From NCBI RefSeq assembly GCF_000244895.1, contig NZ_CM001441.1, forward strand, positions 5,433,417 to 5,497,416: a DNA stretch of 64,000 nt, in the 5' to 3' direction. The notes under the pieces are model-generated. The model had not been told where the DNA came from, did not search any database, and saw only the letters and a program-made list of their open reading frames with translations. This DNA is from Desulfosporosinus youngiae DSM 17734 (GTDB lineage: Bacteria; Bacillota; Desulfitobacteriia; Desulfitobacteriales; Desulfitobacteriaceae). Positions 1 to 64,000 of the stretch are shown here, piece by piece. Each line of letters opens with the position of its first letter. Position 1 is the stretch's first letter. The translations under genes were made by a program, and so were the position numbers.

Positions 1-88
1 GAAGGGCTTTTGTATACTCATCCGCCTTGTCAAATTGACTTTGGGCCAGCTGCTCAAAACGCTTCTGCCAATACTCTGCCGGCTTCAT
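1..88 (-). CDS. Phage minor head / head-morphogenesis protein, N-terminal fragment
   Basis: The first 29 codons of a gene that leaves the window at its left edge. The ATG at 88 overlaps the stop of the upstream gene in an ATGA arrangement, so the two are probably translationally coupled. The visible peptide begins MKPAEYWQKRFEQL and is charged and helical. This resembles the start of SPP1 gp7-like minor head proteins, which usually follow the portal gene. The assignment rests on that start and on position, because the conserved core of the family is not visible. Confidence 0.5.
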   Translation of the reverse strand, partial: MKPAEYWQKRFEQLAQSQFDKADEYTKAL

Positions 89-297
89 TCGGTCTCACTC
101 GTTTCCGGACAAACACAGAAGCCCATTACATTGGTATCATTTTCAGGGCAGCTCCCATTATTAACGGCTTCGATCAAACCGGAAACTGCGTCAAATGATT
201 CCTTGTCAATGAGCCCTTGTTCAACTTGGTTTATCAGGCCATCACAAGCCTTTTGGATCAGGCTATTAATCTTCGCTTCCGTCATCTTTTCCAACAT
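85..297 (-). CDS. Small phage protein between portal and minor head gene
   Basis: A 70-residue protein of unknown function. The start is ATG at 297, preceded by a strong GGGGGTGAG ribosome binding site; a longer reading to 306 lacks a better site. It overlaps the end of the portal gene by about 30 bases and the next gene by four, as expected in a packed late operon. The N-terminal half is helical and acidic, and the C-terminal tail carries three cysteines (SCPEN, FCVCPE). I do not recognise a family. Confidence 0.65.
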   Translation of the reverse strand: MLEKMTEAKINSLIQKACDGLINQVEQGLIDKESFDAVSGLIEAVNNGSCPENDTNVMGFCVCPETSETE

Positions 298-1750
298 TAT
301 TCTCACCCCCTAATCCCGGATAATCGCTAAGGCTTTCTTCTCTCTCTTCTTTAACCCGTTTTAATTCATCCTTGGCATCCGTTACCCAGGGGTGATTTGA
401 TATGACCGTCTCATCGGAGATAATTCCCACGCTATTCTTAGCATTCGTGATTGTATCCGTTTCGTTCATCAAGATGTCGCGATTTAGGATAAAATCAACG
501 GTTTCCTCCGAGAAATCCTGCCTTGCTGTATTAGCGATATGCTGATCAATAAACCATCTCAATTGCTCTAATCCGGCCTGGAATTCCGCCTCAAAATCGT
601 TAGCATCCATGTCCAAGTCCGAATAAAGGAACTTTAAAGCAATGCCGGAAGGGCTATTCCCAAATTTGTCAGACTGGGTGTCCACACCGCGTCCGAATTC
701 GTAAATATCCTTCCGGTCCATCTCCATGTGATTTTTGTAGGCTTCTGTATTGATTTCCAGGCTCTTGGTCTCTAACCCGCCATCTTCCGTGACCTTAACA
801 GCTCGATATACGGACAAGTTATGCCGGAATTCGCCCAGATCCGTGCCATCATAATCTTTGATCACATAAATACTATTGGGTAAATCGTCAAGATCGTTGG
901 AATTGCTTGATTTTCGCTTGTCATAATCATCAACGAGAGATTTAACATCTTTAATCAAAGGAACCTCATCATCGTTGTACTTAAAACAAATAAAGGGAAT
1001 GCGCTCCCAGTTGTAAAGCTTTTCCCCGGGCTTCCCGCCCTCTGCCTTATTCACAAGGAGTCTAAAATGGCTATCCCATTCCCCCTGTTCAAAATCGGGT
1101 GTAAGCTGATCATCGGACAGAATATATCTCTTCACGCCACTGGTATCCCAAAACTCTACTTTAGTTACAATCGTTTTGGTAATCCCGAGGTACGTTTCTA
1201 CTTCATAGATCCGTATCAGGGCATCAAGCATCGTATGTTCAGTATCACGCCAAAGGGGGATGATCTCCTCTGCAGGGATTCGCTTAAGCGAAAGAAGTCC
1301 CTGGTCATTGTAATAGATGTGGAGCCACGCTTTTCCCTTGATAATGGCCTCTTTACCCAAGTTCTTGAGTGCTTGTAGAAAGGCCTTGTTAAAATACTTC
1401 TGCAAAAGCTCTTGGTATGCCGTGTTATCTGTCTGAATAGATAGAGGCTTGGATAAAAGGTACCCGACTTTCTGCTTTACCAGCTTCTTTAGGAAGTTAT
1501 GAACAAGCTTATTGTTTGCTAAATTCTTATCCTCAACCAATTGACCGCCTTCGCCGATCACCAAGCGCTTTCGTCGTAGGATATCCGGATTATTGGCATA
1601 ATACCTCTGCCCGACGTACATCCAACCTAGTTCTTCTGATGCCTTCCATTCGCTGATCTCTAGTTTGATGATTTCCTCAAGGTTCATAGCCGTCCGGGAT
1701 CCGGCTTTTATAATTGTGGCTATTCGCTCATTCTCTGTGATGATAGGCAA
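266..1750 (-). CDS. Phage portal protein, SPP1 gp6 type
   Basis: The 494-residue protein forms the dodecameric channel at the capsid vertex through which DNA is packaged and released. Length, the N-terminal helical region with WMYVGQRYYANNPDI, the central 'LLSLKRIPAEEIIPLW' segment and the C-terminal 'GNSPSGIALKFLYSDLDMDA' region are typical of Gram-positive siphophage portals (the SPP1 homologue has about 500 residues). It follows the large terminase gene with a 19-base gap. The last 50 residues are acidic and probably disordered. Confidence 0.9.
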   Translation of the reverse strand: MPIITENERIATIIKAGSRTAMNLEEIIKLEISEWKASEELGWMYVGQRYYANNPDILRRKRLVIGEGGQLVEDKNLANNKLVHNFLKKLVKQKVGYLLSKPLSIQTDNTAYQELLQKYFNKAFLQALKNLGKEAIIKGKAWLHIYYNDQGLLSLKRIPAEEIIPLWRDTEHTMLDALIRIYEVETYLGITKTIVTKVEFWDTSGVKRYILSDDQLTPDFEQGEWDSHFRLLVNKAEGGKPGEKLYNWERIPFICFKYNDDEVPLIKDVKSLVDDYDKRKSSNSNDLDDLPNSIYVIKDYDGTDLGEFRHNLSVYRAVKVTEDGGLETKSLEINTEAYKNHMEMDRKDIYEFGRGVDTQSDKFGNSPSGIALKFLYSDLDMDANDFEAEFQAGLEQLRWFIDQHIANTARQDFSEETVDFILNRDILMNETDTITNAKNSVGIISDETVISNHPWVTDAKDELKRVKEEREESLSDYPGLGGENNVGKDDGSED

Positions 1751-1769
1751 TTCTTTTCACCTCTTTTCC

Positions 1770-3038
1770 TCAATCGAAATAGACCCCGGGTTTATGGAAC
1801 AATATGGTATTGACAAAATACCGATCTGCATCCATGCAGTGGTCATTCAGCTTAGCCGGCTTATCTTCTCCACGCTCTGCCGCCTTTTCGTCCCAGACGT
1901 AAGAGAAGAATTCCCGAAACGTATTAAGGCAGGAGTCATTATAAAGAATCAGCTCGTCGCTTAGCGCCGTAGCTACATTCCGGATACCCTCCAGTACATC
2001 GTTCTTGGCATTCTTGACCTTGAACTTACCGTGCTTCTTAATCGTGGCAATAAAAGAAGCAGCGCTCGGATCCACGATCACTGCCTTAACCTTTATATCC
2101 CCTATGAATTTCTCAAGATCCTGATAGAACTCTTCATCTGTCTTCTGCTTTCCTTTGTCCCTTCCGGAATAATAGTACTCTTTAACCTTATACCATTTCC
2201 CTGAGTATTTTCCCCAAAGGCTGAAGGTTGTCGGGTTCTGGGTACCATAGTCACCGCTAACATAGAACATCGTGTACTTTCGATCAACTGCTGGGACCTT
2301 ATGCCGCACCTCATCGAACATGTCATATATGACGCCTTCAGCCATAACCCAAAGGCCAAGAATGTAACGCTTGAAAAATACCCCAGAGAACATCCGGCGG
2401 AACCGATCTTTGACCTTCTGAGATAACGAATAGTTATCATCCATGGTGAAGTGCAGATAATAAATAAGTTTTTCAAAACGCTTATCAATAAATTCCGTCT
2501 TGATATAATGATACGGCCCTTTAGGGTTACAGTTAAGGAATATTTTTGCCCCATCCACAGAGCAGCGGCCAATCATCTGGTCTACAAACGATTTCGGGAA
2601 CAGGGCGACTTCATCAGCCAGCGCTCCCGCTGCGGTTAAGCCCTGAAGGACATCCTGAGACGCTTCATTATTGGCGCCAAAGCAGTAATAAGTGTTAGTG
2701 CCAATGACAATAAAGTGCTCTGATCGGTTGTACTCGTATTTGATTCCCCAAGCCTCAAGTATCTGAAACATGGGCTTGAGAACGTTCCGTTTAAGTGCCC
2801 CAATACTTTTCCCGGCAAGAACAAAGCCTTCTCCTTCAAAGGTCTTCATGGACCAGCGGAGGAAGCTGCAGATCATGGCTATGGTTTTTCCAGAACGTAT
2901 GGCACCATCAGCAATAACAATGTCTTTATCTTTGTGAGGGGATCCATCCTCCCACCAATAAAGCAACTTTTTCTGTTTGGGTGAGAAGGGTTTGAAGTCG
3001 AAAGCTTTAGTCTTCTTTTTGAATATCTTCCATGCCAT
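1770..3038 (-). CDS. terL: Phage terminase large subunit
   Basis: The ATP-driven DNA packaging motor with C-terminal nuclease, about 422 residues. The Walker A motif GAIRSGKT lies near residue 45 and the Walker B region GALADEVAL near residue 140. Aspartates fitting the RNase H-like nuclease are in SGDYGTQ, VDPSAA and DHCMDADRYF. I prefer ATG 3038 (MAWKIF) because AGAGGG lies at a suitable distance; an in-frame ATG at 3062 would extend it by eight residues. The gene overlaps the small subunit gene. It belongs with the PBSX/SPP1-type terminases. Confidence 0.93.
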   Translation of the reverse strand: MAWKIFKKKTKAFDFKPFSPKQKKLLYWWEDGSPHKDKDIVIADGAIRSGKTIAMICSFLRWSMKTFEGEGFVLAGKSIGALKRNVLKPMFQILEAWGIKYEYNRSEHFIVIGTNTYYCFGANNEASQDVLQGLTAAGALADEVALFPKSFVDQMIGRCSVDGAKIFLNCNPKGPYHYIKTEFIDKRFEKLIYYLHFTMDDNYSLSQKVKDRFRRMFSGVFFKRYILGLWVMAEGVIYDMFDEVRHKVPAVDRKYTMFYVSGDYGTQNPTTFSLWGKYSGKWYKVKEYYYSGRDKGKQKTDEEFYQDLEKFIGDIKVKAVIVDPSAASFIATIKKHGKFKVKNAKNDVLEGIRNVATALSDELILYNDSCLNTFREFFSYVWDEKAAERGEDKPAKLNDHCMDADRYFVNTILFHKPGVYFD

Positions 3039-3843
3039 CGCTATCGCCCTCTTCATTTTCAAACAATGCAGCTATCTCTGCTTCGCTCATCTTGGTTGCT
3101 TTAATAAAGCTATTGATTCCCTCCTGATCATTGCCCTGGCCGCCACCCTTCATGATGTCAATCTCGGTTTTAAGCTTCGAAATGCGTAGTTCCTGCTCTT
3201 CCGTCGCCAGGCCAGATTTAAGTAGCTCATCATATTGCTTGATCATGCTGCGAAGCTCTCCCATAGCCCGTGATTGAGCTTTAAGGAACGTGGCTTGACG
3301 ATCCCAGGCAAACTGGAATTCATATTCGTACTCAGTTTCTTGGGAGGTGGAATTCGTCTTTGCAGTACTTCTGTCGGTTGTTTTTTCATAAGAACGCTTA
3401 AGCTCTTTAATCATTTCATCCTTGCCGGTTACATCCATGATCAACTGTGACCGGATAATGGCGGCATATTGAATCGTGATCTGATCCCATAGGATATCTA
3501 AAGAACTTCTGGATTTGAGGCTTTCCATCAGCTCCAACGTTTCCGCCGGCAGGTATTTAGTAAATAAGCCATGGGTCTCAGCGTTCTTGTTCCTCGCTGG
3601 AGCCCCATGGCCTTTGGCGTTTTTATTATTAGGCTGACCGCCTTGTTTGCGTTTGGAACGTTCCGTATTCTTTTGGAGCGTTCCGTTTAATTGCTCTTCC
3701 CATTTGTCTTTATTCTTCCAGCCCCGAATGGTTCCAGCAGGAAGATTTAATTGACCGGCGATATCGACCAGGTCTATTTTCCCCTGGTGTTCTCGGTATA
3801 GTTCGAATGCCTTCGCCCGGTCTGGGCTGCGCTCCTTTGGCAC
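3007..3843 (-). CDS. terS: Phage terminase small subunit
   Basis: A 278-residue DNA-recognition subunit. The N terminus (RSPDRAKAFELYREHQG, then LNLPAGTIRGWKNKDKWE) is a helix-turn-helix of the PBSX XtmA type. A basic linker follows (ERSKRKQGGQPNNKNAKGHG, common in these proteins), then a helical oligomerisation region and an acidic tail. The start is GTG at 3843 behind GAGGTGAT. It is the first gene of the visible packaging operon and overlaps terL. Confidence 0.88.
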   Translation of the reverse strand: MPKERSPDRAKAFELYREHQGKIDLVDIAGQLNLPAGTIRGWKNKDKWEEQLNGTLQKNTERSKRKQGGQPNNKNAKGHGAPARNKNAETHGLFTKYLPAETLELMESLKSRSSLDILWDQITIQYAAIIRSQLIMDVTGKDEMIKELKRSYEKTTDRSTAKTNSTSQETEYEYEFQFAWDRQATFLKAQSRAMGELRSMIKQYDELLKSGLATEEQELRISKLKTEIDIMKGGGQGNDQEGINSFIKATKMSEAEIAALFENEEGDSDGMEDIQKED

Positions 3844-3891
3844 ATCACCTCACCTGCCGTCTGTCTCTTTGTTTGTTTTGGGTATAAGAAA

Positions 3892-3909
3892 AAGAGCCCG
3901 AAGGCTCTT
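3892..3909 (-). terminator. Rho-independent terminator
   Basis: On the minus strand AAGAGCC, loop TTCG, GGCTCTT is followed by TTTCTTAT. It overlaps the stop codon of the membrane protein gene at 3908. It separates that gene from the terminase operon, so the membrane protein is probably its own transcription unit. Confidence 0.8.
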
Positions 3910-4426
3910 AGTTAAATAATTCTGGTTTCATCTTTTTAATTACATCCAGGGCCAAAGCACAGTACGCTATTTCCTTTGCTCTTTTGGTAGTTCTAAGATG
4001 ACTTATAAACAAAAATATTGTGGCTGCTATTGCTAAATAGCTCAATAAAAAAATAGATTGAAGCGGCAAAACATCAAAAAATATTGTTGTAGCAGTAGCG
4101 AATACAGCCAAACAAGCAATACAGCTATTTGTAAAGTTTCCCGAATCGTCATTTTCCAATGCTTCTTTTCGTAAAGATAAACGATCCTTTTCTTCTTGCA
4201 AACCCTCAGGTGACAGGTTTGTATAATTACGGTTAAGAATACTTCTAATATCCGAAAACTTTAATCCCTTTTCCTTCTTTAGCTGTTTGCACATGTAATT
4301 GATTAATGTTTTGTCATTAATCGGAAACAAATTAAACAAGTAAACATCCTCCCTTTTAAGAAAACATTCGGCAAAAAGGAGAAATATTCCTGCTAATTTT
4401 AACGTTACCCCTTCATTCTCTCGCAT
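3908..4426 (-). CDS. Predicted membrane protein, possible prophage moron
   Basis: A protein of about 172 residues with an unrecognised N-terminal half and two adjacent hydrophobic segments in the C-terminal half (around CLAVFATATTIFF and SIFLLSYLAIAATIFLF), which predict a two-helix membrane hairpin. A basic stretch, HLRTTKRAK, follows the second helix. The start is ATG 4426, or GTG three bases earlier. It has its own terminator and is AT-rich compared with its neighbours. Both traits suit a moron (a gene added to a phage and expressed in the lysogen). Function is unknown. Confidence 0.7.
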   Translation of the reverse strand: MRENEGVTLKLAGIFLLFAECFLKREDVYLFNLFPINDKTLINYMCKQLKKEKGLKFSDIRSILNRNYTNLSPEGLQEEKDRLSLRKEALENDDSGNFTNSCIACLAVFATATTIFFDVLPLQSIFLLSYLAIAATIFLFISHLRTTKRAKEIAYCALALDVIKKMKPELFN

Positions 4427-4519
4427 CACCCAATCCCGAACATCTCATGGACATGCTGAATAGTATAAATCAAGAAACCTCTCAATCTTATAGGAATCTA
4501 AGATAAAGAGGTGAAGTAT

Positions 4520-4633
4520 ATGATCTTAGCATTGTCTATAATTATTTTTTTACTGCTAGTAATTATTGGGGTACTATTCTGGCTTTGGATACCGACCGCG
4601 CCTCCGCCATGTCGCAGAAGATTGTTATTTTAA
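4520..4633 (+). CDS. Tiny single-span membrane protein (37 aa)
   Basis: A plus-strand gene inside a minus-strand block. ATG 4520 follows AGAGGTG with a six-base spacer, a very good ribosome binding site. The peptide is almost entirely one transmembrane helix (LALSIIIFLLLVIIGVLFWL) followed by a proline-rich and basic end (PTAPPPCRRR). It is divergent from the membrane protein gene at 3908 and ends just before an inverted repeat. Function is unknown. Confidence 0.6.
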   Translation: MILALSIIIFLLLVIIGVLFWLWIPTAPPPCRRRLLF

Positions 4634-4636
4634 CAA

Positions 4637-4670
4637 GTTTTAGCCTAGGTGTTATTGCCTAGGCTAAAAC
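4637..4670. terminator. Perfect inverted repeat, possible hairpin terminator
   Basis: Two 13-base arms (GTTTTAGCCTAGG / CCTAGGCTAAAAC) with an eight-base loop lie right after the 37-residue plus-strand gene and overlap the end of the gene at 4664. The U-rich side is inside the stem, so termination efficiency is uncertain. The hairpin is symmetric and could act in both directions. Confidence 0.5.
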
Positions 4671-4867
4671 ATTGTGCCCGATATACCCTTATTCGTCCGC
4701 ATCAGCCGGTCAAGTGCTTTAAACCTCGGACTCTCCTCATACAGCTCATTAAGCTCATCCTTGACCCGGCAAGTCACGCCATCGTAGTTGCCACAGGTGC
4801 CGCAATTGGCTGCGGACCGTTTATCTTTCGGAGTAAATCCAACACATTCAAATGCTGGCAATTGCAT
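4664..4867 (-). CDS. Small cysteine-rich phage protein
   Basis: A 67-residue protein. ATG 4867 is preceded by AGGCGGTG. Four cysteines, one in FECVGF, two in NCGTCGNYDG and one in TCRVKDEL, suggest a metal-binding knuckle; the rest is charged helix. It is the first gene after the candidate late promoter and its leader hairpin. I do not recognise a family. Confidence 0.55.
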   Translation of the reverse strand: MQLPAFECVGFTPKDKRSAANCGTCGNYDGVTCRVKDELNELYEESPRFKALDRLMRTNKGISGTMF

Positions 4868-4888
4868 CACCGCCTAACACAAATAAAT

Positions 4889-4939
4889 AAAGCGAGCCGG
4901 ATGCGCTCTCATTGTCGAGAACGTCCTGCTCGCTTTTTT
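4889..4939. terminator. Long hairpin with U tracts on both strands
   Basis: Outer arms GCGAGC / GCTCGC enclose further pairing (GGA/TCC, TCTC/GAGA). The plus strand ends in TTTTTT and the minus strand in TTTATTTATTT, so it can terminate in both directions. For minus-strand transcription it sits in the leader, directly after a candidate promoter, where it could be a target of antitermination. Confidence 0.65.
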
Positions 4940-4971
4940 CACTGATACTATTTTATCACAGGTGAATCCAA

Positions 4972-4996
4972 AAAAGTGTGCAAAGTTTTTGCAAAG
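4972..4996 (-). promoter_or_regulatory. Candidate late promoter / activator-binding repeats
   Basis: The plus strand carries the direct repeat TGCAAAG-TTTT-TGCAAAG beside a T/A-rich tract, and on the minus strand a TGTGATAAAAT element lies about 25 bases downstream. The position, between the ArpU-like activator region and the first late genes, is where such activators bind in related phages. There is no good -35 hexamer, as expected for an activator-dependent promoter. Confidence 0.35.
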
Positions 4997-4998
4997 AT

Positions 4999-5334
4999 TT
5001 AATTCATATTGTTTCTGTCCTCCATAAACTTATCGAGTATCTTTCTGCTAAGCTTTCGAGAGCTTTGATAATCTTGGCTGTCTGGGTCATAGTTTGGGCC
5101 AAGCCATTCTTTTGGCGACTTGATAAGAGCATTCTTGAGCATATTAAAGGAATTATCAGCTCTCATCTTTTTGAGAAATTGAGGAGTTTCCTTTCCGCTA
5201 GTTAATTCTTGAAGTAAATTGTTGTGATCCATAATAAACATAGCCCGATAAGCAAGAAGGGCATATCTCAATTCCTCATAGTCCGGCCTGCCTCCATCTT
5301 CTACCTCTTCGATTATCTCAAGTAGAGTTCTCAT
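4999..5334 (-). CDS. Hypothetical phage protein
   Basis: A 111-residue, highly charged, mostly helical protein starting MRTLLEIIEEVEDGGRPDYEELRYALLA in two runs, with AGGAAGAGGT upstream. No signal peptide or membrane segment. It follows the ArpU-like regulator gene by 15 bases and ends just before the candidate late promoter, so it closes the early/middle operon. Function not recognised. Confidence 0.7.
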   Translation of the reverse strand: MRTLLEIIEEVEDGGRPDYEELRYALLAYRAMFIMDHNNLLQELTSGKETPQFLKKMRADNSFNMLKNALIKSPKEWLGPNYDPDSQDYQSSRKLSRKILDKFMEDRNNMN

Positions 5335-5349
5335 ATTACCTCTTCCTTT

Positions 5350-5808
5350 CTATATCGCCTTCACCGCATCCAACCCGAAATGTCTGACCGCGAACTTCTT
5401 GATTGCCTTGTCTTTGATGTAATACACATTCCGTCTTCCATAACCGATCTTAGGTCCAATCTCATCCTTGGGAGTACGCTCGATATACCACTCTCTCAGA
5501 ACTTCCCCATACAACTCGCACCCCGACTCCTGGCTAATATCCTCCAGTATCCGGTCCACCTTACTAAGCTCTGCCATCGTAGCATTCAGATTATCTGTCA
5601 ACGTCTTCAGCCGGAACATGAGATTATACGTATTATCGTCAGCATCCCCACTGCCACGAACCCCTGTAGGCTCCAGGCTGATAGCATTAAGCTCGCTCGG
5701 ACTCTGCCGGCTGACAATCTTAGCGATCTCACGGTTCATATTCTCTACACTGCGGTAGAGGTCATTGTAGTACCAAAGGATGTTTTCGGCCTCCTTGATG
5801 TAGTTCAC
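5350..5808 (-). CDS. ArpU/RinA-like phage late transcription activator
   Basis: A 152-residue protein with a helical N-terminal part and a C-terminal helix-turn-helix resembling sigma region 4 (YIERTPKDEIGPKIGYGRRN, then YYIKDKAIKKFA). Such proteins sit at the end of the early operon of Gram-positive phages and switch on late genes. The start is GTG 5808 with AAAGGAG upstream. The direct repeats at 4972-4996 are a plausible target. The name rests on architecture and position. Confidence 0.65.
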   Translation of the reverse strand: MNYIKEAENILWYYNDLYRSVENMNREIAKIVSRQSPSELNAISLEPTGVRGSGDADDNTYNLMFRLKTLTDNLNATMAELSKVDRILEDISQESGCELYGEVLREWYIERTPKDEIGPKIGYGRRNVYYIKDKAIKKFAVRHFGLDAVKAI

Positions 5809-5810
5809 GA

Positions 5811-5990
5811 TTAAACAACTCCTTTCCTCCCTCGTATTAGCATCTCCCCCAGCGCACTCAAAACCCTGGAATCCTTAACCACCTTACCTGTCCTGCACTT
5901 CCAGGCATCACAGGTATATTTTCCGTTGACTCTCCTCGGTGCACAGGCGTTATAGAGTTCGCCGTTAAATTTTAGCTGTTTCATCCGCAT
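5811..5990 (-). CDS. Small basic cysteine-containing phage protein
   Basis: A 59-residue protein starting MRMKQLKFNGE. Its ATG overlaps the end of the upstream 34-residue gene. Three cysteines (NACAPR, YTCDAWKCRTGK) and many lysines and arginines suggest a small metal- or nucleic-acid-binding protein. A longer reading upstream to 6170 is an artefact that crosses two other genes. Confidence 0.5.
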   Translation of the reverse strand: MRMKQLKFNGELYNACAPRRVNGKYTCDAWKCRTGKVVKDSRVLSALGEMLIRGRKGVV

Positions 5991-6085
5991 TGACTCCGAA
6001 CACAGGCCGGGTCCGGGCATTGTACGCATCCCCCGGTATGGATGACCGTTGCCCCGCACCAGGGGCAGGCGTTTGGATCGATCAT
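5981..6085 (-). CDS. Tiny zinc-ribbon protein (34 aa)
   Basis: ATG 6085 overlaps the upstream stop (ATGA). The peptide has a compact pattern ACPWCGA-8 residues-CVQCPDPAC-4 residues-C, a convincing zinc ribbon. Coupling on both sides and the cysteine pattern support a real gene although it is only 34 residues long. The role is unknown; such proteins are common in early phage operons. Confidence 0.5.
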   Translation of the reverse strand: MIDPNACPWCGATVIHTGGCVQCPDPACVRSQCG

Positions 6086-6501
6086 GATTGTATCGCCTCC
6101 CCGCCAGACATCTTCCTCCCACAGCTCGGACAATACGGGAATGCTGCTTGTCCAAAATAGCCGCACTCACAACTAAACCCCTCTAACTCTTCCCAGGCGT
6201 TCTCCATGCGCTCCCACGTACCAGATTTTTCGTTGATCACCTCGTCATATTCCATTGCGTTTTTGAGGGCAAGTTTTTCGTATTTATGGTGCAGTGCCTT
6301 TTCGCTTTCAAGCTCGGCTTTGAGTTTCGCGAACTCTGCAGGTCCCCCGATATCCTCATACTGGGCAAGGCGATTGAGTGCATTCGTCACCTTGTTAAAC
6401 TCGTCGTACTCAAGATTAAGCTGCAAATCTTCACTGTCCACGCCAATTATATCCGCATTGCCAAATTCATCACGATCCGTTAACCGTTTGTACTCGCTCA
6501 T
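6082..6501 (-). CDS. Phage protein with coiled coil and C-terminal zinc ribbon
   Basis: A 139-residue protein. The N-terminal 'MSEYKRLTDRDEFGNADI' and 'ALNRLAQYEDIG' are typical of a widespread small phage family of unknown role. A charged helical coiled coil follows (about residues 57-100), then a C-terminal ribbon with ECGYF and CPSCGRK. It overlaps the genes on both sides by four bases, so the whole group is translated as a coupled set. Confidence 0.75.
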   Translation of the reverse strand: MSEYKRLTDRDEFGNADIIGVDSEDLQLNLEYDEFNKVTNALNRLAQYEDIGGPAEFAKLKAELESEKALHHKYEKLALKNAMEYDEVINEKSGTWERMENAWEELEGFSCECGYFGQAAFPYCPSCGRKMSGGEAIQS

Positions 6502-6710
6502 GACTCACTCTCCTGTGCCTTTAATATCTCAAGTCTTTGCAGGGCAATATCTCGATCCATAAACCACCTGAGGATACTTTGGACGATAAACCTTAGTCTT
6601 CGCTCATCAACGACCACTGCCTCCGAGCGATTCGGCCTGAAAATGAGCTTGTTTTCCTGAGTATTCTCGCCCGCATAATACAGTCCATTAAGTACCACTA
6701 GTGCTTTCAT
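6498..6710 (-). CDS. Hypothetical phage protein (70 aa)
   Basis: ATG 6710 (MKALVVLNGLYY) lies six bases after AAGGAGG; the longer frame to 6767 has no such signal. It is a compact mixed helix/strand protein with no cysteines. The stop overlaps the next start (ATGA), and the start lies inside the end of the VRR-NUC gene. Function not recognised. Confidence 0.65.
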   Translation of the reverse strand: MKALVVLNGLYYAGENTQENKLIFRPNRSEAVVVDERRLRFIVQSILRWFMDRDIALQRLEILKAQESES

Positions 6711-7074
6711 CGGTTTTCCTCCTTGCCAGATACTTCTGGATAACCTCACTTGCCTCGATCCATCCAAAACAAACGGTCGAATAGTACCCCTGTTTAGTCG
6801 TTTCCTCTAACCACCATGTTTGATTGTCCGATAGCTTACCGCCTTTTACTTTGAACTCAATGTAAAGGCCGTGGAAACCGCCCCGGGCAACCGGCAGGAA
6901 TATATCACTAACTCCTGCCTTTGCCCCCTCTTTTTTTAACCGCGCTGCTTCCCTGGCGTTTCGCTTACCGCCGTTAGGGATTGAATGGAGAAGAGAAAGT
7001 TCAGGATATTGCACTTCCATCAGTTTTGCCCATTGGAATAAGGCTTGCTGTTCGTCACTTTCCCTATGGTTCAC
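6688..7074 (-). CDS. VRR-NUC domain nuclease
   Basis: A 128-residue member of the VRR-NUC branch of the PD-(D/E)XK nucleases. Visible signature elements are HSIPNGGKRNAREAARLKKE, GVSDIFLPVARGG and LYIEFKVKGGKLSDNQ, giving the catalytic pattern D...ExK. Stand-alone VRR-NUC proteins are common in phages and are thought to cut structured DNA such as junctions. It is coupled to the metallopeptidase-derived ORF upstream (7074/7071 overlap). Confidence 0.85.
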   Translation of the reverse strand: MNHRESDEQQALFQWAKLMEVQYPELSLLHSIPNGGKRNAREAARLKKEGAKAGVSDIFLPVARGGFHGLYIEFKVKGGKLSDNQTWWLEETTKQGYYSTVCFGWIEASEVIQKYLARRKTDESTSGT

Positions 7075-7367
7075 TGTGCTTTCCTCATTTCGCCTTCGCG
7101 TTCGGCATCATAAATCGTCATTTGATAATCCGCATCCCTGACGGCCTCAGCAAACTTCTCGATACCAAGATCCCAAAGTCCATGGCGATGGATAATGTCC
7201 GAAAACTCTTCTACGTCATGCTCTCGGATGTGCCAGTTATCAGGATCGTCTTTATTAGCCCATTCTTTTCTGACGATTTTACCAGTTGCCGGTTCAATGA
7301 CTTCCATGCCGGTATCACGCTGGATGTGACAAAGTTCATGATCGACAAGGGCTCTAAGCTTCTCCAT
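7071..7367 (-). CDS. Phage metallopeptidase, C-terminal part (after in-frame UGA)
   Basis: A 98-residue ORF holding the zinc site DHELCH (HExxH) and the motif REHDVEEFSDIIHRHGLW, both typical of the putative phage metallopeptidase family. The N-terminal part is encoded directly upstream in the same frame (7371-7595) and is separated only by UGA-CCG. An ATG follows at once, so re-initiation after the stop is possible; the upstream GAGAG is a weak binding site. Read as one gene this is a nonsense-interrupted copy; otherwise it is a split gene. Confidence 0.7.
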   Translation of the reverse strand: MEKLRALVDHELCHIQRDTGMEVIEPATGKIVRKEWANKDDPDNWHIREHDVEEFSDIIHRHGLWDLGIEKFAEAVRDADYQMTIYDAEREGEMRKAQ

Positions 7368-7370
7368 CGG

Positions 7371-7595
7371 TCATCTCTCAAACGTAGGCTTTACAATAAA
7401 AATGTGAAACATCTTGCCGGTCAAAAATCGCTCAAAACTTGAGCACTTCTTGCATTTACCTGTCCAATCTATTCCGCTATTATCCCTGACGTAATACTCT
7501 ATAAGCTCTTTGGCGTCTTTAAGGTGCGGGTGATGATCGTCAATGAGTGATTCGGCTATATCTCTAATCCGTGGCGATTTTTCGTAACCCATCAT
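7371..7595 (-). CDS. Phage metallopeptidase, N-terminal part ending at UGA
   Basis: A 74-residue ORF starting MMGYEKSPRIRDIAESLI behind GGAGGGGACT; the frame to 7622 has no better start. The pattern 'DDHHPHLKDAKELIEYYV' and GKCKKCSSFERFLTG is the usual N-terminal half of the phage metallopeptidase family, which normally runs straight on into the zinc motif. Here it stops at TGA, which most simply replaces TGG (Trp). The intact protein would have about 174 residues. Confidence 0.7.
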   Translation of the reverse strand: MMGYEKSPRIRDIAESLIDDHHPHLKDAKELIEYYVRDNSGIDWTGKCKKCSSFERFLTGKMFHIFIVKPTFER

Positions 7596-7618
7596 AGTCC
7601 CCTCCAATGCTTTTATTG

Positions 7619-8029
7619 TCAAAATGGAATATCATCATCTAAATTCACTTCATGCCCAAACGAGCTTGTCTTGTCCAGAGACCTTGAATCCGTACTCCCG
7701 CCCTCACTGCCTTTTGGACTCAGGAACCTCACGTTTTCGGCAATTACTTCAGTGACCCAGCGTTTCTGATCGTCGTTGCCCGTATAGGAGCGAACTTGTA
7801 TCCTTCCGTCTACTGCTGCCATTTTACCTTTAGCTAAATATTCGGCAGATAATTCAGCAAGTTTGCGATAAACTACGCAATTAATAAAATCGGTTTCCCT
7901 CTCACCCTGAGCGTTTTTATAATTGCGGTCCACCGCTAATGTGAAGTTAGCGACCGCCACACCTGTGGGTGTATAACGCAATTCGGGGTCTTTCGTAAGT
8001 CTGCCGATTAATACAACTCTGTTTAGCAT
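7619..8029 (-). CDS. ssb: Single-stranded DNA-binding protein
   Basis: A 136-residue OB-fold protein. The start [20 protein letters not shown], then [11 protein letters not shown] and [13 protein letters not shown] are classic bacterial SSB motifs. The C-terminal tail DDDIPF recruits replication and repair partners. It coats single-stranded DNA during phage replication, next to the replisome organiser gene. The short linker is typical of phage copies. Confidence 0.95.
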
Positions 8030-8040
8030 GTCGTATCACC

Positions 8041-8859
8041 TCACAAATAAAAGTTATCGTACTTCCCCGGCTTTGGCGGCTCCGGAGGCTTGTCCCCCGG
8101 GTCTTTAGGCTGCTCGTCCTCCCATCCTTTGGCATTTAACCAGGTGGATGGATAAGGAATAAACCGACCGTTCTCCTTTTGCCAATCAGCTGATTTCTTG
8201 GCCCGTTTTATGGCTGCCAAGATAACACCCATGAACTGCTCGTCAACCTTAAGTTTGGTAAAGGCCTTTTCGGCTTGACCTTTAGATTTTTTCTTAGGGT
8301 AAGCATCCCAGAAACGCGCAAAGGAGTTGTTTGCTTTATTTTCCTTTACTTTACTTTCCTTTACTTTAGGGATTTCTGTATCCTTTATCTCACTGTCAGC
8401 GGGATTAATGTCAGCATTTAATGGGTTTTTGTTTACATTAATTAAATGAATCTTGAAATCATCCTTATCTAATGGTGGATCGATGACCAAATATTCACGA
8501 ATAAGGGTTACTTCCTTGCGCCTTTTTACGGCTTCAATATATCTCCTCTGGATTCCACCACTGGTAAGTATCTGGTATTTTTCATATAGCAAAGAGTTAA
8601 ACAAATCCCACTTAAGGCAGTCATTTACTACATCGGTGACAATATCAATGTCCACATTGACTCTGCTAGAAAAAAGTAATTGTTCGCGTTCAGACCATTT
8701 ATAGAAATATCCTTCCTTGTAAACTTTCATGAGTAGCTTAAGTAATATGGCAAAGCCAGTGATTTTGTGCTTCGCTTCAATAAGGAGAACCTTGTCGTCC
8801 TGGTCCATATCTACATCAAGAGAAAAGTAGTCTAATCCTTCCTTTTGTGGCCTTGCCAT
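8041..8859 (-). CDS. Phage replisome organiser (Lin1244/Lin1753-like N-terminal domain)
   Basis: A 272-residue protein. The N-terminal domain (GLDYFSLDVDMDQDDKVLLI, then winged-helix-like segments to about residue 110) is the domain seen in DnaD-like initiators of Gram-positive phages. A lysine-rich linker leads to a C-terminal module FARFWDAYPKKKSKGQAEKA ... RFIPYPSTWLNAKGWEDE, found in many phage replication proteins. It probably opens the origin or loads the host helicase. No helicase loader gene follows, so the host may supply it. Confidence 0.8.
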   Translation of the reverse strand: MARPQKEGLDYFSLDVDMDQDDKVLLIEAKHKITGFAILLKLLMKVYKEGYFYKWSEREQLLFSSRVNVDIDIVTDVVNDCLKWDLFNSLLYEKYQILTSGGIQRRYIEAVKRRKEVTLIREYLVIDPPLDKDDFKIHLINVNKNPLNADINPADSEIKDTEIPKVKESKVKENKANNSFARFWDAYPKKKSKGQAEKAFTKLKVDEQFMGVILAAIKRAKKSADWQKENGRFIPYPSTWLNAKGWEDEQPKDPGDKPPEPPKPGKYDNFYL

Positions 8860-8937
8860 CTACTCACCCTCTCTGGTATTGATAATCTTCCGGATAATTC
8901 TGACCTCGTTTAAAACCTTTGTTCCAAACTTCATCAT
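8860..8937 (-). CDS. Possible 25-aa leader peptide
   Basis: A short ORF (MMKFGTKVLNEVRIIRKI...) with GAGGCGGA upstream ends in TAG, and the replisome organiser ATG starts directly afterwards. The tight spacing suggests a coupled leader or tiny basic protein. It is too short to judge by coding statistics. Confidence 0.3.
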   Translation of the reverse strand: MMKFGTKVLNEVRIIRKIINTREGE

Positions 8938-9017
8938 GTTGTCCGCCTCAAGGAATACCCTTAAGTTTTTGGGGGAAAATTAACATATTCGTTCATCATC
9001 GCAAAGGGGTTGTTTAT

Positions 9018-9206
9018 GTGTCCGGTAAGCTTAAAATAGAAATCATTGATGATGTAAATGTGCTCGAAATCTTTGAACCAGAGCCCGGCAAACTAGCCTT
9101 TGTGATGTATCCCGTTGACCCCAAGGACGAAACAATTCTTGAGGTCAACGTCGATACCGCTGAGTTTTCGTCGCTGCTTAAACGGCTTCTTGATATTACC
9201 GTGTGA
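9018..9206 (+). CDS. Small plus-strand phage protein
   Basis: A 62-residue ORF on the strand opposite the surrounding operon. I choose GTG 9018 (MSGKLKIEIIDD) because AAAGGGG lies eight bases upstream; the long frame to 8919 has no site. The peptide is acidic with alternating strand-like segments (ILEVNVDTAEFSSLLKRLL). It ends six bases from the convergent adenine methyltransferase gene. Either a real antisense-oriented small gene or a chance frame; the binding site and composition favour the former. Confidence 0.45.
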   Translation: MSGKLKIEIIDDVNVLEIFEPEPGKLAFVMYPVDPKDETILEVNVDTAEFSSLLKRLLDITV

Positions 9207-9211
9207 GCAGC

Positions 9212-10018
9212 TTAAAACAATGACGCTCTGTCCGAATTGTAGTTCATCCAAATGACCTCTTCCCGCTTCTGCCCAGCTTCGCAGCGGGCAATCCGTTTCT
9301 CTGTTCTCCATCCGCGCAACATCCTCAGGTAAAGCTCATTTTCATATCCCGAGATTATTACTGGCCCCGGGTGCAGCATGAGTGTTTCGAGAAGTTCCAC
9401 GTGATCGGCGTCACTCATCTCATGCTTATAAATCCGGCCATGGCGAGTGCTTAGGACATAGGGTGGGTCGGCATAAATCAGCACATTTTCTTTTCTGTGG
9501 CGCTCAATCAGCCTTATCGCTGGCTGATTCTCAATCTGAACCAGGCATCCACTGGTATGCTTCAGCCTCTCTGCCGCTGCAGTTATATATTTGGGTAATC
9601 TCAGACTAAACTGAGTAAGGTTCCCGTTGTTGGCTTGAATATTATTCCGCCATCCCGTGCTATCCGACGACTTCGCACCGATAGCCTGCCACATTCTAAC
9701 CAAGAAACGTCTGGCATCCTCGATGGAATTACCGGTCATTTCATAGCTCAGACGGTATTCCTGACGACTCCATGGAGTAAACTCGATTAATCGGGCCAGT
9801 TCCTCAGGATGTTCTCGAATCACTCGGAAAAGGTTCACAACATTTCCGTCCAAATCATTAATGGTCTCAATAACTGATCTTTCCTTCTGGAAAAATACCC
9901 CCCCTGATCCGAAATGTGACTCAAGGTAGGTCATTTTTTTGTAATTCCGAGGAAAATTGGAGATGATCCATTCCGCAGTGGACCATTTACTACCTGGGTA
10001 TTTTAGAACTGTTTTCAT
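9212..10018 (-). CDS. D12-class N6-adenine DNA methyltransferase
   Basis: A 268-residue protein starting MKTVLKYPGSKW; ATG 10018 follows GAGGGAGC. The AdoMet-binding motif YPGSKW at the N terminus, 'ESHFGSGGVFF' and the catalytic DPPY motif (IYADPPYVLS) identify the Dam/D12 class. It transfers methyl groups to adenine in DNA and probably protects the phage genome from host restriction. It overlaps the cytosine methyltransferase gene by 29 bases, and no restriction nuclease gene is nearby. Confidence 0.92.
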   Translation of the reverse strand: MKTVLKYPGSKWSTAEWIISNFPRNYKKMTYLESHFGSGGVFFQKERSVIETINDLDGNVVNLFRVIREHPEELARLIEFTPWSRQEYRLSYEMTGNSIEDARRFLVRMWQAIGAKSSDSTGWRNNIQANNGNLTQFSLRLPKYITAAAERLKHTSGCLVQIENQPAIRLIERHRKENVLIYADPPYVLSTRHGRIYKHEMSDADHVELLETLMLHPGPVIISGYENELYLRMLRGWRTEKRIARCEAGQKREEVIWMNYNSDRASLF

Positions 10019-11756
10019 ATTCAAGCTCCCTCTCACCGTCTCTTTCCTCAACCGGCGTAACCCAAATGGTTTCATTCGTGAGTTCAAATTCGATTTTGGC
10101 ATCAGCTTTGGCAAGCGCTAAAAGAGTTACTTCACAAATTGCTTCTGCCGAGTCTGACGGATAGGCATTCCCGATATATTCCCGGGCTTTCGCATCGCTG
10201 CATCCTTCGAGTTGGAACGGCCTTCCGTCCGGTAGGTACCGGGAGAAGGATTGAAGCATCGCCAGTTCAAAGGTTGTTAAGGGTCTATGCCAAGTACCGT
10301 CCACGGCAATAATCATCCATACTCCACTTTCGGTCTCTTCCGGGATTCGAGGATCAGCGACAGCCGCACTCCCGGAATGGACGTCGGCGCTGGTGATGGT
10401 ACTTGCTGTTTTTTCCCACTTTTGGACCTTATATGATCCGCTTCGCGGTGAGCAATTAAGGCGAGGATCGGCAATACTTTGAGCCCCTGATTGTATATCT
10501 GCTATCCCTGTAACAGTTGTCCCTGGTTTATCCCATTCAAGAACTTTTCGCTTATTCGAATATCCGCTGCCCACTCTCGGATCAGAAATAAGGACTGCTC
10601 CGCTTCCTATTCTGCCGCCGGTGACTGTTGGAGCAGGCTCCTCATACCTGGTTATCCGATACTTATTACCATATCCCTGAACGTTCTCGATTCTTGGATC
10701 TGCTACGCCGGATATACCATTACTGCCGCCGGTTCTAGTGCTCCCTGTTATCGTTGGTCCTGGTTTGTCCCAATTCTGAACTCTAAAAGCTCCTGATCTT
10801 GGATTGTAATTAACCCTCGGGTCAGCCACGGAAATTGCTCCATTATTAGGTCTGTGGGAGCCGGTAACGGTTGGTGCAGGATAATCAAAAGGTACCACCT
10901 GATAAATATTTGCATAACAATCTCTTTGAAGATCCCGCCAGTCACCCCCTGCCGGTATAAGGGCCAGTCTTATCCAGGTCTTCCATTGCAGTCTTGGTAC
11001 TCTGTGCATCCATCCGCACGACTCTGTATCTCCTGGCAGCGGTAACGGTCCGATGACATCACCAATCGACTTAAGACTTTTCTTTTGCGGCAAGTAAATA
11101 AGGTTCGGTATTTTACCTTGCTGCCTGGCCATGATGAGAAATCTCACCCGGTTTTGCCCCAGGCCTCCGATTTTACCAAGGCTATGCTTAGGATTCATAT
11201 TTACTGCATAACAATATTTTTTAAGTAAATCACCAATTTGTCTCAGAAGATGTTTTCCCCGACTCGTTATCCGAGGCACATTCTCAAAATGGATAATATC
11301 TGGTACCTCTCCATCGCCGTACAAATAGCAGGCCATTAAGACTAATTCCATTCCTCGGACTGTCAACTCATTCAAAGCTTGATATTTCTCAGATTGTGCC
11401 GACTCTTCCGGAAGGAGGCCAGACAGGCCTTTGCAAGGCGGACTTAAAAATACGACATTTGGCACTTGATATCCAAAGGCTACCCAGATATCCCAAGGGG
11501 TTACTTCCCGCCATTCTGCCGGTGGCTCCTTACCGTGAAAAGCTATATACTGTTCCCGGCTAAATAGGTCCATAACCATGGCTGTATTATCGCCGGTAAT
11601 TATGTCGTGGTTTAGGCAAGCGACCGGATCACAGTCGATGGCTACCAGCAATCTGTATTTATAAACTTGGCCGCCATATTCAACTTTGGCCTTTTTCGCT
11701 CCGTGAGAGAATCCGCCGACACCACTAAATAGAACTGCCAATGTTTTTTCGATCAT
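9990..11756 (-). CDS. C5-cytosine DNA methyltransferase with internal tandem repeats
   Basis: A 588-residue enzyme. Motif I is LFSGVGGFSHG near the N terminus, motif IV with the catalytic Cys is SPPCKGLSG near residue 105, motif VI is FENVPR, motif VIII is QNRVRFL, and the closing motifs are RPLTTFELAMLQSF and EYIGNAYPSD. Between about residues 285 and 480, where the target-recognition domain lies, a unit of 38-42 residues is repeated five times (WDKPxPTxTG ... VADPRx). It is longer than a standard single-specificity enzyme. It precedes the adenine methyltransferase gene. Confidence 0.92.
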   Translation of the reverse strand: MIEKTLAVLFSGVGGFSHGAKKAKVEYGGQVYKYRLLVAIDCDPVACLNHDIITGDNTAMVMDLFSREQYIAFHGKEPPAEWREVTPWDIWVAFGYQVPNVVFLSPPCKGLSGLLPEESAQSEKYQALNELTVRGMELVLMACYLYGDGEVPDIIHFENVPRITSRGKHLLRQIGDLLKKYCYAVNMNPKHSLGKIGGLGQNRVRFLIMARQQGKIPNLIYLPQKKSLKSIGDVIGPLPLPGDTESCGWMHRVPRLQWKTWIRLALIPAGGDWRDLQRDCYANIYQVVPFDYPAPTVTGSHRPNNGAISVADPRVNYNPRSGAFRVQNWDKPGPTITGSTRTGGSNGISGVADPRIENVQGYGNKYRITRYEEPAPTVTGGRIGSGAVLISDPRVGSGYSNKRKVLEWDKPGTTVTGIADIQSGAQSIADPRLNCSPRSGSYKVQKWEKTASTITSADVHSGSAAVADPRIPEETESGVWMIIAVDGTWHRPLTTFELAMLQSFSRYLPDGRPFQLEGCSDAKAREYIGNAYPSDSAEAICEVTLLALAKADAKIEFELTNETIWVTPVEERDGERELEYENSSKIPR

Positions 11757-11787
11757 TTATGATCTCCTCTCAAAATGGCGAGTGATT

Positions 11788-13665
11788 CTACTCCATCCAT
11801 CCGAAGCCCACCGTCCTTCCTTGAGACTGACCGATACATTCCGCTTGCTCCAATTCAATTTCTTGAATAAATTGACTCTCCACCTGTAAGGCCATGGGAC
11901 CGCCGGGATAGGCCTCTCTTTGTTCCGGCCGAGTAAGATACAGTCGATCCTTCGCCCTGGTGATCGCAACGTAGAATAGCCGGCGTTCTTCTTCTATATC
12001 TTCAGCTCGCTTACTGGGGAAAACGTTTTGATTCATCCCGATGACGAAAACCACCGGGAACTCTAATCCTTTTGATGCGTGAACTGTCATTAACTTGACC
12101 GAATCCACTTTTTCTTGAACGAGCTTTTCTTGGATGTCTTTCGTCCGGAGCCATTTTAAGAAGGAGTAAATACCATTAGGCTCCCCAAGGGACTCCTGAA
12201 CGTTTTGCCATCGTTCAACCTCGAGTAACATAGCCGAGACATCTTCTTGACGATTTTTTAAACCCTCATTGTCATAATAAATTCGAAGGCTCAGCTGATG
12301 AATCGCTTCTTCAATTACATCACGAGCTGTCTCAATGTTCTCAACACGATCCTTGATGGATTCCAGTAAGGCATAAAATGCCTTTTCCTTTTCTGTGCCT
12401 ATTTTCATAATGTCAGAAAGGCTCCAACCTTGGTCGAGTGCCTTGAATTCTAAGTTATTTATGTCTAAGTCTGTAAACCTCATATTTGGAAAGTTGATCA
12501 CCTTATGAATATTGGCATCATCCTGTGGGTTGATAGCCACCTCAATGAAGGCGATAATCTTACGGATATCCTGCTTCTTAAAGACATCATTCTGACTAGA
12601 GACAATCAACGATGGGATATTCCGCCGATCAAGAACATCTTTGATCGTTTGCAATTGTCGATTCGTTCTCGCCAAAACTGCGACATTAGACCACGCTTCT
12701 GACTTCGACTCAGAAGCTATCAAGTCAGCAACCTTTCTGGATTCAGCATCTTCATCAGGCATTATCAGGTACCTAATATCCAAACCTTCGCGGTCGGCAA
12801 TCAGTGCCTTTTCTGTTTGGCTAAGATTGTGCTTAATAAGTGAATTAGCTGCAGAGACTATCTGCTTGGTTGACCGATAATTACGCTCGAGCTTGATTAC
12901 TTCACATTTCTGGTATTTATCAGGAAACTCAATGATATTCCGGACGTTTGCCCCTCGAAACTGATAGATTGACTGAAAGTCATCTCCGACAACGAACAGA
13001 TTTTCTGGGTTAAGTAGATGAATAATCTCAAACTGAATATCATTCGTGTCCTGAAACTCATCGACGAAAATATAACGGTACCGGTTCTGCAGCTCACGCT
13101 GCGCCTGGCTAGATTCTAAAACGTTACGTGTTGAAACCAGTAAGCCATCTAAATCCATGGCGTTATTCCTCTTCAACCGGTATCCATACTCTTCAATGAC
13201 TCTCGCTAAGGATTGATCCAAACCCGATAGATCCTTATAGAGATTGTCAATTACATCCCGAACTTTGATTTTTTTGTATCCAAGTTCATCAACACAGGAG
13301 TGGATAATGTCGGTTCGATCTTCTTCGTCGTAAATAGTAAAGTTAGGTTCCAGGTCAACCAAATAACCAAACTCTCGGAGCACCTGGACGCAGAAACTGT
13401 GAAAAGTACCAACGGTCAGCTTATAACCCTCTGCCGTTCCAATTAGAGCCATAACCCGTTCTTTCATTTCTTTAGCGGCGAGCCTCGTAAAAGTTAGCGC
13501 CAACATATTGCTGGTACCCACTCGTTTCTCTTGGTGGAGATATGCCATCCTGTGGGTGAGAACCCGTGTTTTCCCGGATCCTGCTCCAGCCAAGTTAAGG
13601 ATGATTGGGCTGTCGGACGTAACAGCCTGAAGTTGTTGGTCATTGAGTCCGTATAGGAGGTTCAT
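11788..13665 (-). CDS. UvrD/PcrA-like superfamily 1 DNA helicase
   Basis: A 625-residue 3'-5' helicase. Visible motifs in order are LNDQQLQAV (Q motif), GAGSGKT (Walker A), TFTRLAAKEM (Ia), VDEFQDTNDIQ (Walker B, motif II), GDDFQSIYQFRGA (III), LERNYRS (IV), VKLMTVHASKGLEFPVVF (V) and EERRLFYVAITRAKDRL (VI). It is shorter than host PcrA (usually over 700 residues). ATG 13665 overlaps the upstream stop as TAATG. Its place beside the SbcC-like gene suggests a role in phage recombination or replication restart. Confidence 0.93.
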   Translation of the reverse strand: MNLLYGLNDQQLQAVTSDSPIILNLAGAGSGKTRVLTHRMAYLHQEKRVGTSNMLALTFTRLAAKEMKERVMALIGTAEGYKLTVGTFHSFCVQVLREFGYLVDLEPNFTIYDEEDRTDIIHSCVDELGYKKIKVRDVIDNLYKDLSGLDQSLARVIEEYGYRLKRNNAMDLDGLLVSTRNVLESSQAQRELQNRYRYIFVDEFQDTNDIQFEIIHLLNPENLFVVGDDFQSIYQFRGANVRNIIEFPDKYQKCEVIKLERNYRSTKQIVSAANSLIKHNLSQTEKALIADREGLDIRYLIMPDEDAESRKVADLIASESKSEAWSNVAVLARTNRQLQTIKDVLDRRNIPSLIVSSQNDVFKKQDIRKIIAFIEVAINPQDDANIHKVINFPNMRFTDLDINNLEFKALDQGWSLSDIMKIGTEKEKAFYALLESIKDRVENIETARDVIEEAIHQLSLRIYYDNEGLKNRQEDVSAMLLEVERWQNVQESLGEPNGIYSFLKWLRTKDIQEKLVQEKVDSVKLMTVHASKGLEFPVVFVIGMNQNVFPSKRAEDIEEERRLFYVAITRAKDRLYLTRPEQREAYPGGPMALQVESQFIQEIELEQAECIGQSQGRTVGFGWME

Positions 13666-13859
13666 TATCGTTCAACCTCCTTGGGCGGCGTTACTTGTAC
13701 TACTATGGACACTGATGATCCTAATGGCATTGAGGTGATAGTTGTTTGCATGATATTTAAAATCTTCGCAATTTTTAATTCTCCTACCGCAATGTCTTCG
13801 GCACTTAAGCATGGTCGGCGTGATAAAGTGGTTCGACCCTCAAATAACAACTCAGGCAC
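13665..13859 (-). CDS. Hypothetical small phage protein
   Basis: A 64-residue protein. The best start is GTG 13859 (MPELLFEGRTTL) behind AAGGAGGTGG; the frame to 13883 starts in the middle of the upstream gene. It overlaps the SbcC-like gene by eight bases and the helicase start by one base, so all three are coupled. The C-terminal half is strand-rich (SVSIVVQVTPPKE). No family recognised. Confidence 0.65.
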   Translation of the reverse strand: MPELLFEGRTTLSRRPCLSAEDIAVGELKIAKILNIMQTTITSMPLGSSVSIVVQVTPPKEVER

Positions 13860-16056
13860 TTTGCTCCACCTCCTTGGATTCAAGCGTTCCTAGGTCTGTT
13901 ATGCCCCAGCCTTCCAATTCAGGAAGCAGTGTTTTTACTTCCTCACCGCTGACCCACTTCGTTTCATACAAGTCGACCACTCCGGCAAGTATGATGTTGT
14001 CAATTTTGTCTGAGAGCTTGTCCATGCCGGCCAGAGCCTTACGAAAATTCGTCCGGTCAAGGTTCTCTATGTTGTCTATGGCTAACACCTTCAAAGGTGG
14101 ATTTGATCGTTCCAAGAAGGTCACCAGCATGGCAATTAAGAGTAGCAGCTGCTGCCCAGTGCTCAGGGCATCAAAGTTGCGCTCATCACCAAAATCGTTT
14201 TTCCAGCCGAATTGGAACACTTCTTTACCGGTATCTGATTCGGTTGAAAAGTAAAACTCATTGTCTATGCCCATAAGCCCTAGGTTTGCCTGGATATCTG
14301 CACGTATGGGTTCTAGAATGCCTTTTACAAGTTCACCCTGTAGTCCCTTTGGCCCCAGAGCTTCGGACAGATCCTTAATGCATTGAGCATTGTAGGTCGC
14401 CGTCTTGGAGTCAATCATGGTTGACTTAAGGTTGCTTAACATGATCTTAGCCTTCTCCTGCTCCTCGAGCTTGGCCTTTAGGTCTTTGATCTGTGCCTTA
14501 AGCCCTTCGCTCTGTTTCTCCAGTATTTCCAAAGGGGCGATGACCTCAGGCGGAAGGTTTTTAAGTCTTGCCAATTCTCCCTGATACATCTTTAGCTGAT
14601 CACTGATCCGTGCCGCAGCATTGATTTCTTCTGCCTTTTTCTTCTCAAGAACAGCAATCGCTTTTCGGGTTTCATCGTTTACTTGATTCAACGTGGTTTG
14701 TTGTTTATGGGTTGCTGTACGCTTAAGATCGATATTGCTTTTACTTACCTCAAGGCCCTCAATTTCTTTACGGATTTCCTTCAGCACGGCCTGCTGCTCA
14801 GCTTCCTTTTGCCCCAATATGGCTAATTGTTGGCCAAAGACCGTTGCCGCTTTGCTAAAATCCTTATCACATCCAATCTTAGGATGTATAACGCAAACCC
14901 TGGCCGCTCCGTCATTATGCGATTGCTCATCAATCTGCTTTAAGGTTGACTCTAAAACACCTTTTTCGGCCTGAATTTGGGCTAGACTCACATAAGCTAG
15001 CCGGTCACGGTCCATCGCCTCTCTTAACTGGTTATTGACGGTTTCTAACTCCTGATCAAGAATTGCAAATGCCGCCTTAAAATCGAATTCCTTAATCTGC
15101 CCTTGGAGATCCACAATCTTCAAATCGTAATTTATCTCGGGTTTTGGACCAGGCTTGAGCAGTGTTTCAATCATTGTACTGAGATCAGCGGTCCTAACAA
15201 GTCTCTGATCGATCGCTCGTTTGCGTTCTCTATCCCGGGCCAACTGACTTTCACTGCCGGTGAGTTGTTGCTGCAGCTGCTCCAGTTCAGCTTTGTGTTG
15301 TACGATATTTCGATCTGTCTCGGCTAGCTGGTTTTTCATGTCGGCGAGCTTCTTTACTGCTCCTACAGCATTCTTCTTTTCATCGTTCCAGTGGGTCTGT
15401 TTTGCCTTTGCCCATTCAATCATTGACTGTAAGCCTGCCTGGATATCGTCAGCAGCGGGATACTCTTTCATCGCGTCCGTAATTAGTCCGTTCATAATTT
15501 TGTATTGATCGGGGTTGTTTACCTCAAGATCCATCGTGAGGAGTTTCGTCCGTAAGTGCTTCTCAACGCTGGCTCGATCCCAAAGATCGGATTCGATAGA
15601 GGATAAGCTATAAATAAAATCTCTGCGTTTGGCATCTGATAATGAAAGGAATTCATTAAAGTCCATCATCACCGGGAAGTTGCCGACCTCGAAAGCGATC
15701 CTTGCCTCTTTATCCGCCGCCTTCTTTTCGCCACGACTTGGGGATAAATCGATTCCCTGGGAAACTGAAACGTTATTAGCCCCGTCTTTCCCGCTCTTCT
15801 CGGTCCTTGTAAAGGTTCGAGTAAATGTTAATGTATCGGTGACTAACCCAACGGACATAGTATCGGCGCTCGACAGCTTGAACGTCTCAGCCGGTAACTT
15901 TCCCTTGCCTGGCACGTATCCTAGAAGCGCAATGCCTATGGCTTGTAATCGCGTTGTTTTGCCTTTACCATTGGGTCCTACTAGGATGTCCTTGCCGGTG
16001 AGTTTTTGGTTACTCATCTGGCCTTTGAGGTTACGCATGGTTATCTCTGTGATCAA
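13852..16056 (-). CDS. SbcC/Rad50-like AAA ATPase
   Basis: A 734-residue ATPase of the SbcC/RecN type. The N-terminal Walker A is VGPNGKGKTT (near residue 27). Two long coiled coils flank a central cysteine pair (VCVIHPKIGCDK, near residue 400), resembling a zinc-hook apex, and the C-terminal lobe has the signature ALSTGQQ and Walker B VLAIDNIENLDR. Such proteins hold DNA ends for repair or recombination. No SbcD-type nuclease gene is adjacent; the neighbours are a protein of unknown fold (16053) and a helicase. Confidence 0.85.
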   Translation of the reverse strand: MITEITMRNLKGQMSNQKLTGKDILVGPNGKGKTTRLQAIGIALLGYVPGKGKLPAETFKLSSADTMSVGLVTDTLTFTRTFTRTEKSGKDGANNVSVSQGIDLSPSRGEKKAADKEARIAFEVGNFPVMMDFNEFLSLSDAKRRDFIYSLSSIESDLWDRASVEKHLRTKLLTMDLEVNNPDQYKIMNGLITDAMKEYPAADDIQAGLQSMIEWAKAKQTHWNDEKKNAVGAVKKLADMKNQLAETDRNIVQHKAELEQLQQQLTGSESQLARDRERKRAIDQRLVRTADLSTMIETLLKPGPKPEINYDLKIVDLQGQIKEFDFKAAFAILDQELETVNNQLREAMDRDRLAYVSLAQIQAEKGVLESTLKQIDEQSHNDGAARVCVIHPKIGCDKDFSKAATVFGQQLAILGQKEAEQQAVLKEIRKEIEGLEVSKSNIDLKRTATHKQQTTLNQVNDETRKAIAVLEKKKAEEINAAARISDQLKMYQGELARLKNLPPEVIAPLEILEKQSEGLKAQIKDLKAKLEEQEKAKIMLSNLKSTMIDSKTATYNAQCIKDLSEALGPKGLQGELVKGILEPIRADIQANLGLMGIDNEFYFSTESDTGKEVFQFGWKNDFGDERNFDALSTGQQLLLLIAMLVTFLERSNPPLKVLAIDNIENLDRTNFRKALAGMDKLSDKIDNIILAGVVDLYETKWVSGEEVKTLLPELEGWGITDLGTLESKEVEQSA

Positions 16057-16970
16057 AGCAGATCACCCCCGTTTGAACCTTCTTGATTTTCTTCCTCATC
16101 GATACTAGTTGCCAAATCTTCTTCGGTAAGCTCGCTTGATGGTATATCGATAACCTCAACCTTTTTGTTGTTTACGGTAATCGGTTCGCCATCAACAGCT
16201 TTTTGAGCTATATCCAAAAGTTCTTGCTGGGAGAAATCGTGGGAGAATCCGACCACGTTAACAACAGCGGTGCGAGCCTTTTCTGGTCCAGTTGGAACGA
16301 CTAAGGTTGTCGCAAGTGCAGGGTGCTTCTTCATTGCGTTACGTTCGGCAATGGTTTGGGCTTTGCGCTCTGCAAAGAGCTTGTTTTGGACAAAAGTTTC
16401 GATGCAGGTCAAAATCTCTTTGTGACTGAAATCAGCCCAAACTCCCAAGTCTCCTTCGATTCGATAAAAGATCCCCTTTTGCTTGTCTTGATCCGTTAAC
16501 ATGGATTCCATACACAATCGCCCGGCTGCAGCATTAAATTTGATCTTTTTCACAAGGTCTTGGACAAAATACATTTGAATGTCATAGAGCAGTGTAGAGG
16601 TAGTGATAACTAAATTTCCGATTGGGCTTAAACCTATTGCCATTTTCTTAACCCATACCTTACTGATGCTTCCGGAAACGGGATCTATGATCGGGTAAGG
16701 GTTCACAACCATTGATCCATCCGGCAAAGTTATTTTTTCAGGCGTAATAACAGAAACGCCAGCAACCTTGTTCATTTCGTTGTATCCAGCGCCTGTGATC
16801 ATAACTTTCCCTTGTATTTCAGCGAGATGACCCTTTTTCTCGTCGAGTTTAATTTGTGCTTTGACTGCTTTAACAAGACCGGATTCAGTTCTCTTAACAA
16901 ATACGGCTCCGTCACCCAAAAGGGCTACTTCCTGAGATTGTTCTTGGGTCTTCGTATCTTTTACTGACAT
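16053..16970 (-). CDS. Unknown phage protein, candidate recombination partner
   Basis: A 305-residue protein coupled to the SbcC-like ATPase (stop/start overlap 16056/16053), starting behind GAGTGAGGAA. The core is a soluble mixed fold (AQIKLDEKKGHLAEIQGKVM; KVWVKKMAIGLSPIGNLVI), and the last 50 residues are acidic and low-complexity. Gene order (annealing protein or exonuclease beside an ATPase) suggests a single-strand annealing protein, but no RecT, Erf or Rad52 motif is visible to me. The function call is only contextual. Confidence 0.6.
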   Translation of the reverse strand: MSVKDTKTQEQSQEVALLGDGAVFVKRTESGLVKAVKAQIKLDEKKGHLAEIQGKVMITGAGYNEMNKVAGVSVITPEKITLPDGSMVVNPYPIIDPVSGSISKVWVKKMAIGLSPIGNLVITTSTLLYDIQMYFVQDLVKKIKFNAAAGRLCMESMLTDQDKQKGIFYRIEGDLGVWADFSHKEILTCIETFVQNKLFAERKAQTIAERNAMKKHPALATTLVVPTGPEKARTAVVNVVGFSHDFSQQELLDIAQKAVDGEPITVNNKKVEVIDIPSSELTEEDLATSIDEEENQEGSNGGDLL

Positions 16971-17016
16971 TTTTCGTTCCTCACTCTCTTTATTTAGGTC
17001 TACACTTTTGAGTTAT

Positions 17017-17355
17017 CTATGGTACAATCAGGTTAGGATATTTCTTTTCAGCTTCCGCGCCAACGGGAGCTTTTTTCATGAGCAGGTTTATAAGGGTTTC
17101 ACCGTTCCAGTCAATAAAGTAGAACTCGTATAGCTCTCCATTACTAACTTCAACACCGACTGTCCCTCGGTACTCCATACCGGGAAATATTTGCTGCAGC
17201 ACTTTGTCTATGTCTTCGCGGTCAGCGTCGAGTTTGGAAATAATAGTGACCTTCATGAGTCCGTTACCCTGGAAGTCAACACCTGTTTGGTCTACCGCCG
17301 GGTTTTCAACAAGGCTTTGAATGTCCGAGAGCTGTGTCGGAGTTAGCCTTATCAT
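17017..17355 (-). CDS. Hypothetical phage protein
   Basis: A 112-residue protein (MIRLTPTQLSDIQSLVENPA...). ATG 17355 overlaps the stop of the Spo0A-domain gene (ATGA), so the two are co-translated. The sequence alternates strands and helices and has one FYFIDWNGETLINLL segment. No recognised family. Being coupled to a DNA-binding protein, it might modulate that protein, but this is only context. Confidence 0.65.
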   Translation of the reverse strand: MIRLTPTQLSDIQSLVENPAVDQTGVDFQGNGLMKVTIISKLDADREDIDKVLQQIFPGMEYRGTVGVEVSNGELYEFYFIDWNGETLINLLMKKAPVGAEAEKKYPNLIVP

Positions 17356-17699
17356 GCGACACCAGCCATTCTAATCCTGATTACCTCAATAAAAGTTGCT
17401 AAGAATTCTCCGTTCGTCAACTCCCTGGAAGTACCAAATACCTTCTTAAGTACAGAGGGATCAGCACACGCAAACGTCCGTGCGTGACGAATACCTCTTT
17501 CAACTCTTGTGGCCTTTGTGTTATTCCTTTTGGCAACAGTAGGATATAAATCTGTAGTTAGGCTATAAATTGCATCTGGCTTTTCTTGGAGATATTTGAT
17601 GGCAGCTTTAATGTACTCATATCCTCTTATATGAGCCGGAACTCCTAACTCTCGAAGAGTGTTGATGACTTCCAGGTCGAATTGATCCAGTTTTTCCAA
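17352..17699 (-). CDS. Stand-alone Spo0A effector (DNA-binding) domain protein
   Basis: A 115-residue protein that matches the C-terminal DNA-binding domain of the sporulation master regulator Spo0A across its length. Hallmarks are LRELGVPAHIRGYEYIKAAI, DLYPTVAKRNNTKATRVERG, RHA in the recognition helix, and LTNGEFLATFIEVIRIR. The receiver domain is absent, so DNA binding would not need phosphorylation. In the host this domain binds 0A boxes (TGTCGAA-like) and contacts RNA polymerase. Here it could redirect sporulation or control phage genes. Confidence 0.9.
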   Translation of the reverse strand: MEKLDQFDLEVINTLRELGVPAHIRGYEYIKAAIKYLQEKPDAIYSLTTDLYPTVAKRNNTKATRVERGIRHARTFACADPSVLKKVFGTSRELTNGEFLATFIEVIRIRMAGVA

Positions 17700-17713
17700 T
17701 TGAGCCCCCTCCT

Positions 17714-18127
17714 TTACTTTTCAATCCAAACTTCCACTTCCCAGACCCCGAATTCCAGAGCCTCCCGTCGGTTCTCAATATAAATATCTAACCTATTCCC
17801 TCGGATTGCTCCCCCTCGATCTGTGACTGTGTACCTATTCTGCAGCTCCGGAATATAGATTTCGGTCCCGAAAGCTATCTCTGGGTCGGCAGCTATGGTC
17901 CTGCCCTCTTCAACCCGTTCCCCGCTAGCTGTTATGCCTTTTCCGTCCATCCCCGCGTCATGAGCGCTGTAGGCCGTAACAATCATGATTCGGCGTTCAT
18001 GCTTTGGCGCTGCACTACGGCTAATCGGCATTGCAGGGACCGACACCGGCGGGGATTGCTTGATTGATGGCGGCAGCTCCGGGCAAATAGCATCCAGTGG
18101 AGTAAGACATAGGATCACTGCTACCAA
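17714..18127 (-). CDS. Secreted 3D-domain protein, probable lytic/cell-wall enzyme
   Basis: A C-terminal 3D domain (TAYSAHDAGMDGKGITASG, TIAADPEIAFGTEIYIP, TDRGGAIRGNRLDIYI) with the three conserved aspartates, as in YabE/YocH-type wall enzymes. The only standard start in frame is TTG 18127, which has no ribosome binding site and cuts a signal peptide in half. Reading eight codons further to a GTT at 18151 gives VRKIFVIPLVAVILCLTPLDA, a perfect signal sequence placed correctly behind AGGAG. The true start is therefore probably an altered GTG. Unusual in an early phage region. Confidence 0.75.
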   Translation of the reverse strand: MVAVILCLTPLDAICPELPPSIKQSPPVSVPAMPISRSAAPKHERRIMIVTAYSAHDAGMDGKGITASGERVEEGRTIAADPEIAFGTEIYIPELQNRYTVTDRGGAIRGNRLDIYIENRREALEFGVWEVEVWIEK

Positions 18128-18287
18128 CGGGATAACAAAAATCTTTCGAACTTCTAATCACTCCTATCATGGATAGCTTTTCAACATGGGCACATACGAT
18201 GGCAAACCGGCATTGTTGGTAGTCTCTCAGCCCTGTGCATCCGCCACAGGTTTGCAGGTGACTGATAAATCGTACATATAAGCTCAC
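18021..18287 (-). CDS. Small cysteine-rich phage protein, uncertain C terminus
   Basis: GTG 18287 overlaps the upstream stop (GTGA). The first 40 residues hold TCGGCTG, QQCRFAIVC, a plausible metal knuckle. The frame then runs about 107 bases into the 3D-domain gene, where the composition looks non-coding, so the real protein may be shorter or the end may be frameshifted. An alternative start in another frame (ATG TAC GAT) stops after 16 codons. Confidence 0.4.
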   Translation of the reverse strand: MSLYVRFISHLQTCGGCTGLRDYQQCRFAIVCAHVEKLSMIGVIRSSKDFCYPVGSSDPMSYSTGCYLPGAAAINQAIPAGVGPCNAD

Positions 18288-18463
18288 CGGCGCGCCCTCC
18301 CTCGCCTTGCTAAATAAGGGGTAAACAACACCGTATTAAGCCCGAGTGCCCAGCAGCCAGTCTTATCGCGTTCCCACCGGACTCCGCAGACGCGACAGCG
18401 GGCAACGGTTTTGCGCCTGCGAAAACTTATAGCCTGTCCACACAAACAAGTCGGGACCAGCAT
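18284..18463 (-). CDS. Small zinc-ribbon protein (59 aa)
   Basis: ATG 18463 follows GAGGAGTGAGG. Two cysteine pairs (CLCGQ and CRVCGVRW) form a rubredoxin-like knuckle, and the C terminus is strongly basic (LARRGRARR). It lies directly after the pentapeptide gene and couples to the next gene by GTGA. Likely nucleic-acid or protein binding; role unknown. Confidence 0.55.
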   Translation of the reverse strand: MLVPTCLCGQAISFRRRKTVARCRVCGVRWERDKTGCWALGLNTVLFTPYLARRGRARR

Positions 18464-18469
18464 AGGGCC

Positions 18470-19573
<1,104 letters not shown>

Positions 19574-19586
19574 ATCAATTTCCTCC

Positions 19587-19787
19587 TCACGCGATAATCC
19601 CAGTAGCAATAAATATCCTTCGAGCTTTTAGATAGCTCCGAAATGACCTGACCGAGCCGGCAAAACTATCCAGCCCAAGCTTGTCTGGTGCATCCCCACC
19701 GGATTGTGCTATACTATGTTCAAGTGTAATTTTTAGCTGGTCTGTCGGGCATTGCCGTGCCTGGCAGATTTTTTTGTTGGCTTGCAT
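19587..19787 (-). CDS. Small phage protein
   Basis: A 66-residue protein starting [18 protein letters not shown]. The upstream gene ends in TAA at 19788 and ATG follows at once, with GAGGAGGTGA as binding site. Basic C-terminal half ([11 protein letters not shown]). It ends just before the pentapeptide gene's ribosome binding site. No family recognised. Confidence 0.6.
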
Positions 19788-20087
19788 TTAGGTCACCTCC
19801 TCCTTAGATTTGTTTTCCTTAAGAAAATCAGCCTTAATGCGCTTCTTAGGCAATCTAAGTAAAACCATTGCCCCAAAATCATCCAAACAACTTTCGCCCT
19901 CGATAGCTTCCGGAGGTACCAATATTTCGCATGTGATTCGAAAACACTTTTTGCCCTTACTCGGTGAATAAGTTGATTTGGGGTTAATTGGCGCTAAACA
20001 CATGATGCTGTCAGGATATTTTTTTAGAATAACCTCTGTTACGTTTTCAGCATCCTTGGGACTAATGTCGATATGGCAAGTACTCAT
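19788..20087 (-). CDS. Hypothetical phage protein
   Basis: A 99-residue protein (MSTCHIDISPKDAENVTEVI...) overlapping the upstream gene by four bases. Mixed fold with four cysteines spread along the chain and a lysine-rich end. No signal peptide or membrane span. Function not recognised. Confidence 0.65.
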   Translation of the reverse strand: MSTCHIDISPKDAENVTEVILKKYPDSIMCLAPINPKSTYSPSKGKKCFRITCEILVPPEAIEGESCLDDFGAMVLLRLPKKRIKADFLKENKSKEEVT

Positions 20088-20458
20088 GGTTTCATCTCAC
20101 TTTCTCCCATAGCTTCTAGGGCCCTGCGCCAGCACTCGCTACAATTAGGCGTTTCGCTACAGCCAAGGAAGTCCTGGAAGTCATCCTCCAAGCCAACCGT
20201 ACTTGGGCAATGGGGTATGTTATTCATCGATTCCAGGACCTTTTCAAGCTGCAGCTTTAGGCGTTTATTTTCAGAGTTAAGTATTGAAATCTCCTTAGGG
20301 CTAAACCCTGTTTCCTCGTAGCCTGCAAGTGCTTCGAAGGACGCCTGCACACATTTAAGTGTGTTGTATGCTCCATCAATGGCCTGCTCGTGGTCCCTGA
20401 CTCCGACCAAATACGGCATACCATTCTTAGGGCTCCTGGCAGTTAACCGTTCGTCCAT
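20084..20458 (-). CDS. Phage protein of the 'DERLT' type
   Basis: A 124-residue protein from ATG 20458, which follows GGAGGTGAAAACC. The start MDERLTARSPKNGMPYLVGV and the ALAGYEETGFSPKEI segment belong to a small-protein family common in Clostridia phages, often with a coiled coil as here (LNSENKRLKLQLEKVLE). The C terminus has CSETPNCSECWRR, a likely metal site. Role unknown. Confidence 0.7.
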   Translation of the reverse strand: MDERLTARSPKNGMPYLVGVRDHEQAIDGAYNTLKCVQASFEALAGYEETGFSPKEISILNSENKRLKLQLEKVLESMNNIPHCPSTVGLEDDFQDFLGCSETPNCSECWRRALEAMGESEMKP

Positions 20459-20474
20459 GGTTTTCACCTCCGGT

Positions 20475-20627
20475 TCAAAAATCACAATACGCCTCTTCGG
20501 CCTCCCACTCAGTATGAAAATCCATTTCCGCTACCATCAGCGTTTCAAGCTGACTGATGGTCTTTTGATCAAGTCCAGCCTCCTTGGCCGCCAGGATCAT
20601 GTAACCGATTGCGGCTGCGTTGGTCAT
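20475..20627 (-). CDS. Small acidic helical phage protein (50 aa)
   Basis: ATG 20627 overlaps the upstream stop (ATGA). The peptide (MTNAAAIGYMILAAKEAGLD, then ISQLETLMVAEMDFHTEWEA) is a clean two-helix protein. Small proteins of this look occur in early operons of many Gram-positive phages. Function unknown. Confidence 0.6.
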   Translation of the reverse strand: MTNAAAIGYMILAAKEAGLDQKTISQLETLMVAEMDFHTEWEAEEAYCDF

Positions 20628-20947
20628 GGGGGGTTCGCCTCGCTTTCACCGATACGTTCTTTGCTCTTAGCCATTGCTTCGCTTACCTTTTTGCGAACAT
20701 CAATTGCGAATTCTTTATTTTCGGCTTCAACGCTATCCGCATAAGCTAAAGCTGCAACCCTAGCATTGGGGTCCTTGTCCAATCGAAGAACAAGGTAAAT
20801 GCCTTCTGGGTCTACATCTTCAAAAACAGGTTCAGGAAAACAATGACATTCATCTACTGACCTTGCCGCACAATGGCATGTATATCTTTCTCCTACACAT
20901 TTCTGGATTTTGTATTTGTTTTTCCAACCTCCGTTTTTGTATCCCAT
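20624..20947 (-). CDS. Hypothetical phage protein with cysteine/histidine cluster
   Basis: A 107-residue protein. ATG 20947 (MGYKNGGWKNKY) has GGGAGGGTG upstream, better than the frame to 20995. A Cys/His cluster (KCVGERYTCHCAARSVDECH) suggests metal binding; the C-terminal half is helical and charged. It is coupled to the next gene by ATGA. Confidence 0.65.
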   Translation of the reverse strand: MGYKNGGWKNKYKIQKCVGERYTCHCAARSVDECHCFPEPVFEDVDPEGIYLVLRLDKDPNARVAALAYADSVEAENKEFAIDVRKKVSEAMAKSKERIGESEANPP

Positions 20948-20969
20948 TGGTTTCACCCTCCCCCCTGCA

Positions 20970-21275
20970 CTACGCAGGGATTTGCGCGTCATCAAACGTT
21001 TGCGTGGAGTAAATCGTTAAACTCAGATCGTCGCTATCATATCTAAGCCATTGCACTGTCTCGCCGTTTTTGCCCTCACGGATTGGCGTCGGGCAAATCT
21101 CTCCGCCAACAATGCGTTCGACGGCGGTGACTACTGGCATCATGTCGGCATCGGTTGTCCCGTGAACATGGATACCACAGTAATCTTGTCGTTGACTGAT
21201 ATTAATGCTCCCTACCTCCGGCATAGCTTTGAGTTGGAATAGGTCCAGGATCTGTTGATCTGTGAGTTGGGGCAT
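20970..21275 (-). CDS. Hypothetical phage protein
   Basis: A 101-residue protein starting MPQLTDQQILDLFQLKAM, with AAGGAGAG about ten bases before the ATG. Strand-rich middle (GIHVHGTTDADMMPVVTAVE). It is the first minus-strand gene after a divergent gap in which a TGTCGAA heptamer (a Spo0A-box match) lies at 21317-21323. No family recognised. Confidence 0.65.
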   Translation of the reverse strand: MPQLTDQQILDLFQLKAMPEVGSINISQRQDYCGIHVHGTTDADMMPVVTAVERIVGGEICPTPIREGKNGETVQWLRYDSDDLSLTIYSTQTFDDAQIPA

Positions 21276-21376
21276 TGGGTGCACTCTCCTTTCTGTTACA
21301 GGGTTTTCCCCCTATCTGTCGAATAGTGGTAATTGTCCGGATTTCCAAAATTCGATCATGAGAGGAGGGTTGTAAT

Positions 21377-21550
21377 ATGGTAGAGACAAGCCAAAAGATT
21401 CATGATCTCACATTGCTCTTTTTGAGCCAGAACCTAAATGCCAGCGGGTTATCCGCAGCGGAACTCACCAAATTGTACTTGGAAACCGAAAAAGAAATCT
21501 CCGCTGTTTTCAAAGAATCAAAAGGACCCGGAGTATCATTTAAACCTTAG
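21377..21550 (+). CDS. Small plus-strand protein (57 aa), Spo0E-like length
   Basis: ATG 21377 sits behind a textbook AGGAGGG site, inside a block of minus-strand genes. The peptide is two amphipathic helices (QKIHDLTLLFLSQN; SAAELTKLYLETEKEISAVF). Size and helical-hairpin character recall Spo0E-like or anti-repressor peptides, but the Spo0E signature is not present, so no function is claimed. It converges with the gene at 21547 and overlaps it by four bases. Confidence 0.6.
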   Translation: MVETSQKIHDLTLLFLSQNLNASGLSAAELTKLYLETEKEISAVFKESKGPGVSFKP

Positions 21551-21744
21551 AGGGACTTGTTATACTCAATCCCTAACGAGATGTACCTTTGAAGCCGATC
21601 ATGCAATTCGTTAAGATGCGCTGGGTCGGCATTTTCTTTTATCGCTTGTACAGCTGCTTCAACCTGGTCCTGGATGACTGCTGGCAATACTTTCTTTTCT
21701 AGGTTTGCTATGCGCTCTTGAAGTTGTTTGACTTGATCTTCCAT
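21547..21744 (-). CDS. Small coiled-coil phage protein
   Basis: A 65-residue protein starting MEDQVKQLQERIANLEKKVL, an obvious leucine-heptad coiled coil, then a second charged helix. ATG 21744 follows AGGAGGTGAG. Probably an oligomeric accessory factor; function unknown. Confidence 0.65.
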   Translation of the reverse strand: MEDQVKQLQERIANLEKKVLPAVIQDQVEAAVQAIKENADPAHLNELHDRLQRYISLGIEYNKSL

Positions 21745-21782
21745 CCTTTCTCACCTCCTTTCCTTATGTGATGCCGTTTCGC

Positions 21783-21965
21783 TCATAGAGCTGGGACTCC
21801 GGATTGAGTAAGAGCTTGCTCATGCGCCCCTCCTCTCTCTGCCTCCTCCTTGAGTAATTGCTTAAGCACTAAACCTGCTAACAAATCGATCCCTCTTTCA
21901 GGGTTAGGGTGTGGGACGAAATTGACGGTAAGATTAACCGTGATCTCTTGTGTCTTAGGTGACAT
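21783..21965 (-). CDS. Small phage protein
   Basis: A 60-residue protein (MSPKTQEITVNLTVNFVPHP...) starting behind GGGAGGAGTAAG. The N-terminal half is two beta strands, and the C-terminal half is a helix with many acidic residues. It follows the Cro-like gene by 15 bases, so it belongs to the early minus-strand operon. Function not recognised. Confidence 0.6.
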   Translation of the reverse strand: MSPKTQEITVNLTVNFVPHPNPERGIDLLAGLVLKQLLKEEAERGGAHEQALTQSGVPAL

Positions 21966-21980
21966 TCTCTTACTCCTCCC

Positions 21981-22232
21981 TTACTTATTAGCTCTTGCCC
22001 CGAGAGGCTCGCTTCTTTCTTTATCACTATTAGTTATATTATAGGGTAAAAAAATATTCTCCAATGTACAATTAAATAGTTTGGCCATTTTGATAGCAAG
22101 AGTGGGGCTTGGCTTTTTCACCCCTTCCTCCATTTGATACATCATCCCTGCACTTATTTTCAACTTTTCAGAAGCTTCTTTCGCTGTTTTAATCCCAGCC
22201 TTTGTTCTTAACTGAGTAATGTGATTTGCCAT
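21981..22232 (-). CDS. Cro-like XRE-family regulator
   Basis: An 83-residue helix-turn-helix protein (LRTKAGIKTAKEASEKLKIS, then MMYQMEEGVKKPSPTLAIKM). It is the first gene of the early operon, transcribed away from the CI-like repressor across a shared operator region. By position it plays the Cro role in the lysis/lysogeny switch. ATG 22232 follows AAAGGTGGTGAG. Confidence 0.85.
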   Translation of the reverse strand: MANHITQLRTKAGIKTAKEASEKLKISAGMMYQMEEGVKKPSPTLAIKMAKLFNCTLENIFLPYNITNSDKERSEPLGARANK

Positions 22233-22257
22233 TCTCTCACCACCTTTATGGTTATTT

Positions 22258-22422
22258 TATAACTAAAAGAGATAATAATCAAGCGTAATTATAACCAATA
22301 GTGATTAATCGGGAGCTATTTCCTCGAGAATGCTCTATATAGCTTTATTTATCTCGATATATCACTAAAAGTTATATTGATATATTTATAACTATCGGTT
22401 ATAGTTATAACCAGAGGTGATA
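22258..22422. promoter_or_regulatory. Divergent immunity switch with five 17-bp operators
   Basis: Five copies of TATMAC-N5-GTKATA-like half-site pairs lie at 22258-22274, 22290-22306, 22360-22376, 22387-22403 and 22406-22422. The fourth, TATAAC-TATCG-GTTATA, is a perfect palindrome. The last one overlaps the repressor's ribosome binding site, which suggests self-repression. Two sites lie near the Cro-side start and three on the repressor side, with a TATATAG tract between the groups. Confidence 0.75.
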
Positions 22423-22425
22423 ATA

Positions 22426-22848
22426 ATGATCGGAAGCAGGCTAAAGGAACTCCGAGCCAAAAAGCAGATTACGCAAGAAGAGTTAGGTAAAATTGCCGGG
22501 GTGACTACTTCAATGATCGGCATGTATGAGATTGATGCAAGAAAACCAAGCTTTGAAGTAATAGAAAAAATAGCTGATTATTTTAATGTTACCGTTGATT
22601 ATATCTTGGGGAGGGAAAGTAGTGCTGAGAATGAAAAGTTAAAACCTCTTACCCCAAAAGAAGAAAAGGATATCGCTAAGGATCTAGAAAAAATGTTATC
22701 CAACCTAGAAAGTGAGGATTCTCTCGCTTTTATGGGTGAGCCTATGGATGATGAAACTAAAGAACTTATGAAAATATCTCTTGAAAACTCCATGCGCCTT
22801 GCAAAACAACTTGCAAAGAAAAAATTCACCCCGAAAAAGTATAAATGA
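22426..22848 (+). CDS. CI-like XRE-family prophage repressor
   Basis: A 140-residue protein. ATG 22426 (MIGSRLKELRAKKQITQEEL) has AGAGGTG six bases upstream; an in-frame GTG at 22417 is inside that site and unlikely. The N-terminal helix-turn-helix (GKIAGVTTSMIGMYEIDARK) is followed by a YILGRE linker and a helical C-terminal part with no peptidase domain. It heads a plus-strand operon with the ImmA-type peptidase and the integrase, a common ICE/prophage control set. Confidence 0.88.
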   Translation: MIGSRLKELRAKKQITQEELGKIAGVTTSMIGMYEIDARKPSFEVIEKIADYFNVTVDYILGRESSAENEKLKPLTPKEEKDIAKDLEKMLSNLESEDSLAFMGEPMDDETKELMKISLENSMRLAKQLAKKKFTPKKYK

Positions 22849-22868
22849 CGCTTTGACGGAGGCTTTAC

Positions 22869-23333
22869 ATGGATATTAAAGAAAAAGTGGACAAGCTTAC
22901 ACGCAGATACCATACAAATGAGCCGTTTGAAATTGCTGAACGCAAAAATATCCCCATCATCATCGAACCATTAGGCGATATCTGGGGGTATTGCCATAGT
23001 TACAAGCGAATGCAAATCATTCACCTTAACAGCGAATTGGATTATATTGATCAGCGTTTCAGCTGCGCTCATGAATTAGCACATATTATCCTTCACCCAA
23101 GGATTAATACTGGTTTCCTCCGGATGCATACCTTCTTTTCCGTCGAGCGAATCGAACGAGAGGCCAATTGCTTTGCGGTAGAATTACTTATACCAGACTC
23201 GATGATCAGATCCTATGAGCACATATCCCGATCCATCTATGAGATGGCCTCAATTTGCGGGGTGCCAGAGGAACTGGCAGATTTGAAAAAGATTGAGAAT
23301 CAGCGCACTAAATTTTTTTACCCTTTTCCCTGA
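22869..23333 (+). CDS. ImmA/IrrE-family metallopeptidase
   Basis: A 154-residue zinc peptidase. The HExxH motif is in CAHELAHIILHP, with a downstream glutamate region REANCFAVELLIP, as in ImmA of ICEBs1, which cleaves the paired repressor to induce excision. It follows the repressor gene by 20 bases with GACGGAGG as binding site. The neighbouring repressor is the likely substrate. Confidence 0.9.
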   Translation: MDIKEKVDKLTRRYHTNEPFEIAERKNIPIIIEPLGDIWGYCHSYKRMQIIHLNSELDYIDQRFSCAHELAHIILHPRINTGFLRMHTFFSVERIEREANCFAVELLIPDSMIRSYEHISRSIYEMASICGVPEELADLKKIENQRTKFFYPFP

Positions 23334-23369
23334 ACATACGTTCTATTTATTGAGAAAGGAGGATACATA

Positions 23370-24962
23370 ATGAAGAAAATTCGCATCCGCGCGGCACTCT
23401 ACGCACGTTATAGCTCAGATAATCAACGTGAAGAATCTACCATAGCTCAACTTCGAGCAGGACGGGAGCATGCTAAGAAAAAAGGCTATTTAATAGTTGC
23501 CGAATATAAGGATGAAGAAATAACCGGCAGATATGATCGACGGGATGATTTTCAAAAGATGATTCGTGATGCAAAGCATGGTCTCTTTGATGTAATTATC
23601 ATACACAAATTTAACCGTTTCGCTCGCAATAGGTATGACTCAGCCATATATAAGCGCATGTTAAAAAAGGCCGGAGTTCGCGTAGAAAGCGTACTACAGC
23701 CTTTAGATGATTCTCCTGAATCAATCTTATTAGAAGCTCTATTGGAAGGAATGGACGAGTATTATAGCTTAGATCTTGCCCGAGAGGTCATGAAAGGCAT
23801 GTTCGAAAATGCGGAGCAGGGAATACACACTGGAGGGAGACCTCCTTATGGACTAAAAGTCAATCCAGATACTCATAAGTATGAAATTGATGAAACCAGA
23901 TACAAAGCTGTCCAGATCTACTTTGAAGGACGAAAAGACGGGATATCGCGTAAAAACATTGCTGAAAAGCTTAATACTTTAGGGTATAGGACACAAACCG
24001 GGAAAAAGTTTACTAGGGACAGTTTTTATGGCTGGGATACTAATAGAAAATATAATGGTGACTACGTATTTAATGTGGCTAGTTCTAAAGATGTCGATGG
24101 CCGACGTAATACCAGCAAAAAGAAACCCATTGAAGAACAGGTTATTAAAGAGGGAATCATCCCTAAAGTCCTCGACTCTAAACTTTTCGGGGAAGTGAAT
24201 GAATTGATAAAGAAGAATAAATATAAGCCTGGCCGAATGAAGGCCAAAGTAAACTATTTACTTACAGGGAAAGTCTTCTGCGGAAAATGCGGAGCATCGT
24301 ACAATGGGAACTCTTATCGAAATTCTAAAAGTAAAGAAAATACCCTCTTATGTTATTATAAGTGTTCTGGAAAATGCAAAAACCCAAGTATGCGGAAGGA
24401 TGATCTTGAACACATAATAATTAACCAGCTCTCCGTTCATTGTTTCTCTAAAGAAGCTATGGACAATATTGTCATAAGGGTCAAAGAACTTTATCAGGAG
24501 CGTAGAAAGGAAACTCAGGACGATATTGGTCCGATCAAGAAGGAGATAAAAGAACTTGAGTCTACTATTGAAAATTGGATGCAAGCATTAGGAAAAGGTA
24601 TAAGGGGCCTTGAAGAAAGAATTGTAGAAGCTCAAAATAAAATTGATCTTTTCCATGAAGAACTGGATCATATAAATATGCTTCAAAAAGAAACAGAAAT
24701 AAACGATAAAATGATTTACGACTTATTAAAAGAAAAAAAGGATGCTCTCTATTCCGATGATGAAAACGAAAAGAAGAGCATCCTTCAAGAATATGTAGAT
24801 AAGGTTATAGTTAACCCTTCAGATAATATCAACACCTTTGACCTAGAAATAACCTACAGGGTTTTTAATGGTGGAGGCGAGGGGACTTGCACCCCTGTAT
24901 CGAAGAACGACCACAAAAGCGTCTACGCGTGTATCCTTTATTTTAAGTTTCGCCAGTCGTGA
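23370..24962 (+). CDS. int: Large serine recombinase (prophage integrase)
   Basis: A 530-residue integrase. The N-terminal resolvase domain has the catalytic serine in ALYARYSSDNQ and the motif IIHKFNRFARNRYD. A recombinase domain (GGRPPYGLKVNP), a zinc ribbon (CGKCGASYNGNS ... CSGKC) and a coiled coil near residues 390-440 follow. AAAGGAGG lies nine bases before the ATG. The last 31 residues (from GGGEGTCTPVSKN) are encoded by the antisense of the tmRNA 3' end, so the tail of the protein was formed by integration. Confidence 0.95.
   Translation: MKKIRIRAALYARYSSDNQREESTIAQLRAGREHAKKKGYLIVAEYKDEEITGRYDRRDDFQKMIRDAKHGLFDVIIIHKFNRFARNRYDSAIYKRMLKKAGVRVESVLQPLDDSPESILLEALLEGMDEYYSLDLAREVMKGMFENAEQGIHTGGRPPYGLKVNPDTHKYEIDETRYKAVQIYFEGRKDGISRKNIAEKLNTLGYRTQTGKKFTRDSFYGWDTNRKYNGDYVFNVASSKDVDGRRNTSKKKPIEEQVIKEGIIPKVLDSKLFGEVNELIKKNKYKPGRMKAKVNYLLTGKVFCGKCGASYNGNSYRNSKSKENTLLCYYKCSGKCKNPSMRKDDLEHIIINQLSVHCFSKEAMDNIVIRVKELYQERRKETQDDIGPIKKEIKELESTIENWMQALGKGIRGLEERIVEAQNKIDLFHEELDHINMLQKETEINDKMIYDLLKEKKDALYSDDENEKKSILQEYVDKVIVNPSDNINTFDLEITYRVFNGGGEGTCTPVSKNDHKSVYACILYFKFRQS
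24869..24962. other. Prophage attachment site region in ssrA 3' end
   Basis: The integrase frame enters the tmRNA gene at 24869 and ends at 24962. The 3' acceptor end of tmRNA is intact, so one prophage end lies here. The matching second copy of the tmRNA 3' segment should lie beyond the left end of the window; no other copy is visible inside it. Confidence 0.75.
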
Positions 24963-25220
24963 CTCCTAAAGGCCAGGATTCAGTTCAGGCTAGCTCGATA
25001 ATCTTAGCTAATGTCTCCGAGCATTGACATTAGAGCGTCCTACTTAAGTGACACTCTGACCCTTCATCGTAGGTTCTGAAGGCAGAATGCTAGCGGCACT
25101 TAGGCTGCTAGAGCGTAATTGTTTTCGTTAACTATTTTTGTCCACCGTTTAACGAGACCAGGTGGAATCTCGACGCGCAACTCTTGCCACCGCTTCCCCG
25201 AGCGAGTCTAAAACGCCCCC
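24869..25220 (-). ncRNA. ssrA: tmRNA (transfer-messenger RNA)
   Basis: A 352-base tmRNA. The 5' end GGGGGCG pairs with CGCCTCC before the ACCA end at 24869, forming the tRNA-like acceptor stem, and the T-arm GGTGCAAGTCCCC is present near the 3' end. The tag frame at 25132-25100 reads VNENNYALAA then TAA; the resume codon is GTT. With SmpB it rescues stalled ribosomes and tags proteins for degradation. smpB lies upstream on the same strand, beyond an IS element. Confidence 0.95.
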
Positions 25221-25238
25221 GTAAAAATTGCTACACGC

Positions 25239-25410
25239 ATAGTATAACACATTTACGCATAAAACAAAGATGAATATTCGTGGAATATCTAGTTTTTTAT
25301 GGAAACAAGCTCAATCTAAAGTAATTGTTTTCATCAGACTATTTTACACTAACTCGCATCCAAAGTACGGATGAACTTTATCTCCATCGATTGTGCGGCA
25401 AAATATAACC
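25239..25410. repeat. Long direct repeat, left copy, flanking IS copy A
   Basis: 172 bases ending directly at the IS left end. It matches 27490-27664 with three substitutions and two indels. It includes the ssrA promoter. This is best explained as a long target-site duplication. Confidence 0.85.
25241..25268 (-). promoter_or_regulatory. ssrA promoter
   Basis: On the minus strand TATACT (25246-25241) preceded by TGT forms an extended -10 element; the -35 side (TTTGTT) is weak. It lies about 20 bases before the mature tmRNA 5' end. It falls inside the left IS target duplication; a second copy of this promoter exists at 27492-27519. Confidence 0.6.
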
Positions 25411-25446
25411 GGGTTTTCGACAGTTGCCAACTAAATAATTATAGCA

Positions 25447-25470
25447 AAGCCGCTTACCAGCGGCTTTTTT
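25447..25470 (+). terminator. Terminator at the IS left end (copy A)
   Basis: AAGCCGCT, loop TACC, AGCGGCTT then a T run. It would stop incoming transcription before it reaches the transposase gene. The same structure is at 30729-30752 in copy B. Confidence 0.75.
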
Positions 25471-25495
25471 GGTGTCAAATCCCAAAAAATATGTG

Positions 25496-25524
25496 TTGTA
25501 TGCTGTTGTATGCAATGATATAAT
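25496..25524 (+). promoter_or_regulatory. Transposase promoter, probably leaderless
   Basis: TTGTAT, 17-base spacer, TATAAT ending at 25524. The start codon at 25531 falls where transcription should begin, and no ribosome binding site is present, so a leaderless message is predicted. A tandem TGTTGTATGC repeat overlaps the -35 region. Copy B is identical. Confidence 0.65.
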
Positions 25525-25530
25525 AAGTCT

Positions 25531-27432
25531 ATGAAATTATATTATGACAAACGCTCAAAAGATCCTATTTACTATGTCCAACAAGGCTTTAGAAATGGAA
25601 AAAAAACAACCACAAAAAATGTTGCTAAAATTGGGAAACATTCTGATCTCTTGAAAATTACAAGTGATCCTCTAACTTATGCAAAGGAACAGATACAGAA
25701 GTATAACGATGAACGGAAGAACAACAAGGTCTCAATGGAGGTGGTTATCGATTTTGATGAAACGATCAAATCAAGCAATGACCTTGTCTCTTCAAGTAAC
25801 CAGGTGAACATAGGGTACTTTATTCTGCAGAAGATATACCACGATCTTAAACTAAACACCTTTTTCAAGCACGTTACTTCCGATTCAAAGATGACCTTTG
25901 ATCCGAACCTCGTCAACCGCTTTTTGACCTATGCAAGAATTCTTGAACCAGATTCAAAGCTCGGTACCTATGACCATCTTCACAGGTACTATGAACGTCC
26001 CGCTTTTGATTATGTCCACATACTTCGTACCATGGATATCCTTGAGCAGCATTATGATGACTATATCGCCCACTTATTTAAGCATAGCCATGACATTGTA
26101 CCCCGTGACACTTCCGTCTGTTACTTTGACTGTTCCAATTACTATTTTGAAATTGAAGGCGATGATGACGACTATATTGACGAGGTGACCGGTGAGATCT
26201 TAAAAGGCTTGCGGAAATACGGCCCTTCAAAAGAGCACAGGCCCAATCCTATTGTAGAAATGGGGCTGTTCATGGATTCTCGTGGTATCCCGATTTCCAT
26301 GTGTATCAACTCCGGTTCGGACAATGAACAAACCTGTGCTATTCCCCTTGAAACGAAAATGGCCCAGATGTTGGATGGCAAAAAATTTATTTACTGTGCC
26401 GATGCAGGCCTGGGCTCAATGAATATTCGGAAATTCAATTCCATGGGAGGACGATCCTTCATTGTGACCCAGTCCATCAAAGAGTTGTCAGACACGCTTA
26501 AAAAAGCGGTTTTTAATGATTATGACTATCGGCTTCTATCCAATGACCAACCCGTCACCCTTGAAGAAATGAAGACATTTGATAAGAAGGATGAACGAAA
26601 TCTGGAACGATATAACAATCGTGCTTATAAAATGGTGGAAGCAGATAAGGCGATCGATCTTGGATTCTATGACGAGAAGGTCTTGAAAAATGGCAAGATA
26701 AAAAAAGTCAAATCCAAAGCGATTGTAAAACAGAAGCTTATCATCACCTTTTCAAGGAAAATGATGGAATACCAACGATATATAAGAAACAAACAGATCG
26801 CACGGGCAAAAAAGATTCTAACCAGCAACGATCCTGAATCCATAAAAAAAGGTCCCCATGATGTTACGCGTTTCATTAAAAGAACCTCACGATCAACATC
26901 CGGAGATAACGTTACAGACTTCTACTCGATTGACCAGAGTGTCATTGAGGAAGAAGAAAAATACGATGGCTATTATGCTATAGCCACCAATCTAGATGAC
27001 GATGCTAAAACCATTATTGATATAAGTTTTAAACGATACAAGATCGAAGACTGCTTCAGAATCATGAAAACAAACCTCTCAGCTCGCCCCGTTCATCACC
27101 GCAACAGAGAAAGAATCATCGCTCACTTTATGATCTGCTATACGGCTCTCCTTATTTATCGACTTCTCGAGGCAAAGCTTGATGATTATGGAACGCACTT
27201 CACCACAGACAACATCATTGAAACACTAAAGAACATGGAAGTCGTCAACGTGCAGGATATGTATTATCAATCAACCTACAATGGATCTCAGGCATGTACT
27301 GCCTTAAATGCTGTGTTTGCTCTTGCATTAGACAAAAAGTTTTACCAACCTAAAGAACTCAATAAAAAATTAAAAAATTTTACCATAGGCATTTCCATAC
27401 AACATTTTACGAACACAAAAAAGAGACTGTAA
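25531..27432 (+). CDS. IS1634-family transposase (copy A, 633 aa)
   Basis: A DDE transposase. Candidate catalytic residues are Asp in VCYFDCSNYYFE, Asp in FIYCADAGLGS, and Glu in the YREK-like motif FKRYKIEDCFRIMKT. The C terminus reads through NKKLKNFTIGISIQHF, 14 residues longer than copy B because two A tracts are one base shorter. Which tail is ancestral is unknown; both keep the full DDE core. Confidence 0.92.
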   Translation: MKLYYDKRSKDPIYYVQQGFRNGKKTTTKNVAKIGKHSDLLKITSDPLTYAKEQIQKYNDERKNNKVSMEVVIDFDETIKSSNDLVSSSNQVNIGYFILQKIYHDLKLNTFFKHVTSDSKMTFDPNLVNRFLTYARILEPDSKLGTYDHLHRYYERPAFDYVHILRTMDILEQHYDDYIAHLFKHSHDIVPRDTSVCYFDCSNYYFEIEGDDDDYIDEVTGEILKGLRKYGPSKEHRPNPIVEMGLFMDSRGIPISMCINSGSDNEQTCAIPLETKMAQMLDGKKFIYCADAGLGSMNIRKFNSMGGRSFIVTQSIKELSDTLKKAVFNDYDYRLLSNDQPVTLEEMKTFDKKDERNLERYNNRAYKMVEADKAIDLGFYDEKVLKNGKIKKVKSKAIVKQKLIITFSRKMMEYQRYIRNKQIARAKKILTSNDPESIKKGPHDVTRFIKRTSRSTSGDNVTDFYSIDQSVIEEEEKYDGYYAIATNLDDDAKTIIDISFKRYKIEDCFRIMKTNLSARPVHHRNRERIIAHFMICYTALLIYRLLEAKLDDYGTHFTTDNIIETLKNMEVVNVQDMYYQSTYNGSQACTALNAVFALALDKKFYQPKELNKKLKNFTIGISIQHFTNTKKRL

Positions 27433-27489
27433 ACCGCACAGATGAGCGGTTACAGCCTCTTTAATTTATTCCAAACTGTCGAAAACGGG

Positions 27490-27664
27490 ATAGTATAACA
27501 CATTTACGCATAAAACAAAGATGAATATTCGTGGAATATCTAGTTTTTTATGGAAACAAGCTCAATCTCAAGTAATTGTTTTCATCAGACTATTTACACT
27601 AACTCGCTCGCATCCAAAGTACGGATGAGCTTTATCTCTATCGATTGTGCGGCAAAATATAACC
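27490..27664. repeat. Long direct repeat, right copy, flanking IS copy A
   Basis: 175 bases beginning directly at the IS right end. It repeats 25239-25410, including an orphan copy of the ssrA promoter that now points into the IS. From here to 27776 I see no gene. Confidence 0.85.
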
Positions 27665-27776
27665 CTATCAGCCAAATCCATCGTTTATCCGCTGATTAGT
27701 ATTAGATTCATCCGTTTAAGTTTATTAGATATCAGGCAAAAGGCAAACGTTAAATAAAGAAACGAAAAGAAACTTT

Positions 27777-28247
27777 TTAGTAGGCTTTATTGCGATCTCT
27801 CAGCGCCCGCTCTATATCACGTTTACCTTCACGTTCAGCAAGAGCCTGACGTTTGTCATAATTTTTCTTTCCTTGACCAACCGCCAATTCGACTTTTGCC
27901 ATTCCTTTCTTCAGATAAATCTTAATCGGGATCAAGGTTAATCCTTGCTGCTGAATTTTACCAATTAACTTATTTATTTCAGAACGGTGAAGCAACAGTT
28001 TGCGTGGCCGAAGCGGATCATGATTGAAGCGGTTTCCCTGTTCATAAGGGCTGATATGCATCTGGTGAACCCAAACTTCTCCATTGTCCAAACGTGCATA
28101 ACTATCTTTTAAATTCACTCGCCCGTTACGAATGGATTTAATCTCTGTTCCGGTAAGAATGATCCCTGCCTCCACTCTATCTTCGATATAATAATCGTGG
28201 AAGGCTTTTCGATTTTCGGAAATTACTTTGATCCCTCCAGAAGGCAT
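27777..28247 (-). CDS. smpB: SsrA-binding protein SmpB
   Basis: A 156-residue protein starting [19 protein letters not shown] 28247 follows GAGGAGGAG. Motifs [35 protein letters not shown] and HPY-like HISPYEQGN identify SmpB, and the basic tail ([20 protein letters not shown]) enters the ribosomal decoding site. It works with tmRNA in ribosome rescue. In Bacillus the order is rnr-smpB-ssrA; here rnr is missing and an IS separates smpB from ssrA. Confidence 0.97.
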
Positions 28248-28391
28248 TACGACTCCTCCTCTCATCCAGAGTTTCAGTATAACACGATTTACCTATTATA
28301 ACCAGGGATTATGACTCCAATTATAATCCAGATACTCCGGATACTCTTTACACAAACTCGCTGCCCAAAATCCTTCAGGCTTAAGTATTAC

Positions 28392-28952
28392 CTATAATTC
28401 CAAGGCCTCCGATATCCCCTGCATCGCTTCCAGACCAAATCCCAGGAACTCCTCCAAGGTAAGTCCTAGTTCGCTGCAGCTGAGAATCTGCTGCCGATTG
28501 GCACCCTTGGCAAATGCTTTCTGATCGAACTTCTTGCGCAGGAAGGGAACATCCACACCTGCCAGCTTTTTATCCGGCCTGATCAGCGCACCGGCGACAA
28601 CGAGGCCCGTCATAGGATCAGTTGCATAGAGAGCCTTATCTAATAACGAGTTACGCGGAAGGCCATGTCGTTCATTATGAACTTTCACAGCATAGACAAG
28701 CTCGTCCGGAAACCCCATTTTCTCTAAAATTTCAGCCCCTTTAAGGGAGTGTACCTCGGGCTGTTCCTTTGTATCCTCATAATCGATGTCATGGAGAAGC
28801 CCTGCCATCCCCCACAAATCCGGGTCCTGATCAAAATGCTTAGCCAAACGAATCAGGACTACTTCTGTTGAAATCATATGTTTCAGCAAGTTTTTATTAT
28901 CTACATACTTCGTTAATTCAGCATAAGCTTCTTCCCTTGTCATCATATCCAT
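28392..28952 (-). CDS. HD-domain phosphohydrolase
   Basis: A 186-residue protein of the HDIG-type family. The metal ligands are H in KHMISTEV, HD in GLLHDIDYE and the later VKVHNERHG and DPMTGLVV segments. The substrate is unknown; such small HD proteins often hydrolyse nucleotides. A start at 28952 or at ATG 28943 is equally possible. It lies between the esterase and smpB genes, in the place where RNase R is found in Bacillus. Confidence 0.85.
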   Translation of the reverse strand: MDMMTREEAYAELTKYVDNKNLLKHMISTEVVLIRLAKHFDQDPDLWGMAGLLHDIDYEDTKEQPEVHSLKGAEILEKMGFPDELVYAVKVHNERHGLPRNSLLDKALYATDPMTGLVVAGALIRPDKKLAGVDVPFLRKKFDQKAFAKGANRQQILSCSELGLTLEEFLGFGLEAMQGISEALEL

Positions 28953-29122
28953 CCTACTCTCTTTCGTATAAAAACTTTTTTAAATAAAATACTAAAAACC
29001 CTCAATCCCACTCTGAGATGAACGCCAATTGGCATTCTGGTCTTTGCCTAATCTCTATATCTTAACAAATCCATTATTTCCGAATTATATCCCCTTAAAC
29101 CCTGCGGCCCCGTGATTTATCA

Positions 29123-29896
29123 CTATAAGACTCCCTTCGCCGCAGACTGCCGGAGAAAATCATGAACTTTAAGTGTGACCTCTTCCCGCTCTGGACCAAG
29201 TGTTAAAATGTGCCCAGAGTTTTCCCAATAGATAACTTCGGGGTTAACCTGCTCGATTTTCTTCCTGATAATTTGAACACTGCTTGGATTCACTGTGAAA
29301 TCCTTCCTACTTTGCATCAATAATGCCGGGCAATTAATCAAATGAAGTTTACTGCGTACCTGACGAATTCCCCTGTTCAATGAAACCAGGCCATCCACTG
29401 GTATCCGGTCATAAACAAACCGCTCGGTTATTGGTTGTGATTTGGATTCTAATGCTGCCTGATCAGAGGTTGACTTACCAACAAACTTTATAAACGGTCT
29501 GACTAGTCGGGCAAAGCGAGTTCTTCGATCAGCAAGCACCATCGGCGCGTTCATAGAGATTAACCCATCGATTAAACCGAGAGTCGCCAGATGAAGGGTC
29601 AAAAGACCTCCCATAGACAGTCCAATCCCAACCACTGTGTTGCAGGACTCCCTTAGTTTTCTCACACCGCCTTCTGCGTCTCTTGCCCAATCTTCCCAAC
29701 CCTTTTTTGCCATTTCTTCAGGAGTTGTTCCATGTCCTGAGAGAAGTATCCCAAGGACTGTCCAGCCAAACTTGGCCAAGCCTTCACCCAACAGGCGCAT
29801 TTCCGAGGGAGATCCCGAAAAACCATGAATGAGTAAACACCCAACACGGTTTCCAGGAAAATGAAAGGGCTCGACTAACCGTCTTTGCAGTTTCAT
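29123..29896 (-). CDS. est: Carboxylesterase (alpha/beta hydrolase)
   Basis: A 257-residue serine hydrolase of the Est30/YvaK type. It has the oxyanion-hole region CLLIHGFSGSPSEM, the nucleophile motif GIGLSMGGLL (Ser), the acid in SRKDFTVNP (Asp) and the base in NSGHILTLG (His). It cleaves short-chain esters in the cytoplasm; the physiological substrate is unknown. The position beside secG is conserved in Firmicutes. Confidence 0.9.
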   Translation of the reverse strand: MKLQRRLVEPFHFPGNRVGCLLIHGFSGSPSEMRLLGEGLAKFGWTVLGILLSGHGTTPEEMAKKGWEDWARDAEGGVRKLRESCNTVVGIGLSMGGLLTLHLATLGLIDGLISMNAPMVLADRRTRFARLVRPFIKFVGKSTSDQAALESKSQPITERFVYDRIPVDGLVSLNRGIRQVRSKLHLINCPALLMQSRKDFTVNPSSVQIIRKKIEQVNPEVIYWENSGHILTLGPEREEVTLKVHDFLRQSAAKGVL

Positions 29897-30070
29897 CTAA
29901 ACACCCCCTAAGTTGCTATACTATTCCTTATTCAATATCGTAAACTATCGATTTCGAACATTCAATTATTTATAGTTAGTATCAACTGACGTTCAGCCAT
30001 GATCTCCCGAAACCCTTGCTATTGCTGGATTTCCTTAAAAAGCACCTAAATGTAGCCTAGACCTTCCGCA

Positions 30071-30130
30071 GAGTTTAAGCCCGCTTGTAGCAAAGCCCTT
30101 TCAGGCCGGAAATAAAGGTTGGCTAAACTC
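30071..30130. other. Hairpin-forming intergenic segment
   Basis: In the 404-base gap between the esterase and secG genes, GAGTTTAAGCC (30071-30081) can pair with GGCTAAACTC (30121-30130) with one bulged base, enclosing a smaller GCC/GGC hairpin. A second hairpin (AAGGACAC/GTGCCCTT) lies about 45 bases further on. No known RNA class is recognised. The rest of the gap shows no gene. Confidence 0.35.
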
Positions 30131-30300
30131 CAGTAAAAGGGCGCTGTTTCCTTCCAAACAAAGAATAGCACAGAAGGACACCTCGTATGAAGTGCCCTTC
30201 CTTAATTTTGCTTTATTAGCGTAAAAGTAGAGTAAGAGCCGCAATGACCAACCTCAATTGCTATGTCATTATTAAGAACTACCCAATACTCTCTTCAGAC

Positions 30301-30534
30301 TTAGCCAAGCATAGCTAGACCCAAGGAACTCAGCAAAAAGACACCCGCTAAAACCCCCGTGAGTTTGGCGAATAATTCATCCATACCCTTCTTTTTACCA
30401 AAGATGGCCTCGCCAGCGCCGGTAATAGCTCCTGATAATCCTGCACTTCTGCCGGACTGCAGTAACACAGTCGCAACAAGTCCTAATGAACTGAGGATTA
30501 AAAGAATGACTAACGCAATTTGCAAATAACTCAC
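30301..30534 (-). CDS. secG: Protein translocase subunit SecG
   Basis: A 77-residue membrane protein with two hydrophobic helices (IALVILLILSSLGLVATVLL and GVLAGVFLLSSLGLAML) joined by a loop with LLQSGRSAGLSGAITGAGEA and FGKKKG, as in all SecG. It assists SecYE in export. It follows eno in the ancestral order but is now separated from it by IS copy B. Confidence 0.95.
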   Translation of the reverse strand: MSYLQIALVILLILSSLGLVATVLLQSGRSAGLSGAITGAGEAIFGKKKGMDELFAKLTGVLAGVFLLSSLGLAMLG

Positions 30535-30592
30535 CCCCTAAGATAACCCATCGTCATATATCACTACAACCTTGTAAATTATCAATAGGCTC

Positions 30593-30692
30593 ATTTTAAC
30601 ACAAAGCTCCTTAAAACTCAATAAACCTTGAATCTTGCGCTATCCTGTGCTATCTCTAATCCTATCTGGCTAATGCCTTACGGCCGCGATAC
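30593..30692. repeat. Direct repeat, left copy, flanking IS copy B
   Basis: 100 bases identical to 32774-32873. It contains a stranded copy of the last nine codons and stop of eno. A target-site duplication made by IS copy B. Confidence 0.92.
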
Positions 30693-32773
30693 GGGTTTTC
30701 GACAGTTGCCAACTAAATAATTATAGCAAAGCCGCTTACCAGCGGCTTTTTTGGTGTCAAATCCCAAAAAATATGTGTTGTATGCTGTTGTATGCAATGA
30801 TATAATAAGTCTATGAAATTATATTATGACAAACGCTCAAAAGATCCTATTTACTATGTCCAACAAGGCTTTAGAAATGGAAAAAAAACAACCACAAAAA
30901 ATGTTGCTAAAATTGGGAAACATTCTGATCTCTTGAAAATTACAAGTGATCCTCTAACTTATGCAAAGGAACAGATACAGAAGTATAACGATGAACGGAA
31001 GAACAACAAGGTCTCAATGGAGGTGGTTATCGATTTTGATGAAACGATCAAATCAAGCAATGACCTTGTCTCTTCAAGTAACCAGGTGAACATAGGGTAC
31101 TTTATTCTGCAGAAGATATACCACGATCTTAAACTAAACACCTTTTTCAAGCACGTTACTTCCGATTCAAAGATGACCTTTGATCCGAACCTCGTCAACC
31201 GCTTTTTGACCTATGCAAGAATTCTTGAACCAGATTCAAAGCTCGGTACCTATGACCATCTTCACAGGTACTATGAACGTCCCGCTTTTGATTATGTCCA
31301 CATACTTCGTACCATGGATATCCTTGAGCAGCATTATGATGACTATATCGCCCACTTATTTAAGCATAGCCATGACATTGTACCCCGTGACACTTCCGTC
31401 TGTTACTTTGACTGTTCCAATTACTATTTTGAAATTGAAGGCGATGATGACGACTATATTGACGAGGTGACCGGTGAGATCTTAAAAGGCTTGCGGAAAT
31501 ACGGCCCTTCAAAAGAGCACAGGCCCAATCCTATTGTAGAAATGGGGCTGTTCATGGATTCTCGTGGTATCCCGATTTCCATGTGTATCAACTCCGGTTC
31601 GGACAATGAACAAACCTGTGCTATTCCCCTTGAAACGAAAATGGCCCAGATGTTGGATGGCAAAAAATTTATTTACTGTGCCGATGCAGGCCTGGGCTCA
31701 ATGAATATTCGGAAATTCAATTCCATGGGAGGACGATCCTTCATTGTGACCCAGTCCATCAAAGAGTTGTCAGACACGCTTAAAAAAGCGGTTTTTAATG
31801 ATTATGACTATCGGCTTCTATCCAATGACCAACCCGTCACCCTTGAAGAAATGAAGACATTTGATAAGAAGGATGAACGAAATCTGGAACGATATAACAA
31901 TCGTGCTTATAAAATGGTGGAAGCAGATAAGGCGATCGATCTTGGATTCTATGACGAGAAGGTCTTGAAAAATGGCAAGATAAAAAAAGTCAAATCCAAA
32001 GCGATTGTAAAACAGAAGCTTATCATCACCTTTTCAAGGAAAATGATGGAATACCAACGATATATAAGAAACAAACAGATCGCACGGGCAAAAAAGATTC
32101 TAACCAGCAACGATCCTGAATCCATAAAAAAAGGTCCCCATGATGTTACGCGTTTCATTAAAAGAACCTCACGATCAACATCCGGAGATAACGTTACAGA
32201 CTTCTACTCGATTGACCAGAGTGTCATTGAGGAAGAAGAAAAATACGATGGCTATTATGCTATAGCCACCAATCTAGATGACGATGCTAAAACCATTATT
32301 GATATAAGTTTTAAACGATACAAGATCGAAGACTGCTTCAGAATCATGAAAACAAACCTCTCAGCTCGCCCCGTTCATCACCGCAACAGAGAAAGAATCA
32401 TCGCTCACTTTATGATCTGCTATACGGCTCTCCTTATTTATCGACTTCTCGAGGCAAAGCTTGATGATTATGGAACGCACTTCACCACAGACAACATCAT
32501 TGAAACACTAAAGAACATGGAAGTCGTCAACGTGCAGGATATGTATTATCAATCAACCTACAATGGATCTCAGGCATGTACTGCCTTAAATGCTGTGTTT
32601 GCTCTTGCATTAGACAAAAAGTTTTACCAACCTAAAGAACTCAATAAAAAAATTAAAAAAATTTTACCATAGGCATTTCCATACAACATTTTACGAACAC
32701 AAAAAAGAGACTGTAAACCGCACAGATGAGCGGTTACAGCCTCTTTAATTTATTCCAAACTGTCGAAAACGGG
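30693..32773 (+). mobile_element. IS1634-family insertion sequence, copy B (2081 bp)
   Basis: Same ends, promoter and hairpins as copy A, inserted between secG and eno. The flanking 100-bp repeats are identical, while those of copy A have diverged, so this insertion looks the younger one. Two A tracts near the transposase end are each one base longer than in copy A. Confidence 0.93.
30813..32672 (+). CDS. IS1634-family transposase (copy B, 619 aa)
   Basis: Identical to copy A up to the C terminus, where two extra A bases change the end to NKKIKKILP and stop. The DDE core and YREK-like motif (YKIEDCFRIMK) are intact. The same leaderless promoter precedes it (TTGTAT-N17-TATAAT ending just before the ATG). 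Confidence 0.92.
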   Translation: MKLYYDKRSKDPIYYVQQGFRNGKKTTTKNVAKIGKHSDLLKITSDPLTYAKEQIQKYNDERKNNKVSMEVVIDFDETIKSSNDLVSSSNQVNIGYFILQKIYHDLKLNTFFKHVTSDSKMTFDPNLVNRFLTYARILEPDSKLGTYDHLHRYYERPAFDYVHILRTMDILEQHYDDYIAHLFKHSHDIVPRDTSVCYFDCSNYYFEIEGDDDDYIDEVTGEILKGLRKYGPSKEHRPNPIVEMGLFMDSRGIPISMCINSGSDNEQTCAIPLETKMAQMLDGKKFIYCADAGLGSMNIRKFNSMGGRSFIVTQSIKELSDTLKKAVFNDYDYRLLSNDQPVTLEEMKTFDKKDERNLERYNNRAYKMVEADKAIDLGFYDEKVLKNGKIKKVKSKAIVKQKLIITFSRKMMEYQRYIRNKQIARAKKILTSNDPESIKKGPHDVTRFIKRTSRSTSGDNVTDFYSIDQSVIEEEEKYDGYYAIATNLDDDAKTIIDISFKRYKIEDCFRIMKTNLSARPVHHRNRERIIAHFMICYTALLIYRLLEAKLDDYGTHFTTDNIIETLKNMEVVNVQDMYYQSTYNGSQACTALNAVFALALDKKFYQPKELNKKIKKILP

Positions 32774-34123
<1,350 letters not shown>

Positions 34124-34245
34124 TCAATGTCCCCCTTTTTTATTAGAAATCCTGCTCAGGAGTTCTAGCTAAATTAGATATACTTACCTCTTATACTAAA
34201 ACTAATAGTTAGGGTCTGCCGTTAACTATTGATTCCCCTTAAGAC

Positions 34246-35790
34246 TTAAGCCTCCAACAGGGATTTTCCCGTCATTTCCTTGGGTACAGGAATCTGCAGC
34301 AATTTAAGAACCGTGGGCGCAACATCACAGAGCGCTCCATCGCTCCGCAATCCTTGCCCTTTTAACCGATTATCGACCAAGATAAACGGTACACAGTTGC
34401 ACGAATGCGCTGTTATGGGAAACAATGTTTTGGGATCTATCTTTTCTTCGGCATTCCCGTGGTCTGCAGTTACGATGAGAGTGCCGTTCATTTTCTGAAG
34501 CTCCTCATAAATCTGCCCCAGACACTGGTCCACCGCTTCCACTGCTTTGACAGTTGCCTCAAAAACACCTGTATGCCCTACCATATCCGGGTTGGCGAAG
34601 TTCAGAATGATCACATCATAGTCTGATTCGCGAAGCTGTTCGAGGACGGTTTGGGTTATTTCCCCGGCGCTCATCTCTGGCTGCAGATTGTAAGTAGCGA
34701 CTTTTGGCGAAGGGATAAGGATTCGCTCCTCCTTAGGATAGGGTTCTTCAAGTCCGCCATTAAAGAAGAAAGTTACGTGAGCATATTTTTCTGTCTCGGC
34801 AATTCTCAGCTGCTTTAATCCGTTATCTGAAAGCACTTCGCCCAGCGTGTTGTCTAAATCCTGCTGAGGAAAGGCCACGGAGGCGCAAATCGTTTCATCG
34901 TACTGAGTCATACACACAAAGTGGACCTTTGGCCGGTCAGGTCGTTCAAATCCCGGGAATTCCTCGTCGACAAAGGCCCGTGTGATTTCCCGTGCGCGAT
35001 CAGAACGGAAATTATAGAAAATAACCGTATCCCCTTCTTGAACCCGGCCCACTGGGTCCCCTTCTTGATCATCAATCACGGTAGGCAGCACGAATTCATC
35101 CGTCACCCGCGTATCATAAGAAAACTCCACCGCTGACAGCGCACCGGCCGCATGCTTTCCTTCGCCATTGACAATCGCCTTATAGCCTTTTTCTAAACGC
35201 TCCCAGCGTTCGTCCCGGTCCATAACGTAGTATCTGCCGCTGACTGAGGCAATTTTCCCTATGCCCAGCTCGTTCATTTTTTCTTCGAGTTGAAGAATGT
35301 AATCTTTGGCACTCTGAGGCAAGACGTCTCGGCCATCGAGAATAACGTGGACATACACCGTTTGTAACCCCTGGCTTTTAGCCATCTCCAACAGAGCAAA
35401 TAAGTGCTCGATATGAGAATGAACCCCTCCATCCGAGAGTAAGCCCATCAGATGAAGTCCTTTATTATGTAGCCGGGCATGCTCCATTCCCTCGCGCAGG
35501 ACGGAGTTCTCAAATATCCTGCCGTCTTGAATCGACTTAAAGATACGAGTCAACTCCTGATAAACGACCCGCCCCGCTCCCATATTCAGGTGCCCGACTT
35601 CTGAATTTCCCATTTGGCCGCTCGGCAATCCCACAGCCTCACCCGATGCCTGAAGAGTGGTGTAAGGGTATTCCTTTTCCAGACGTTGAAAGTTGGGTAT
35701 CTTCGCTTGGGCAATGGCATTTCCTTCGCTAATGTCCCGACAACCCCAGCCATCGAGAATCATCAGGAAAAGTGGTTTGGCAACCTCCAT
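34246..35790 (-). CDS. gpmI: 2,3-bisphosphoglycerate-independent phosphoglycerate mutase
   Basis: A 514-residue manganese enzyme of the alkaline phosphatase superfamily that interconverts 3- and 2-phosphoglycerate. N-terminal LMILDGWGCRD, catalytic serine in GQMGNSEVGHLNMGAGRV, VHSHIEHLFALLE, and the C-terminal metal site TADHGNAEEK and THSC-like ITAHSCNCVPF. It follows tpiA with a two-base gap. Length is typical. Confidence 0.98.
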   Translation of the reverse strand: MEVAKPLFLMILDGWGCRDISEGNAIAQAKIPNFQRLEKEYPYTTLQASGEAVGLPSGQMGNSEVGHLNMGAGRVVYQELTRIFKSIQDGRIFENSVLREGMEHARLHNKGLHLMGLLSDGGVHSHIEHLFALLEMAKSQGLQTVYVHVILDGRDVLPQSAKDYILQLEEKMNELGIGKIASVSGRYYVMDRDERWERLEKGYKAIVNGEGKHAAGALSAVEFSYDTRVTDEFVLPTVIDDQEGDPVGRVQEGDTVIFYNFRSDRAREITRAFVDEEFPGFERPDRPKVHFVCMTQYDETICASVAFPQQDLDNTLGEVLSDNGLKQLRIAETEKYAHVTFFFNGGLEEPYPKEERILIPSPKVATYNLQPEMSAGEITQTVLEQLRESDYDVIILNFANPDMVGHTGVFEATVKAVEAVDQCLGQIYEELQKMNGTLIVTADHGNAEEKIDPKTLFPITAHSCNCVPFILVDNRLKGQGLRSDGALCDVAPTVLKLLQIPVPKEMTGKSLLEA

Positions 35791-35792
35791 GA

Positions 35793-36578
35793 CTATATCC
35801 CTTCTACGCGGGCCGCCAGAGGACCTGCGTTTTTGATTAACTTTGCAAACTGCAGCGGATCAAGACTGGCTCCTCCGACCAGGGCCCCATCAACATCCGG
35901 CTCCGTCATCAGCTCGGCAATATTTTCTGCCTTGACACTTCCCCCATAGAGTATGGGTACTTTCTCAGCAGCCATTCCCATACGTTCTGTCAGAGTGGCA
36001 CGAATCGAAGCGCACATTTCCTGAGCATCTTTGCTGGATGCCGTTTTCCCCGTGCCAATCGCCCAGATGGGTTCATAGGCAATGATTATCCGGCTTAACT
36101 CGTCCGCCGATAAGCCGGCAAGTGCCCGGGTCACTTGCCCCTGGACTCTCTCCACAGCCTTCCCTTCTTCGCGTAAGCTCAAGTTCTCTCCGCAGCAAAG
36201 GATTGGGGTTAATCCCGCCCTCAGTGCCTGCTGTACCTTCCTGGCAATTTCCTCATCGGTTTCCCCGAACATCTCCCGCCGCTCTGAGTGACCGAGGATT
36301 ACATATGTACAAGCGACATCCAGCAGCATCTGAGCCGAGATTTCACCCGTATAAGCACCTTGGTCCGCCCAGGCCATGTTTTGAGCGCCCAGGTGAACAA
36401 TACTTTCTTCCAATTCATTTTTTAAAGCAGAAAGGGCTGTAAATGGAGCACACAGGACAATATCGATGTCTGTAACATCTTTAACCTCATCCAGGAACTT
36501 CACGGCATAGTCCTCTGCTTCATGAACTGTTTTAAACATTTTCCAATTGCCGGCGATAACCGGTCGTCGATCAGCCAA
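35793..36578 (-). CDS. tpiA: Triosephosphate isomerase
   Basis: A 261-residue TIM barrel. GNWKMFKTVHEA holds the catalytic Lys, VILGHSERREMFGE the His, and IAYEPIWAIGTGKTASS the Glu and phosphate-binding loop; ILYGGSVKAEN closes the active site. Interconverts dihydroxyacetone phosphate and glyceraldehyde-3-phosphate, the point where a product of the Glp-like dehydrogenase would enter. Slightly longer than the usual 250 residues. Confidence 0.98.
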   Translation of the reverse strand: MADRRPVIAGNWKMFKTVHEAEDYAVKFLDEVKDVTDIDIVLCAPFTALSALKNELEESIVHLGAQNMAWADQGAYTGEISAQMLLDVACTYVILGHSERREMFGETDEEIARKVQQALRAGLTPILCCGENLSLREEGKAVERVQGQVTRALAGLSADELSRIIIAYEPIWAIGTGKTASSKDAQEMCASIRATLTERMGMAAEKVPILYGGSVKAENIAELMTEPDVDGALVGGASLDPLQFAKLIKNAGPLAARVEGI

Positions 36579-36599
36579 TTTGTTCTTACCCCCTTATTG

Positions 36600-36640
36600 C
36601 GAGGCACGATGTTCGATGCGCGATGCGCGACATCCAAACT
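36600..36640. repeat. Short dispersed repeat (GAGGCACGA-GTTCGATGCG type)
   Basis: Between tpiA and pgk: CGAGGCACGATGTTCGATGCG followed by repeated GCGATGC units. A near copy occurs at 59500-59545 upstream of whiA. Probably a dispersed intergenic repeat family of this genome. Confidence 0.45.
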
Positions 36641-36736
36641 TCACTGACCTCAAATAACCTTTAGTATCCTGAAAAAGTTTATTTCATTCTTTATGGTGCC
36701 AAGCCCAAAAGCGTCTTTCTCCGCTTCGAACCCCGC

Positions 36737-37924
36737 TTACCCCTTGTCCTGAAGAGCCGCAACACCTGGCAGCACTTTTCCTTCCAGAAACTCAAGGGAT
36801 GCTCCTCCCCCTGTTGAAATATGGGTCATCCGATCCGCCACACTCATTTTCTCTACCGCGGCTACGGAATCTCCGCCGCCAACAATCGTGGTCCCACCGC
36901 AAGCGGCTACTGCCTGAGCAACTCGCTCAGTTCCTTTAGCGAAGGCGTCCATTTCAAAGACACCCATTGGACCGTTCCAGATCACAGTGCGGGCAGCCGC
37001 AACAAGGGCTTCAAATTTCCCGGCACTGGCCGGTCCTATATCTAAGGCCATTTCATCTTCTCCAATTTCAGACACGTTTACTGTACGATGAGGTGCATCC
37101 GCCTGGAAAGCCGGTGCCACAACCACATCAATTGGCAGTTCTAACTTGACCCGTTTAGTTTTTGCTTTCTCAATGAGATGCTTTGCCAGCTCCACTTTTT
37201 CCTCTTCGAGAAGGGATTTTCCCACGTTAAAGCCTTGTGCCTTAAGGAAGGTATTGGCCATCCCTCCGCCTATGATCAAAGCGTCCACCTTTTCCAAAAG
37301 ATTATCGATAACCCCGATCTTATCGCTCACTTTAGCACCGCCAATAATAGCTACAAAGGGCCGTTCCGGATGTTCCAAAGCATTGCCCATGAACTCGACT
37401 TCTTTTTGCATTAATAAACCGCAAACAGCTGGAATGTAGTGGGTAACCCCTTCAGTAGATGCATGAGCACGGTGAGCGGTTCCAAAGGCATCATTGACAA
37501 ACAGCTCTGCCAACCCAGCTAATTCTTTGGCAAAGGCGGGGTCATTTTTCTCTTCTTCAGCATGGAAGCGGACATTTTCCAATAAAAGGACCTGCCCATC
37601 TTGCAGCTTGTTGACGGCCTCCATTGCCACATCCCCTACACAGTCTGTGGCAAAGGATATTTCTTGGGCCAACTGACTGCTTAGATGCTTGGCAACGGGT
37701 TCTAATGAGTACTTCGGATTAACCTTTCCCTTGGGACGCCCCAGGTGAGAAGCCAGAATGACTCGCGCGCCTTCTCTGATCAGATGCAAAATAGTAGGCA
37801 ACGCTGCTTGGATACGTTTATCATTGGTAATGTGTCCTTGCTCATCTAAGGGCACATTAAAATCCACTCGGACAAGTACACGTTTCCCACGTACCTCCGC
37901 ATCGTTTACACTCTTTTTATTCAC
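36737..37924 (-). CDS. pgk: Phosphoglycerate kinase
   Basis: A 395-residue enzyme making ATP from 1,3-bisphosphoglycerate. Motifs: [12 protein letters not shown] near the N terminus, [29 protein letters not shown], and WNGPMGVFE with [14 protein letters not shown] in the nucleotide-binding half. Its upstream flank holds the repeat-rich 850-base gap to pyk, so it probably has its own promoter; a TATACT lies near 38005 on the minus strand. Confidence 0.98.
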
Positions 37925-38166
37925 ACAAAAAATCCCCTTTCACTTGACCCAAGGGTTTAATCTTACTTCGGATTTGATCCATCATTTCTTTACTTACCTT
38001 AGTATACCGAGAAACGAAATTTACTACTCTCCCAAGTTTCAAAAACTCCCTATCTACCTCATTTAATTCCGGGCTTGTTCACTACTTCTCCATAAAGTTG
38101 CCATTTCCTGCCCGAACAAGACACTTTCCTTCCTCATATTAAGAAACTTGGCTGACGCCCACACAC

Positions 38167-38240
38167 ACGAAGACACTGTCGACCCACGGGTTAGCTTATC
38201 GTAACGAAGACACTGTCGACCCACGGGTTAACTTATCGTG
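38167..38240. repeat. Tandem 37-bp direct repeat
   Basis: Two adjacent 37-base units (ACGAAGACACTGTCGACCCA...) with two mismatches. A diverged third copy lies at 38646-38683 inside the fold-back element. Part of the gene-free 850-base gap between pyk and pgk. Confidence 0.75.
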
Positions 38241-38421
38241 AAAGCTCCAGGCAATGGCGGCAGCCTCAGTTGCACTAATGCGCTGACTATAGCTGAGCAG
38301 CACTCGTGTCGTCATGCCTGATGAGCAGTAACTTTCCAGAGAGTATGAACGATAAGTTATTCTTCCTGCCCTGAAAAAGACCCCAAAATTACGCAGCAAA
38401 CAAAGCTCAGACCCGCAAGCA

Positions 38422-38705
38422 GGGCAGCTTCGTCCACAGAAGCGAACCCATTGCATGGAGAGGCAGTAAAAGCCCACAAGACGGTGCGGGGAAACGAAGC
38501 CACGGGTTCACATCAGGTACTACCCAGAGGTTTGGCACGAAAATGTCCGGTGGACATTTTCGCTGAAGCGGCTATCCCCAAAGAATACTTATCCGCTGAA
38601 GATCGTCCCGCACCGGCGAGTGGGCGAGCCTCGGAGTGCTGCGGTACGAAGACACTGTCTTCGCACGAATTAACTAATCTTGCACGGATGTAGACGAAGC
38701 TGCCC
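38422..38705. repeat. Fold-back element with nested inverted repeats
   Basis: Nested arms share a centre near 38550: GGGCAGCTTCGTC / GACGAAGCTGCCC (38422, 38693), GAGGC / GCCTC, GCCCAC / GTGGGC, CGGTGCGGG / CCCGCACCG, and at the centre CGAAAATGTCC-GGT-GGACATTTTCG (38538-38562). The whole can fold into one long imperfect hairpin. No convincing coding frame. It resembles a MITE or structured repeat; the family is not recognised. Confidence 0.6.
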
Positions 38706-38774
38706 GACCCAAGCGCACTCTCGTTTTCATCCTCTACTGGTGTCACCTTAGCGGCATGGGCGGCTGACCGGGTA

Positions 38775-40508
38775 TTACAATATACTGACTGTCCCCTCAT
38801 AAATTACTCCCGCAAAGGCATCTACCGTAATCCTCTGTCCATCACCTATGATTGCCGTTGCTTCTGCTAAGCCTATAACAGCCGGTATGCCGTATTCTAA
38901 AGCCGCGATGGCCCCATGAGAGGTTAAGCCGGCCTCTTCAATGACTAACCCTCCTGCTTTAGCAATCAGCGGAACATAGCGGGCATCCGTCGATCTGGCT
39001 ACTAGAATATCCCCTATCTCAAAGGAATCCTGCTCAGGCAAATGGACTATCCGAGCAGTCCCTGTATAGGACTTTTTGCCAATACCCATCCCCTTGGCCA
39101 AGATCCCGCCTGCCACCTGGACTTTGATCATATTAGTTGTGCCGGCTTTGCCAACGGGAACTCCTGCCGTAATCACCACAATATCCCCTGTCTTGATGTA
39201 CTTTTTGCCAAGTGCCGCCGTCACTGCGACTGACAATAACTGATCCGTCCCAAGGCTTTCCTGAACCACAAGGGATTCAACCCCCCACTGCAAAGCGAGT
39301 TTTCGAGCAACTTCCGGAAAGGGAGTAGCTGCCACGATCAGTGACTTAGGACGATATTTGGAAATCATCCGGGCAGTCAGTCCGGATTGGGTAGGAGTTA
39401 TAATGGATGTCGCCTTAAGGTCGCCGGCGATACTATAACTCGCGTAGCTGATGGACTCCGCGACATTAAGCTGGGGATGACGAGTTGCCTTTGTTTCCAA
39501 AAGGGTTGTTTCGGCACGCTGAGCGATTTTATCCATGACTTTTATTGCCTCAATGGGAAATTGTCCGGCAGCCGTTTCGCCTGATAGCATAATGGCATCC
39601 GCTCCATCCAAAATGGCATTCGCCACATCACTTGCCTCCGCTCGCGTAGGCCGTGGCTGCCGCATCATGGAATCCAGCATTTGGGTAGCTACAATGACCG
39701 GCTTGCCAAGCAGGTTGCATTTTTGAATCATTTCTTTCTGATAAACAGGGACATCTTCAACCGGAACCTCCACCCCTAAATCCCCTCGGGCAACCATTAG
39801 CCCATCGGCAACCTCCAAAATAGAGTCCAAATTATTAATTCCCTCTTGGCTCTCAATCTTAGCAATGATGTGTACCGTTGCTCCCATTTCTTCAACAATT
39901 TGCCGCACAGCTAAGATATCAGACGCTTTACGGGTAAACGAAGCCGCAATAAAATCAATTCCTTGGGTAACGCCGAAACGAATATCTTCAATATCCTTTT
40001 CCGTAACACCAGGCAGTTTAATCGAGACTCCCGGAACATTAACTCCCTTTTGTGATTTTAAGACCCCTCCATGACACACCCTCGTTAGAATCTCTTCTTT
40101 CCGTACCGACACAACCTCTAAATCCAATTGTCCATCATCAATTAATATATGCGTCCCCGGAACAACATCATGCCATAATTCAGGATAAGTTATTCCTACT
40201 CTTTCCGAAGAACCAAGAGCAGCTTTCGTATCCAAAATAAACTCTGCACCATTGGCCAGGGTAATTCCTGACTCCGGTACCATACCTGTCCGAATTTCCG
40301 GCCCTTTAGTGTCTAATAAAATTCCAAGATGTTTACCCGCCTTCGCGGCTTCCTCCTTTAACACACCTATGCGCAGCCCATGTTCTTCATGAGTTCCATG
40401 GGAAAAATTCAGGCGGGCGACATTTATGCCCGCCGTTAATAATTGTTGAATTTTGTCTCTCGATTCGCTGGCCGGACCAATCGTACCTATAATTTTTGTC
40501 CTTCGCAT
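38775..40508 (-). CDS. pyk: Pyruvate kinase with C-terminal PEP-utiliser-like domain
   Basis: A 577-residue enzyme making pyruvate and ATP. Core motifs: TKIIGTIGPASES, ARLNFSHGTHEEH, GLMVARGDLGVEVP and IMLSGETAAGQFPIEA. After about residue 475 an extra domain with GLTSHGAIAALEYGIPAV follows, as in Bacillus-type enzymes; it resembles the phosphohistidine domain of PEP-utilising enzymes. It lies between gap and pgk, an unusual position in the glycolytic cluster. Confidence 0.97.
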   Translation of the reverse strand: MRRTKIIGTIGPASESRDKIQQLLTAGINVARLNFSHGTHEEHGLRIGVLKEEAAKAGKHLGILLDTKGPEIRTGMVPESGITLANGAEFILDTKAALGSSERVGITYPELWHDVVPGTHILIDDGQLDLEVVSVRKEEILTRVCHGGVLKSQKGVNVPGVSIKLPGVTEKDIEDIRFGVTQGIDFIAASFTRKASDILAVRQIVEEMGATVHIIAKIESQEGINNLDSILEVADGLMVARGDLGVEVPVEDVPVYQKEMIQKCNLLGKPVIVATQMLDSMMRQPRPTRAEASDVANAILDGADAIMLSGETAAGQFPIEAIKVMDKIAQRAETTLLETKATRHPQLNVAESISYASYSIAGDLKATSIITPTQSGLTARMISKYRPKSLIVAATPFPEVARKLALQWGVESLVVQESLGTDQLLSVAVTAALGKKYIKTGDIVVITAGVPVGKAGTTNMIKVQVAGGILAKGMGIGKKSYTGTARIVHLPEQDSFEIGDILVARSTDARYVPLIAKAGGLVIEEAGLTSHGAIAALEYGIPAVIGLAEATAIIGDGQRITVDAFAGVIYEGTVSIL

Positions 40509-40625
40509 TTACGATCCCTTCCTTACCCCATTTGGGATTAGCCTCGTTCTAATTTTCACATTTACACCCGCCATAATAGCCCTTAAATCCCCTCTTCCAC
40601 AAATGGGGCCAATGTCTATTCGGCC

Positions 40626-41636
40626 TTACAAGCCTTTCAGGACAATCAGCTTGACTAAATCCAAAATTCGGTTGGAATAACCCCATTCATTATCATACCA
40701 AGCCAGCACTTTGACCATACGCTCTCCCATCACCATGGTTGATAGACCATCCACAATGGAACTGGCCGGGTTGCCATTAAAGTCACGAGAAACGAGGGGT
40801 AATTCTGTGTACTCCAGGTATCCCTTCAATTTCCCCTCCGCGGCTTGACGTAAGGCAGAGTTAATTTCTTCTTTGCTGGTTGGCTTCGTTAAATTAGCCA
40901 CAAAATCGACTAGAGATACATTTGGGGTGGGAACTCTGACGGCTAGCCCATTCAATTTTCCCGCCAATTCCGGAATGACCAATGCAACGGCTTTGGCTGC
41001 ACCCGTGGTGGTCGGAATCATGGATTGATAGGCCGCCCGGGATCTGCGCCAATCGGAATGATCGAGGTCCAGAATTCGTTGATCATTCGTGACAGAATGA
41101 GTGGTAGTGATCATCCCTTGTTCAATTCCGAACCCATCCAATAGGACTTTAACTACGGGTGCCAGACAGTTTGTTGTACAAGACGCGTTAGAAATAACAT
41201 GGTGCTTAAGCGGATCGTATAAATCATCGTTGACTCCCATGACAATCGTAATATCTTCGTTTTTAGCCGGAGCGGAAATAACGACTTTTTTGGCCCCAGC
41301 CGTCAGATGCTGAGCAGCGGCATCCCGTTTCGTAAAACGCCCGGTTGACTCGATGACAATATCCACTCCCAGCTTGGCCCATGGTAAATCTGCAGGATTT
41401 CGCTCCGCTAAGATTTCAATTTGTTTCCCATCAATCATCATCATACGTCCGTCTATTTCCACTGAGTTGGGGAGAATTCCGTGCACAGAATCATACTTAA
41501 ACAAATGAGCTAATAAATCCGGACTTCCTAAATCATTAATAGCCACCACTTCAAAGGGCATAGTTTGATTCAGAATGGCACGTAATGTCAGCCGGCCAAT
41601 CCTGCCAAATCCATTAATTGCTACACGAACACTCAT
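40626..41636 (-). CDS. gap: Glyceraldehyde-3-phosphate dehydrogenase
   Basis: A 336-residue NAD-dependent enzyme. The start is ATG 41636 ([15 protein letters not shown]) behind AGGGAGG. NAD-binding INGFGRIG, catalytic Cys in [14 protein letters not shown], and [10 protein letters not shown]-like [14 protein letters not shown] are all present. First gene of the glycolytic run here. Its usual neighbour cggR is absent; a methyltransferase gene lies 116 bases upstream. Confidence 0.97.
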
Positions 41637-41752
41637 AAAAATGACCTCCCTCAATAATAAGTTTTTCTCGCTTATACTCCTTGTAAGCTCCGGACTCTCG
41701 GCATTAACCGAGGCGGGTGGAACATAACAGCCTATGCTCTGCCATTTTTAGC

Positions 41753-42550
41753 TTAGAACTCGAATTGTTTGCTGCGATAGGCCTTGAGATACTTAACACA
41801 AAAATCATCCCGGCCGGCCAGCGTCTCCGCCGTAATCAAGCTTGCCATCATCATTTTGTCCAGAGGATTAATAATCAGACCATCCAACCCTTTGCCAATG
41901 GCCATTATGGCGAATACATGATTCATGAATTTCCGTTCCGGCAGGCCATAGGATATATTAGACAGCCCGCACATTGTATGAACCCCTTTAAAACGTGTCA
42001 TAATGGCGTCAACTGAATTAATAAATTCTATCGCGTAGGTACTGTTTGTGGAGATCGGCTGAACCAAAGGATCTACATAAATGTTATCCAGGGGCACATT
42101 ATTTTGTACCAGTCCGTTTATAAGTTTGTCGGCAATTCTCAACCGGTCATTCATGGTTTCAGGCATACCTTCATCACTCATACAAAGTGCCACAACTTTT
42201 AAATCTGTGCCTGCAACGATAGGAATCAACTCATCATAACGTTCTTTCTCCAAGGAAATCGAGTTAATCATGGCGACACCTTTGTGTACGGACAAAGCCG
42301 CCTCAATGGCCTTTGGATCAGGGCTGTCAATACAGCAGGGACAATCAACCGCTTCCTGAACAGTTTTCACTAACCAACTCAGATATTCAGGCTCCTTACC
42401 AACAAAGATACCGGCATTGACATCAATATAATTTGACCCGGCCTCGAATTCTTCCTTAGCTACCTTTTGGATATAACCCAGGTCTTGAGCTTTGATAGCC
42501 TCTCCTATGGCTTTACGACTGGCATTAATTAATTCTCCGACAATGATCAT
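41753..42550 (-). CDS. Methyltetrahydrofolate:corrinoid methyltransferase
   Basis: A 265-residue pterin-binding TIM barrel of the MeTr/AcsE/MtvA type. Signature segments: MIIVGELINASRKAI, GSNYIDVNAGIFVG, CCIDSPDPKAIEAAL, MINSISLE, and the C-terminal GVHTMCGLSNISYGLP. It moves a methyl group between a corrinoid protein and tetrahydrofolate. With the corrinoid protein (46905) and the UroD-type gene (53028) it makes a complete demethylase set, so here it probably charges tetrahydrofolate for the Wood-Ljungdahl pathway. Confidence 0.9.
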   Translation of the reverse strand: MIIVGELINASRKAIGEAIKAQDLGYIQKVAKEEFEAGSNYIDVNAGIFVGKEPEYLSWLVKTVQEAVDCPCCIDSPDPKAIEAALSVHKGVAMINSISLEKERYDELIPIVAGTDLKVVALCMSDEGMPETMNDRLRIADKLINGLVQNNVPLDNIYVDPLVQPISTNSTYAIEFINSVDAIMTRFKGVHTMCGLSNISYGLPERKFMNHVFAIMAIGKGLDGLIINPLDKMMMASLITAETLAGRDDFCVKYLKAYRSKQFEF

Positions 42551-42672
42551 TTTCTTTCCTCCTCAACAGCCTTGTAATTCAGCTTTTATACCCGTTTCGT
42601 ATCTTCTCTTTCCTATAACATTGCTAAGATCGCCATAACTACCTCAACCTTCAGCGCCTATTACCGCCGGGC

Positions 42673-43926
42673 TCAGGAGAGTCCGTATCCCTCCAGGAAG
42701 TACCAGATCGGATGGCGCACTTGCACTCCGGTCCCGTGTGCTATCTGGATGTTACAGGTTCCACATTCGGTGATGATCTCCTTGAAATCGGAGGTCTGCA
42801 CTCCACTCTTCACTTTATCAAATAAAGGCTTGCCGATTTGCATTCCTGCAGCATAGTTTTCTTCTTTAAAACTGTAGCTGCCCGATAAGCCGCAGCACCC
42901 GCTGTCCAGATCCTTCACCTTAAAACCCGAAATTAAATGCAATAACCGCACAACCGGAGTTCCGATGCCCTGAGCTTTGAGATGGCATGGAACATGATAA
43001 CCAACAATGTTGGCGGACGGTCGGAAATCTTGGCGGAGCTGCCCTTTCAGGTAAAGGTTCCATAAAAATTCAAATAAATCATAGGTTTTAGCAGTGATCA
43101 TCTTCGCTCCGGGACTGCTATATTTGGGGTATTCCTGTTTCAAACTCAAAGTGCAGCTCGGACAAGAAGCAATAACCGGAATTCCCTGTTCCAAATAGGG
43201 AGCAAATAACCGCAGATTATGCAAGGCATTAGCTTCTGCCTGAGAAAACTGATCATTGGATTGCAAGGGGACCCCACAACAACGGAACCTCGGAGTCAGA
43301 ACAGAAAAACCATTATGCTCTAAAACCTTAACTACGGCTTTGGCCGTCAGGGCATCATTATAGGTCGAATAACATCCCGGGAAATAGATCACTCGCTTGG
43401 GGTTAAGACCAATCTTGGACTTCATCGCAAATTTTCGATGATACTCTGGCAAGGGGGCATTTCGTCCGATTCCCAGAGACTTTTCCATCAACACCCGGAC
43501 TATTTTTTTCTTGAGAACAAAATTCGTAACTGGAGCATAAACCGTCCCCAACATGCCTAAATATTCTGCCCTTCCCAGTACCAGGGCACGGAGACGATAG
43601 CGCAGACTCTTCTTCTTTGTTCCTGAAATGAACCCCTTGCGACGCGCCTCCATAATCAGATCAGTTATGTTAACACTGGAAGGGCAGGTGATCTCACAGG
43701 TTTTGCAATTGGAGCACGCTGCTAGAACTAATGGATCAAAATAAATTCCTTCCAGGCGTAATCGTTCGGCGTCCGGCCCGGCGGCCTTCGGACCCGGAAA
43801 TAAGGTATTAACCCTTGCTACGGGGCACTCTGCTGTACAGGCGCTGCACTTCAGGCAAGCGTCCAATTTTTCTGCCCGGTAAACTGCTTCCATTAATTCT
43901 CCGCTCATCTCTCCCCTTCTTTCCAT
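42673..43926 (-). CDS. glpC: GlpC-like iron-sulfur subunit
   Basis: A protein of about 417 residues. Two 4Fe-4S clusters are visible (CLKCSACTAECPVAR; CSNCKTCEITCPSSVN), followed by two CCG domains (FRCCGVPLQSND; GCCGLSGSYSFKEEN) that bind a cysteine-ligated cluster and pass electrons to quinone or another carrier. It ends the three-subunit dehydrogenase operon. The start is uncertain: ATG 43926, or ATG 43908 just after AGGGGAG. The electron acceptor is not encoded here. Confidence 0.85.
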   Translation of the reverse strand: MERRGEMSGELMEAVYRAEKLDACLKCSACTAECPVARVNTLFPGPKAAGPDAERLRLEGIYFDPLVLAACSNCKTCEITCPSSVNITDLIMEARRKGFISGTKKKSLRYRLRALVLGRAEYLGMLGTVYAPVTNFVLKKKIVRVLMEKSLGIGRNAPLPEYHRKFAMKSKIGLNPKRVIYFPGCYSTYNDALTAKAVVKVLEHNGFSVLTPRFRCCGVPLQSNDQFSQAEANALHNLRLFAPYLEQGIPVIASCPSCTLSLKQEYPKYSSPGAKMITAKTYDLFEFLWNLYLKGQLRQDFRPSANIVGYHVPCHLKAQGIGTPVVRLLHLISGFKVKDLDSGCCGLSGSYSFKEENYAAGMQIGKPLFDKVKSGVQTSDFKEIITECGTCNIQIAHGTGVQVRHPIWYFLEGYGLS

Positions 43927-43953
43927 CCCATCAATTCAAGGCTTCCTTTTGCC

Positions 43954-45159
43954 CTATAATTTACTTCCGGCCAGGTAACCGGTCGTAAGAGCGACTCCGC
44001 CGCCGCAATAATCTGCCCAAGGGTCCCAATGGGCCAGCGAGCGCCCACAGACAAACACATTGTGCAAATAGATTTGGCCATCTCTTTTGAGGGGCTGAAG
44101 TTCCTTGTTCACCTCTATACCCATTTGGGCATAAGGCTGAGGTTCTAAAAAACCCTCGGCTGTCCAAGGCTCAGGCGTAAAGATCGGACAATCAAAGACC
44201 TGCTCCCGGATTGTCTGCGGTCCAACCAAAATTCCTCCTCCAAATAGTCCTCCCGAAGCCAGAACAAAGGACTTGGCTTTTAATTGAAACGTCTCCCCCA
44301 TACTATGAATAGCAATACTTTGACAATAACCATCTTCTATAACGGCTGCTTTGGCTTTGCCGTTGATGATTAATTCCCCGCCGAGATCTTTAAATTTCTT
44401 TCTGAGGAATTGATACAGGTCCATTCCCGTCGGTGAAGGCGGGAAAAGAGTTGGCTCGACAACTGTGCTGCCAAGGGCAGCCAATAGCTCCTGCAGAATT
44501 GGCTCAAATGAAGCACTTAACCCCGGAAACACCAAAACTGCCCCTTCATCCGTCCCTGCCGATTCTTGAATAGTTTCTTGGATGAACCCCCTTAAATAAT
44601 CCGCCCCTTCTTGTGAAGACCAATATCTGGCATAATCCGGGGCAAGTATACTCTTTCCTAAACGATACTGGGCAGCAAACTGCTCCACTTGCAACGGTTT
44701 AAGCGTTACTTTAGCTTTAGGAAAATTGGCTGCCAGATTTGAGGCAAACAATTCCGGAAAAAAGTCCTTCAGCCCGTTGGGGGCTATTAAGATAATCCTC
44801 CTCGCCTTATGCAAAGGCTGAGCAGATAATCTGTGAGGTACATACCCTGCCGTACGGATCTCGCCAAGAGGGGTGAGAACGCTTTCGGCCCTGCCCCATG
44901 AGCCCTGATAAAAAGAACAGATTTCCTGCCACTTGCTTAGGGATTCAAGGGCCTGAGCTTCTGAAATCAGTGAAAAAGGATGCCCGAGGTGATCTCTAAG
45001 AGCTGCAAAATCCCCAAAATCCAAAATCCCGGAAGCATAGGACAGACTGCCTGCCCCTTCGGCTGCCAGAATAACCTTCTTTCCCCGCTCAAGCGCTGTT
45101 ATACCCGCCACTAGACCGGCTAGTCCTCCGCCAACAATAATTCCATCCCACACTATCAT
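43954..45159 (-). CDS. glpB: GlpB-like flavoprotein subunit
   Basis: A 401-residue FAD protein. Dinucleotide-binding GIIVGGGLAGLVAGITALE at the N terminus and C-terminal CGRSLAHWDPWADYCGGG, as in the B subunit of anaerobic glycerol-3-phosphate dehydrogenase. ATG 45159 overlaps the glpA stop (ATGA). It couples GlpA to GlpC and anchors the complex at the membrane in E. coli. Confidence 0.87.
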   Translation of the reverse strand: MIVWDGIIVGGGLAGLVAGITALERGKKVILAAEGAGSLSYASGILDFGDFAALRDHLGHPFSLISEAQALESLSKWQEICSFYQGSWGRAESVLTPLGEIRTAGYVPHRLSAQPLHKARRIILIAPNGLKDFFPELFASNLAANFPKAKVTLKPLQVEQFAAQYRLGKSILAPDYARYWSSQEGADYLRGFIQETIQESAGTDEGAVLVFPGLSASFEPILQELLAALGSTVVEPTLFPPSPTGMDLYQFLRKKFKDLGGELIINGKAKAAVIEDGYCQSIAIHSMGETFQLKAKSFVLASGGLFGGGILVGPQTIREQVFDCPIFTPEPWTAEGFLEPQPYAQMGIEVNKELQPLKRDGQIYLHNVFVCGRSLAHWDPWADYCGGGVALTTGYLAGSKL

Positions 45160-46796
45160 TTCCTCCGATCCCTTGGGCAGGTACTTCCTTCTCCAAAACG
45201 AAGGAGTCCGCCGTATATGCCTCGGGCCAACTCAGTTTCCCTCAGCTGCGCTCCCCAGAGCACCGGACGGATTCCCTTCCAGCGCTGATCCAAAAAGCTC
45301 CGGAGTTCTTCACGAAAAGGTGCGTACTTATTCTTTTCCCGCCTCAACAAAGGCAGCGCCCGGTAACCACAGAAAGCACCCTGGCAAGTTCCCATACCTA
45401 ATCTGGTTTTGCGCCGGATATCTGAAAGGCAATGTACATCTTCATCCGCTACGGTTTTTTCTACCTCGGCTAAACTAACCATTTCACATTCGCACAACAT
45501 CTGCCCTTTAGCGGAATCTGACTCTATGTCATGCAAAATGCCCTCAGCCTCCGAGCCGGCTCTTTCCAGCATCTTGGTTACCGCTCCCCAGGGCAGCACC
45601 TTCTGGGCAAGCTCCTTGAGAGCAGGGGATATTTCAGGCAAAATAGTTTCCTCAGCTGTGCGGCAGGGAAGAAATTTGCCTAACTTATGGGTCACTTGAT
45701 CCGCGGTTCTTTCTGCCATAAGCCGATAAGTCGTAAATTTGCCCCCCACAATACTCAGAAAGCCCGAAACCCCTTGTTCTTGATGATCGATTATGGCAAA
45801 ACCCCGGCTTACTTCCCGGCCCTTATCCGGTGCTTTAGGGTCACTCTGGGTTTCCTTATACAAAGGCCGCACTCCGGCAAAGGCCCGAATGACCCGGAAG
45901 CGTTCTATTTCAGGCAATAAACCTTCGCCCAACTTCATAAGTTTCTCTACATCAGCCACGGCAGGCACATTATCCCCCGGGGAGTTAACGGACTGCGATG
46001 TTGTCCCGAAGACAGTAATACTTTCGTGAGGAACAAATATATCCCCATCTCCAGGCGCACGCAGCCGGTTAATAACCCTCTGGAACAACCTCTGGTTAAA
46101 AGCCAGCAATGTCCCCTTATCAGCCACGACATCCAGGGTCACTCCAACTGTAGCCGCTAACTCCGGCGCCCATGCTCCGGCAGCATTCACCACCACGGCA
46201 GACATTGCTTTAAAGGGTTCCCCTGTCCGCACTAATCGTCCGCACACACCCGTGATACGATTTCCTTCCCGGACCAGCTTTTCGACCTGATGATAGGTTT
46301 TATAGACCCCGCCATAAGCAGCCGCCGAATGGGCATTGGCCCACACTAATTTAAACCCATCCACTGCTGCATCCGGCACTTCAAAGACCCGCACAGCATC
46401 CCGTCTTAAAAGAGGCTCCTGAGCATAGGCATCCTGTAAGGGAATCTCCCGCAGGTCAATGGAGGCTTCTGCGCATTTTTGCAGCCAATTTTCTGTGTAC
46501 TCCGGATCATCCTCAGCCATTTGAACGAACCAGCCACCACATTCGACAATACAACTTGGCGCTATCCGTTTCAGAATACTATTCTCCACAGCACATTCCG
46601 CAGCGGACAAAGGGTCCTTAGCTGCATAACGGGCGCCGCTATGCAAAAGTCCATGAAAGCGGGAACTTGTCCCATGGGCCAGATCCCCCTGTTCCAACAA
46701 CAGCGCAGTCACACCACGCATGCTCAAATCACGCAGAAGCCCGACCCCGGTTGCTCCTCCTCCGATAATGATCACTTCCGCCCAATAGTCGACCAT
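45156..46796 (-). CDS. glpA: GlpA-like anaerobic glycerol-3-phosphate dehydrogenase, catalytic subunit
   Basis: A 546-residue protein from ATG 46796 (MVDYWAEVIIIGGGATGVGL), which follows GGGGGAGAT. It has the FAD motif IIGGGATGVGLLRDLSMRG, GTSSRFHGLLHSGARY, and VGGKFTTYRLMAE of glycerol-phosphate dehydrogenases. The C-terminal BFD-like [2Fe-2S] domain has CECE and GTCQGAFC. It would oxidise a polyol phosphate such as glycerol-3-phosphate to a keto sugar phosphate. The natural substrate in this island is not known. Confidence 0.88.
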   Translation of the reverse strand: MVDYWAEVIIIGGGATGVGLLRDLSMRGVTALLLEQGDLAHGTSSRFHGLLHSGARYAAKDPLSAAECAVENSILKRIAPSCIVECGGWFVQMAEDDPEYTENWLQKCAEASIDLREIPLQDAYAQEPLLRRDAVRVFEVPDAAVDGFKLVWANAHSAAAYGGVYKTYHQVEKLVREGNRITGVCGRLVRTGEPFKAMSAVVVNAAGAWAPELAATVGVTLDVVADKGTLLAFNQRLFQRVINRLRAPGDGDIFVPHESITVFGTTSQSVNSPGDNVPAVADVEKLMKLGEGLLPEIERFRVIRAFAGVRPLYKETQSDPKAPDKGREVSRGFAIIDHQEQGVSGFLSIVGGKFTTYRLMAERTADQVTHKLGKFLPCRTAEETILPEISPALKELAQKVLPWGAVTKMLERAGSEAEGILHDIESDSAKGQMLCECEMVSLAEVEKTVADEDVHCLSDIRRKTRLGMGTCQGAFCGYRALPLLRREKNKYAPFREELRSFLDQRWKGIRPVLWGAQLRETELARGIYGGLLRFGEGSTCPRDRRK

Positions 46797-46904
46797 TTTA
46801 TCTCCCCCAAATATCAAAAGCCGCCAATCCATCCCGGCTAATAATCCCATGTTGGCCGAGATCTCTGGCGGCCTCTTGAATTCTTCCAGCCGTACAGCAG
46901 TACT

Positions 46905-47537
46905 TTAGTCAGACGCTATCAAAGCATTGGCGATTTCAACAGCACTTGCTGCATCCGCAGCGTAAGCATCGGCACCGATTTGATCACAAAACTCCTGAGA
47001 AACCGGAGCACCGCCAACCATAATCTTTGGCTTTAATTTCAGTGTGCGCAAAGTGTCAACAGTATTTTTCATTTGCCCCATTGTCGTGGTCAGCAAAGCT
47101 GATAAGCCAACGATTTGCGGCTGGTATTGTTCAACTGCTTCCACAAACTTTTCTGCTGCAAGATCTACACCCAGATCAATCACCTTATACCCTGATCCTT
47201 CAAGCATGATAACTACCAGGTTTTTGCCAATATCGTGCAGATCACCTTTGACTGTTCCGATAACAATGGTGCCCTTTTCTTTAACATCGGAACTCACTAT
47301 TAGAGTTTTGATGACATCCATACCCGAGTGCATCGCCCGCGCTGCTATAAGAACCTCAGGCACGAAAACTTCGTTATTTTTAAACCTGGGGCCAATGACA
47401 TTCATTCCGGCGATAAGTCCTTCTTCAAGAATTTGAGAAGCACTGCATCCTTCTTCTATAGCCCTTTGGCACAATTCCTTGGTTTCAAGTGCGTCACCTG
47501 CAACAACTGCATCTCTGATTCCGTCTAAGATCTCCAT
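46905..47537 (-). CDS. Corrinoid (B12-binding) methyl-carrier protein
   Basis: A 210-residue protein of the MtaC/MtvC type. An N-terminal helical cap domain (residues 1-85) precedes the Rossmann-like B12 domain, with the base-off lower-ligand motif GDLHDIGKN (DxHxxG), GYKVIDLGVD, GLSALLTTTM and MVGGAPVS. It carries the methyl group on cobalt between the UroD-type and MeTr-type methyltransferases. Activating ATPase (RACE protein) genes are not in the window. Confidence 0.93.
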   Translation of the reverse strand: MEILDGIRDAVVAGDALETKELCQRAIEEGCSASQILEEGLIAGMNVIGPRFKNNEVFVPEVLIAARAMHSGMDVIKTLIVSSDVKEKGTIVIGTVKGDLHDIGKNLVVIMLEGSGYKVIDLGVDLAAEKFVEAVEQYQPQIVGLSALLTTTMGQMKNTVDTLRTLKLKPKIMVGGAPVSQEFCDQIGADAYAADAASAVEIANALIASD

Positions 47538-47597
47538 ATTATTCCTCCTGATGATAGAATTGATATTTCCAAGCTAGCCGAAAGAAGGGGTAAAACG

Positions 47598-48575
47598 TTA
47601 TCTTCTTGGTTTGTCGATAACCTGATAAACCACTACTATGACGATTAGCAAGAACCCTTTAAGAACCTGCTCCATGTAAGTACCCACACCAGACAACGTT
47701 AGAACATTCAATAATAGCTGGAACATGATTGCTCCAAGTACAGTTCCGATAATCGTTCCTTTTCCGCCGATAAGAGAGGTGCCGCCCAGCACTGCTACCG
47801 CAATGGCGGACAATTCAAAGCCTGTTCCCTGGATAGGCGTTATCCGATTCGTCTGACTGCTTAACAGCGGTCCCGCCATGGCAGCTGTTAAACCCGCCAC
47901 TCCGTAAGCCATCAGCTTAATTTTGTTGATATTAATACCCGATATCCAGGCAGCTCGTTTATTGCCGCCCGTGAAATAGATTTCCTTTCCGGTTTTGGTG
48001 AACATCAAGAATATGGAAAGTACCATTCCAACCAAAAGAAATAGAATGATTGGAACAGGTATACCTGCGATTTGGCCCCGTCCCAGCCATAAGTAGAAAG
48101 GCAGGTCATAAAGAAAGATTGATTGTCCTCGGGTAACTACGTTGGCAAGCCCTCCGAAAATTGACATAGTTCCCAAGGTTACCATTAATGAGTTAATCTT
48201 CAACCTGGTTACCAGCAATCCATTAATGATTCCAAGCAGTACTCCCGTAAGGCAGGTAACAACTAATGCCGGTCCCGATCCATATCCGACCATCAGCCCG
48301 CCGGTTACCAGAGATAGAGACATGATAGAACCGATGGATAAATCGATCTCTCCGACTAATAAAACCACGGTTGACCCAATGGCCGCCAATCCCACGATGG
48401 CCGCTAACCTTAAGACATTGAGCAGATTATCTTTTTGTACGAGTGCTGGGACAAAAAAGCCTCCAATAATCATTAACCCGGCTAGAATCGCCAATAAAAT
48501 AAAGTTATGATTCTTTAAAATTGCTTTCCATAAACTTGCTTTGTTAATGTCATTGGTTATCACCATGTTTTCCAT
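47598..48575 (-). CDS. ABC sugar-type permease (RbsC-like), second
   Basis: A 325-residue inner-membrane protein with about ten hydrophobic segments. Family marks: SVVLLVGEIDLSIGSIMSLS-like stretch (STVVLLVGEIDLSIGS), GLLVTRLKINSLMVTLGTM and IAVAVLGGTSLIGGKGTIIG. With the other permease it forms the channel of an Rbs/Lsr-type importer. It follows the ATPase gene by 50 bases. Confidence 0.9.
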   Translation of the reverse strand: MENMVITNDINKASLWKAILKNHNFILLAILAGLMIIGGFFVPALVQKDNLLNVLRLAAIVGLAAIGSTVVLLVGEIDLSIGSIMSLSLVTGGLMVGYGSGPALVVTCLTGVLLGIINGLLVTRLKINSLMVTLGTMSIFGGLANVVTRGQSIFLYDLPFYLWLGRGQIAGIPVPIILFLLVGMVLSIFLMFTKTGKEIYFTGGNKRAAWISGININKIKLMAYGVAGLTAAMAGPLLSSQTNRITPIQGTGFELSAIAVAVLGGTSLIGGKGTIIGTVLGAIMFQLLLNVLTLSGVGTYMEQVLKGFLLIVIVVVYQVIDKPRR

Positions 48576-48625
48576 GTCATAACCCCTTTCCCGCTATTCG
48601 ATCAACGTATTATTCAAGCAGTAGG

Positions 48626-50146
48626 TTAATGATGATCGGCCGAGTGAATAATGTTAAGGATATCTTCTTCATTAAACTCTCTGGTGTTTCTCCGCACTTC
48701 GGAAACAATACTGCCATTAATAACGATGAGAATTTTATCACAGATGCTTAAGAGTTCTCTTATCTCCGGGGAGGCCACTAATAAACTCTTCCCGTTATTC
48801 TTTTCATTAATAAGCAGTTTATAGATTTCATTTTTTGCTTTTACATCGACTCCCCGGGTTGGCTCATCCACAAGGATAATATCTAAATCTCTTAAGAGCC
48901 ATTTGGCAATGACTATCTTTTGCTGATTACCTCCGGATAAATTTTGGACAAATTGATGGATGGTCGGGGTTTTAATCGACAGGGCCTTAACATATTTTTG
49001 GGCATTTTCCTTTAATGTTTTCGTATCAATAAGCTTTAATTTATTGCATATATATTCAAGAGAGCTTACTGCAATATTTTCTTTAACATCAAGGGTTAAA
49101 GCCAGCCCCTCCTTTTGCCGGTCATTGGTAATCATCCCTATTCCTGAGTCTATGCCATCCTTGGGATTCTTAAATTTAACTCGTTTACTTTTTACATACA
49201 TTTCACCCTCATCAAATGTGTCAATTCCTTGGATTGACAGCAGCAGCTCCGTAATTCCAGATCCTTTCAGGCCTGCAAATCCAACGAGTTCACCTTTATT
49301 AAGTTTGAAACTTATGTCCTTGTAGATCCCATGCTTTGTAAGGTTAACCAGATTCAAAACCTCTTGTCCCTGTTCGAATTCGGGATCTTGTTCACCTGTC
49401 CCCAGATCCTCATTAAGAGTTACTCCTAACATTAAGGCAATGATCTCTTTTTCCGACAACTCCCCGGTTGGCATAAGTTCACCAACGTTTTTGCCATCTC
49501 TAAACACCACGATAGAGTCCGATATCTCGATTATTTCCTGGAGTTTATGTCCGATAAATATAATGCCCATCCCATTGGCTTTCAGGTCCTTCATTATTTT
49601 AAAAAGATGATCGACTTCGCTCTTATTCAACGGGGCAGTGACTTCATCAAGGATCAAAATTTTCGGTTTAAGAAACATGGCCTTGGCAATTTCCACAACT
49701 TCCTTTTCGACTAAGGATAAATCTTCAACCTTTTTATCAACGTCAATCTGAAAGCCCAAAAACTCCAGTACCTTTAAACTTTCTTGCTTCATTTTCTCTT
49801 TGTCTAAAACAATCCCTTTGCGGGTAATTTCTTTATTAAGAAATATGTTTTCCACAACGGTCATGTTAGGCACCAAGGTCGGTTCCTGATGCACAATTCC
49901 TATACCTAGTTCTTCCGCAACATTCGGGTCAGATATGGTGACTTTGTTGCCTTCTATAAAAACTTCCCCCTGATCAGGAGTGCAAATACCTGCAATAATG
50001 CTGGATAATGTTGACTTGCCCGCCCCGTTCGTCCCTACCAAGGATACAATCTGCCCCTTCTCAAGGGTAAAGTCTACGCCTCTTAAAGCCTTAACTCCCG
50101 GGAATTCTTTGTGAATGCTTTTCAGAAATAATAAAGGCTTCTGCAT
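48626..50146 (-). CDS. ABC sugar-type ATPase (RbsA/MglA-like), two domains
   Basis: A 506-residue ATPase with two ABC cassettes. The first has Walker A GTNGAGKSTL, signature-region LSLVEKEVVEIAKAM and Walker B ILILDEVTAPL. The second lacks a standard Walker A (FAGLKGSGITELL) but has LSGGNQQKIVIAKWL and IILVDEPTRGVDV. This asymmetry is normal for the RbsA class. It drives uptake through the two flanking permeases. Confidence 0.92.
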   Translation of the reverse strand: MQKPLLFLKSIHKEFPGVKALRGVDFTLEKGQIVSLVGTNGAGKSTLSSIIAGICTPDQGEVFIEGNKVTISDPNVAEELGIGIVHQEPTLVPNMTVVENIFLNKEITRKGIVLDKEKMKQESLKVLEFLGFQIDVDKKVEDLSLVEKEVVEIAKAMFLKPKILILDEVTAPLNKSEVDHLFKIMKDLKANGMGIIFIGHKLQEIIEISDSIVVFRDGKNVGELMPTGELSEKEIIALMLGVTLNEDLGTGEQDPEFEQGQEVLNLVNLTKHGIYKDISFKLNKGELVGFAGLKGSGITELLLSIQGIDTFDEGEMYVKSKRVKFKNPKDGIDSGIGMITNDRQKEGLALTLDVKENIAVSSLEYICNKLKLIDTKTLKENAQKYVKALSIKTPTIHQFVQNLSGGNQQKIVIAKWLLRDLDIILVDEPTRGVDVKAKNEIYKLLINEKNNGKSLLVASPEIRELLSICDKILIVINGSIVSEVRRNTREFNEEDILNIIHSADHH

Positions 50147-50187
50147 AACTATCGTTCACCTTCCTTATCGACCAGGGGTAATCATTC

Positions 50188-51201
50188 CTATTTGCGTGAA
50201 AAAACACGCTGGGATGCCGCCCCAATAATAATCAACCCGATCACGATGGTTTTATACCAGGCTACTAAGCCTATCAGTGACAATATGTTCAACATGATAC
50301 ATAGAATAGCGCTGGCGATAATTGTATTGAAGATCTTACCCTTGCCGCCTTCCAAGGTTATACCCCCAATGACCGCGATCGCTATGGCTATTAATTCGTA
50401 GCCGCTCCCTTGAGTTGTCTCCACCGATTCCAAACGAGAACTATATACCAGTGCAGAGATGCCCGCACATAATCCGCTTAATCCAAAAGCAGTCACCTTC
50501 CAGAACTTTGCATTAATGCCGGAGTAAGTGGCAGCTTTTTCATTACCCCCTGTGGAATAAATCCTATGCCCGACTTTCGTATACTTCAGAACAAATATTA
50601 CTAATACCCCGACCACTAAAAACAAAAGAAAATTTACGGGTAAACTGGCAAGCTTGCTGCTCCCCAGCCATTTTGCACCTTCCAAATTAGTAAGATAAAG
50701 TGAATACCCGCCTGAAAGAATGTAGGATAAACCGCTCAGCACGTATAACATGCCTAAGGTGACTATTAATGAAGGAACTTGGGCTTTTACACTAATGATT
50801 CCGTTTAATACTCCTATCAAGGCACTGATAACCAGGACGAATAAAACGATAAGGTGCAGTCCGTCTACTACGTAATTTCCGCCCACGATTACGTCAGAGC
50901 CGGAAACCGCTAAAATCTTTTTAGTCAGCGCTATGGCCGCTATCGGAGCAAAGGCCATTAAGGCTCCTAAGGACAAATCAATTTCTTTAACGAGCATCAC
51001 CAATGACTGTCCGATCGCCAACAAACCATAAATTGTGATATTGATCAAAATACCCTCAATATTCGTTTTTCCTAAGAAGACTGGTGAAAGAACTGCGCCT
51101 ATCATCAACTCGAATATCAGAATTATGATTAGCATATTATCAATGATCAACTTTGCCCCAGTTCCAGTTCTCCCCTTAATTGAAGCAGTATTACTAGTCA
51201 T
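50188..51201 (-). CDS. ABC sugar-type permease (RbsC-like), first
   Basis: A 337-residue permease from ATG 51201 (MTSNTASIKGRTG), which follows AAGGAGAG; the frame further upstream has no site. It has about ten transmembrane segments, with LVMLVKEIDLSLGALMAFAP, ISVKAQVPSLIVTLGML and IAIAVIGGITLEGGKGKIF. The two non-identical permeases suggest a heterodimer like LsrC/LsrD. Confidence 0.9.
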   Translation of the reverse strand: MTSNTASIKGRTGTGAKLIIDNMLIIILIFELMIGAVLSPVFLGKTNIEGILINITIYGLLAIGQSLVMLVKEIDLSLGALMAFAPIAAIALTKKILAVSGSDVIVGGNYVVDGLHLIVLFVLVISALIGVLNGIISVKAQVPSLIVTLGMLYVLSGLSYILSGGYSLYLTNLEGAKWLGSSKLASLPVNFLLFLVVGVLVIFVLKYTKVGHRIYSTGGNEKAATYSGINAKFWKVTAFGLSGLCAGISALVYSSRLESVETTQGSGYELIAIAIAVIGGITLEGGKGKIFNTIIASAILCIMLNILSLIGLVAWYKTIVIGLIIIGAASQRVFSRK

Positions 51202-51349
51202 ATTGACTCTCCTTATTTTCGTATGAAATAAAGCGAATAAATGAATATTTATAAGTAATTCCTGTATCTGTCGGAAACGGGTTAGTTTACCCGATGGATT
51301 GTCGTACCTTCTCCGCAAGTCAGCAGAGAAGGTACGAGATGGTCAATGT

Positions 51350-52777
51350 TTATTTAAGAGCGGGCCCAAAGGTATACTCATACCATTGTTCGGGTGTTTG
51401 GGTCTGCATTCCGAAGATAACATCACCTTTTTGCGTAACCATTGGAATATTGGGGGTAATTACATCTTGAGGCATTTCCCCTGTTTTGGAGACAATGTTA
51501 AGGAGTACCCGCATACCAATATCTGCGATCAGCGGAGTGTAGGGTGTATTCACTTCAAATAATCCATCTTTGACTTGGGTTACAGCTTCTTTAGAATCGT
51601 CGATGCTTAAGAAGATTATCTTCTTACCATCTTTTCTGCTGTTGAGTCTGTTGGCCATCTTGGCCGCCTCTAGAGCCGCAAGAGCTTCATGATCTCCGGT
51701 TCCAAAGAACATATCAACGTCAGGGAATGCTTGAAGTGCGGACTGGGCGTTGGTAAAGGCTTCTTCTCTGGAATCCGTGTCATGATAGGACTTGAGAATT
51801 TCGATGCCGGGGAAATAACTTAACACTTTTAAGAAATGGCCGGTTCTTACGGCATCAGCAGTACTCCCCAATGGTTTCCTGAGCATGATTGCTTTGGCAT
51901 TTAAGTCCCCTTCTTGGGCTAATTTCCATACAGCATACATGCCTGCTTGGGCTCCATTGGCCGGAAAGTTGCCGGTAATTCTGGACGTGATATCTTTAGA
52001 ACCAGTGGTTCTATCAACGCTTACCACAGGAATGCCTGCTTCCAAAGCCCTGGTAACCGGAGGTCCTGTAGGGGCCTCAACCATTGGCCAAACAAGGATA
52101 CCGTCTACTTTTTGAGCAATAAAGGTGTCCATAATTGACGCCCATTTATTGTTGTCAAACTCTGCATCTTGTACGTTTAATTGAACATTGGAATGTTTAT
52201 CGGCCTCCCATTTGGCGGAATCCGCCCAGTTTATCAGCCACGGATGACTGAAGCCGTGAAACACAACTCCAATATTGTATTTCTTATTGGCATCCCCGAC
52301 CGGTCCTTCAGGAAGGGGTATATAATCAGTGAATGCTAATTTTAAGTCATTTTTACTGAATGGTCCCGTAATTTTAGTCCCCGAACCTTTTGTCCACTCA
52401 AAATCCTGATAGGTTTCGCCTTTAGGGTAGGATTTGCTGTACATTTCGAAGCCCTCATCTTTATAGATTTGGGCAATCTGCTTATTGGCCTGGGATAAAG
52501 GAAGATCTATAAAGAACTTCAATATTTCCGCATCGTTCAGTCCTTTGCTTTTAAGCCCTTCGAAAAACTTAAGAGCTTCCTCTCCTTGAAGATTGGCGAC
52601 TTCCTTATACAGCTGATCAATTTTTTCATTCCCTGATGAAGCAAGTTGTTCCGATGTTTGGCCATTCCCTTTGTCAGCATCTCCAGAGCTGCTTTTTTGC
52701 CCGCAGCCTGCCACAGAGAACATTGTCACAATCATCAGCGCTGCAATTAAAGCCATTGAAAGAACCTTTTTTCTCAT
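51350..52777 (-). CDS. Substrate-binding lipoprotein of the ABC importer
   Basis: A 475-residue lipoprotein with signal sequence and lipobox FSVAGCGQ (Cys near 25). About 130 extra residues (helical, EKIDQLYKEVANLQGEEALK) precede the RbsB-like periplasmic binding fold that starts at YNIGVVFHGFSHPW. The motifs VDGILVWPMVEAPTG and IPVVSVDRTTG are typical. It captures the unknown substrate outside the cell. RBS is AAAGGGGGGG. The upstream 250-base gap holds two small hairpins and no gene. Confidence 0.9.
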   Translation of the reverse strand: MRKKVLSMALIAALMIVTMFSVAGCGQKSSSGDADKGNGQTSEQLASSGNEKIDQLYKEVANLQGEEALKFFEGLKSKGLNDAEILKFFIDLPLSQANKQIAQIYKDEGFEMYSKSYPKGETYQDFEWTKGSGTKITGPFSKNDLKLAFTDYIPLPEGPVGDANKKYNIGVVFHGFSHPWLINWADSAKWEADKHSNVQLNVQDAEFDNNKWASIMDTFIAQKVDGILVWPMVEAPTGPPVTRALEAGIPVVSVDRTTGSKDITSRITGNFPANGAQAGMYAVWKLAQEGDLNAKAIMLRKPLGSTADAVRTGHFLKVLSYFPGIEILKSYHDTDSREEAFTNAQSALQAFPDVDMFFGTGDHEALAALEAAKMANRLNSRKDGKKIIFLSIDDSKEAVTQVKDGLFEVNTPYTPLIADIGMRVLLNIVSKTGEMPQDVITPNIPMVTQKGDVIFGMQTQTPEQWYEYTFGPALK

Positions 52778-53027
52778 TTTAACGCCCCCCCTTTAATTTC
52801 CTAAGAATCACTGAGCCTAGTAACTTGTTCAGCTAAACCTGAACACCAAGACTTTCGCCAAAGTCCTTCTCATAAAAGGAACATTCTGTGACGAAAGAGA
52901 ACTCTCTCTGCTCTTACCACGCCCCTTTCTTCACATCTTTCCTACTAAAATATTTCGGATTTGATTCCGCGCAAGATCCATAGTTTAATGCTGCAGCTTC
53001 CAGGCTTTGGCGTCTCATTCGATCAAA

Positions 53028-54086
53028 TCAATAGTTGTTCACTGTTTCATACATAGCAATAATGTTTTCCAAAGGAGTATCTTGCTGAATCCTATGTGAA
53101 GGACTAAAGAAATACCCTCCCCCTTTGCCCAAAACATCGATCGTTTTCTTCACCAGTTCTCTTATCTCTGCCGAACTGCTCTTGGGTAAATCCATTTGAG
53201 TATCTATCGCACCATGAAAGGTTAATTTATCCCCGAACCGTTCTTTCAATATCTTGATGTCCATATCTTTGGCAGACGTTTGGATCGGATCCAAAACTTT
53301 AACACCTAAATCAATGAAATCCGGAATCAAGCTAATGACGCTGCCGCACGAATGTAAAATCAAGGTAGCACCATATCTGTCGGCGAGCTCAGTTAGTTGT
53401 TTTAAACTGGGGGCAAAAAATTTAAGAAACATGTTTCTGCTAATTAAAAGACTGTTTTGGGTTCCGAAATCATCTTTATAAAATAAAAAGTCAATCTTCC
53501 CGTTGGCTTGTTGGAGCATCTTTTCATAATAGTCAACTAAAAACTTAGTTATATGGTTGATTGTTTCTAACATCAGCTCTTCATTTAACGCTAAATTTAT
53601 CATGGTTTTTTCCATGCCAAATAAATAGGTCAGCAAGTGAAATACACCATGGTATCCTTCAGCGTGTATTCCTGGAGTGGAAATCGCATACCCTTCAAAT
53701 TGATAACACTTACTTTCTATCTGGCTAAAATCATACAAATCGACAGTCGGCCATTTGTGATTTCTAACCTCTTCAACCTTATCAACGTCACTGAAGGGTG
53801 AATAATTAACATAGACATCCCGACTTATTTCCGTAATCAGCTCCCGGCGACCAACCCCCCAAATATCCAGTTCAGTCCCATCGTCCAATTTTTTGAGTGC
53901 TGGTCCGATATAATCCGGAATAACCTCCCGAAAATCAACGTTTAAATAATCAAGCAATTCATAATAATCCTTTTTGTAATAGTTACATACGTCAGCAATA
54001 ACTTTATCCGTGGCTCTAAAATTTATCGGGCACCGGTCCGGTTCTTGATGATTGAGTGACATTAGAACTCGTTCTTTGGCATTCAT
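53028..54086 (-). CDS. UroD-family corrinoid methyltransferase (MT-I candidate)
   Basis: A 352-residue protein starting MNAKERVLMSLNHQEPDRCP behind TTGGAGGATAT. It belongs to the uroporphyrinogen-decarboxylase superfamily that includes MtaA/MtbA and the O-demethylase subunit MtvB. A probable zinc/substrate region is LILHSCGSVISLIPDFIDLG, with FHGAIDTQMDLP and FFSPSHRIQQDTP near the end. Probable role: moving the methyl group from the imported compound to the corrinoid protein. It is not the haem enzyme, given its context. Confidence 0.85.
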   Translation of the reverse strand: MNAKERVLMSLNHQEPDRCPINFRATDKVIADVCNYYKKDYYELLDYLNVDFREVIPDYIGPALKKLDDGTELDIWGVGRRELITEISRDVYVNYSPFSDVDKVEEVRNHKWPTVDLYDFSQIESKCYQFEGYAISTPGIHAEGYHGVFHLLTYLFGMEKTMINLALNEELMLETINHITKFLVDYYEKMLQQANGKIDFLFYKDDFGTQNSLLISRNMFLKFFAPSLKQLTELADRYGATLILHSCGSVISLIPDFIDLGVKVLDPIQTSAKDMDIKILKERFGDKLTFHGAIDTQMDLPKSSSAEIRELVKKTIDVLGKGGGYFFSPSHRIQQDTPLENIIAMYETVNNY

Positions 54087-54126
54087 GTTGATATCCTCCA
54101 AGCTAGTTGATTTTCGAATTTAATCG

Positions 54127-55677
54127 TTATTGAACATGATACTTGTATAAAAGCGCGTGAAGATCATCCATCTCTTTGGTCAGATTTTGATAAACACGCT
54201 GCCTTATGGCAAAGAACTCTTCATACATTTCGTGGATTTTTTGATCCGGTTCTATAGTGCCTGTGGTTTTAACAATGTCCTTGAGCGGATCGATAATATT
54301 ATCATAAATTCCTGCTCCTTTGGCTGCCAGAATTGCATCTCCCAGGGGAGCCGCTTCATTTATGTTCGTTGTTTCTAAAGGAATGTTGATGACGTTTGCT
54401 GTTATCTGATTCCAAAAAGCACTTTTGGTTGGTCCGCCATTTAAGATCAGCTTATCGATTTTCACCCCGGCTCCGATGGCGATTTTTACGTTTGAGTAAA
54501 GATCGAAGGCGATGCCTTCAATGATTGCCCTGATCATATGGGCCCGCGTTGTTCTAAGGGTTGTCCCGAAAAAGACGCCCTTGGCATTTGAATTCCAGTT
54601 AGGGGATAAGGTATTTCCTAAGAAGGGCAGGAAGAGCTGACCATCTGCACCTGGGCTAACCCTATCTGCCTGCTTGGTCAGCAAGTCATATTCATTGATG
54701 CCCGCCCGGTTGGCAATTAATCTCTCGTCATCGCCAAACATGTCTGCAAACCACTTAAGGGAAGCGCCGGTGAAAGCCATTGGACCATCAAACATGGTTA
54801 AACCTGGTATAACGTGAGGCCATTTTAAGATTCTATACTCATGTACTCTCTGTTCAGTAGGGATAATAATGCCCAGGTTAGATCCTGTTCCCATAGAGTA
54901 GAATGCCTGTCCGGCAACCGTAACCCCACTCCCCAATGCAGCCGAACTTATATCGGTTCCACCTGCCACTAACAGAGTTCCCTTTTTAAGTCCTGTTTCT
55001 GAGGCGGCTGCAGAGGTGACCTCTCCGACTACCTCATAAGAACGATAAATCTTGGGATATTTCTCGATTGGAATCCCGATAGCATGGGCTATTTCCGGAT
55101 TCCATCGTTCATTCTGATAATCGTAAGGATAAAAGAGTCCCGCATCTCCCGTGTTAATTGTAAATTCGCCGCATAACTTATATGTGCAATAACCGGCCGG
55201 AGATAAGAATTTATAAGTTTTCTCAAATAGTTCCGGTTCATGGTTTTTCATCCAAAGAGCTTTTGGTTCAATAAACCAGGGAGCGATTCTGTTTCCGTTA
55301 TTGAAATTGATCTTATCCTCGCCAACTTTAGTACGAATTTCCTGGCACTCGGCTTCTGATCTGGAATCCATCCAGATCATGCCAGGGCGAATAGGTCTTC
55401 CGTCCTCACTGATTGGCAAGGTAACACCCACTAATCCCGAGATACCAACGGCGGCTATATTTTCTGCATAAGGACCTTGCTCAAGGCATTGCTTGATGGC
55501 TGCTACCACTGCTTTCCAATAATTATCTCCTTCTTGTTCGGCATACCCTGGTTTTGGCAGGAACAGCGGGTGTTCTTGAAAGCCTGAAGCAACTACAGTA
55601 TTCGTCCTTGTATCAAGAATACAAGCCTTTACATTGGTTGTTCCGATATCGATTCCTAAGGTTAAATGTCCGCTCAT
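54127..55677 (-). CDS. FGGY-family carbohydrate kinase
   Basis: A 516-residue kinase of the xylulokinase/glycerol kinase family. ATG 55677 (MSGHLTLGIDIGTTNVKACI) follows AGGGGG. It has the phosphate-1 loop GIDIGTTNVKA, the SGLVGVTLPISEDGRPI region, VAGGTDISSAALGSG, and the adenosine motif ILNGGPTKSAFWNQI. It phosphorylates a sugar or polyol in the cytoplasm; exact substrate unknown. LsrK is also in this family. Confidence 0.9.
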   Translation of the reverse strand: MSGHLTLGIDIGTTNVKACILDTRTNTVVASGFQEHPLFLPKPGYAEQEGDNYWKAVVAAIKQCLEQGPYAENIAAVGISGLVGVTLPISEDGRPIRPGMIWMDSRSEAECQEIRTKVGEDKINFNNGNRIAPWFIEPKALWMKNHEPELFEKTYKFLSPAGYCTYKLCGEFTINTGDAGLFYPYDYQNERWNPEIAHAIGIPIEKYPKIYRSYEVVGEVTSAAASETGLKKGTLLVAGGTDISSAALGSGVTVAGQAFYSMGTGSNLGIIIPTEQRVHEYRILKWPHVIPGLTMFDGPMAFTGASLKWFADMFGDDERLIANRAGINEYDLLTKQADRVSPGADGQLFLPFLGNTLSPNWNSNAKGVFFGTTLRTTRAHMIRAIIEGIAFDLYSNVKIAIGAGVKIDKLILNGGPTKSAFWNQITANVINIPLETTNINEAAPLGDAILAAKGAGIYDNIIDPLKDIVKTTGTIEPDQKIHEMYEEFFAIRQRVYQNLTKEMDDLHALLYKYHVQ

Positions 55678-55766
55678 TTGCAAAAACCCCCTAAATTTTT
55701 ATTTCGAGAATCTTTTCTCTAAATTAAATTAACTTTTGCACTTTTTAAACTACGGAGACCTAAGGT

Positions 55767-56690
55767 TTACGGTAATAACAATTTCTTAGCGATACTAGTA
55801 TCCGTTATCAGAGTGTTAATCACCCCACTCTTCAGAGCAGCCCGGGTTGCACAAATCTTTTTTTCACCATTGCAGATTGCCACCGTATTTTTAATTTTCT
55901 TAAGGGACTCTATGCTGACATTAATGATTCGATCCTGAATTTTGTTTGGTACCAGGTTTCCATTAACATCTATGAAGTTGGAATTGATATCCCCCACAAC
56001 ACCTAAACTCTTTAAGTAGTCTATATCTTCAACCGTAATTTCCTTTGTTTTATAGATCGTTATATCGGAATCTATGTAGCCAATAGGTACTATTACTAAA
56101 TCCAAACTTTCAAATTGGTCAACGATCTTTTTGATAATGCTTTCTTTTAAAAAGATCTCTTTGCTGGCTTGAGAATCGAGGATAGCCGGACAATTTAAGA
56201 TATACCCGGTGGCACCTAATTTGCTGCTGAGTGAGGATACAATAGCATTAGCATGAATATCATTGGAAATCAGACCGGATCCGCCAATTGCCGGGAAAAT
56301 CTTCATGCTGTATTCTTGAGTGGCCGTCATTTTTTCTACGGTACCTTTAATCGTCCGTCCCCAGCCAACGCCTATTTTCATTCCTTTCTTAAAGTATCTA
56401 TCGATGACCGAATTTAGTGCATTCCCAAACCCACTGTATAAAATCTCCATAGAATCTGAGGTTGGCAGAATAATGCATTGCTTTAGCCCGAAATTTCTCT
56501 CTAACTTTATTTCGAGTTCACTGAAATCCTGGGGAGGTGCATGCAATTCAATTTTTACGATTCCTTCCTCCCGAGCCTTCATCAGCATTCTGTAAACTTT
56601 AACCCGCGAAATATTGAGATGTTTCGCGATTTCCTGCTGATTCATATGCTCTTCATAATATAATCTCGCTACTTTTAACAAAAAATCCAT
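55767..56690 (-). CDS. SorC/DeoR-family transcriptional regulator
   Basis: A 307-residue regulator. N-terminal helix-turn-helix (YYEEHMNQQEIAKHLNIS, RVKVYRMLMKAREEGI) followed by a sugar-binding domain with GVGWGRTIKGTVE and the C-terminal VAICNGEKKICATRAALKSG. The family responds to sugar phosphates. It is the first gene of the catabolic operon and is transcribed with it. A palindromic operator and strong promoter lie just upstream. It is not CggR-like in context. Confidence 0.92.
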   Translation of the reverse strand: MDFLLKVARLYYEEHMNQQEIAKHLNISRVKVYRMLMKAREEGIVKIELHAPPQDFSELEIKLERNFGLKQCIILPTSDSMEILYSGFGNALNSVIDRYFKKGMKIGVGWGRTIKGTVEKMTATQEYSMKIFPAIGGSGLISNDIHANAIVSSLSSKLGATGYILNCPAILDSQASKEIFLKESIIKKIVDQFESLDLVIVPIGYIDSDITIYKTKEITVEDIDYLKSLGVVGDINSNFIDVNGNLVPNKIQDRIINVSIESLKKIKNTVAICNGEKKICATRAALKSGVINTLITDTSIAKKLLLP

Positions 56691-56734
56691 TGCCCATTCA
56701 CCTCAACATCTTAAACTTCTATGGAATAATCATC

Positions 56735-56750
56735 GTGTGCATTTGCACAC
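56735..56750. promoter_or_regulatory. Probable operator for the SorC-type regulator
   Basis: GTGTGCA-TT-TGCACAC, a perfect 16-base palindrome a few bases after the predicted transcription start. A related half-site TGTGCA follows at 56755 and GTGTGCC at 56794. Its position would block the promoter when bound. Confidence 0.6.
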
Positions 56751-56762
56751 TATCTGTGCATA

Positions 56763-56791
56763 AGCATAGCATTTGAATGTAAAGTTGTCAA
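56763..56791 (-). promoter_or_regulatory. Promoter of the catabolic operon
   Basis: On the minus strand TTGACA (56791-56786), 17-base spacer, TATGCT (56768-56763). A strong sigma-A-type promoter that reads into the SorC regulator gene and the downstream catabolic genes. Confidence 0.75.
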
Positions 56792-56937
56792 TAGTGTGCC
56801 AATTCCCTTTATTCTGCGAAGAAGGAATATTTTTATACAACTGCTTTCCATACTCTGACCTAAGACCCTGATTGTGGCTGTAACTAATTTGGAACATTTG
56901 AGCAACTCAACCTTAGCGAAACTATTTTTTGCGCAAT

Positions 56938-56981
56938 AAACGATGGGTGCAGGAAGATCAATCTTCCTGCACCCATCGTTT
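56938..56981. terminator. Bidirectional terminator after rpoN
   Basis: Perfect 21-base arms (AAACGATGGGTGCAGGAAG.. and its complement) with a two-base loop, followed by T-rich sequence on both strands. It isolates rpoN from the catabolic island. The rest of the 56691-57006 gap holds the promoter and operator and no gene. Confidence 0.85.
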
Positions 56982-57006
56982 GTTTGTATAACACTCTTTT
57001 CCGCCC

Positions 57007-58407
57007 TTAATACCTCTTCCTGACTGACGTCGAGGGAATTCCTAGTTCATCGCGGTACTTGGCAACTGTCCGCCTGGAGATCTCCATCCCTCTTGCCTTG
57101 AGCAGATCAGCTAATTTCTGATCGGAATAGGGGCTTCGCGGATTTTCTGAGGCAATAATATCCCGAAGGACAACTTTAATGACATCTGTAGTGACTCCTG
57201 AGTCATTTTGATGCCCGCGGCCCATACTATTGGCAAAGAAGAATTTAAATTCAAAAATCCCCCGCGGAGTCTGGACGTATTTGTGAGCCGTCGCCCGGCT
57301 GACTGTGGACTCATGAACTCCGATTTCCTCTGCGATATCTCTTAACGTAAGCGGTCTCAGATGACGAATTCCATTGCGAAGAAAATCCGTTTGCCACTTC
57401 ACAATAGCATCGGCAACTTTATAAAGCGTCAGACGTCGCTGCTCAATACTGCGGATAAGCCAAGCTGCGGCGTTTAACTTCTGTTCAACGAATTTACGAG
57501 TATCCGTTCCCTCATCCTGACTCAGGGCATCACGGTATGTCTTGTTAACCCCTAAGCGAGGGACCGTAATATCATTAACGAGGATGATGAATTCTCCTTC
57601 GATCTCTTCAATCACTACATCCGGTACTATATAACGTACTTCCCCCGGACCTGAAAAACGCAGGCCGGGTTTGGGGTCGAGCTTTCGTACTAAATCAGCC
57701 AGTTCCTGAACTCGGCTTAATGAAATTTTCAAAGCTTGAGCAATTCGTTGTAAACGTCCTGCTGCCAAGTCTTCAAGATGCTTTAGGAACTCCGGCAACT
57801 CAGGAGGATAGTCTGGAATGAGCGGCAATTGCAAATACAAACATTCCTCTAAATTGCGAGCCCCTACACCCAGGGGATCGAGACTCTGGACAACGGTCAA
57901 CGCTTCCTCGACCTTTGCAAGCCGGACATTCATTTCACGAGCAATATCATCTAATGCTAAGGTGAGATATCCTTTGTCATTCAAATTCCCAACAATGTAT
58001 TCCGCAATATCTAATGAAGCTGTGAGCTTTTGGACATGAAGTTGTTCCAGTAAATGCTCCAAAAGCGTTGGTGCTGCGGTAATAAAGGGATCAAACCGCT
58101 GTTTATCGTCTGTTGTTACTCGTTCCTGGCGGACTCTATTTTCATCTTGATCATGGAAATAGTCCTGCCAATCCACTTCCCATTTTTCATCGGCGGAACT
58201 CACCTCTGCTGCAGGGGGCTCTGCTTCCCCCTTAATCTCCGTACTTTCTTCTAAATTTTCCAGTAAAGGATTTTCTAAAAGCTGTTCCTCTACATACGTG
58301 GAAAGGTCAAGTGCGGACAACTGTAAAATCGTAATTGCTTGGCGCAATTCTGGAGTCATAATGAGTTTTTGGGTTTGCTCAAGACTCAGACCGTAACCTA
58401 ACCGCAC
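57007..58407 (-). CDS. rpoN: RNA polymerase sigma-54 factor
   Basis: A 466-residue sigma factor. Region I is LSLEQTQKLIMTPELRQAIT with a LLENPLLENLEE acidic end, a core-binding region follows, the HTH is ITLRDIAEEIGVHESTVSRA-like (LRDIAEEIGVHESTVSRAT), and the RpoN box is SRRTVAKYRDELGIPST. It directs transcription from -24/-12 promoters with enhancer-binding activators. It ends at a strong terminator. Confidence 0.97.
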   Translation of the reverse strand: MRLGYGLSLEQTQKLIMTPELRQAITILQLSALDLSTYVEEQLLENPLLENLEESTEIKGEAEPPAAEVSSADEKWEVDWQDYFHDQDENRVRQERVTTDDKQRFDPFITAAPTLLEHLLEQLHVQKLTASLDIAEYIVGNLNDKGYLTLALDDIAREMNVRLAKVEEALTVVQSLDPLGVGARNLEECLYLQLPLIPDYPPELPEFLKHLEDLAAGRLQRIAQALKISLSRVQELADLVRKLDPKPGLRFSGPGEVRYIVPDVVIEEIEGEFIILVNDITVPRLGVNKTYRDALSQDEGTDTRKFVEQKLNAAAWLIRSIEQRRLTLYKVADAIVKWQTDFLRNGIRHLRPLTLRDIAEEIGVHESTVSRATAHKYVQTPRGIFEFKFFFANSMGRGHQNDSGVTTDVIKVVLRDIIASENPRSPYSDQKLADLLKARGMEISRRTVAKYRDELGIPSTSVRKRY

Positions 58408-58519
58408 CTAATTCCCCCCTATACTCAATTTTACGCTATCCTTCCCAGCCGTAGTATCCATTTCCAGACATACTTCCTAATTGAGTGTTCCCTATTGGGT
58501 TTAGAATAAAACGATTCAC

Positions 58520-59464
58520 TTAAGTTACTTTCTTTTGATTTCTGATTCGCTCTGCCAACTCATCAATCTTTCTCATTCGATGATTGACGCCCGACTTTCC
58601 AACCTTAGGTTTCAACATTTCTCCCAATTCCTTCAAGCTGGCTTCGGAATACTCAAGACGCAATTCTGCTATCTCACGCAGCGGCGGCGGCAATGACTGA
58701 AGTCCAATAGTATCTGCGATAAATTGAATGTTCTCTAACTGACGGACGGCAGCATCAACAATTTTATCAAGATTAGCAGTCTCACAATTAACAAGGCGAT
58801 TTACCTGATTACGAACATCTTTTAGAACCCGAACGTTTTCAAATTCCAATAGGGCGTGATGGGCACCAATGAAGCCAAGAAAAGCCACAATCTGTTCACT
58901 CTCTTTAAGATATATCACATACCAATGCTTACGCATACTTACTTTGGCCCCTAATTTGAACCGATTGACTAATCGACATAGTGCTTTGGCATGCTGCTCA
59001 TCATTACTGACAATCTCAAGATGATAGGTGCCTTCCGGATTGCTTATCGAACCTCCGGCTAAAAAAGCTCCTCGCAAATAGGCCTTTTGATTACAACGCC
59101 TTTTGATTAGCCCCGGATCAATTCCCGGATAAATCTGGCCTTTAGCATCAACTAAACCCAGGTTCTGCAAGTCTTCGATTCCGCGGGGATGGATTCTGAC
59201 TAAATATGAATTGTTTTTACGCAGTCTCAGTTTGCGTCGAACCACAATATCTACCCGACGCTTTAACACATCCTTGGCCAATCGATAAATCTTGCGGGCC
59301 ACTGGTGCACTCTCCGTAATCACATTCAAGGTGTACTGTTGATTTGCACTAATTTGAAGTGTTCCATCCATTCGAACCAAAGCTGCGAGTTCCGCCAAAT
59401 CACAACAAGATTTCTGGTCGCCTAAGCGAGCAAGCTCTTCTTTTGTAACAGCACTAAAGGACAA
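58520..59464 (-). CDS. whiA: WhiA DNA-binding protein
   Basis: A 314-residue protein. The start is TTG 59464 ([14 protein letters not shown]) behind AGGAGGC; length then matches the usual 315. It combines a LAGLIDADG homing-endonuclease-like N-terminal domain ([20 protein letters not shown]) with a C-terminal helix-turn-helix ([20 protein letters not shown]). It takes part in cell division and chromosome segregation in Bacillus. Third gene of the rapZ-glmR-whiA operon. Confidence 0.93.
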
Positions 59465-59499
59465 TTCTCCAGCCTCCTTTCTATATCGAGGCTCGATGC

Positions 59500-59545
59500 A
59501 CGAGGCACGAGGTTCGAATACGCAAATCAAGCGTTACGCATCGAA
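59500..59545. repeat. Short dispersed repeat, second copy
   Basis: CGAGGCACGAGGTTCGAATACG followed by an inverted CGCATCGAAC. Closely resembles 36600-36640. It lies in the gap between glmR and whiA. Confidence 0.45.
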
Positions 59546-59610
59546 CATTTTTTAACCCTTAGATGAGTTCGGTTAAATCAGAAGGTAATACTGAATAATT
59601 ATAGAATTGT

Positions 59611-60984
59611 TTAAGGATTTTTTCGGAGCTTGCGAGTGAGCAAATAAGCATCGACCAGAGCAATACGCTCTCCAATCGGTTTTAAACGAAAGAGCAAACG
59701 AATGAGTTCCTTCGCCAGGCGGTCCGAATCGTGGCGCACTACATTCCCCTCTTGGACTAAATTTGCTTCAAAATATTTGACACCCAGATGCTGAACTACT
59801 TTAGGATCAGAGACAACCGGAACGGCTTCTTCCTGACTGTAACGTTTTAAAAGCGGCTCAGTAATCTCTCCGCGAGAGGCCAGTACTGCATCGACAAAGC
59901 CTTCACCGCAGTGATCTAAAATAGCCTGCAGGTGGTCCGAGACCTTATAGCCATCCGTTTCTCCTTTTTCTGTCATAACATTACATACATAAACAACCGG
60001 AGCGCTTGCTTCTCGGATTTTTTCCCTGAGACCCAGAACTAATAGATTCGGCAAAACACTTGTGTAGAGGCTTCCCGGCCCCAAAACAACAAGGTCCGCT
60101 TCTTCAATTGCCTGTATAGCATCAGGTAAAGGAGTACAATCACTGGGTTCCAGATAGACTTTGTCAATTTTCCCCTTCGTGGCCCGAACCGAGGTTTCTC
60201 CAATGACACGGGTGCCATCTTCCAAATCGGCCATCAGAACTACTTGATCCAAGGTAGTGGGGAAGACCTTCCCACGAAGAGCAAATACTTTACTGACCTG
60301 TTCAATTCCTTTTTGAAAATCCCCAAAGGTGTCAGTTAGTCCTGCCAAAAGCAAATTTCCTAAACTATGTCCCTTGAGGGCACCGCTTTCAAAGCGATAA
60401 GAGAAAAGGGTGTCCATAATCTGATCTGTCTCTGCCAAAGCAACCAGACAATTGCGCACGTCCCCCGGGGGTTGTATGCCTAATTCATCCCGCAGCTTCC
60501 CCGAACTTCCCCCATCATCGGTTACTGTAACAATAGCAGTAAGGTTACAGGTATATTGCTTTAGCCCCCGCAGAAGGGCAGAAAGCCCAGTCCCGCCGCC
60601 AACCACCACAATCTTCGGTCCTCTGCGCAGATGATGGCGAGAATAAATTCTATCAACAATTTTTACTTCATTTTCGGGAAGCACAGACGATATGATCGAA
60701 TAAAGCATGCGTTTAAATCCAAGTATAATTGCGAAGATCCCCAAGGCACTGATGATGGCACCCGTGGGCACGGTTATATGCCGCGTGCTTCCCGTCAACC
60801 GATAAATAACCTCCCGGAATTGTAACTCCACGTAACCAATCGCCACACCATCATTCATAACCGAAAAACCCGTTGCGAAAAGGAAAATCCCCAGAACTGC
60901 CAGCAAAAACCAGCGTTTCACTTTTAAATCAGGATAAAGCCATTTCAGATAGCGAAGTATTACTTCGTACCTTTTTGGGTTCAT
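59611..60984 (-). CDS. glmR: GlmR/YvcK family protein with N-terminal membrane anchor
   Basis: A 457-residue protein. After two predicted membrane helices (about residues 24-42 and 70-92) the YvcK/CofD-like domain begins with VVGGGTGLSALLRGLK, VTDDGGSSGKLRDELG and PPGDVRNCLVALA. It binds UDP-GlcNAc and supports cell-wall precursor flux in Bacillus. Bacillus YvcK (about 317 residues) lacks the membrane part. Coupled to rapZ (ATGA at 60984/60981). Confidence 0.93.
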   Translation of the reverse strand: MNPKRYEVILRYLKWLYPDLKVKRWFLLAVLGIFLFATGFSVMNDGVAIGYVELQFREVIYRLTGSTRHITVPTGAIISALGIFAIILGFKRMLYSIISSVLPENEVKIVDRIYSRHHLRRGPKIVVVGGGTGLSALLRGLKQYTCNLTAIVTVTDDGGSSGKLRDELGIQPPGDVRNCLVALAETDQIMDTLFSYRFESGALKGHSLGNLLLAGLTDTFGDFQKGIEQVSKVFALRGKVFPTTLDQVVLMADLEDGTRVIGETSVRATKGKIDKVYLEPSDCTPLPDAIQAIEEADLVVLGPGSLYTSVLPNLLVLGLREKIREASAPVVYVCNVMTEKGETDGYKVSDHLQAILDHCGEGFVDAVLASRGEITEPLLKRYSQEEAVPVVSDPKVVQHLGVKYFEANLVQEGNVVRHDSDRLAKELIRLLFRLKPIGERIALVDAYLLTRKLRKNP

Positions 60985-61874
60985 TGCGCTATTCCACGCT
61001 TTTGGTTTTTTGTGGCGTCCCGGTGTTTAACCGTAATGGCGTAATTCTGTTGCTTTAAAAAGTTTCCGACCTTTTCCGCAATGGCTACGGAACGATGCTG
61101 CCCTCCCGTACAACCAATTCCAATGACCAAGTGAGTTTTTCCCTCTTTAATATAATTAGGAAGAATATACTCCAGTAAATCCAAGTATTTTTCCATAAAA
61201 TCCTGAGCCATTTGATTCCCAAAGACATATTCCCGAACTAATTCATTCTCTCCGGTTAAAGGACGTAATGCCTCTACGTAAAATGGATTGGGAAGAAACC
61301 GCACATCCATAACCAGATCGGCATCCATCGGTATTCCATATTTAAAGCCAAAGGATACTACAGAAACCGCCATTTGTCCCAAACCCTGGGATTTGCAAAA
61401 AAGCCCCGCTACTTGGCTGCGAAGTTGTTGTGAACTTAAGTTAGAGGTGTCTATAATGCTGTCCGCTCGGGACCTCAGCTCCTCCAACTGCTGGCGTTCG
61501 GCCTGAATTCCGTCTAAGACACGCCCATGAGGGGAAAGGGGGTGCCTGCGCCGGGATTCTTTATAACGACGGATTAAGGTTTCATCTGAAGCATCGAGAA
61601 AGAGCACTTCCAGGCGGAAACCCTCTTTCTCTAAATTGCTTAAGGCTTCACTCAGAGAAGAAAAGAATTCTCCCCCACGCAAATCACAAACAATCGCTGC
61701 TTTGGAGACCTTTCCTCGAGACTGGGCACAAAGTTCGGCGAATTTGACCAGGAACGTAGGGGGTAAATTATCGACACAGAAAAAACCTTGATCTTCCAGA
61801 CTTTGCATGGCCTGAGTTCTTCCGGCTCCGGATAATCCTGTGATAACAATGAGTTCTAATCCTTGTTTATTCAT
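60981..61874 (-). CDS. rapZ: RapZ/YvcJ nucleotide-binding protein
   Basis: A 297-residue P-loop protein from ATG 61874 behind GAGGAGGTG. The Walker A site reads ITGLSGAGRTQA: the usual lysine (GxGK[ST]) is arginine. The rest is normal: QGFFCVDNLPPTFL, VCDLRGGEFF and C-terminal GIGCTGGQHRSVAIAE. In E. coli RapZ controls GlmZ RNA decay; in Firmicutes its role is less clear. Operon with glmR and whiA. Confidence 0.95.
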   Translation of the reverse strand: MNKQGLELIVITGLSGAGRTQAMQSLEDQGFFCVDNLPPTFLVKFAELCAQSRGKVSKAAIVCDLRGGEFFSSLSEALSNLEKEGFRLEVLFLDASDETLIRRYKESRRRHPLSPHGRVLDGIQAERQQLEELRSRADSIIDTSNLSSQQLRSQVAGLFCKSQGLGQMAVSVVSFGFKYGIPMDADLVMDVRFLPNPFYVEALRPLTGENELVREYVFGNQMAQDFMEKYLDLLEYILPNYIKEGKTHLVIGIGCTGGQHRSVAIAEKVGNFLKQQNYAITVKHRDATKNQKRGIAQ

Positions 61875-61896
61875 TTTTTTCACCTCCTCCTCTATA

Positions 61897-63081
61897 TTAT
61901 GGCTGACTCTTGACCAATATGGCTTTTTCGGCTTGCTCCTGGGCAGTGTTTAACTCATCTTCAGGAGTTGCATTCCCTGCCAGTACATTTGTCCATGCCG
62001 AATCCTGTATAGCAATTAATTTCCACTCCGGCGCATTCCCTTCCAACACCCAAGCTTTAGCAAGGGCCATGTTCGCCTGAGGAAAGACCCCTTTCTGGGC
62101 TTCCGGACGTTTATAATAACTCATATTTGCCGGAAGGAGACTTCCCGCTTCCAGCAACGCACCCTCCGCTTCCGGAGTGAGCAGTGCTTTTTGAACGGTT
62201 TGAATGGCTTCCTTCATATCTGGAGTCGTTTTAATGGCTGAATTTGCGATTCCCAGTGTCTTGCCTATAAGGGATTGCCCTTGGCCTGCCAACAAATCGG
62301 AAAGAGGAATGCTCCCCCAAGGAACATTTAATTGGGTTAAGTGTCTGGCAGCACTGGCCCCGGCTATAACAAAAGGGGTTTCTCCATTGGTAAACGCAGT
62401 AAGCGCCGCCGGGTCGATACGCAGGACCTGGGCACTCCGCCAAGCCGACAATTGTTGAAGAAAGGCAACATTGTTCGGATCATTTAGGCTTACATTTCCA
62501 TTATTCATCAACCGCCCGCCCTGTCCATTCCACCATGCCGAAAGTGTGGCGGTATCAGCAGCGGGGATGGACAGCCCTTTGCCCGAGAACAGACCTGATA
62601 AATTAACAGGCACTTCGGCTGTATCTGTTCTAAAATACAGCAAAGGAATATCTGTCAGCCAAGGAAGAGCATAACTTACCTCTCCAAATCGAAAGCAGGC
62701 TAAGGCTGCAGGAAACCCTTCCTCATCGGTATAGGCGACAGGAGCCAATGCCCCTTGTCCATAAAGCTGATGAATAATCTCCCTTGAAGCTATAAAGATC
62801 TCCGGCCCTTCCCCTCCCGCTTCCGCTTGGTAAGAAAAAGCCGCAAAGTTTTGTTCGGGAACATAGTTTAGTTTGACAATCACCTCAGGATGATTTTCGG
62901 TGATCATTTGCATCTGGCCTTGTAAGGCCTCTGCCTCTGCACCCTGTAAAGAATGCCAGATATCCACTACGGCAGGAGCGGGTCCGCCTGGTTGTCCTGT
63001 CTGTGGTGCTGAGGAACACCCAGTGACAACAATAAAACAAATAGCTATATAAAAGCATCGCCATAGGATTTTGCTTAGCAT
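61897..63081 (-). CDS. Extracellular solute-binding lipoprotein (orphan)
   Basis: A 394-residue lipoprotein of the maltose-type binding family. Signal sequence with lipobox FIVVTGCSS; start at ATG 63081 (MLSKILWRC) after GGAG. Motifs VVDIWHSLQGAEAEAL and VIVKLNYVPEQNFAAFSYQA are typical. No permease or ATPase gene is nearby, so it may serve a transporter elsewhere or act as a sensor. It directly follows the radical SAM gene. Confidence 0.85.
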   Translation of the reverse strand: MLSKILWRCFYIAICFIVVTGCSSAPQTGQPGGPAPAVVDIWHSLQGAEAEALQGQMQMITENHPEVIVKLNYVPEQNFAAFSYQAEAGGEGPEIFIASREIIHQLYGQGALAPVAYTDEEGFPAALACFRFGEVSYALPWLTDIPLLYFRTDTAEVPVNLSGLFSGKGLSIPAADTATLSAWWNGQGGRLMNNGNVSLNDPNNVAFLQQLSAWRSAQVLRIDPAALTAFTNGETPFVIAGASAARHLTQLNVPWGSIPLSDLLAGQGQSLIGKTLGIANSAIKTTPDMKEAIQTVQKALLTPEAEGALLEAGSLLPANMSYYKRPEAQKGVFPQANMALAKAWVLEGNAPEWKLIAIQDSAWTNVLAGNATPEDELNTAQEQAEKAILVKSQP

Positions 63082-63096
63082 TTTACTGCACTCCAT

Positions 63097-64000
63097 TCAT
63101 GAGCCTTCATACCGATAGGCCTTTACATTCCCTTGTTGATAGTGAAAAAGATACCAACAAGGTCTGTCTGATCCATCAGCTTGTAATATATCTGTCGTAA
63201 AGTAAGCAACAGCTGTATTGCGGTGCCACTGTCGCCGGTCCATACCCTTGACCCCGGGAATTACCGTCTCCCAATAAGCCTGCTTGCGGATCATTTCCTG
63301 CTTTGCTTTCCACTGACCCGCTTTCTCCTCTCCCTTCAAGCTGACTTCATTCTGGAGAAAGTCCGGGATGATATTCGGACGCTCCCACATGTAATAATCA
63401 AACCTTAGGGCGTCACGGATTCTGTTCCAAGAGACAGTGTCTGTTCCCTCCTTTGTTTCAGGAGTATGAACCTTTTCGAGAAATTCCCACAGTTTATCAA
63501 AGAGGGCTTTGCCTTGCCATTGACGGTGAAACCAACCCTTTTCCTGCCAAAACTCCGCAAACCCATGGTAAAAATCAAACGGAGTTGGAAAAAGCTTAAG
63601 AACTTCACGTACAGCGTTCGTAAACTTCCCTGAATTATAGTATTTATCAAGAACATCTTCCATGCGGTGTAATTGGAGCAGTCCACAATGTGACATGACG
63701 TTAGTTTCTAAAATTGTATAGGGCGGATCAGGGTTGAACAGGAGGCCATAACGATTGCTTTGCAAACGCAGTCCCGATCCTTTAAGTACTTTTAGAAATC
63801 CCAACTGAAGCATATCCGGATTTACTCCGTATACATCGTTGAATGAGGTTCGGAAGTCTGCCCAGCTTTCCTCAGGTAACCCGGCGATTAAATCAAGGTG
63901 AAGCGGGATCCCAAATGACTGCATTTCGGGCACAAACTTTTTCCACTCTTCAAAATTTTGAGGTCGGGAAACGACTTTGAGGGTTGGCTGGTACGTCGAT
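63097..64000 (-). CDS. B12-binding-type radical SAM protein, C-terminal fragment
   Basis: The gene enters from beyond 64000 and stops at 63097. The visible 300 residues hold the end of the radical SAM barrel (HLDLIAGLPEESWADF, NPDMLQLGFLKVLKGSG) and a C-terminal DUF4080-like domain. The catalytic CxxxCxxC and any B12 domain lie outside the window. The family has unknown substrates; some members act in tetrapyrrole or methylthiolation pathways. Confidence 0.7.
   Translation of the reverse strand, partial: STYQPTLKVVSRPQNFEEWKKFVPEMQSFGIPLHLDLIAGLPEESWADFRTSFNDVYGVNPDMLQLGFLKVLKGSGLRLQSNRYGLLFNPDPPYTILETNVMSHCGLLQLHRMEDVLDKYYNSGKFTNAVREVLKLFPTPFDFYHGFAEFWQEKGWFHRQWQGKALFDKLWEFLEKVHTPETKEGTDTVSWNRIRDALRFDYYMWERPNIIPDFLQNEVSLKGEEKAGQWKAKQEMIRKQAYWETVIPGVKGMDRRQWHRNTAVAYFTTDILQADGSDRPCWYLFHYQQGNVKAYRYEGS

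Follow-up and report, generated by a model that had tools for sequence, protein, structure and literature searches.

Algal, plant, and bacterial glycans commonly contain sugars and polyols that carry methyl groups. Aerobes demethylate these compounds by means of oxygenases, and the oxygen-free route is so far unexplained. The rhizopine catabolism of rhizobia (mocDEF, mocB) is a described case of the use of an O-methyl polyol, a cyclitol, and employs a ferredoxin oxygenase. Porphyran-degrading aerobes carry out an oxidative demethylation of 6-O-methyl-galactose by a P450, which needs oxygen and releases formaldehyde (PMC10033563, PMC12316285); the sugar is thereby freed of its methyl ether for the normal pathway. 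Corrinoid-dependent methyl transfer is found in the three-component O-demethylases of anaerobes (MtvB, OdmB, VdmB, MtoB), which consist of a UroD-type methyltransferase (MT-I), a corrinoid protein, and a second methyltransferase (MT-II), and in Cdm, a three-component corrinoid system for chloromethane (PMC13222342). These systems act on methoxy-aromatics or haloalkanes. A UroD-superfamily methyltransferase and a corrinoid protein also occur, in Firmicutes, in the type 1 mlp clusters, which contain Mlp2 and Mlp3, several Mlps, and an activase, lack an H4folate methyltransferase, and encode Mlps that almost always have His-Cys-Cys ligands (PMC10418091).

Here, we analyze a block of 12 open frames, all on the minus strand, at positions 41753–56690 of the window, that is, the whole 64,000-nucleotide stretch of DNA from Desulfosporosinus youngiae DSM 17734. 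The first gene encodes a SorC-family (Sugar-bind) regulator (55767–56690; PF04198, E = 9.8e-62), whose best NCBIfam match is DeoR, under the cut-off. It is followed by an FGGY carbohydrate kinase of a distinct subfamily with the motif ISGLVG (54127–55683; PF00370/PF02782) and by a UroD-family methyltransferase, the predicted MT-I (53028–54101; PF01208). The next four genes encode a substrate-binding lipoprotein with a long N-terminal extension (51350–52777; PF13407 at residues 169–428), a first permease (50188–51318; PF02653), a double ATPase (48626–50146; PF00005 in two stretches), and a second permease (47598–48575; PF02653); the double ATPase, two BPD_transp_2 permeases, and Peripla_BP_4 protein identify a CUT2 (ribose-type) importer. 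The block continues with a corrinoid protein that has a B12-binding domain, a cap domain, and a DLHDIG motif (46905–47537; PF02310, PF02607) and with subunits A, B, and C of an anaerobic glycerol-3-phosphate dehydrogenase (GlpA, 45156–46850, TIGR03377; GlpB, 43954–45159, TIGR03378; GlpC, 42673–43926, TIGR03379). It closes with the Pterin_bind protein MeTr (41753–42550; NF005719), a predicted MT-II acting from methylcorrinoid to tetrahydrofolate. The initial annotation had delimited this block and named its genes in the same way, and the protein families agree with these names for all 12 genes. Comparison with relatives places the true starts of GlpA, the first permease, and UroD probably inside the listed frames, near 46796, 51201, and 54086, respectively. 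Between rpoN and the SorC gene lie a strong inverted repeat (56937–56982; 20-pair stem, 10 G-C pairs), a possible terminator, and a promoter-like site (56791–56763; 10-of-12 match), and the totals of such stems and promoter-like sites equal the shuffled expectation (33 vs. 32.9 and 18 vs. 18.2). The G+C content of the genes ranges from 0.38 to 0.52, with a window mean of 0.449, which gives no clean island, and a horizontal island by composition was rejected.

In comparison with the described systems, the block is best taken as a variant of the three-component O-demethylases. An MT-I candidate, a corrinoid protein, and a pterin-binding MT-II are encoded together in one strand block, and this arrangement is kept in three further genomes. 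Unlike in the MtvB, OdmB, VdmB, MtoB, and Cdm systems, whose sequences are outside our UroD tree, the methyl-transfer genes here share a block with those for a CUT2 importer, an FGGY kinase, a SorC regulator, and GlpABC. The block does not have the makeup of a type 1 mlp cluster, as it contains a single UroD together with a MeTr, lacks an activase, and has His336 at the position of the third, Cys ligand. Outside the block, the genome contains AcsV/RamA-like genes, which match their models at scores under the curated cut-offs, and CODH/ACS genes. In contrast to the oxygenase of rhizopine catabolism and the oxygen-requiring P450, the chemistry predicted here is corrinoid-dependent and oxygen-free.

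The nine-gene core, namely the SorC regulator, FGGY kinase, UroD, four importer genes, corrinoid protein, and MeTr, has an identical order in all four genomes found with this UroD, those being the window's genome and three Thermincolaceae. One of the four core clusters is split inside UroD over two contigs, and the second contig of genome G208 is the same as locus L060 (identical over 10174 bases). In the three Thermincolaceae genomes the SorC orthologues are 76–79% identical to the regulator of the block, and the corrinoid proteins 71–73%. The genes of the block are more than chance neighbors, since the three Thermincolaceae share the gene order of the core. The initial annotation had proposed a search for co-occurrence in other genomes; the kinase/importer part and the methyl-transfer part stand together in 4/4 genomes with this UroD, and homologous loci in which the two parts are always separate, the contrary case it had named, were looked for and not encountered. 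The glpABC genes adjoin the core in all four genomes. In the three Thermincolaceae they form a divergent glpP-glpABC unit next to the core, with GlpP confirmed in 3/3, and among nine Thermincolaceae genomes glpA is present in three, exactly those with the cluster.

Two plasmids of the aerobic genus Sinorhizobium carry counterparts of the kinase (67%) and importer (49% for the binding protein) of the block together with genes for a Rieske ferredoxin, a desaturase-like oxygenase, a ferredoxin reductase, and a class III alcohol dehydrogenase-like (formaldehyde-dehydrogenase-like) protein; the ferredoxin and the dehydrogenase score under the curated cut-offs. UroD, corrinoid protein, and MeTr have no match in these stretches, and neither has GlpABC, so not every version of the pathway includes the GlpABC step. 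The oxygenase set resembles mocDEF of the catabolism of rhizopine, an O-methyl compound, and the same gene set recurs in Rhizobium lentis, at one locus annotated as moc-like, where no FGGY kinase is listed in the stretch viewed. O-methyl inositols such as pinitol were considered as a substrate because of this MocDEF-like set; no inositol enzyme was seen by eye in the Sinorhizobium stretches, most open frames of which were read without a family search. The other closest relatives of the oxygenase are from Ruegeria (40%), and the one such locus viewed adjoins amino-acid importer and sarcosine oxidase genes, not sugar genes. This replacement of the methyl-transfer genes by an oxygenase set is the strongest evidence for demethylation: given the same kinase and importer with an oxygenase set in aerobes, the block probably demethylates a polyol or sugar methyl ether without oxygen.

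On the basis of the gene content, the conserved linkage, the oxygenase substitution in aerobes, and the CODH/ACS genes, we consider it likely that the block constitutes a pathway by which an O-methylated polyol or sugar is degraded without oxygen and both of its parts are used. The CUT2 importer would take up the O-methylated compound, and UroD, as MT-I, would move the methyl group from this substrate to the Co(I) center of the corrinoid protein. As MT-II, MeTr would pass the methyl group from the corrinoid protein to tetrahydrofolate, and the resulting methyl-tetrahydrofolate would enter the Wood-Ljungdahl route. The FGGY kinase would phosphorylate the carbon skeleton, either before or after demethylation. 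GlpABC would then oxidize a polyol phosphate of the same type as sn-glycerol-3-phosphate; the electrons would go to the membrane, and the triose or ketose phosphate formed would enter glycolysis. The SorC regulator may sense the phosphorylated compound. Each of these reactions, their order, the substrate class, and the regulation are predicted from gene families and their context. The earlier proposal to unite import, demethylation to methyl-tetrahydrofolate, and phosphorylation in one pathway is well supported by genomics, through both the linkage in 4/4 genomes and the aerobic oxygenase swap. Its use of the adjacent gap gene as evidence for a glycolytic route was not borne out, because different modules occupy the region after rpoN in other members of the genus, which makes it a variable slot.

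Other members of the genus carry glycerol or glycerophosphodiester modules in this slot; glycerol kinases and GDPD were confirmed there in sister genomes, and GlpABC occurs with these other modules. The sister glpFK-glpABC set shares with the block its location after rpoN and GlpABC, whereas the facilitator and glycerol kinase are replaced in the block by the CUT2 importer, a different FGGY kinase, and the methyl-transfer genes. GlpABC may be in part a legacy of the slot, and its substrate may have shifted from sn-glycerol-3-phosphate. All three subunits pass their curated cut-offs (GlpA, 652.6 vs. 552.8 bits; GlpB, 188.4 vs. 174.15 bits; GlpC, 314.4 vs. 279.9 bits), and no second GlpA is encoded in the genome, where the sole other match is short (residues 445–502). 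In the tree, it has a long branch outside the Thermincolaceae clade, with its placement unresolved, which lends no support to the idea that GlpABC was recently transferred together with the core. The kinase, the only FGGY kinase of the genome, passes neither the xylulokinase XylB model (TIGR01312; 334.4 vs. 380.25 bits) nor the glycerol kinase GlpK model (TIGR01311; 164.3 vs. 590.35 bits), which four sister-genome glycerol kinases pass at 757–776 bits. It has ISGLVG instead of their NQRET motif, so glycerol itself is not an obvious kinase substrate and is weakened as a candidate. The binding protein does not pass the rhizopine model NF052284 (37.6 vs. 420 bits), and its AF2 model from three sequences has a mean pLDDT of 43.7, which precluded a pocket analysis. 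As a special case of the oxygen-free pathway, the substrate could be an O-methyl glycerol ether, with sn-glycerol-3-phosphate entering GlpABC. The GlpABC scores, the presence beside GlpABC in three genomes of GlpP, of the glycerol-3-phosphate antiterminator family, the modules of the sister slots, and the lack of any further carbohydrate enzyme seen in either operon version are consistent with it. The special case is nevertheless doubtful, given the kinase motif, a CUT2 importer equally compatible with larger polyols, and the fact that we know of no abundant natural methyl glycerol.

The AF2 model of UroD has a mean pLDDT of 94.2, and its best fold matches are HemE and MtaA (4ay7), tied at a Z of about 27; a characterized O-demethylase is not among the 50 rows listed, which proves nothing. 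Residues H250, C252, and H336 align with the H-x-C...C ligands of MtaA, such that C252 preserves one Cys ligand and the third position is His336, aligned with the Cys of the MtaA GCGI motif. The sequence match to CdmB is weak (E = 0.0008), a single-sequence PDB search returned nothing at 0.001, and the best NCBIfam matches are CoM methyltransferases, far under the cut-off. In a tree without characterized references, the UroD of the block groups apart from the three UroD genes that its own genome has in Corr+MeTr clusters. Sugar-linked UroDs are scattered over this tree, and a reading of the substrate from phylogeny was therefore rejected. MeTr passes its model (340.3 vs. 259 bits) and groups with paralogues of its own genome, the nearest at 90%; it is a native paralogue, so the MT-II of the block was replaced yet kept. 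The same ligands bear on whether the methyl group is carried by sulfur or nitrogen, as in a methylthio- or methylamino-polyol, instead of by oxygen. S-methyltransferases occur among UroD relatives (PMC10418091), the Cys ligand C252 is kept, and the Ruegeria oxygenase gene has genes for an amino-acid importer and a sarcosine oxidase as neighbors, but His336 departs from the His-Cys-Cys of the S-enzymes (PMC10418091) and the oxygenase set of the aerobes is similar to mocDEF, which serves an O-methyl compound, which together make an S- or N-methyl substrate improbable.

The block might also consist of two neighbors that merely share an operon, an importer/kinase/GlpABC unit for an unmethylated polyol and a unit that takes methyl groups from a different substrate. 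Sister genomes do combine GlpABC with other modules in the slot after rpoN, and an FGGY match was found in only 7 of the 69 loci examined (L001 included). Against such a division of functions, the order is kept in four genomes, the UroD gene sits between the kinase and binding-protein genes, and Sinorhizobium pairs the same kinase and importer with an apparently different demethylation chemistry, so we hold it to be rather remote. Such methyl-transfer reactions can be reversible, and this together with the NCBIfam matches could make UroD a second MT-II or an enzyme that methylates a sugar or thiol from methyl-tetrahydrofolate, which is very improbable because the block has an importer, a kinase, and a dehydrogenase of its own, as expected of catabolism, the aerobic analogue has a formaldehyde-dehydrogenase-like gene, and a MeTr is already in the block.

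The oxygen-free demethylation of O-methylated compounds may extend beyond this cluster. Of 23 UroD genes with CUT2 or FGGY genes nearby, 16 lie within 6 kb of a corrinoid gene, a frame-free count in which the label sugar-linked is set by similarity alone and which takes in extra UroDs in the fetched stretches beyond the 43 search matches. This count leaves out the UroD at G002:C51:71342, for which the region taken (L271) was too short, and loci L256 and L257, includes the closely related L250 and L251, and treats L258, whose importer looks nucleoside-type, as sugar-linked. MeTr is rare in the set (2/23). UroD and corrinoid genes are also found in clusters of the same class with XylA/XylB, RhaI, and GalK/GalT/GalE that pass curated cut-offs. 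We lean towards the view that modules of a UroD-type methyltransferase and a corrinoid protein deal with O-methylated carbohydrates in general without oxygen, each time attached to a different sugar route (xylose, rhamnose, galactose, arabinose, or FGGY/GlpABC), and that they may be the missing anaerobic counterpart of the P450 and MocDEF-like demethylases. The block bears on how anaerobes demethylate O-methyl sugars, for which the clusters named here would offer concrete enzymes. If the proposed pathway is true, anaerobes would demethylate these compounds via corrinoid methyltransferases and would gain methyl-tetrahydrofolate for energy metabolism rather than formaldehyde.

The 12 minus-strand genes at 41753-56690 of the window that the initial annotation had named, running from a SorC-type regulator to a MeTr, are real and of the families claimed, as confirmed by ORF and family searches. 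GlpA, GlpB, GlpC, and MeTr pass curated cut-offs; the FGGY kinase falls below the curated cut-offs for both xylulokinase and glycerol kinase, and UroD, the predicted methyltransferase I (MT-I), falls below every listed methyltransferase cut-off. The corrinoid protein carries the motif DLHDIG, and D-x-H-x-x-G is the usual cobalt-ligand motif of such proteins. The binding protein (51350-52777) has a long N-terminal extension, residues 1-165, before its ribose-binding domain, and it aligns with the Sinorhizobium protein from residue 97 onwards. The host genome, a single contig of 5,660,978 bases, contains one FGGY kinase, one full-length GlpA (a second match spans residues 445-502 only), 13 MeTr-like matches including the window copy, and 23 corrinoid cap-domain matches. 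Its CODH/ACS genes exceed their cut-offs, so a route for methyl-tetrahydrofolate is present. No activase gene lies inside the block; AcsV/RamA-like genes elsewhere in the genome, with scores below the cut-off, could serve it. The window's only Rfam match at the gathering threshold is a tmRNA (24869-25220, minus strand), which is absent from the ARAGORN output.

A pattern scan for UroD over a collection of 84,980 species, a method suited to close relatives, gave 69 loci, two of which reach 80% identity (L001, and L060 over the last 60 residues only); the remainder show at most 53% in their best segment. In a phylum sample of 398 genomes, drawn evenly from a larger group, UroD was found at E ≤ 1e-90 in four: the host and the Thermincolaceae genomes G091, G208, and G261. 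L001 is the same locus as that of G261, and the G208 cluster is split over two contigs by a break within UroD, the second contig being identical across 10174 bases to L060 of Thermincola ferriacetica. All four genomes share the order SorC, FGGY kinase, UroD, binding protein, permease, ATPase, permease, corrinoid protein, MeTr, so that kinase, UroD, and corrinoid genes occur together in each of the four. Within the class, this UroD is present in one of the 82 genomes examined, that of the host; other class matches are at most 43% identical.

On the tree the MeTr, the predicted methyltransferase II (MT-II), groups with paralogues of its own genome (nearest 90%), apart from the Thermincolaceae orthologues at 66%, while the corrinoid protein shares 71-73% identity with its Thermincolaceae orthologues. 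The MT-II of the block was thus replaced by a native paralogue rather than lost. The recruitment of a native enzyme, with the place of MT-II kept, points to a need for methyl transfer to folate here.

For the confident AF2 model of UroD (mean pLDDT 94.2), HemE and the methanogen methyltransferase 4ay7 are about equally good matches (Z 27.0-26.8, rmsd 3.0-3.1, about 300 residues), so the function is not readable from the fold alone. Haloalkane enzymes also belong to the UroD family, as do clades whose substrate is unknown (PMC13222342). In a profile alignment, HSCG of UroD stands opposite HICG of 4ay7 and SPSH opposite APGCG, which makes the third ligand position His336 and not Cys. Across a 39-sequence alignment that includes the window protein, every sequence has D211 and H250, and H336 is at least 90% conserved; the C252 position is Asp in many relatives. 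S-methyltransferases carry His-Cys-Cys and O-methyltransferases have lost one or both Cys, according to PMC10418091. The ligand pattern weakly favours oxygen over sulfur as the methyl-bearing atom, weakly since HemE also has His at the third position (4wsh and 3cyv).

The best evidence for a polyol or sugar methyl ether as substrate comes from aerobes. A protein search with the window kinase over 72,556 plasmids gave 1112 records, two of which exceed 60% identity, from Sinorhizobium mexicanum and S. terangae at 67.2% each; the best of the other 28 matches listed reaches 37.2%. Both plasmids also encode the importer (binding protein 49%, best permease pairs 34-40%, ATPase 38.5-39.7%), and UroD, corrinoid protein, MeTr, GlpA, GlpB, GlpC, and SorC have no match at 1e-3 in either 31.5-kb stretch (L278, L279). 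At about 11165-23341 the kinase and importer are instead accompanied by an oxygenase set resembling MocDEF and by a formaldehyde-dehydrogenase-like gene. In S. mexicanum the run, on one strand, starts with a Rieske ferredoxin, binding protein, two permeases, kinase, and ATPase, followed by a fatty-acid-desaturase-type protein, ferredoxin reductase, Zn alcohol dehydrogenase, alpha/beta hydrolase, and LysR. The best family of the ferredoxin is MocE (109.6 bits, under the cut-off of 136.15) and that of the dehydrogenase S-(hydroxymethyl)glutathione dehydrogenase (470.2, under 543.95). MocDEF takes the methyl group off rhizopine. PMC3538637 and PMC10107442 make mocDEF part of the catabolism of this compound, L-3-O-methyl-scyllo-inosamine, and a ferredoxin oxygenase complex appears in the reference list of the latter. 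The desaturase-type protein shares 34.6% identity with a Rhizobium lentis protein, and the annotation of that R. lentis stretch includes a MocE-family ferredoxin, an FAD oxidoreductase, a PLP-dependent aminotransferase-family protein, and a sugar-binding protein. The nearest of its other relatives are from Ruegeria (40%), and at the one Ruegeria locus viewed a ferredoxin gene and amino-acid importer genes adjoin, not sugar genes, which counts against the MocDEF-like reading. That one type of kinase and importer occurs with two unrelated chemistries, one oxygen-based and one corrinoid-based and both compatible with demethylation, points to a polyol or sugar methyl ether.

The six aligned cluster kinases (window, three Thermincolaceae, two Sinorhizobium) form one tree group with support 100/100, and all carry ISGLVG or LSGLVG. 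At the same place, seven sister-genome glycerol-kinase rows (two identical), of which L170 and the L257 sequence are family-tested, have ITNQRET; in the L239 xylulokinase, a verified one, LSGQMHG stands there. The motif argues against glycerol, and a larger polyol is a possible substrate.

In the window GlpABC separates the corrinoid gene from MeTr, and in the three Thermincolaceae genomes glpP-glpA-glpB-glpC is divergent, upstream of SorC, with GlpP confirmed as the G3P antiterminator family in all three; the linkage to the core is kept despite the changed arrangement. Among nine Thermincolaceae genomes, GlpA (E ≤ 1e-60) is present in all three cluster-bearing genomes and missing from the other six, a match expected by arithmetic once in 84 and weaker when only genomes at least 90% complete are counted (3 and 3). 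In the window's genus, GlpA occurs in 23 of 29 genomes. The slot after rpoN was inspected in ten sister genomes: five have a channel gene, FGGY kinase, and glpABC (one ending at the stretch edge), two a glycerophosphodiesterase, ABC importer, and glpABC, one, on a short stretch, only the portion with the phosphodiesterase and the importer, and two an FGGY kinase without glpABC. All four sister kinases run (L169, L170, L175, and L257, the last from next to G018's GlpABC) exceed the cut-off for glycerol kinase, and the L170 channel and the L173 and L174 glycerophosphodiesterases pass theirs. The GlpABC closest to the window's (84, 71, and 78% for GlpA, GlpB, and GlpC) is in G035 (L233 6416-10946, contig C117), immediately downstream of a 118-residue remnant of CUT2 permease 2; no further cluster matches occur in the 40 kb searched (L233 and L256). 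On the GlpA tree the window copy, on a long branch, is not grouped with the Thermincolaceae copies. GlpABC is thus tied to the module, but its presence in the block may also go back in part to the slot's own history. The kinase product may be sn-glycerol-3-phosphate, as suggested by GlpABC, GlpP, and the slot contents.

Sugar-linked UroD genes extend beyond this block. Neighbours within 6 kb were scored for 51 UroD genes from class stretches: a corrinoid gene accompanies 16, and a MeTr two, of the 23 that have CUT2 or FGGY neighbours; for the remaining 28 the numbers are 21 and 14. Counted by cluster, 11 of 14 sugar-linked clusters have a corrinoid gene; the random-gene expectation is about 9% (by arithmetic from 35 cap-domain matches in the 5.3 Mb of G002). 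Sugar-linked UroDs thus pair with corrinoid genes too, about as commonly as those without sugar neighbours. A candidate O-methyl-xylose cluster (L239 2915-12673, G035 contig C32) holds in one run a xylose isomerase (score 720, cut-off 533), ROK regulator, CUT2 importer, UroD, corrinoid protein (61% identical to the window's), and xylulokinase (605, cut-off 380). In two candidate O-methyl-rhamnose clusters of G002 (L266 2049-14428 and L260 1-11377), L-rhamnose genes are accompanied by a UroD, a corrinoid protein, and a CUT2 importer; L266 has L-rhamnose isomerase (612, cut-off 531), a rhamnulokinase below its cut-off (485 against 528), and an aldehyde dehydrogenase, and the RhaB-like and RhaM-like frames of L260 are partial and below cut-off. 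A candidate O-methyl-galactose cluster (L244 5684-18735, G001) consists of CUT2 importer, UroD, corrinoid cap domain, second UroD, and sugar genes, namely aldose-epimerase-like, GalT, GalK, and GalE, then a ROK-like regulator, with galactokinase, GalT, and GalE over curated cut-offs. L247 of G002 has a ribulokinase (663, cut-off 428) and a partial AraD-like frame; most of these clusters are in G001 and G002. Sugar-linked UroDs are grouped on the tree beyond chance (13 label changes against a shuffled mean of 19.7, with one of 500 shuffles as low), yet at least 12 changes are needed. These many changes, the absence of a corrinoid gene from some clusters, and the rarity of MeTr argue against a simple picture. 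A separate UroD-corrinoid unit, mostly with MeTr (L118 9238-11930 and relatives in L263, L265, L268, L269, L272, and L274-L276, with UroDs 76-92% identical to that of L118, in several class members), is likely another demethylase.

The pathway idea of the initial annotation, a methylated carbohydrate imported, demethylated, phosphorylated, and oxidised, is largely right: its gene block is confirmed, and its steps stand as predictions that accord with the observed gene content, order, and conservation, the MT-II replacement, the alternative module beside kinase and importer in aerobes, and the CODH/ACS genes. The CUT2 importer would bring in the substrate, UroD would pass its methyl group to the corrinoid protein and MeTr from there to tetrahydrofolate, the substrate would be phosphorylated, and GlpABC would carry out the oxidation. 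No corrinoid system for methylated carbohydrates was among the matches listed in the open-access literature, most subscription literature lying outside the scope of the search, and PMC12316285 describes anaerobic demethylation of galactose residues as not elucidated. The block shares kinship with known three-component corrinoid demethylases in its methyl-transfer components but differs as a variant for carbohydrates, and it is filed here as a putative carbohydrate version of these enzymes.
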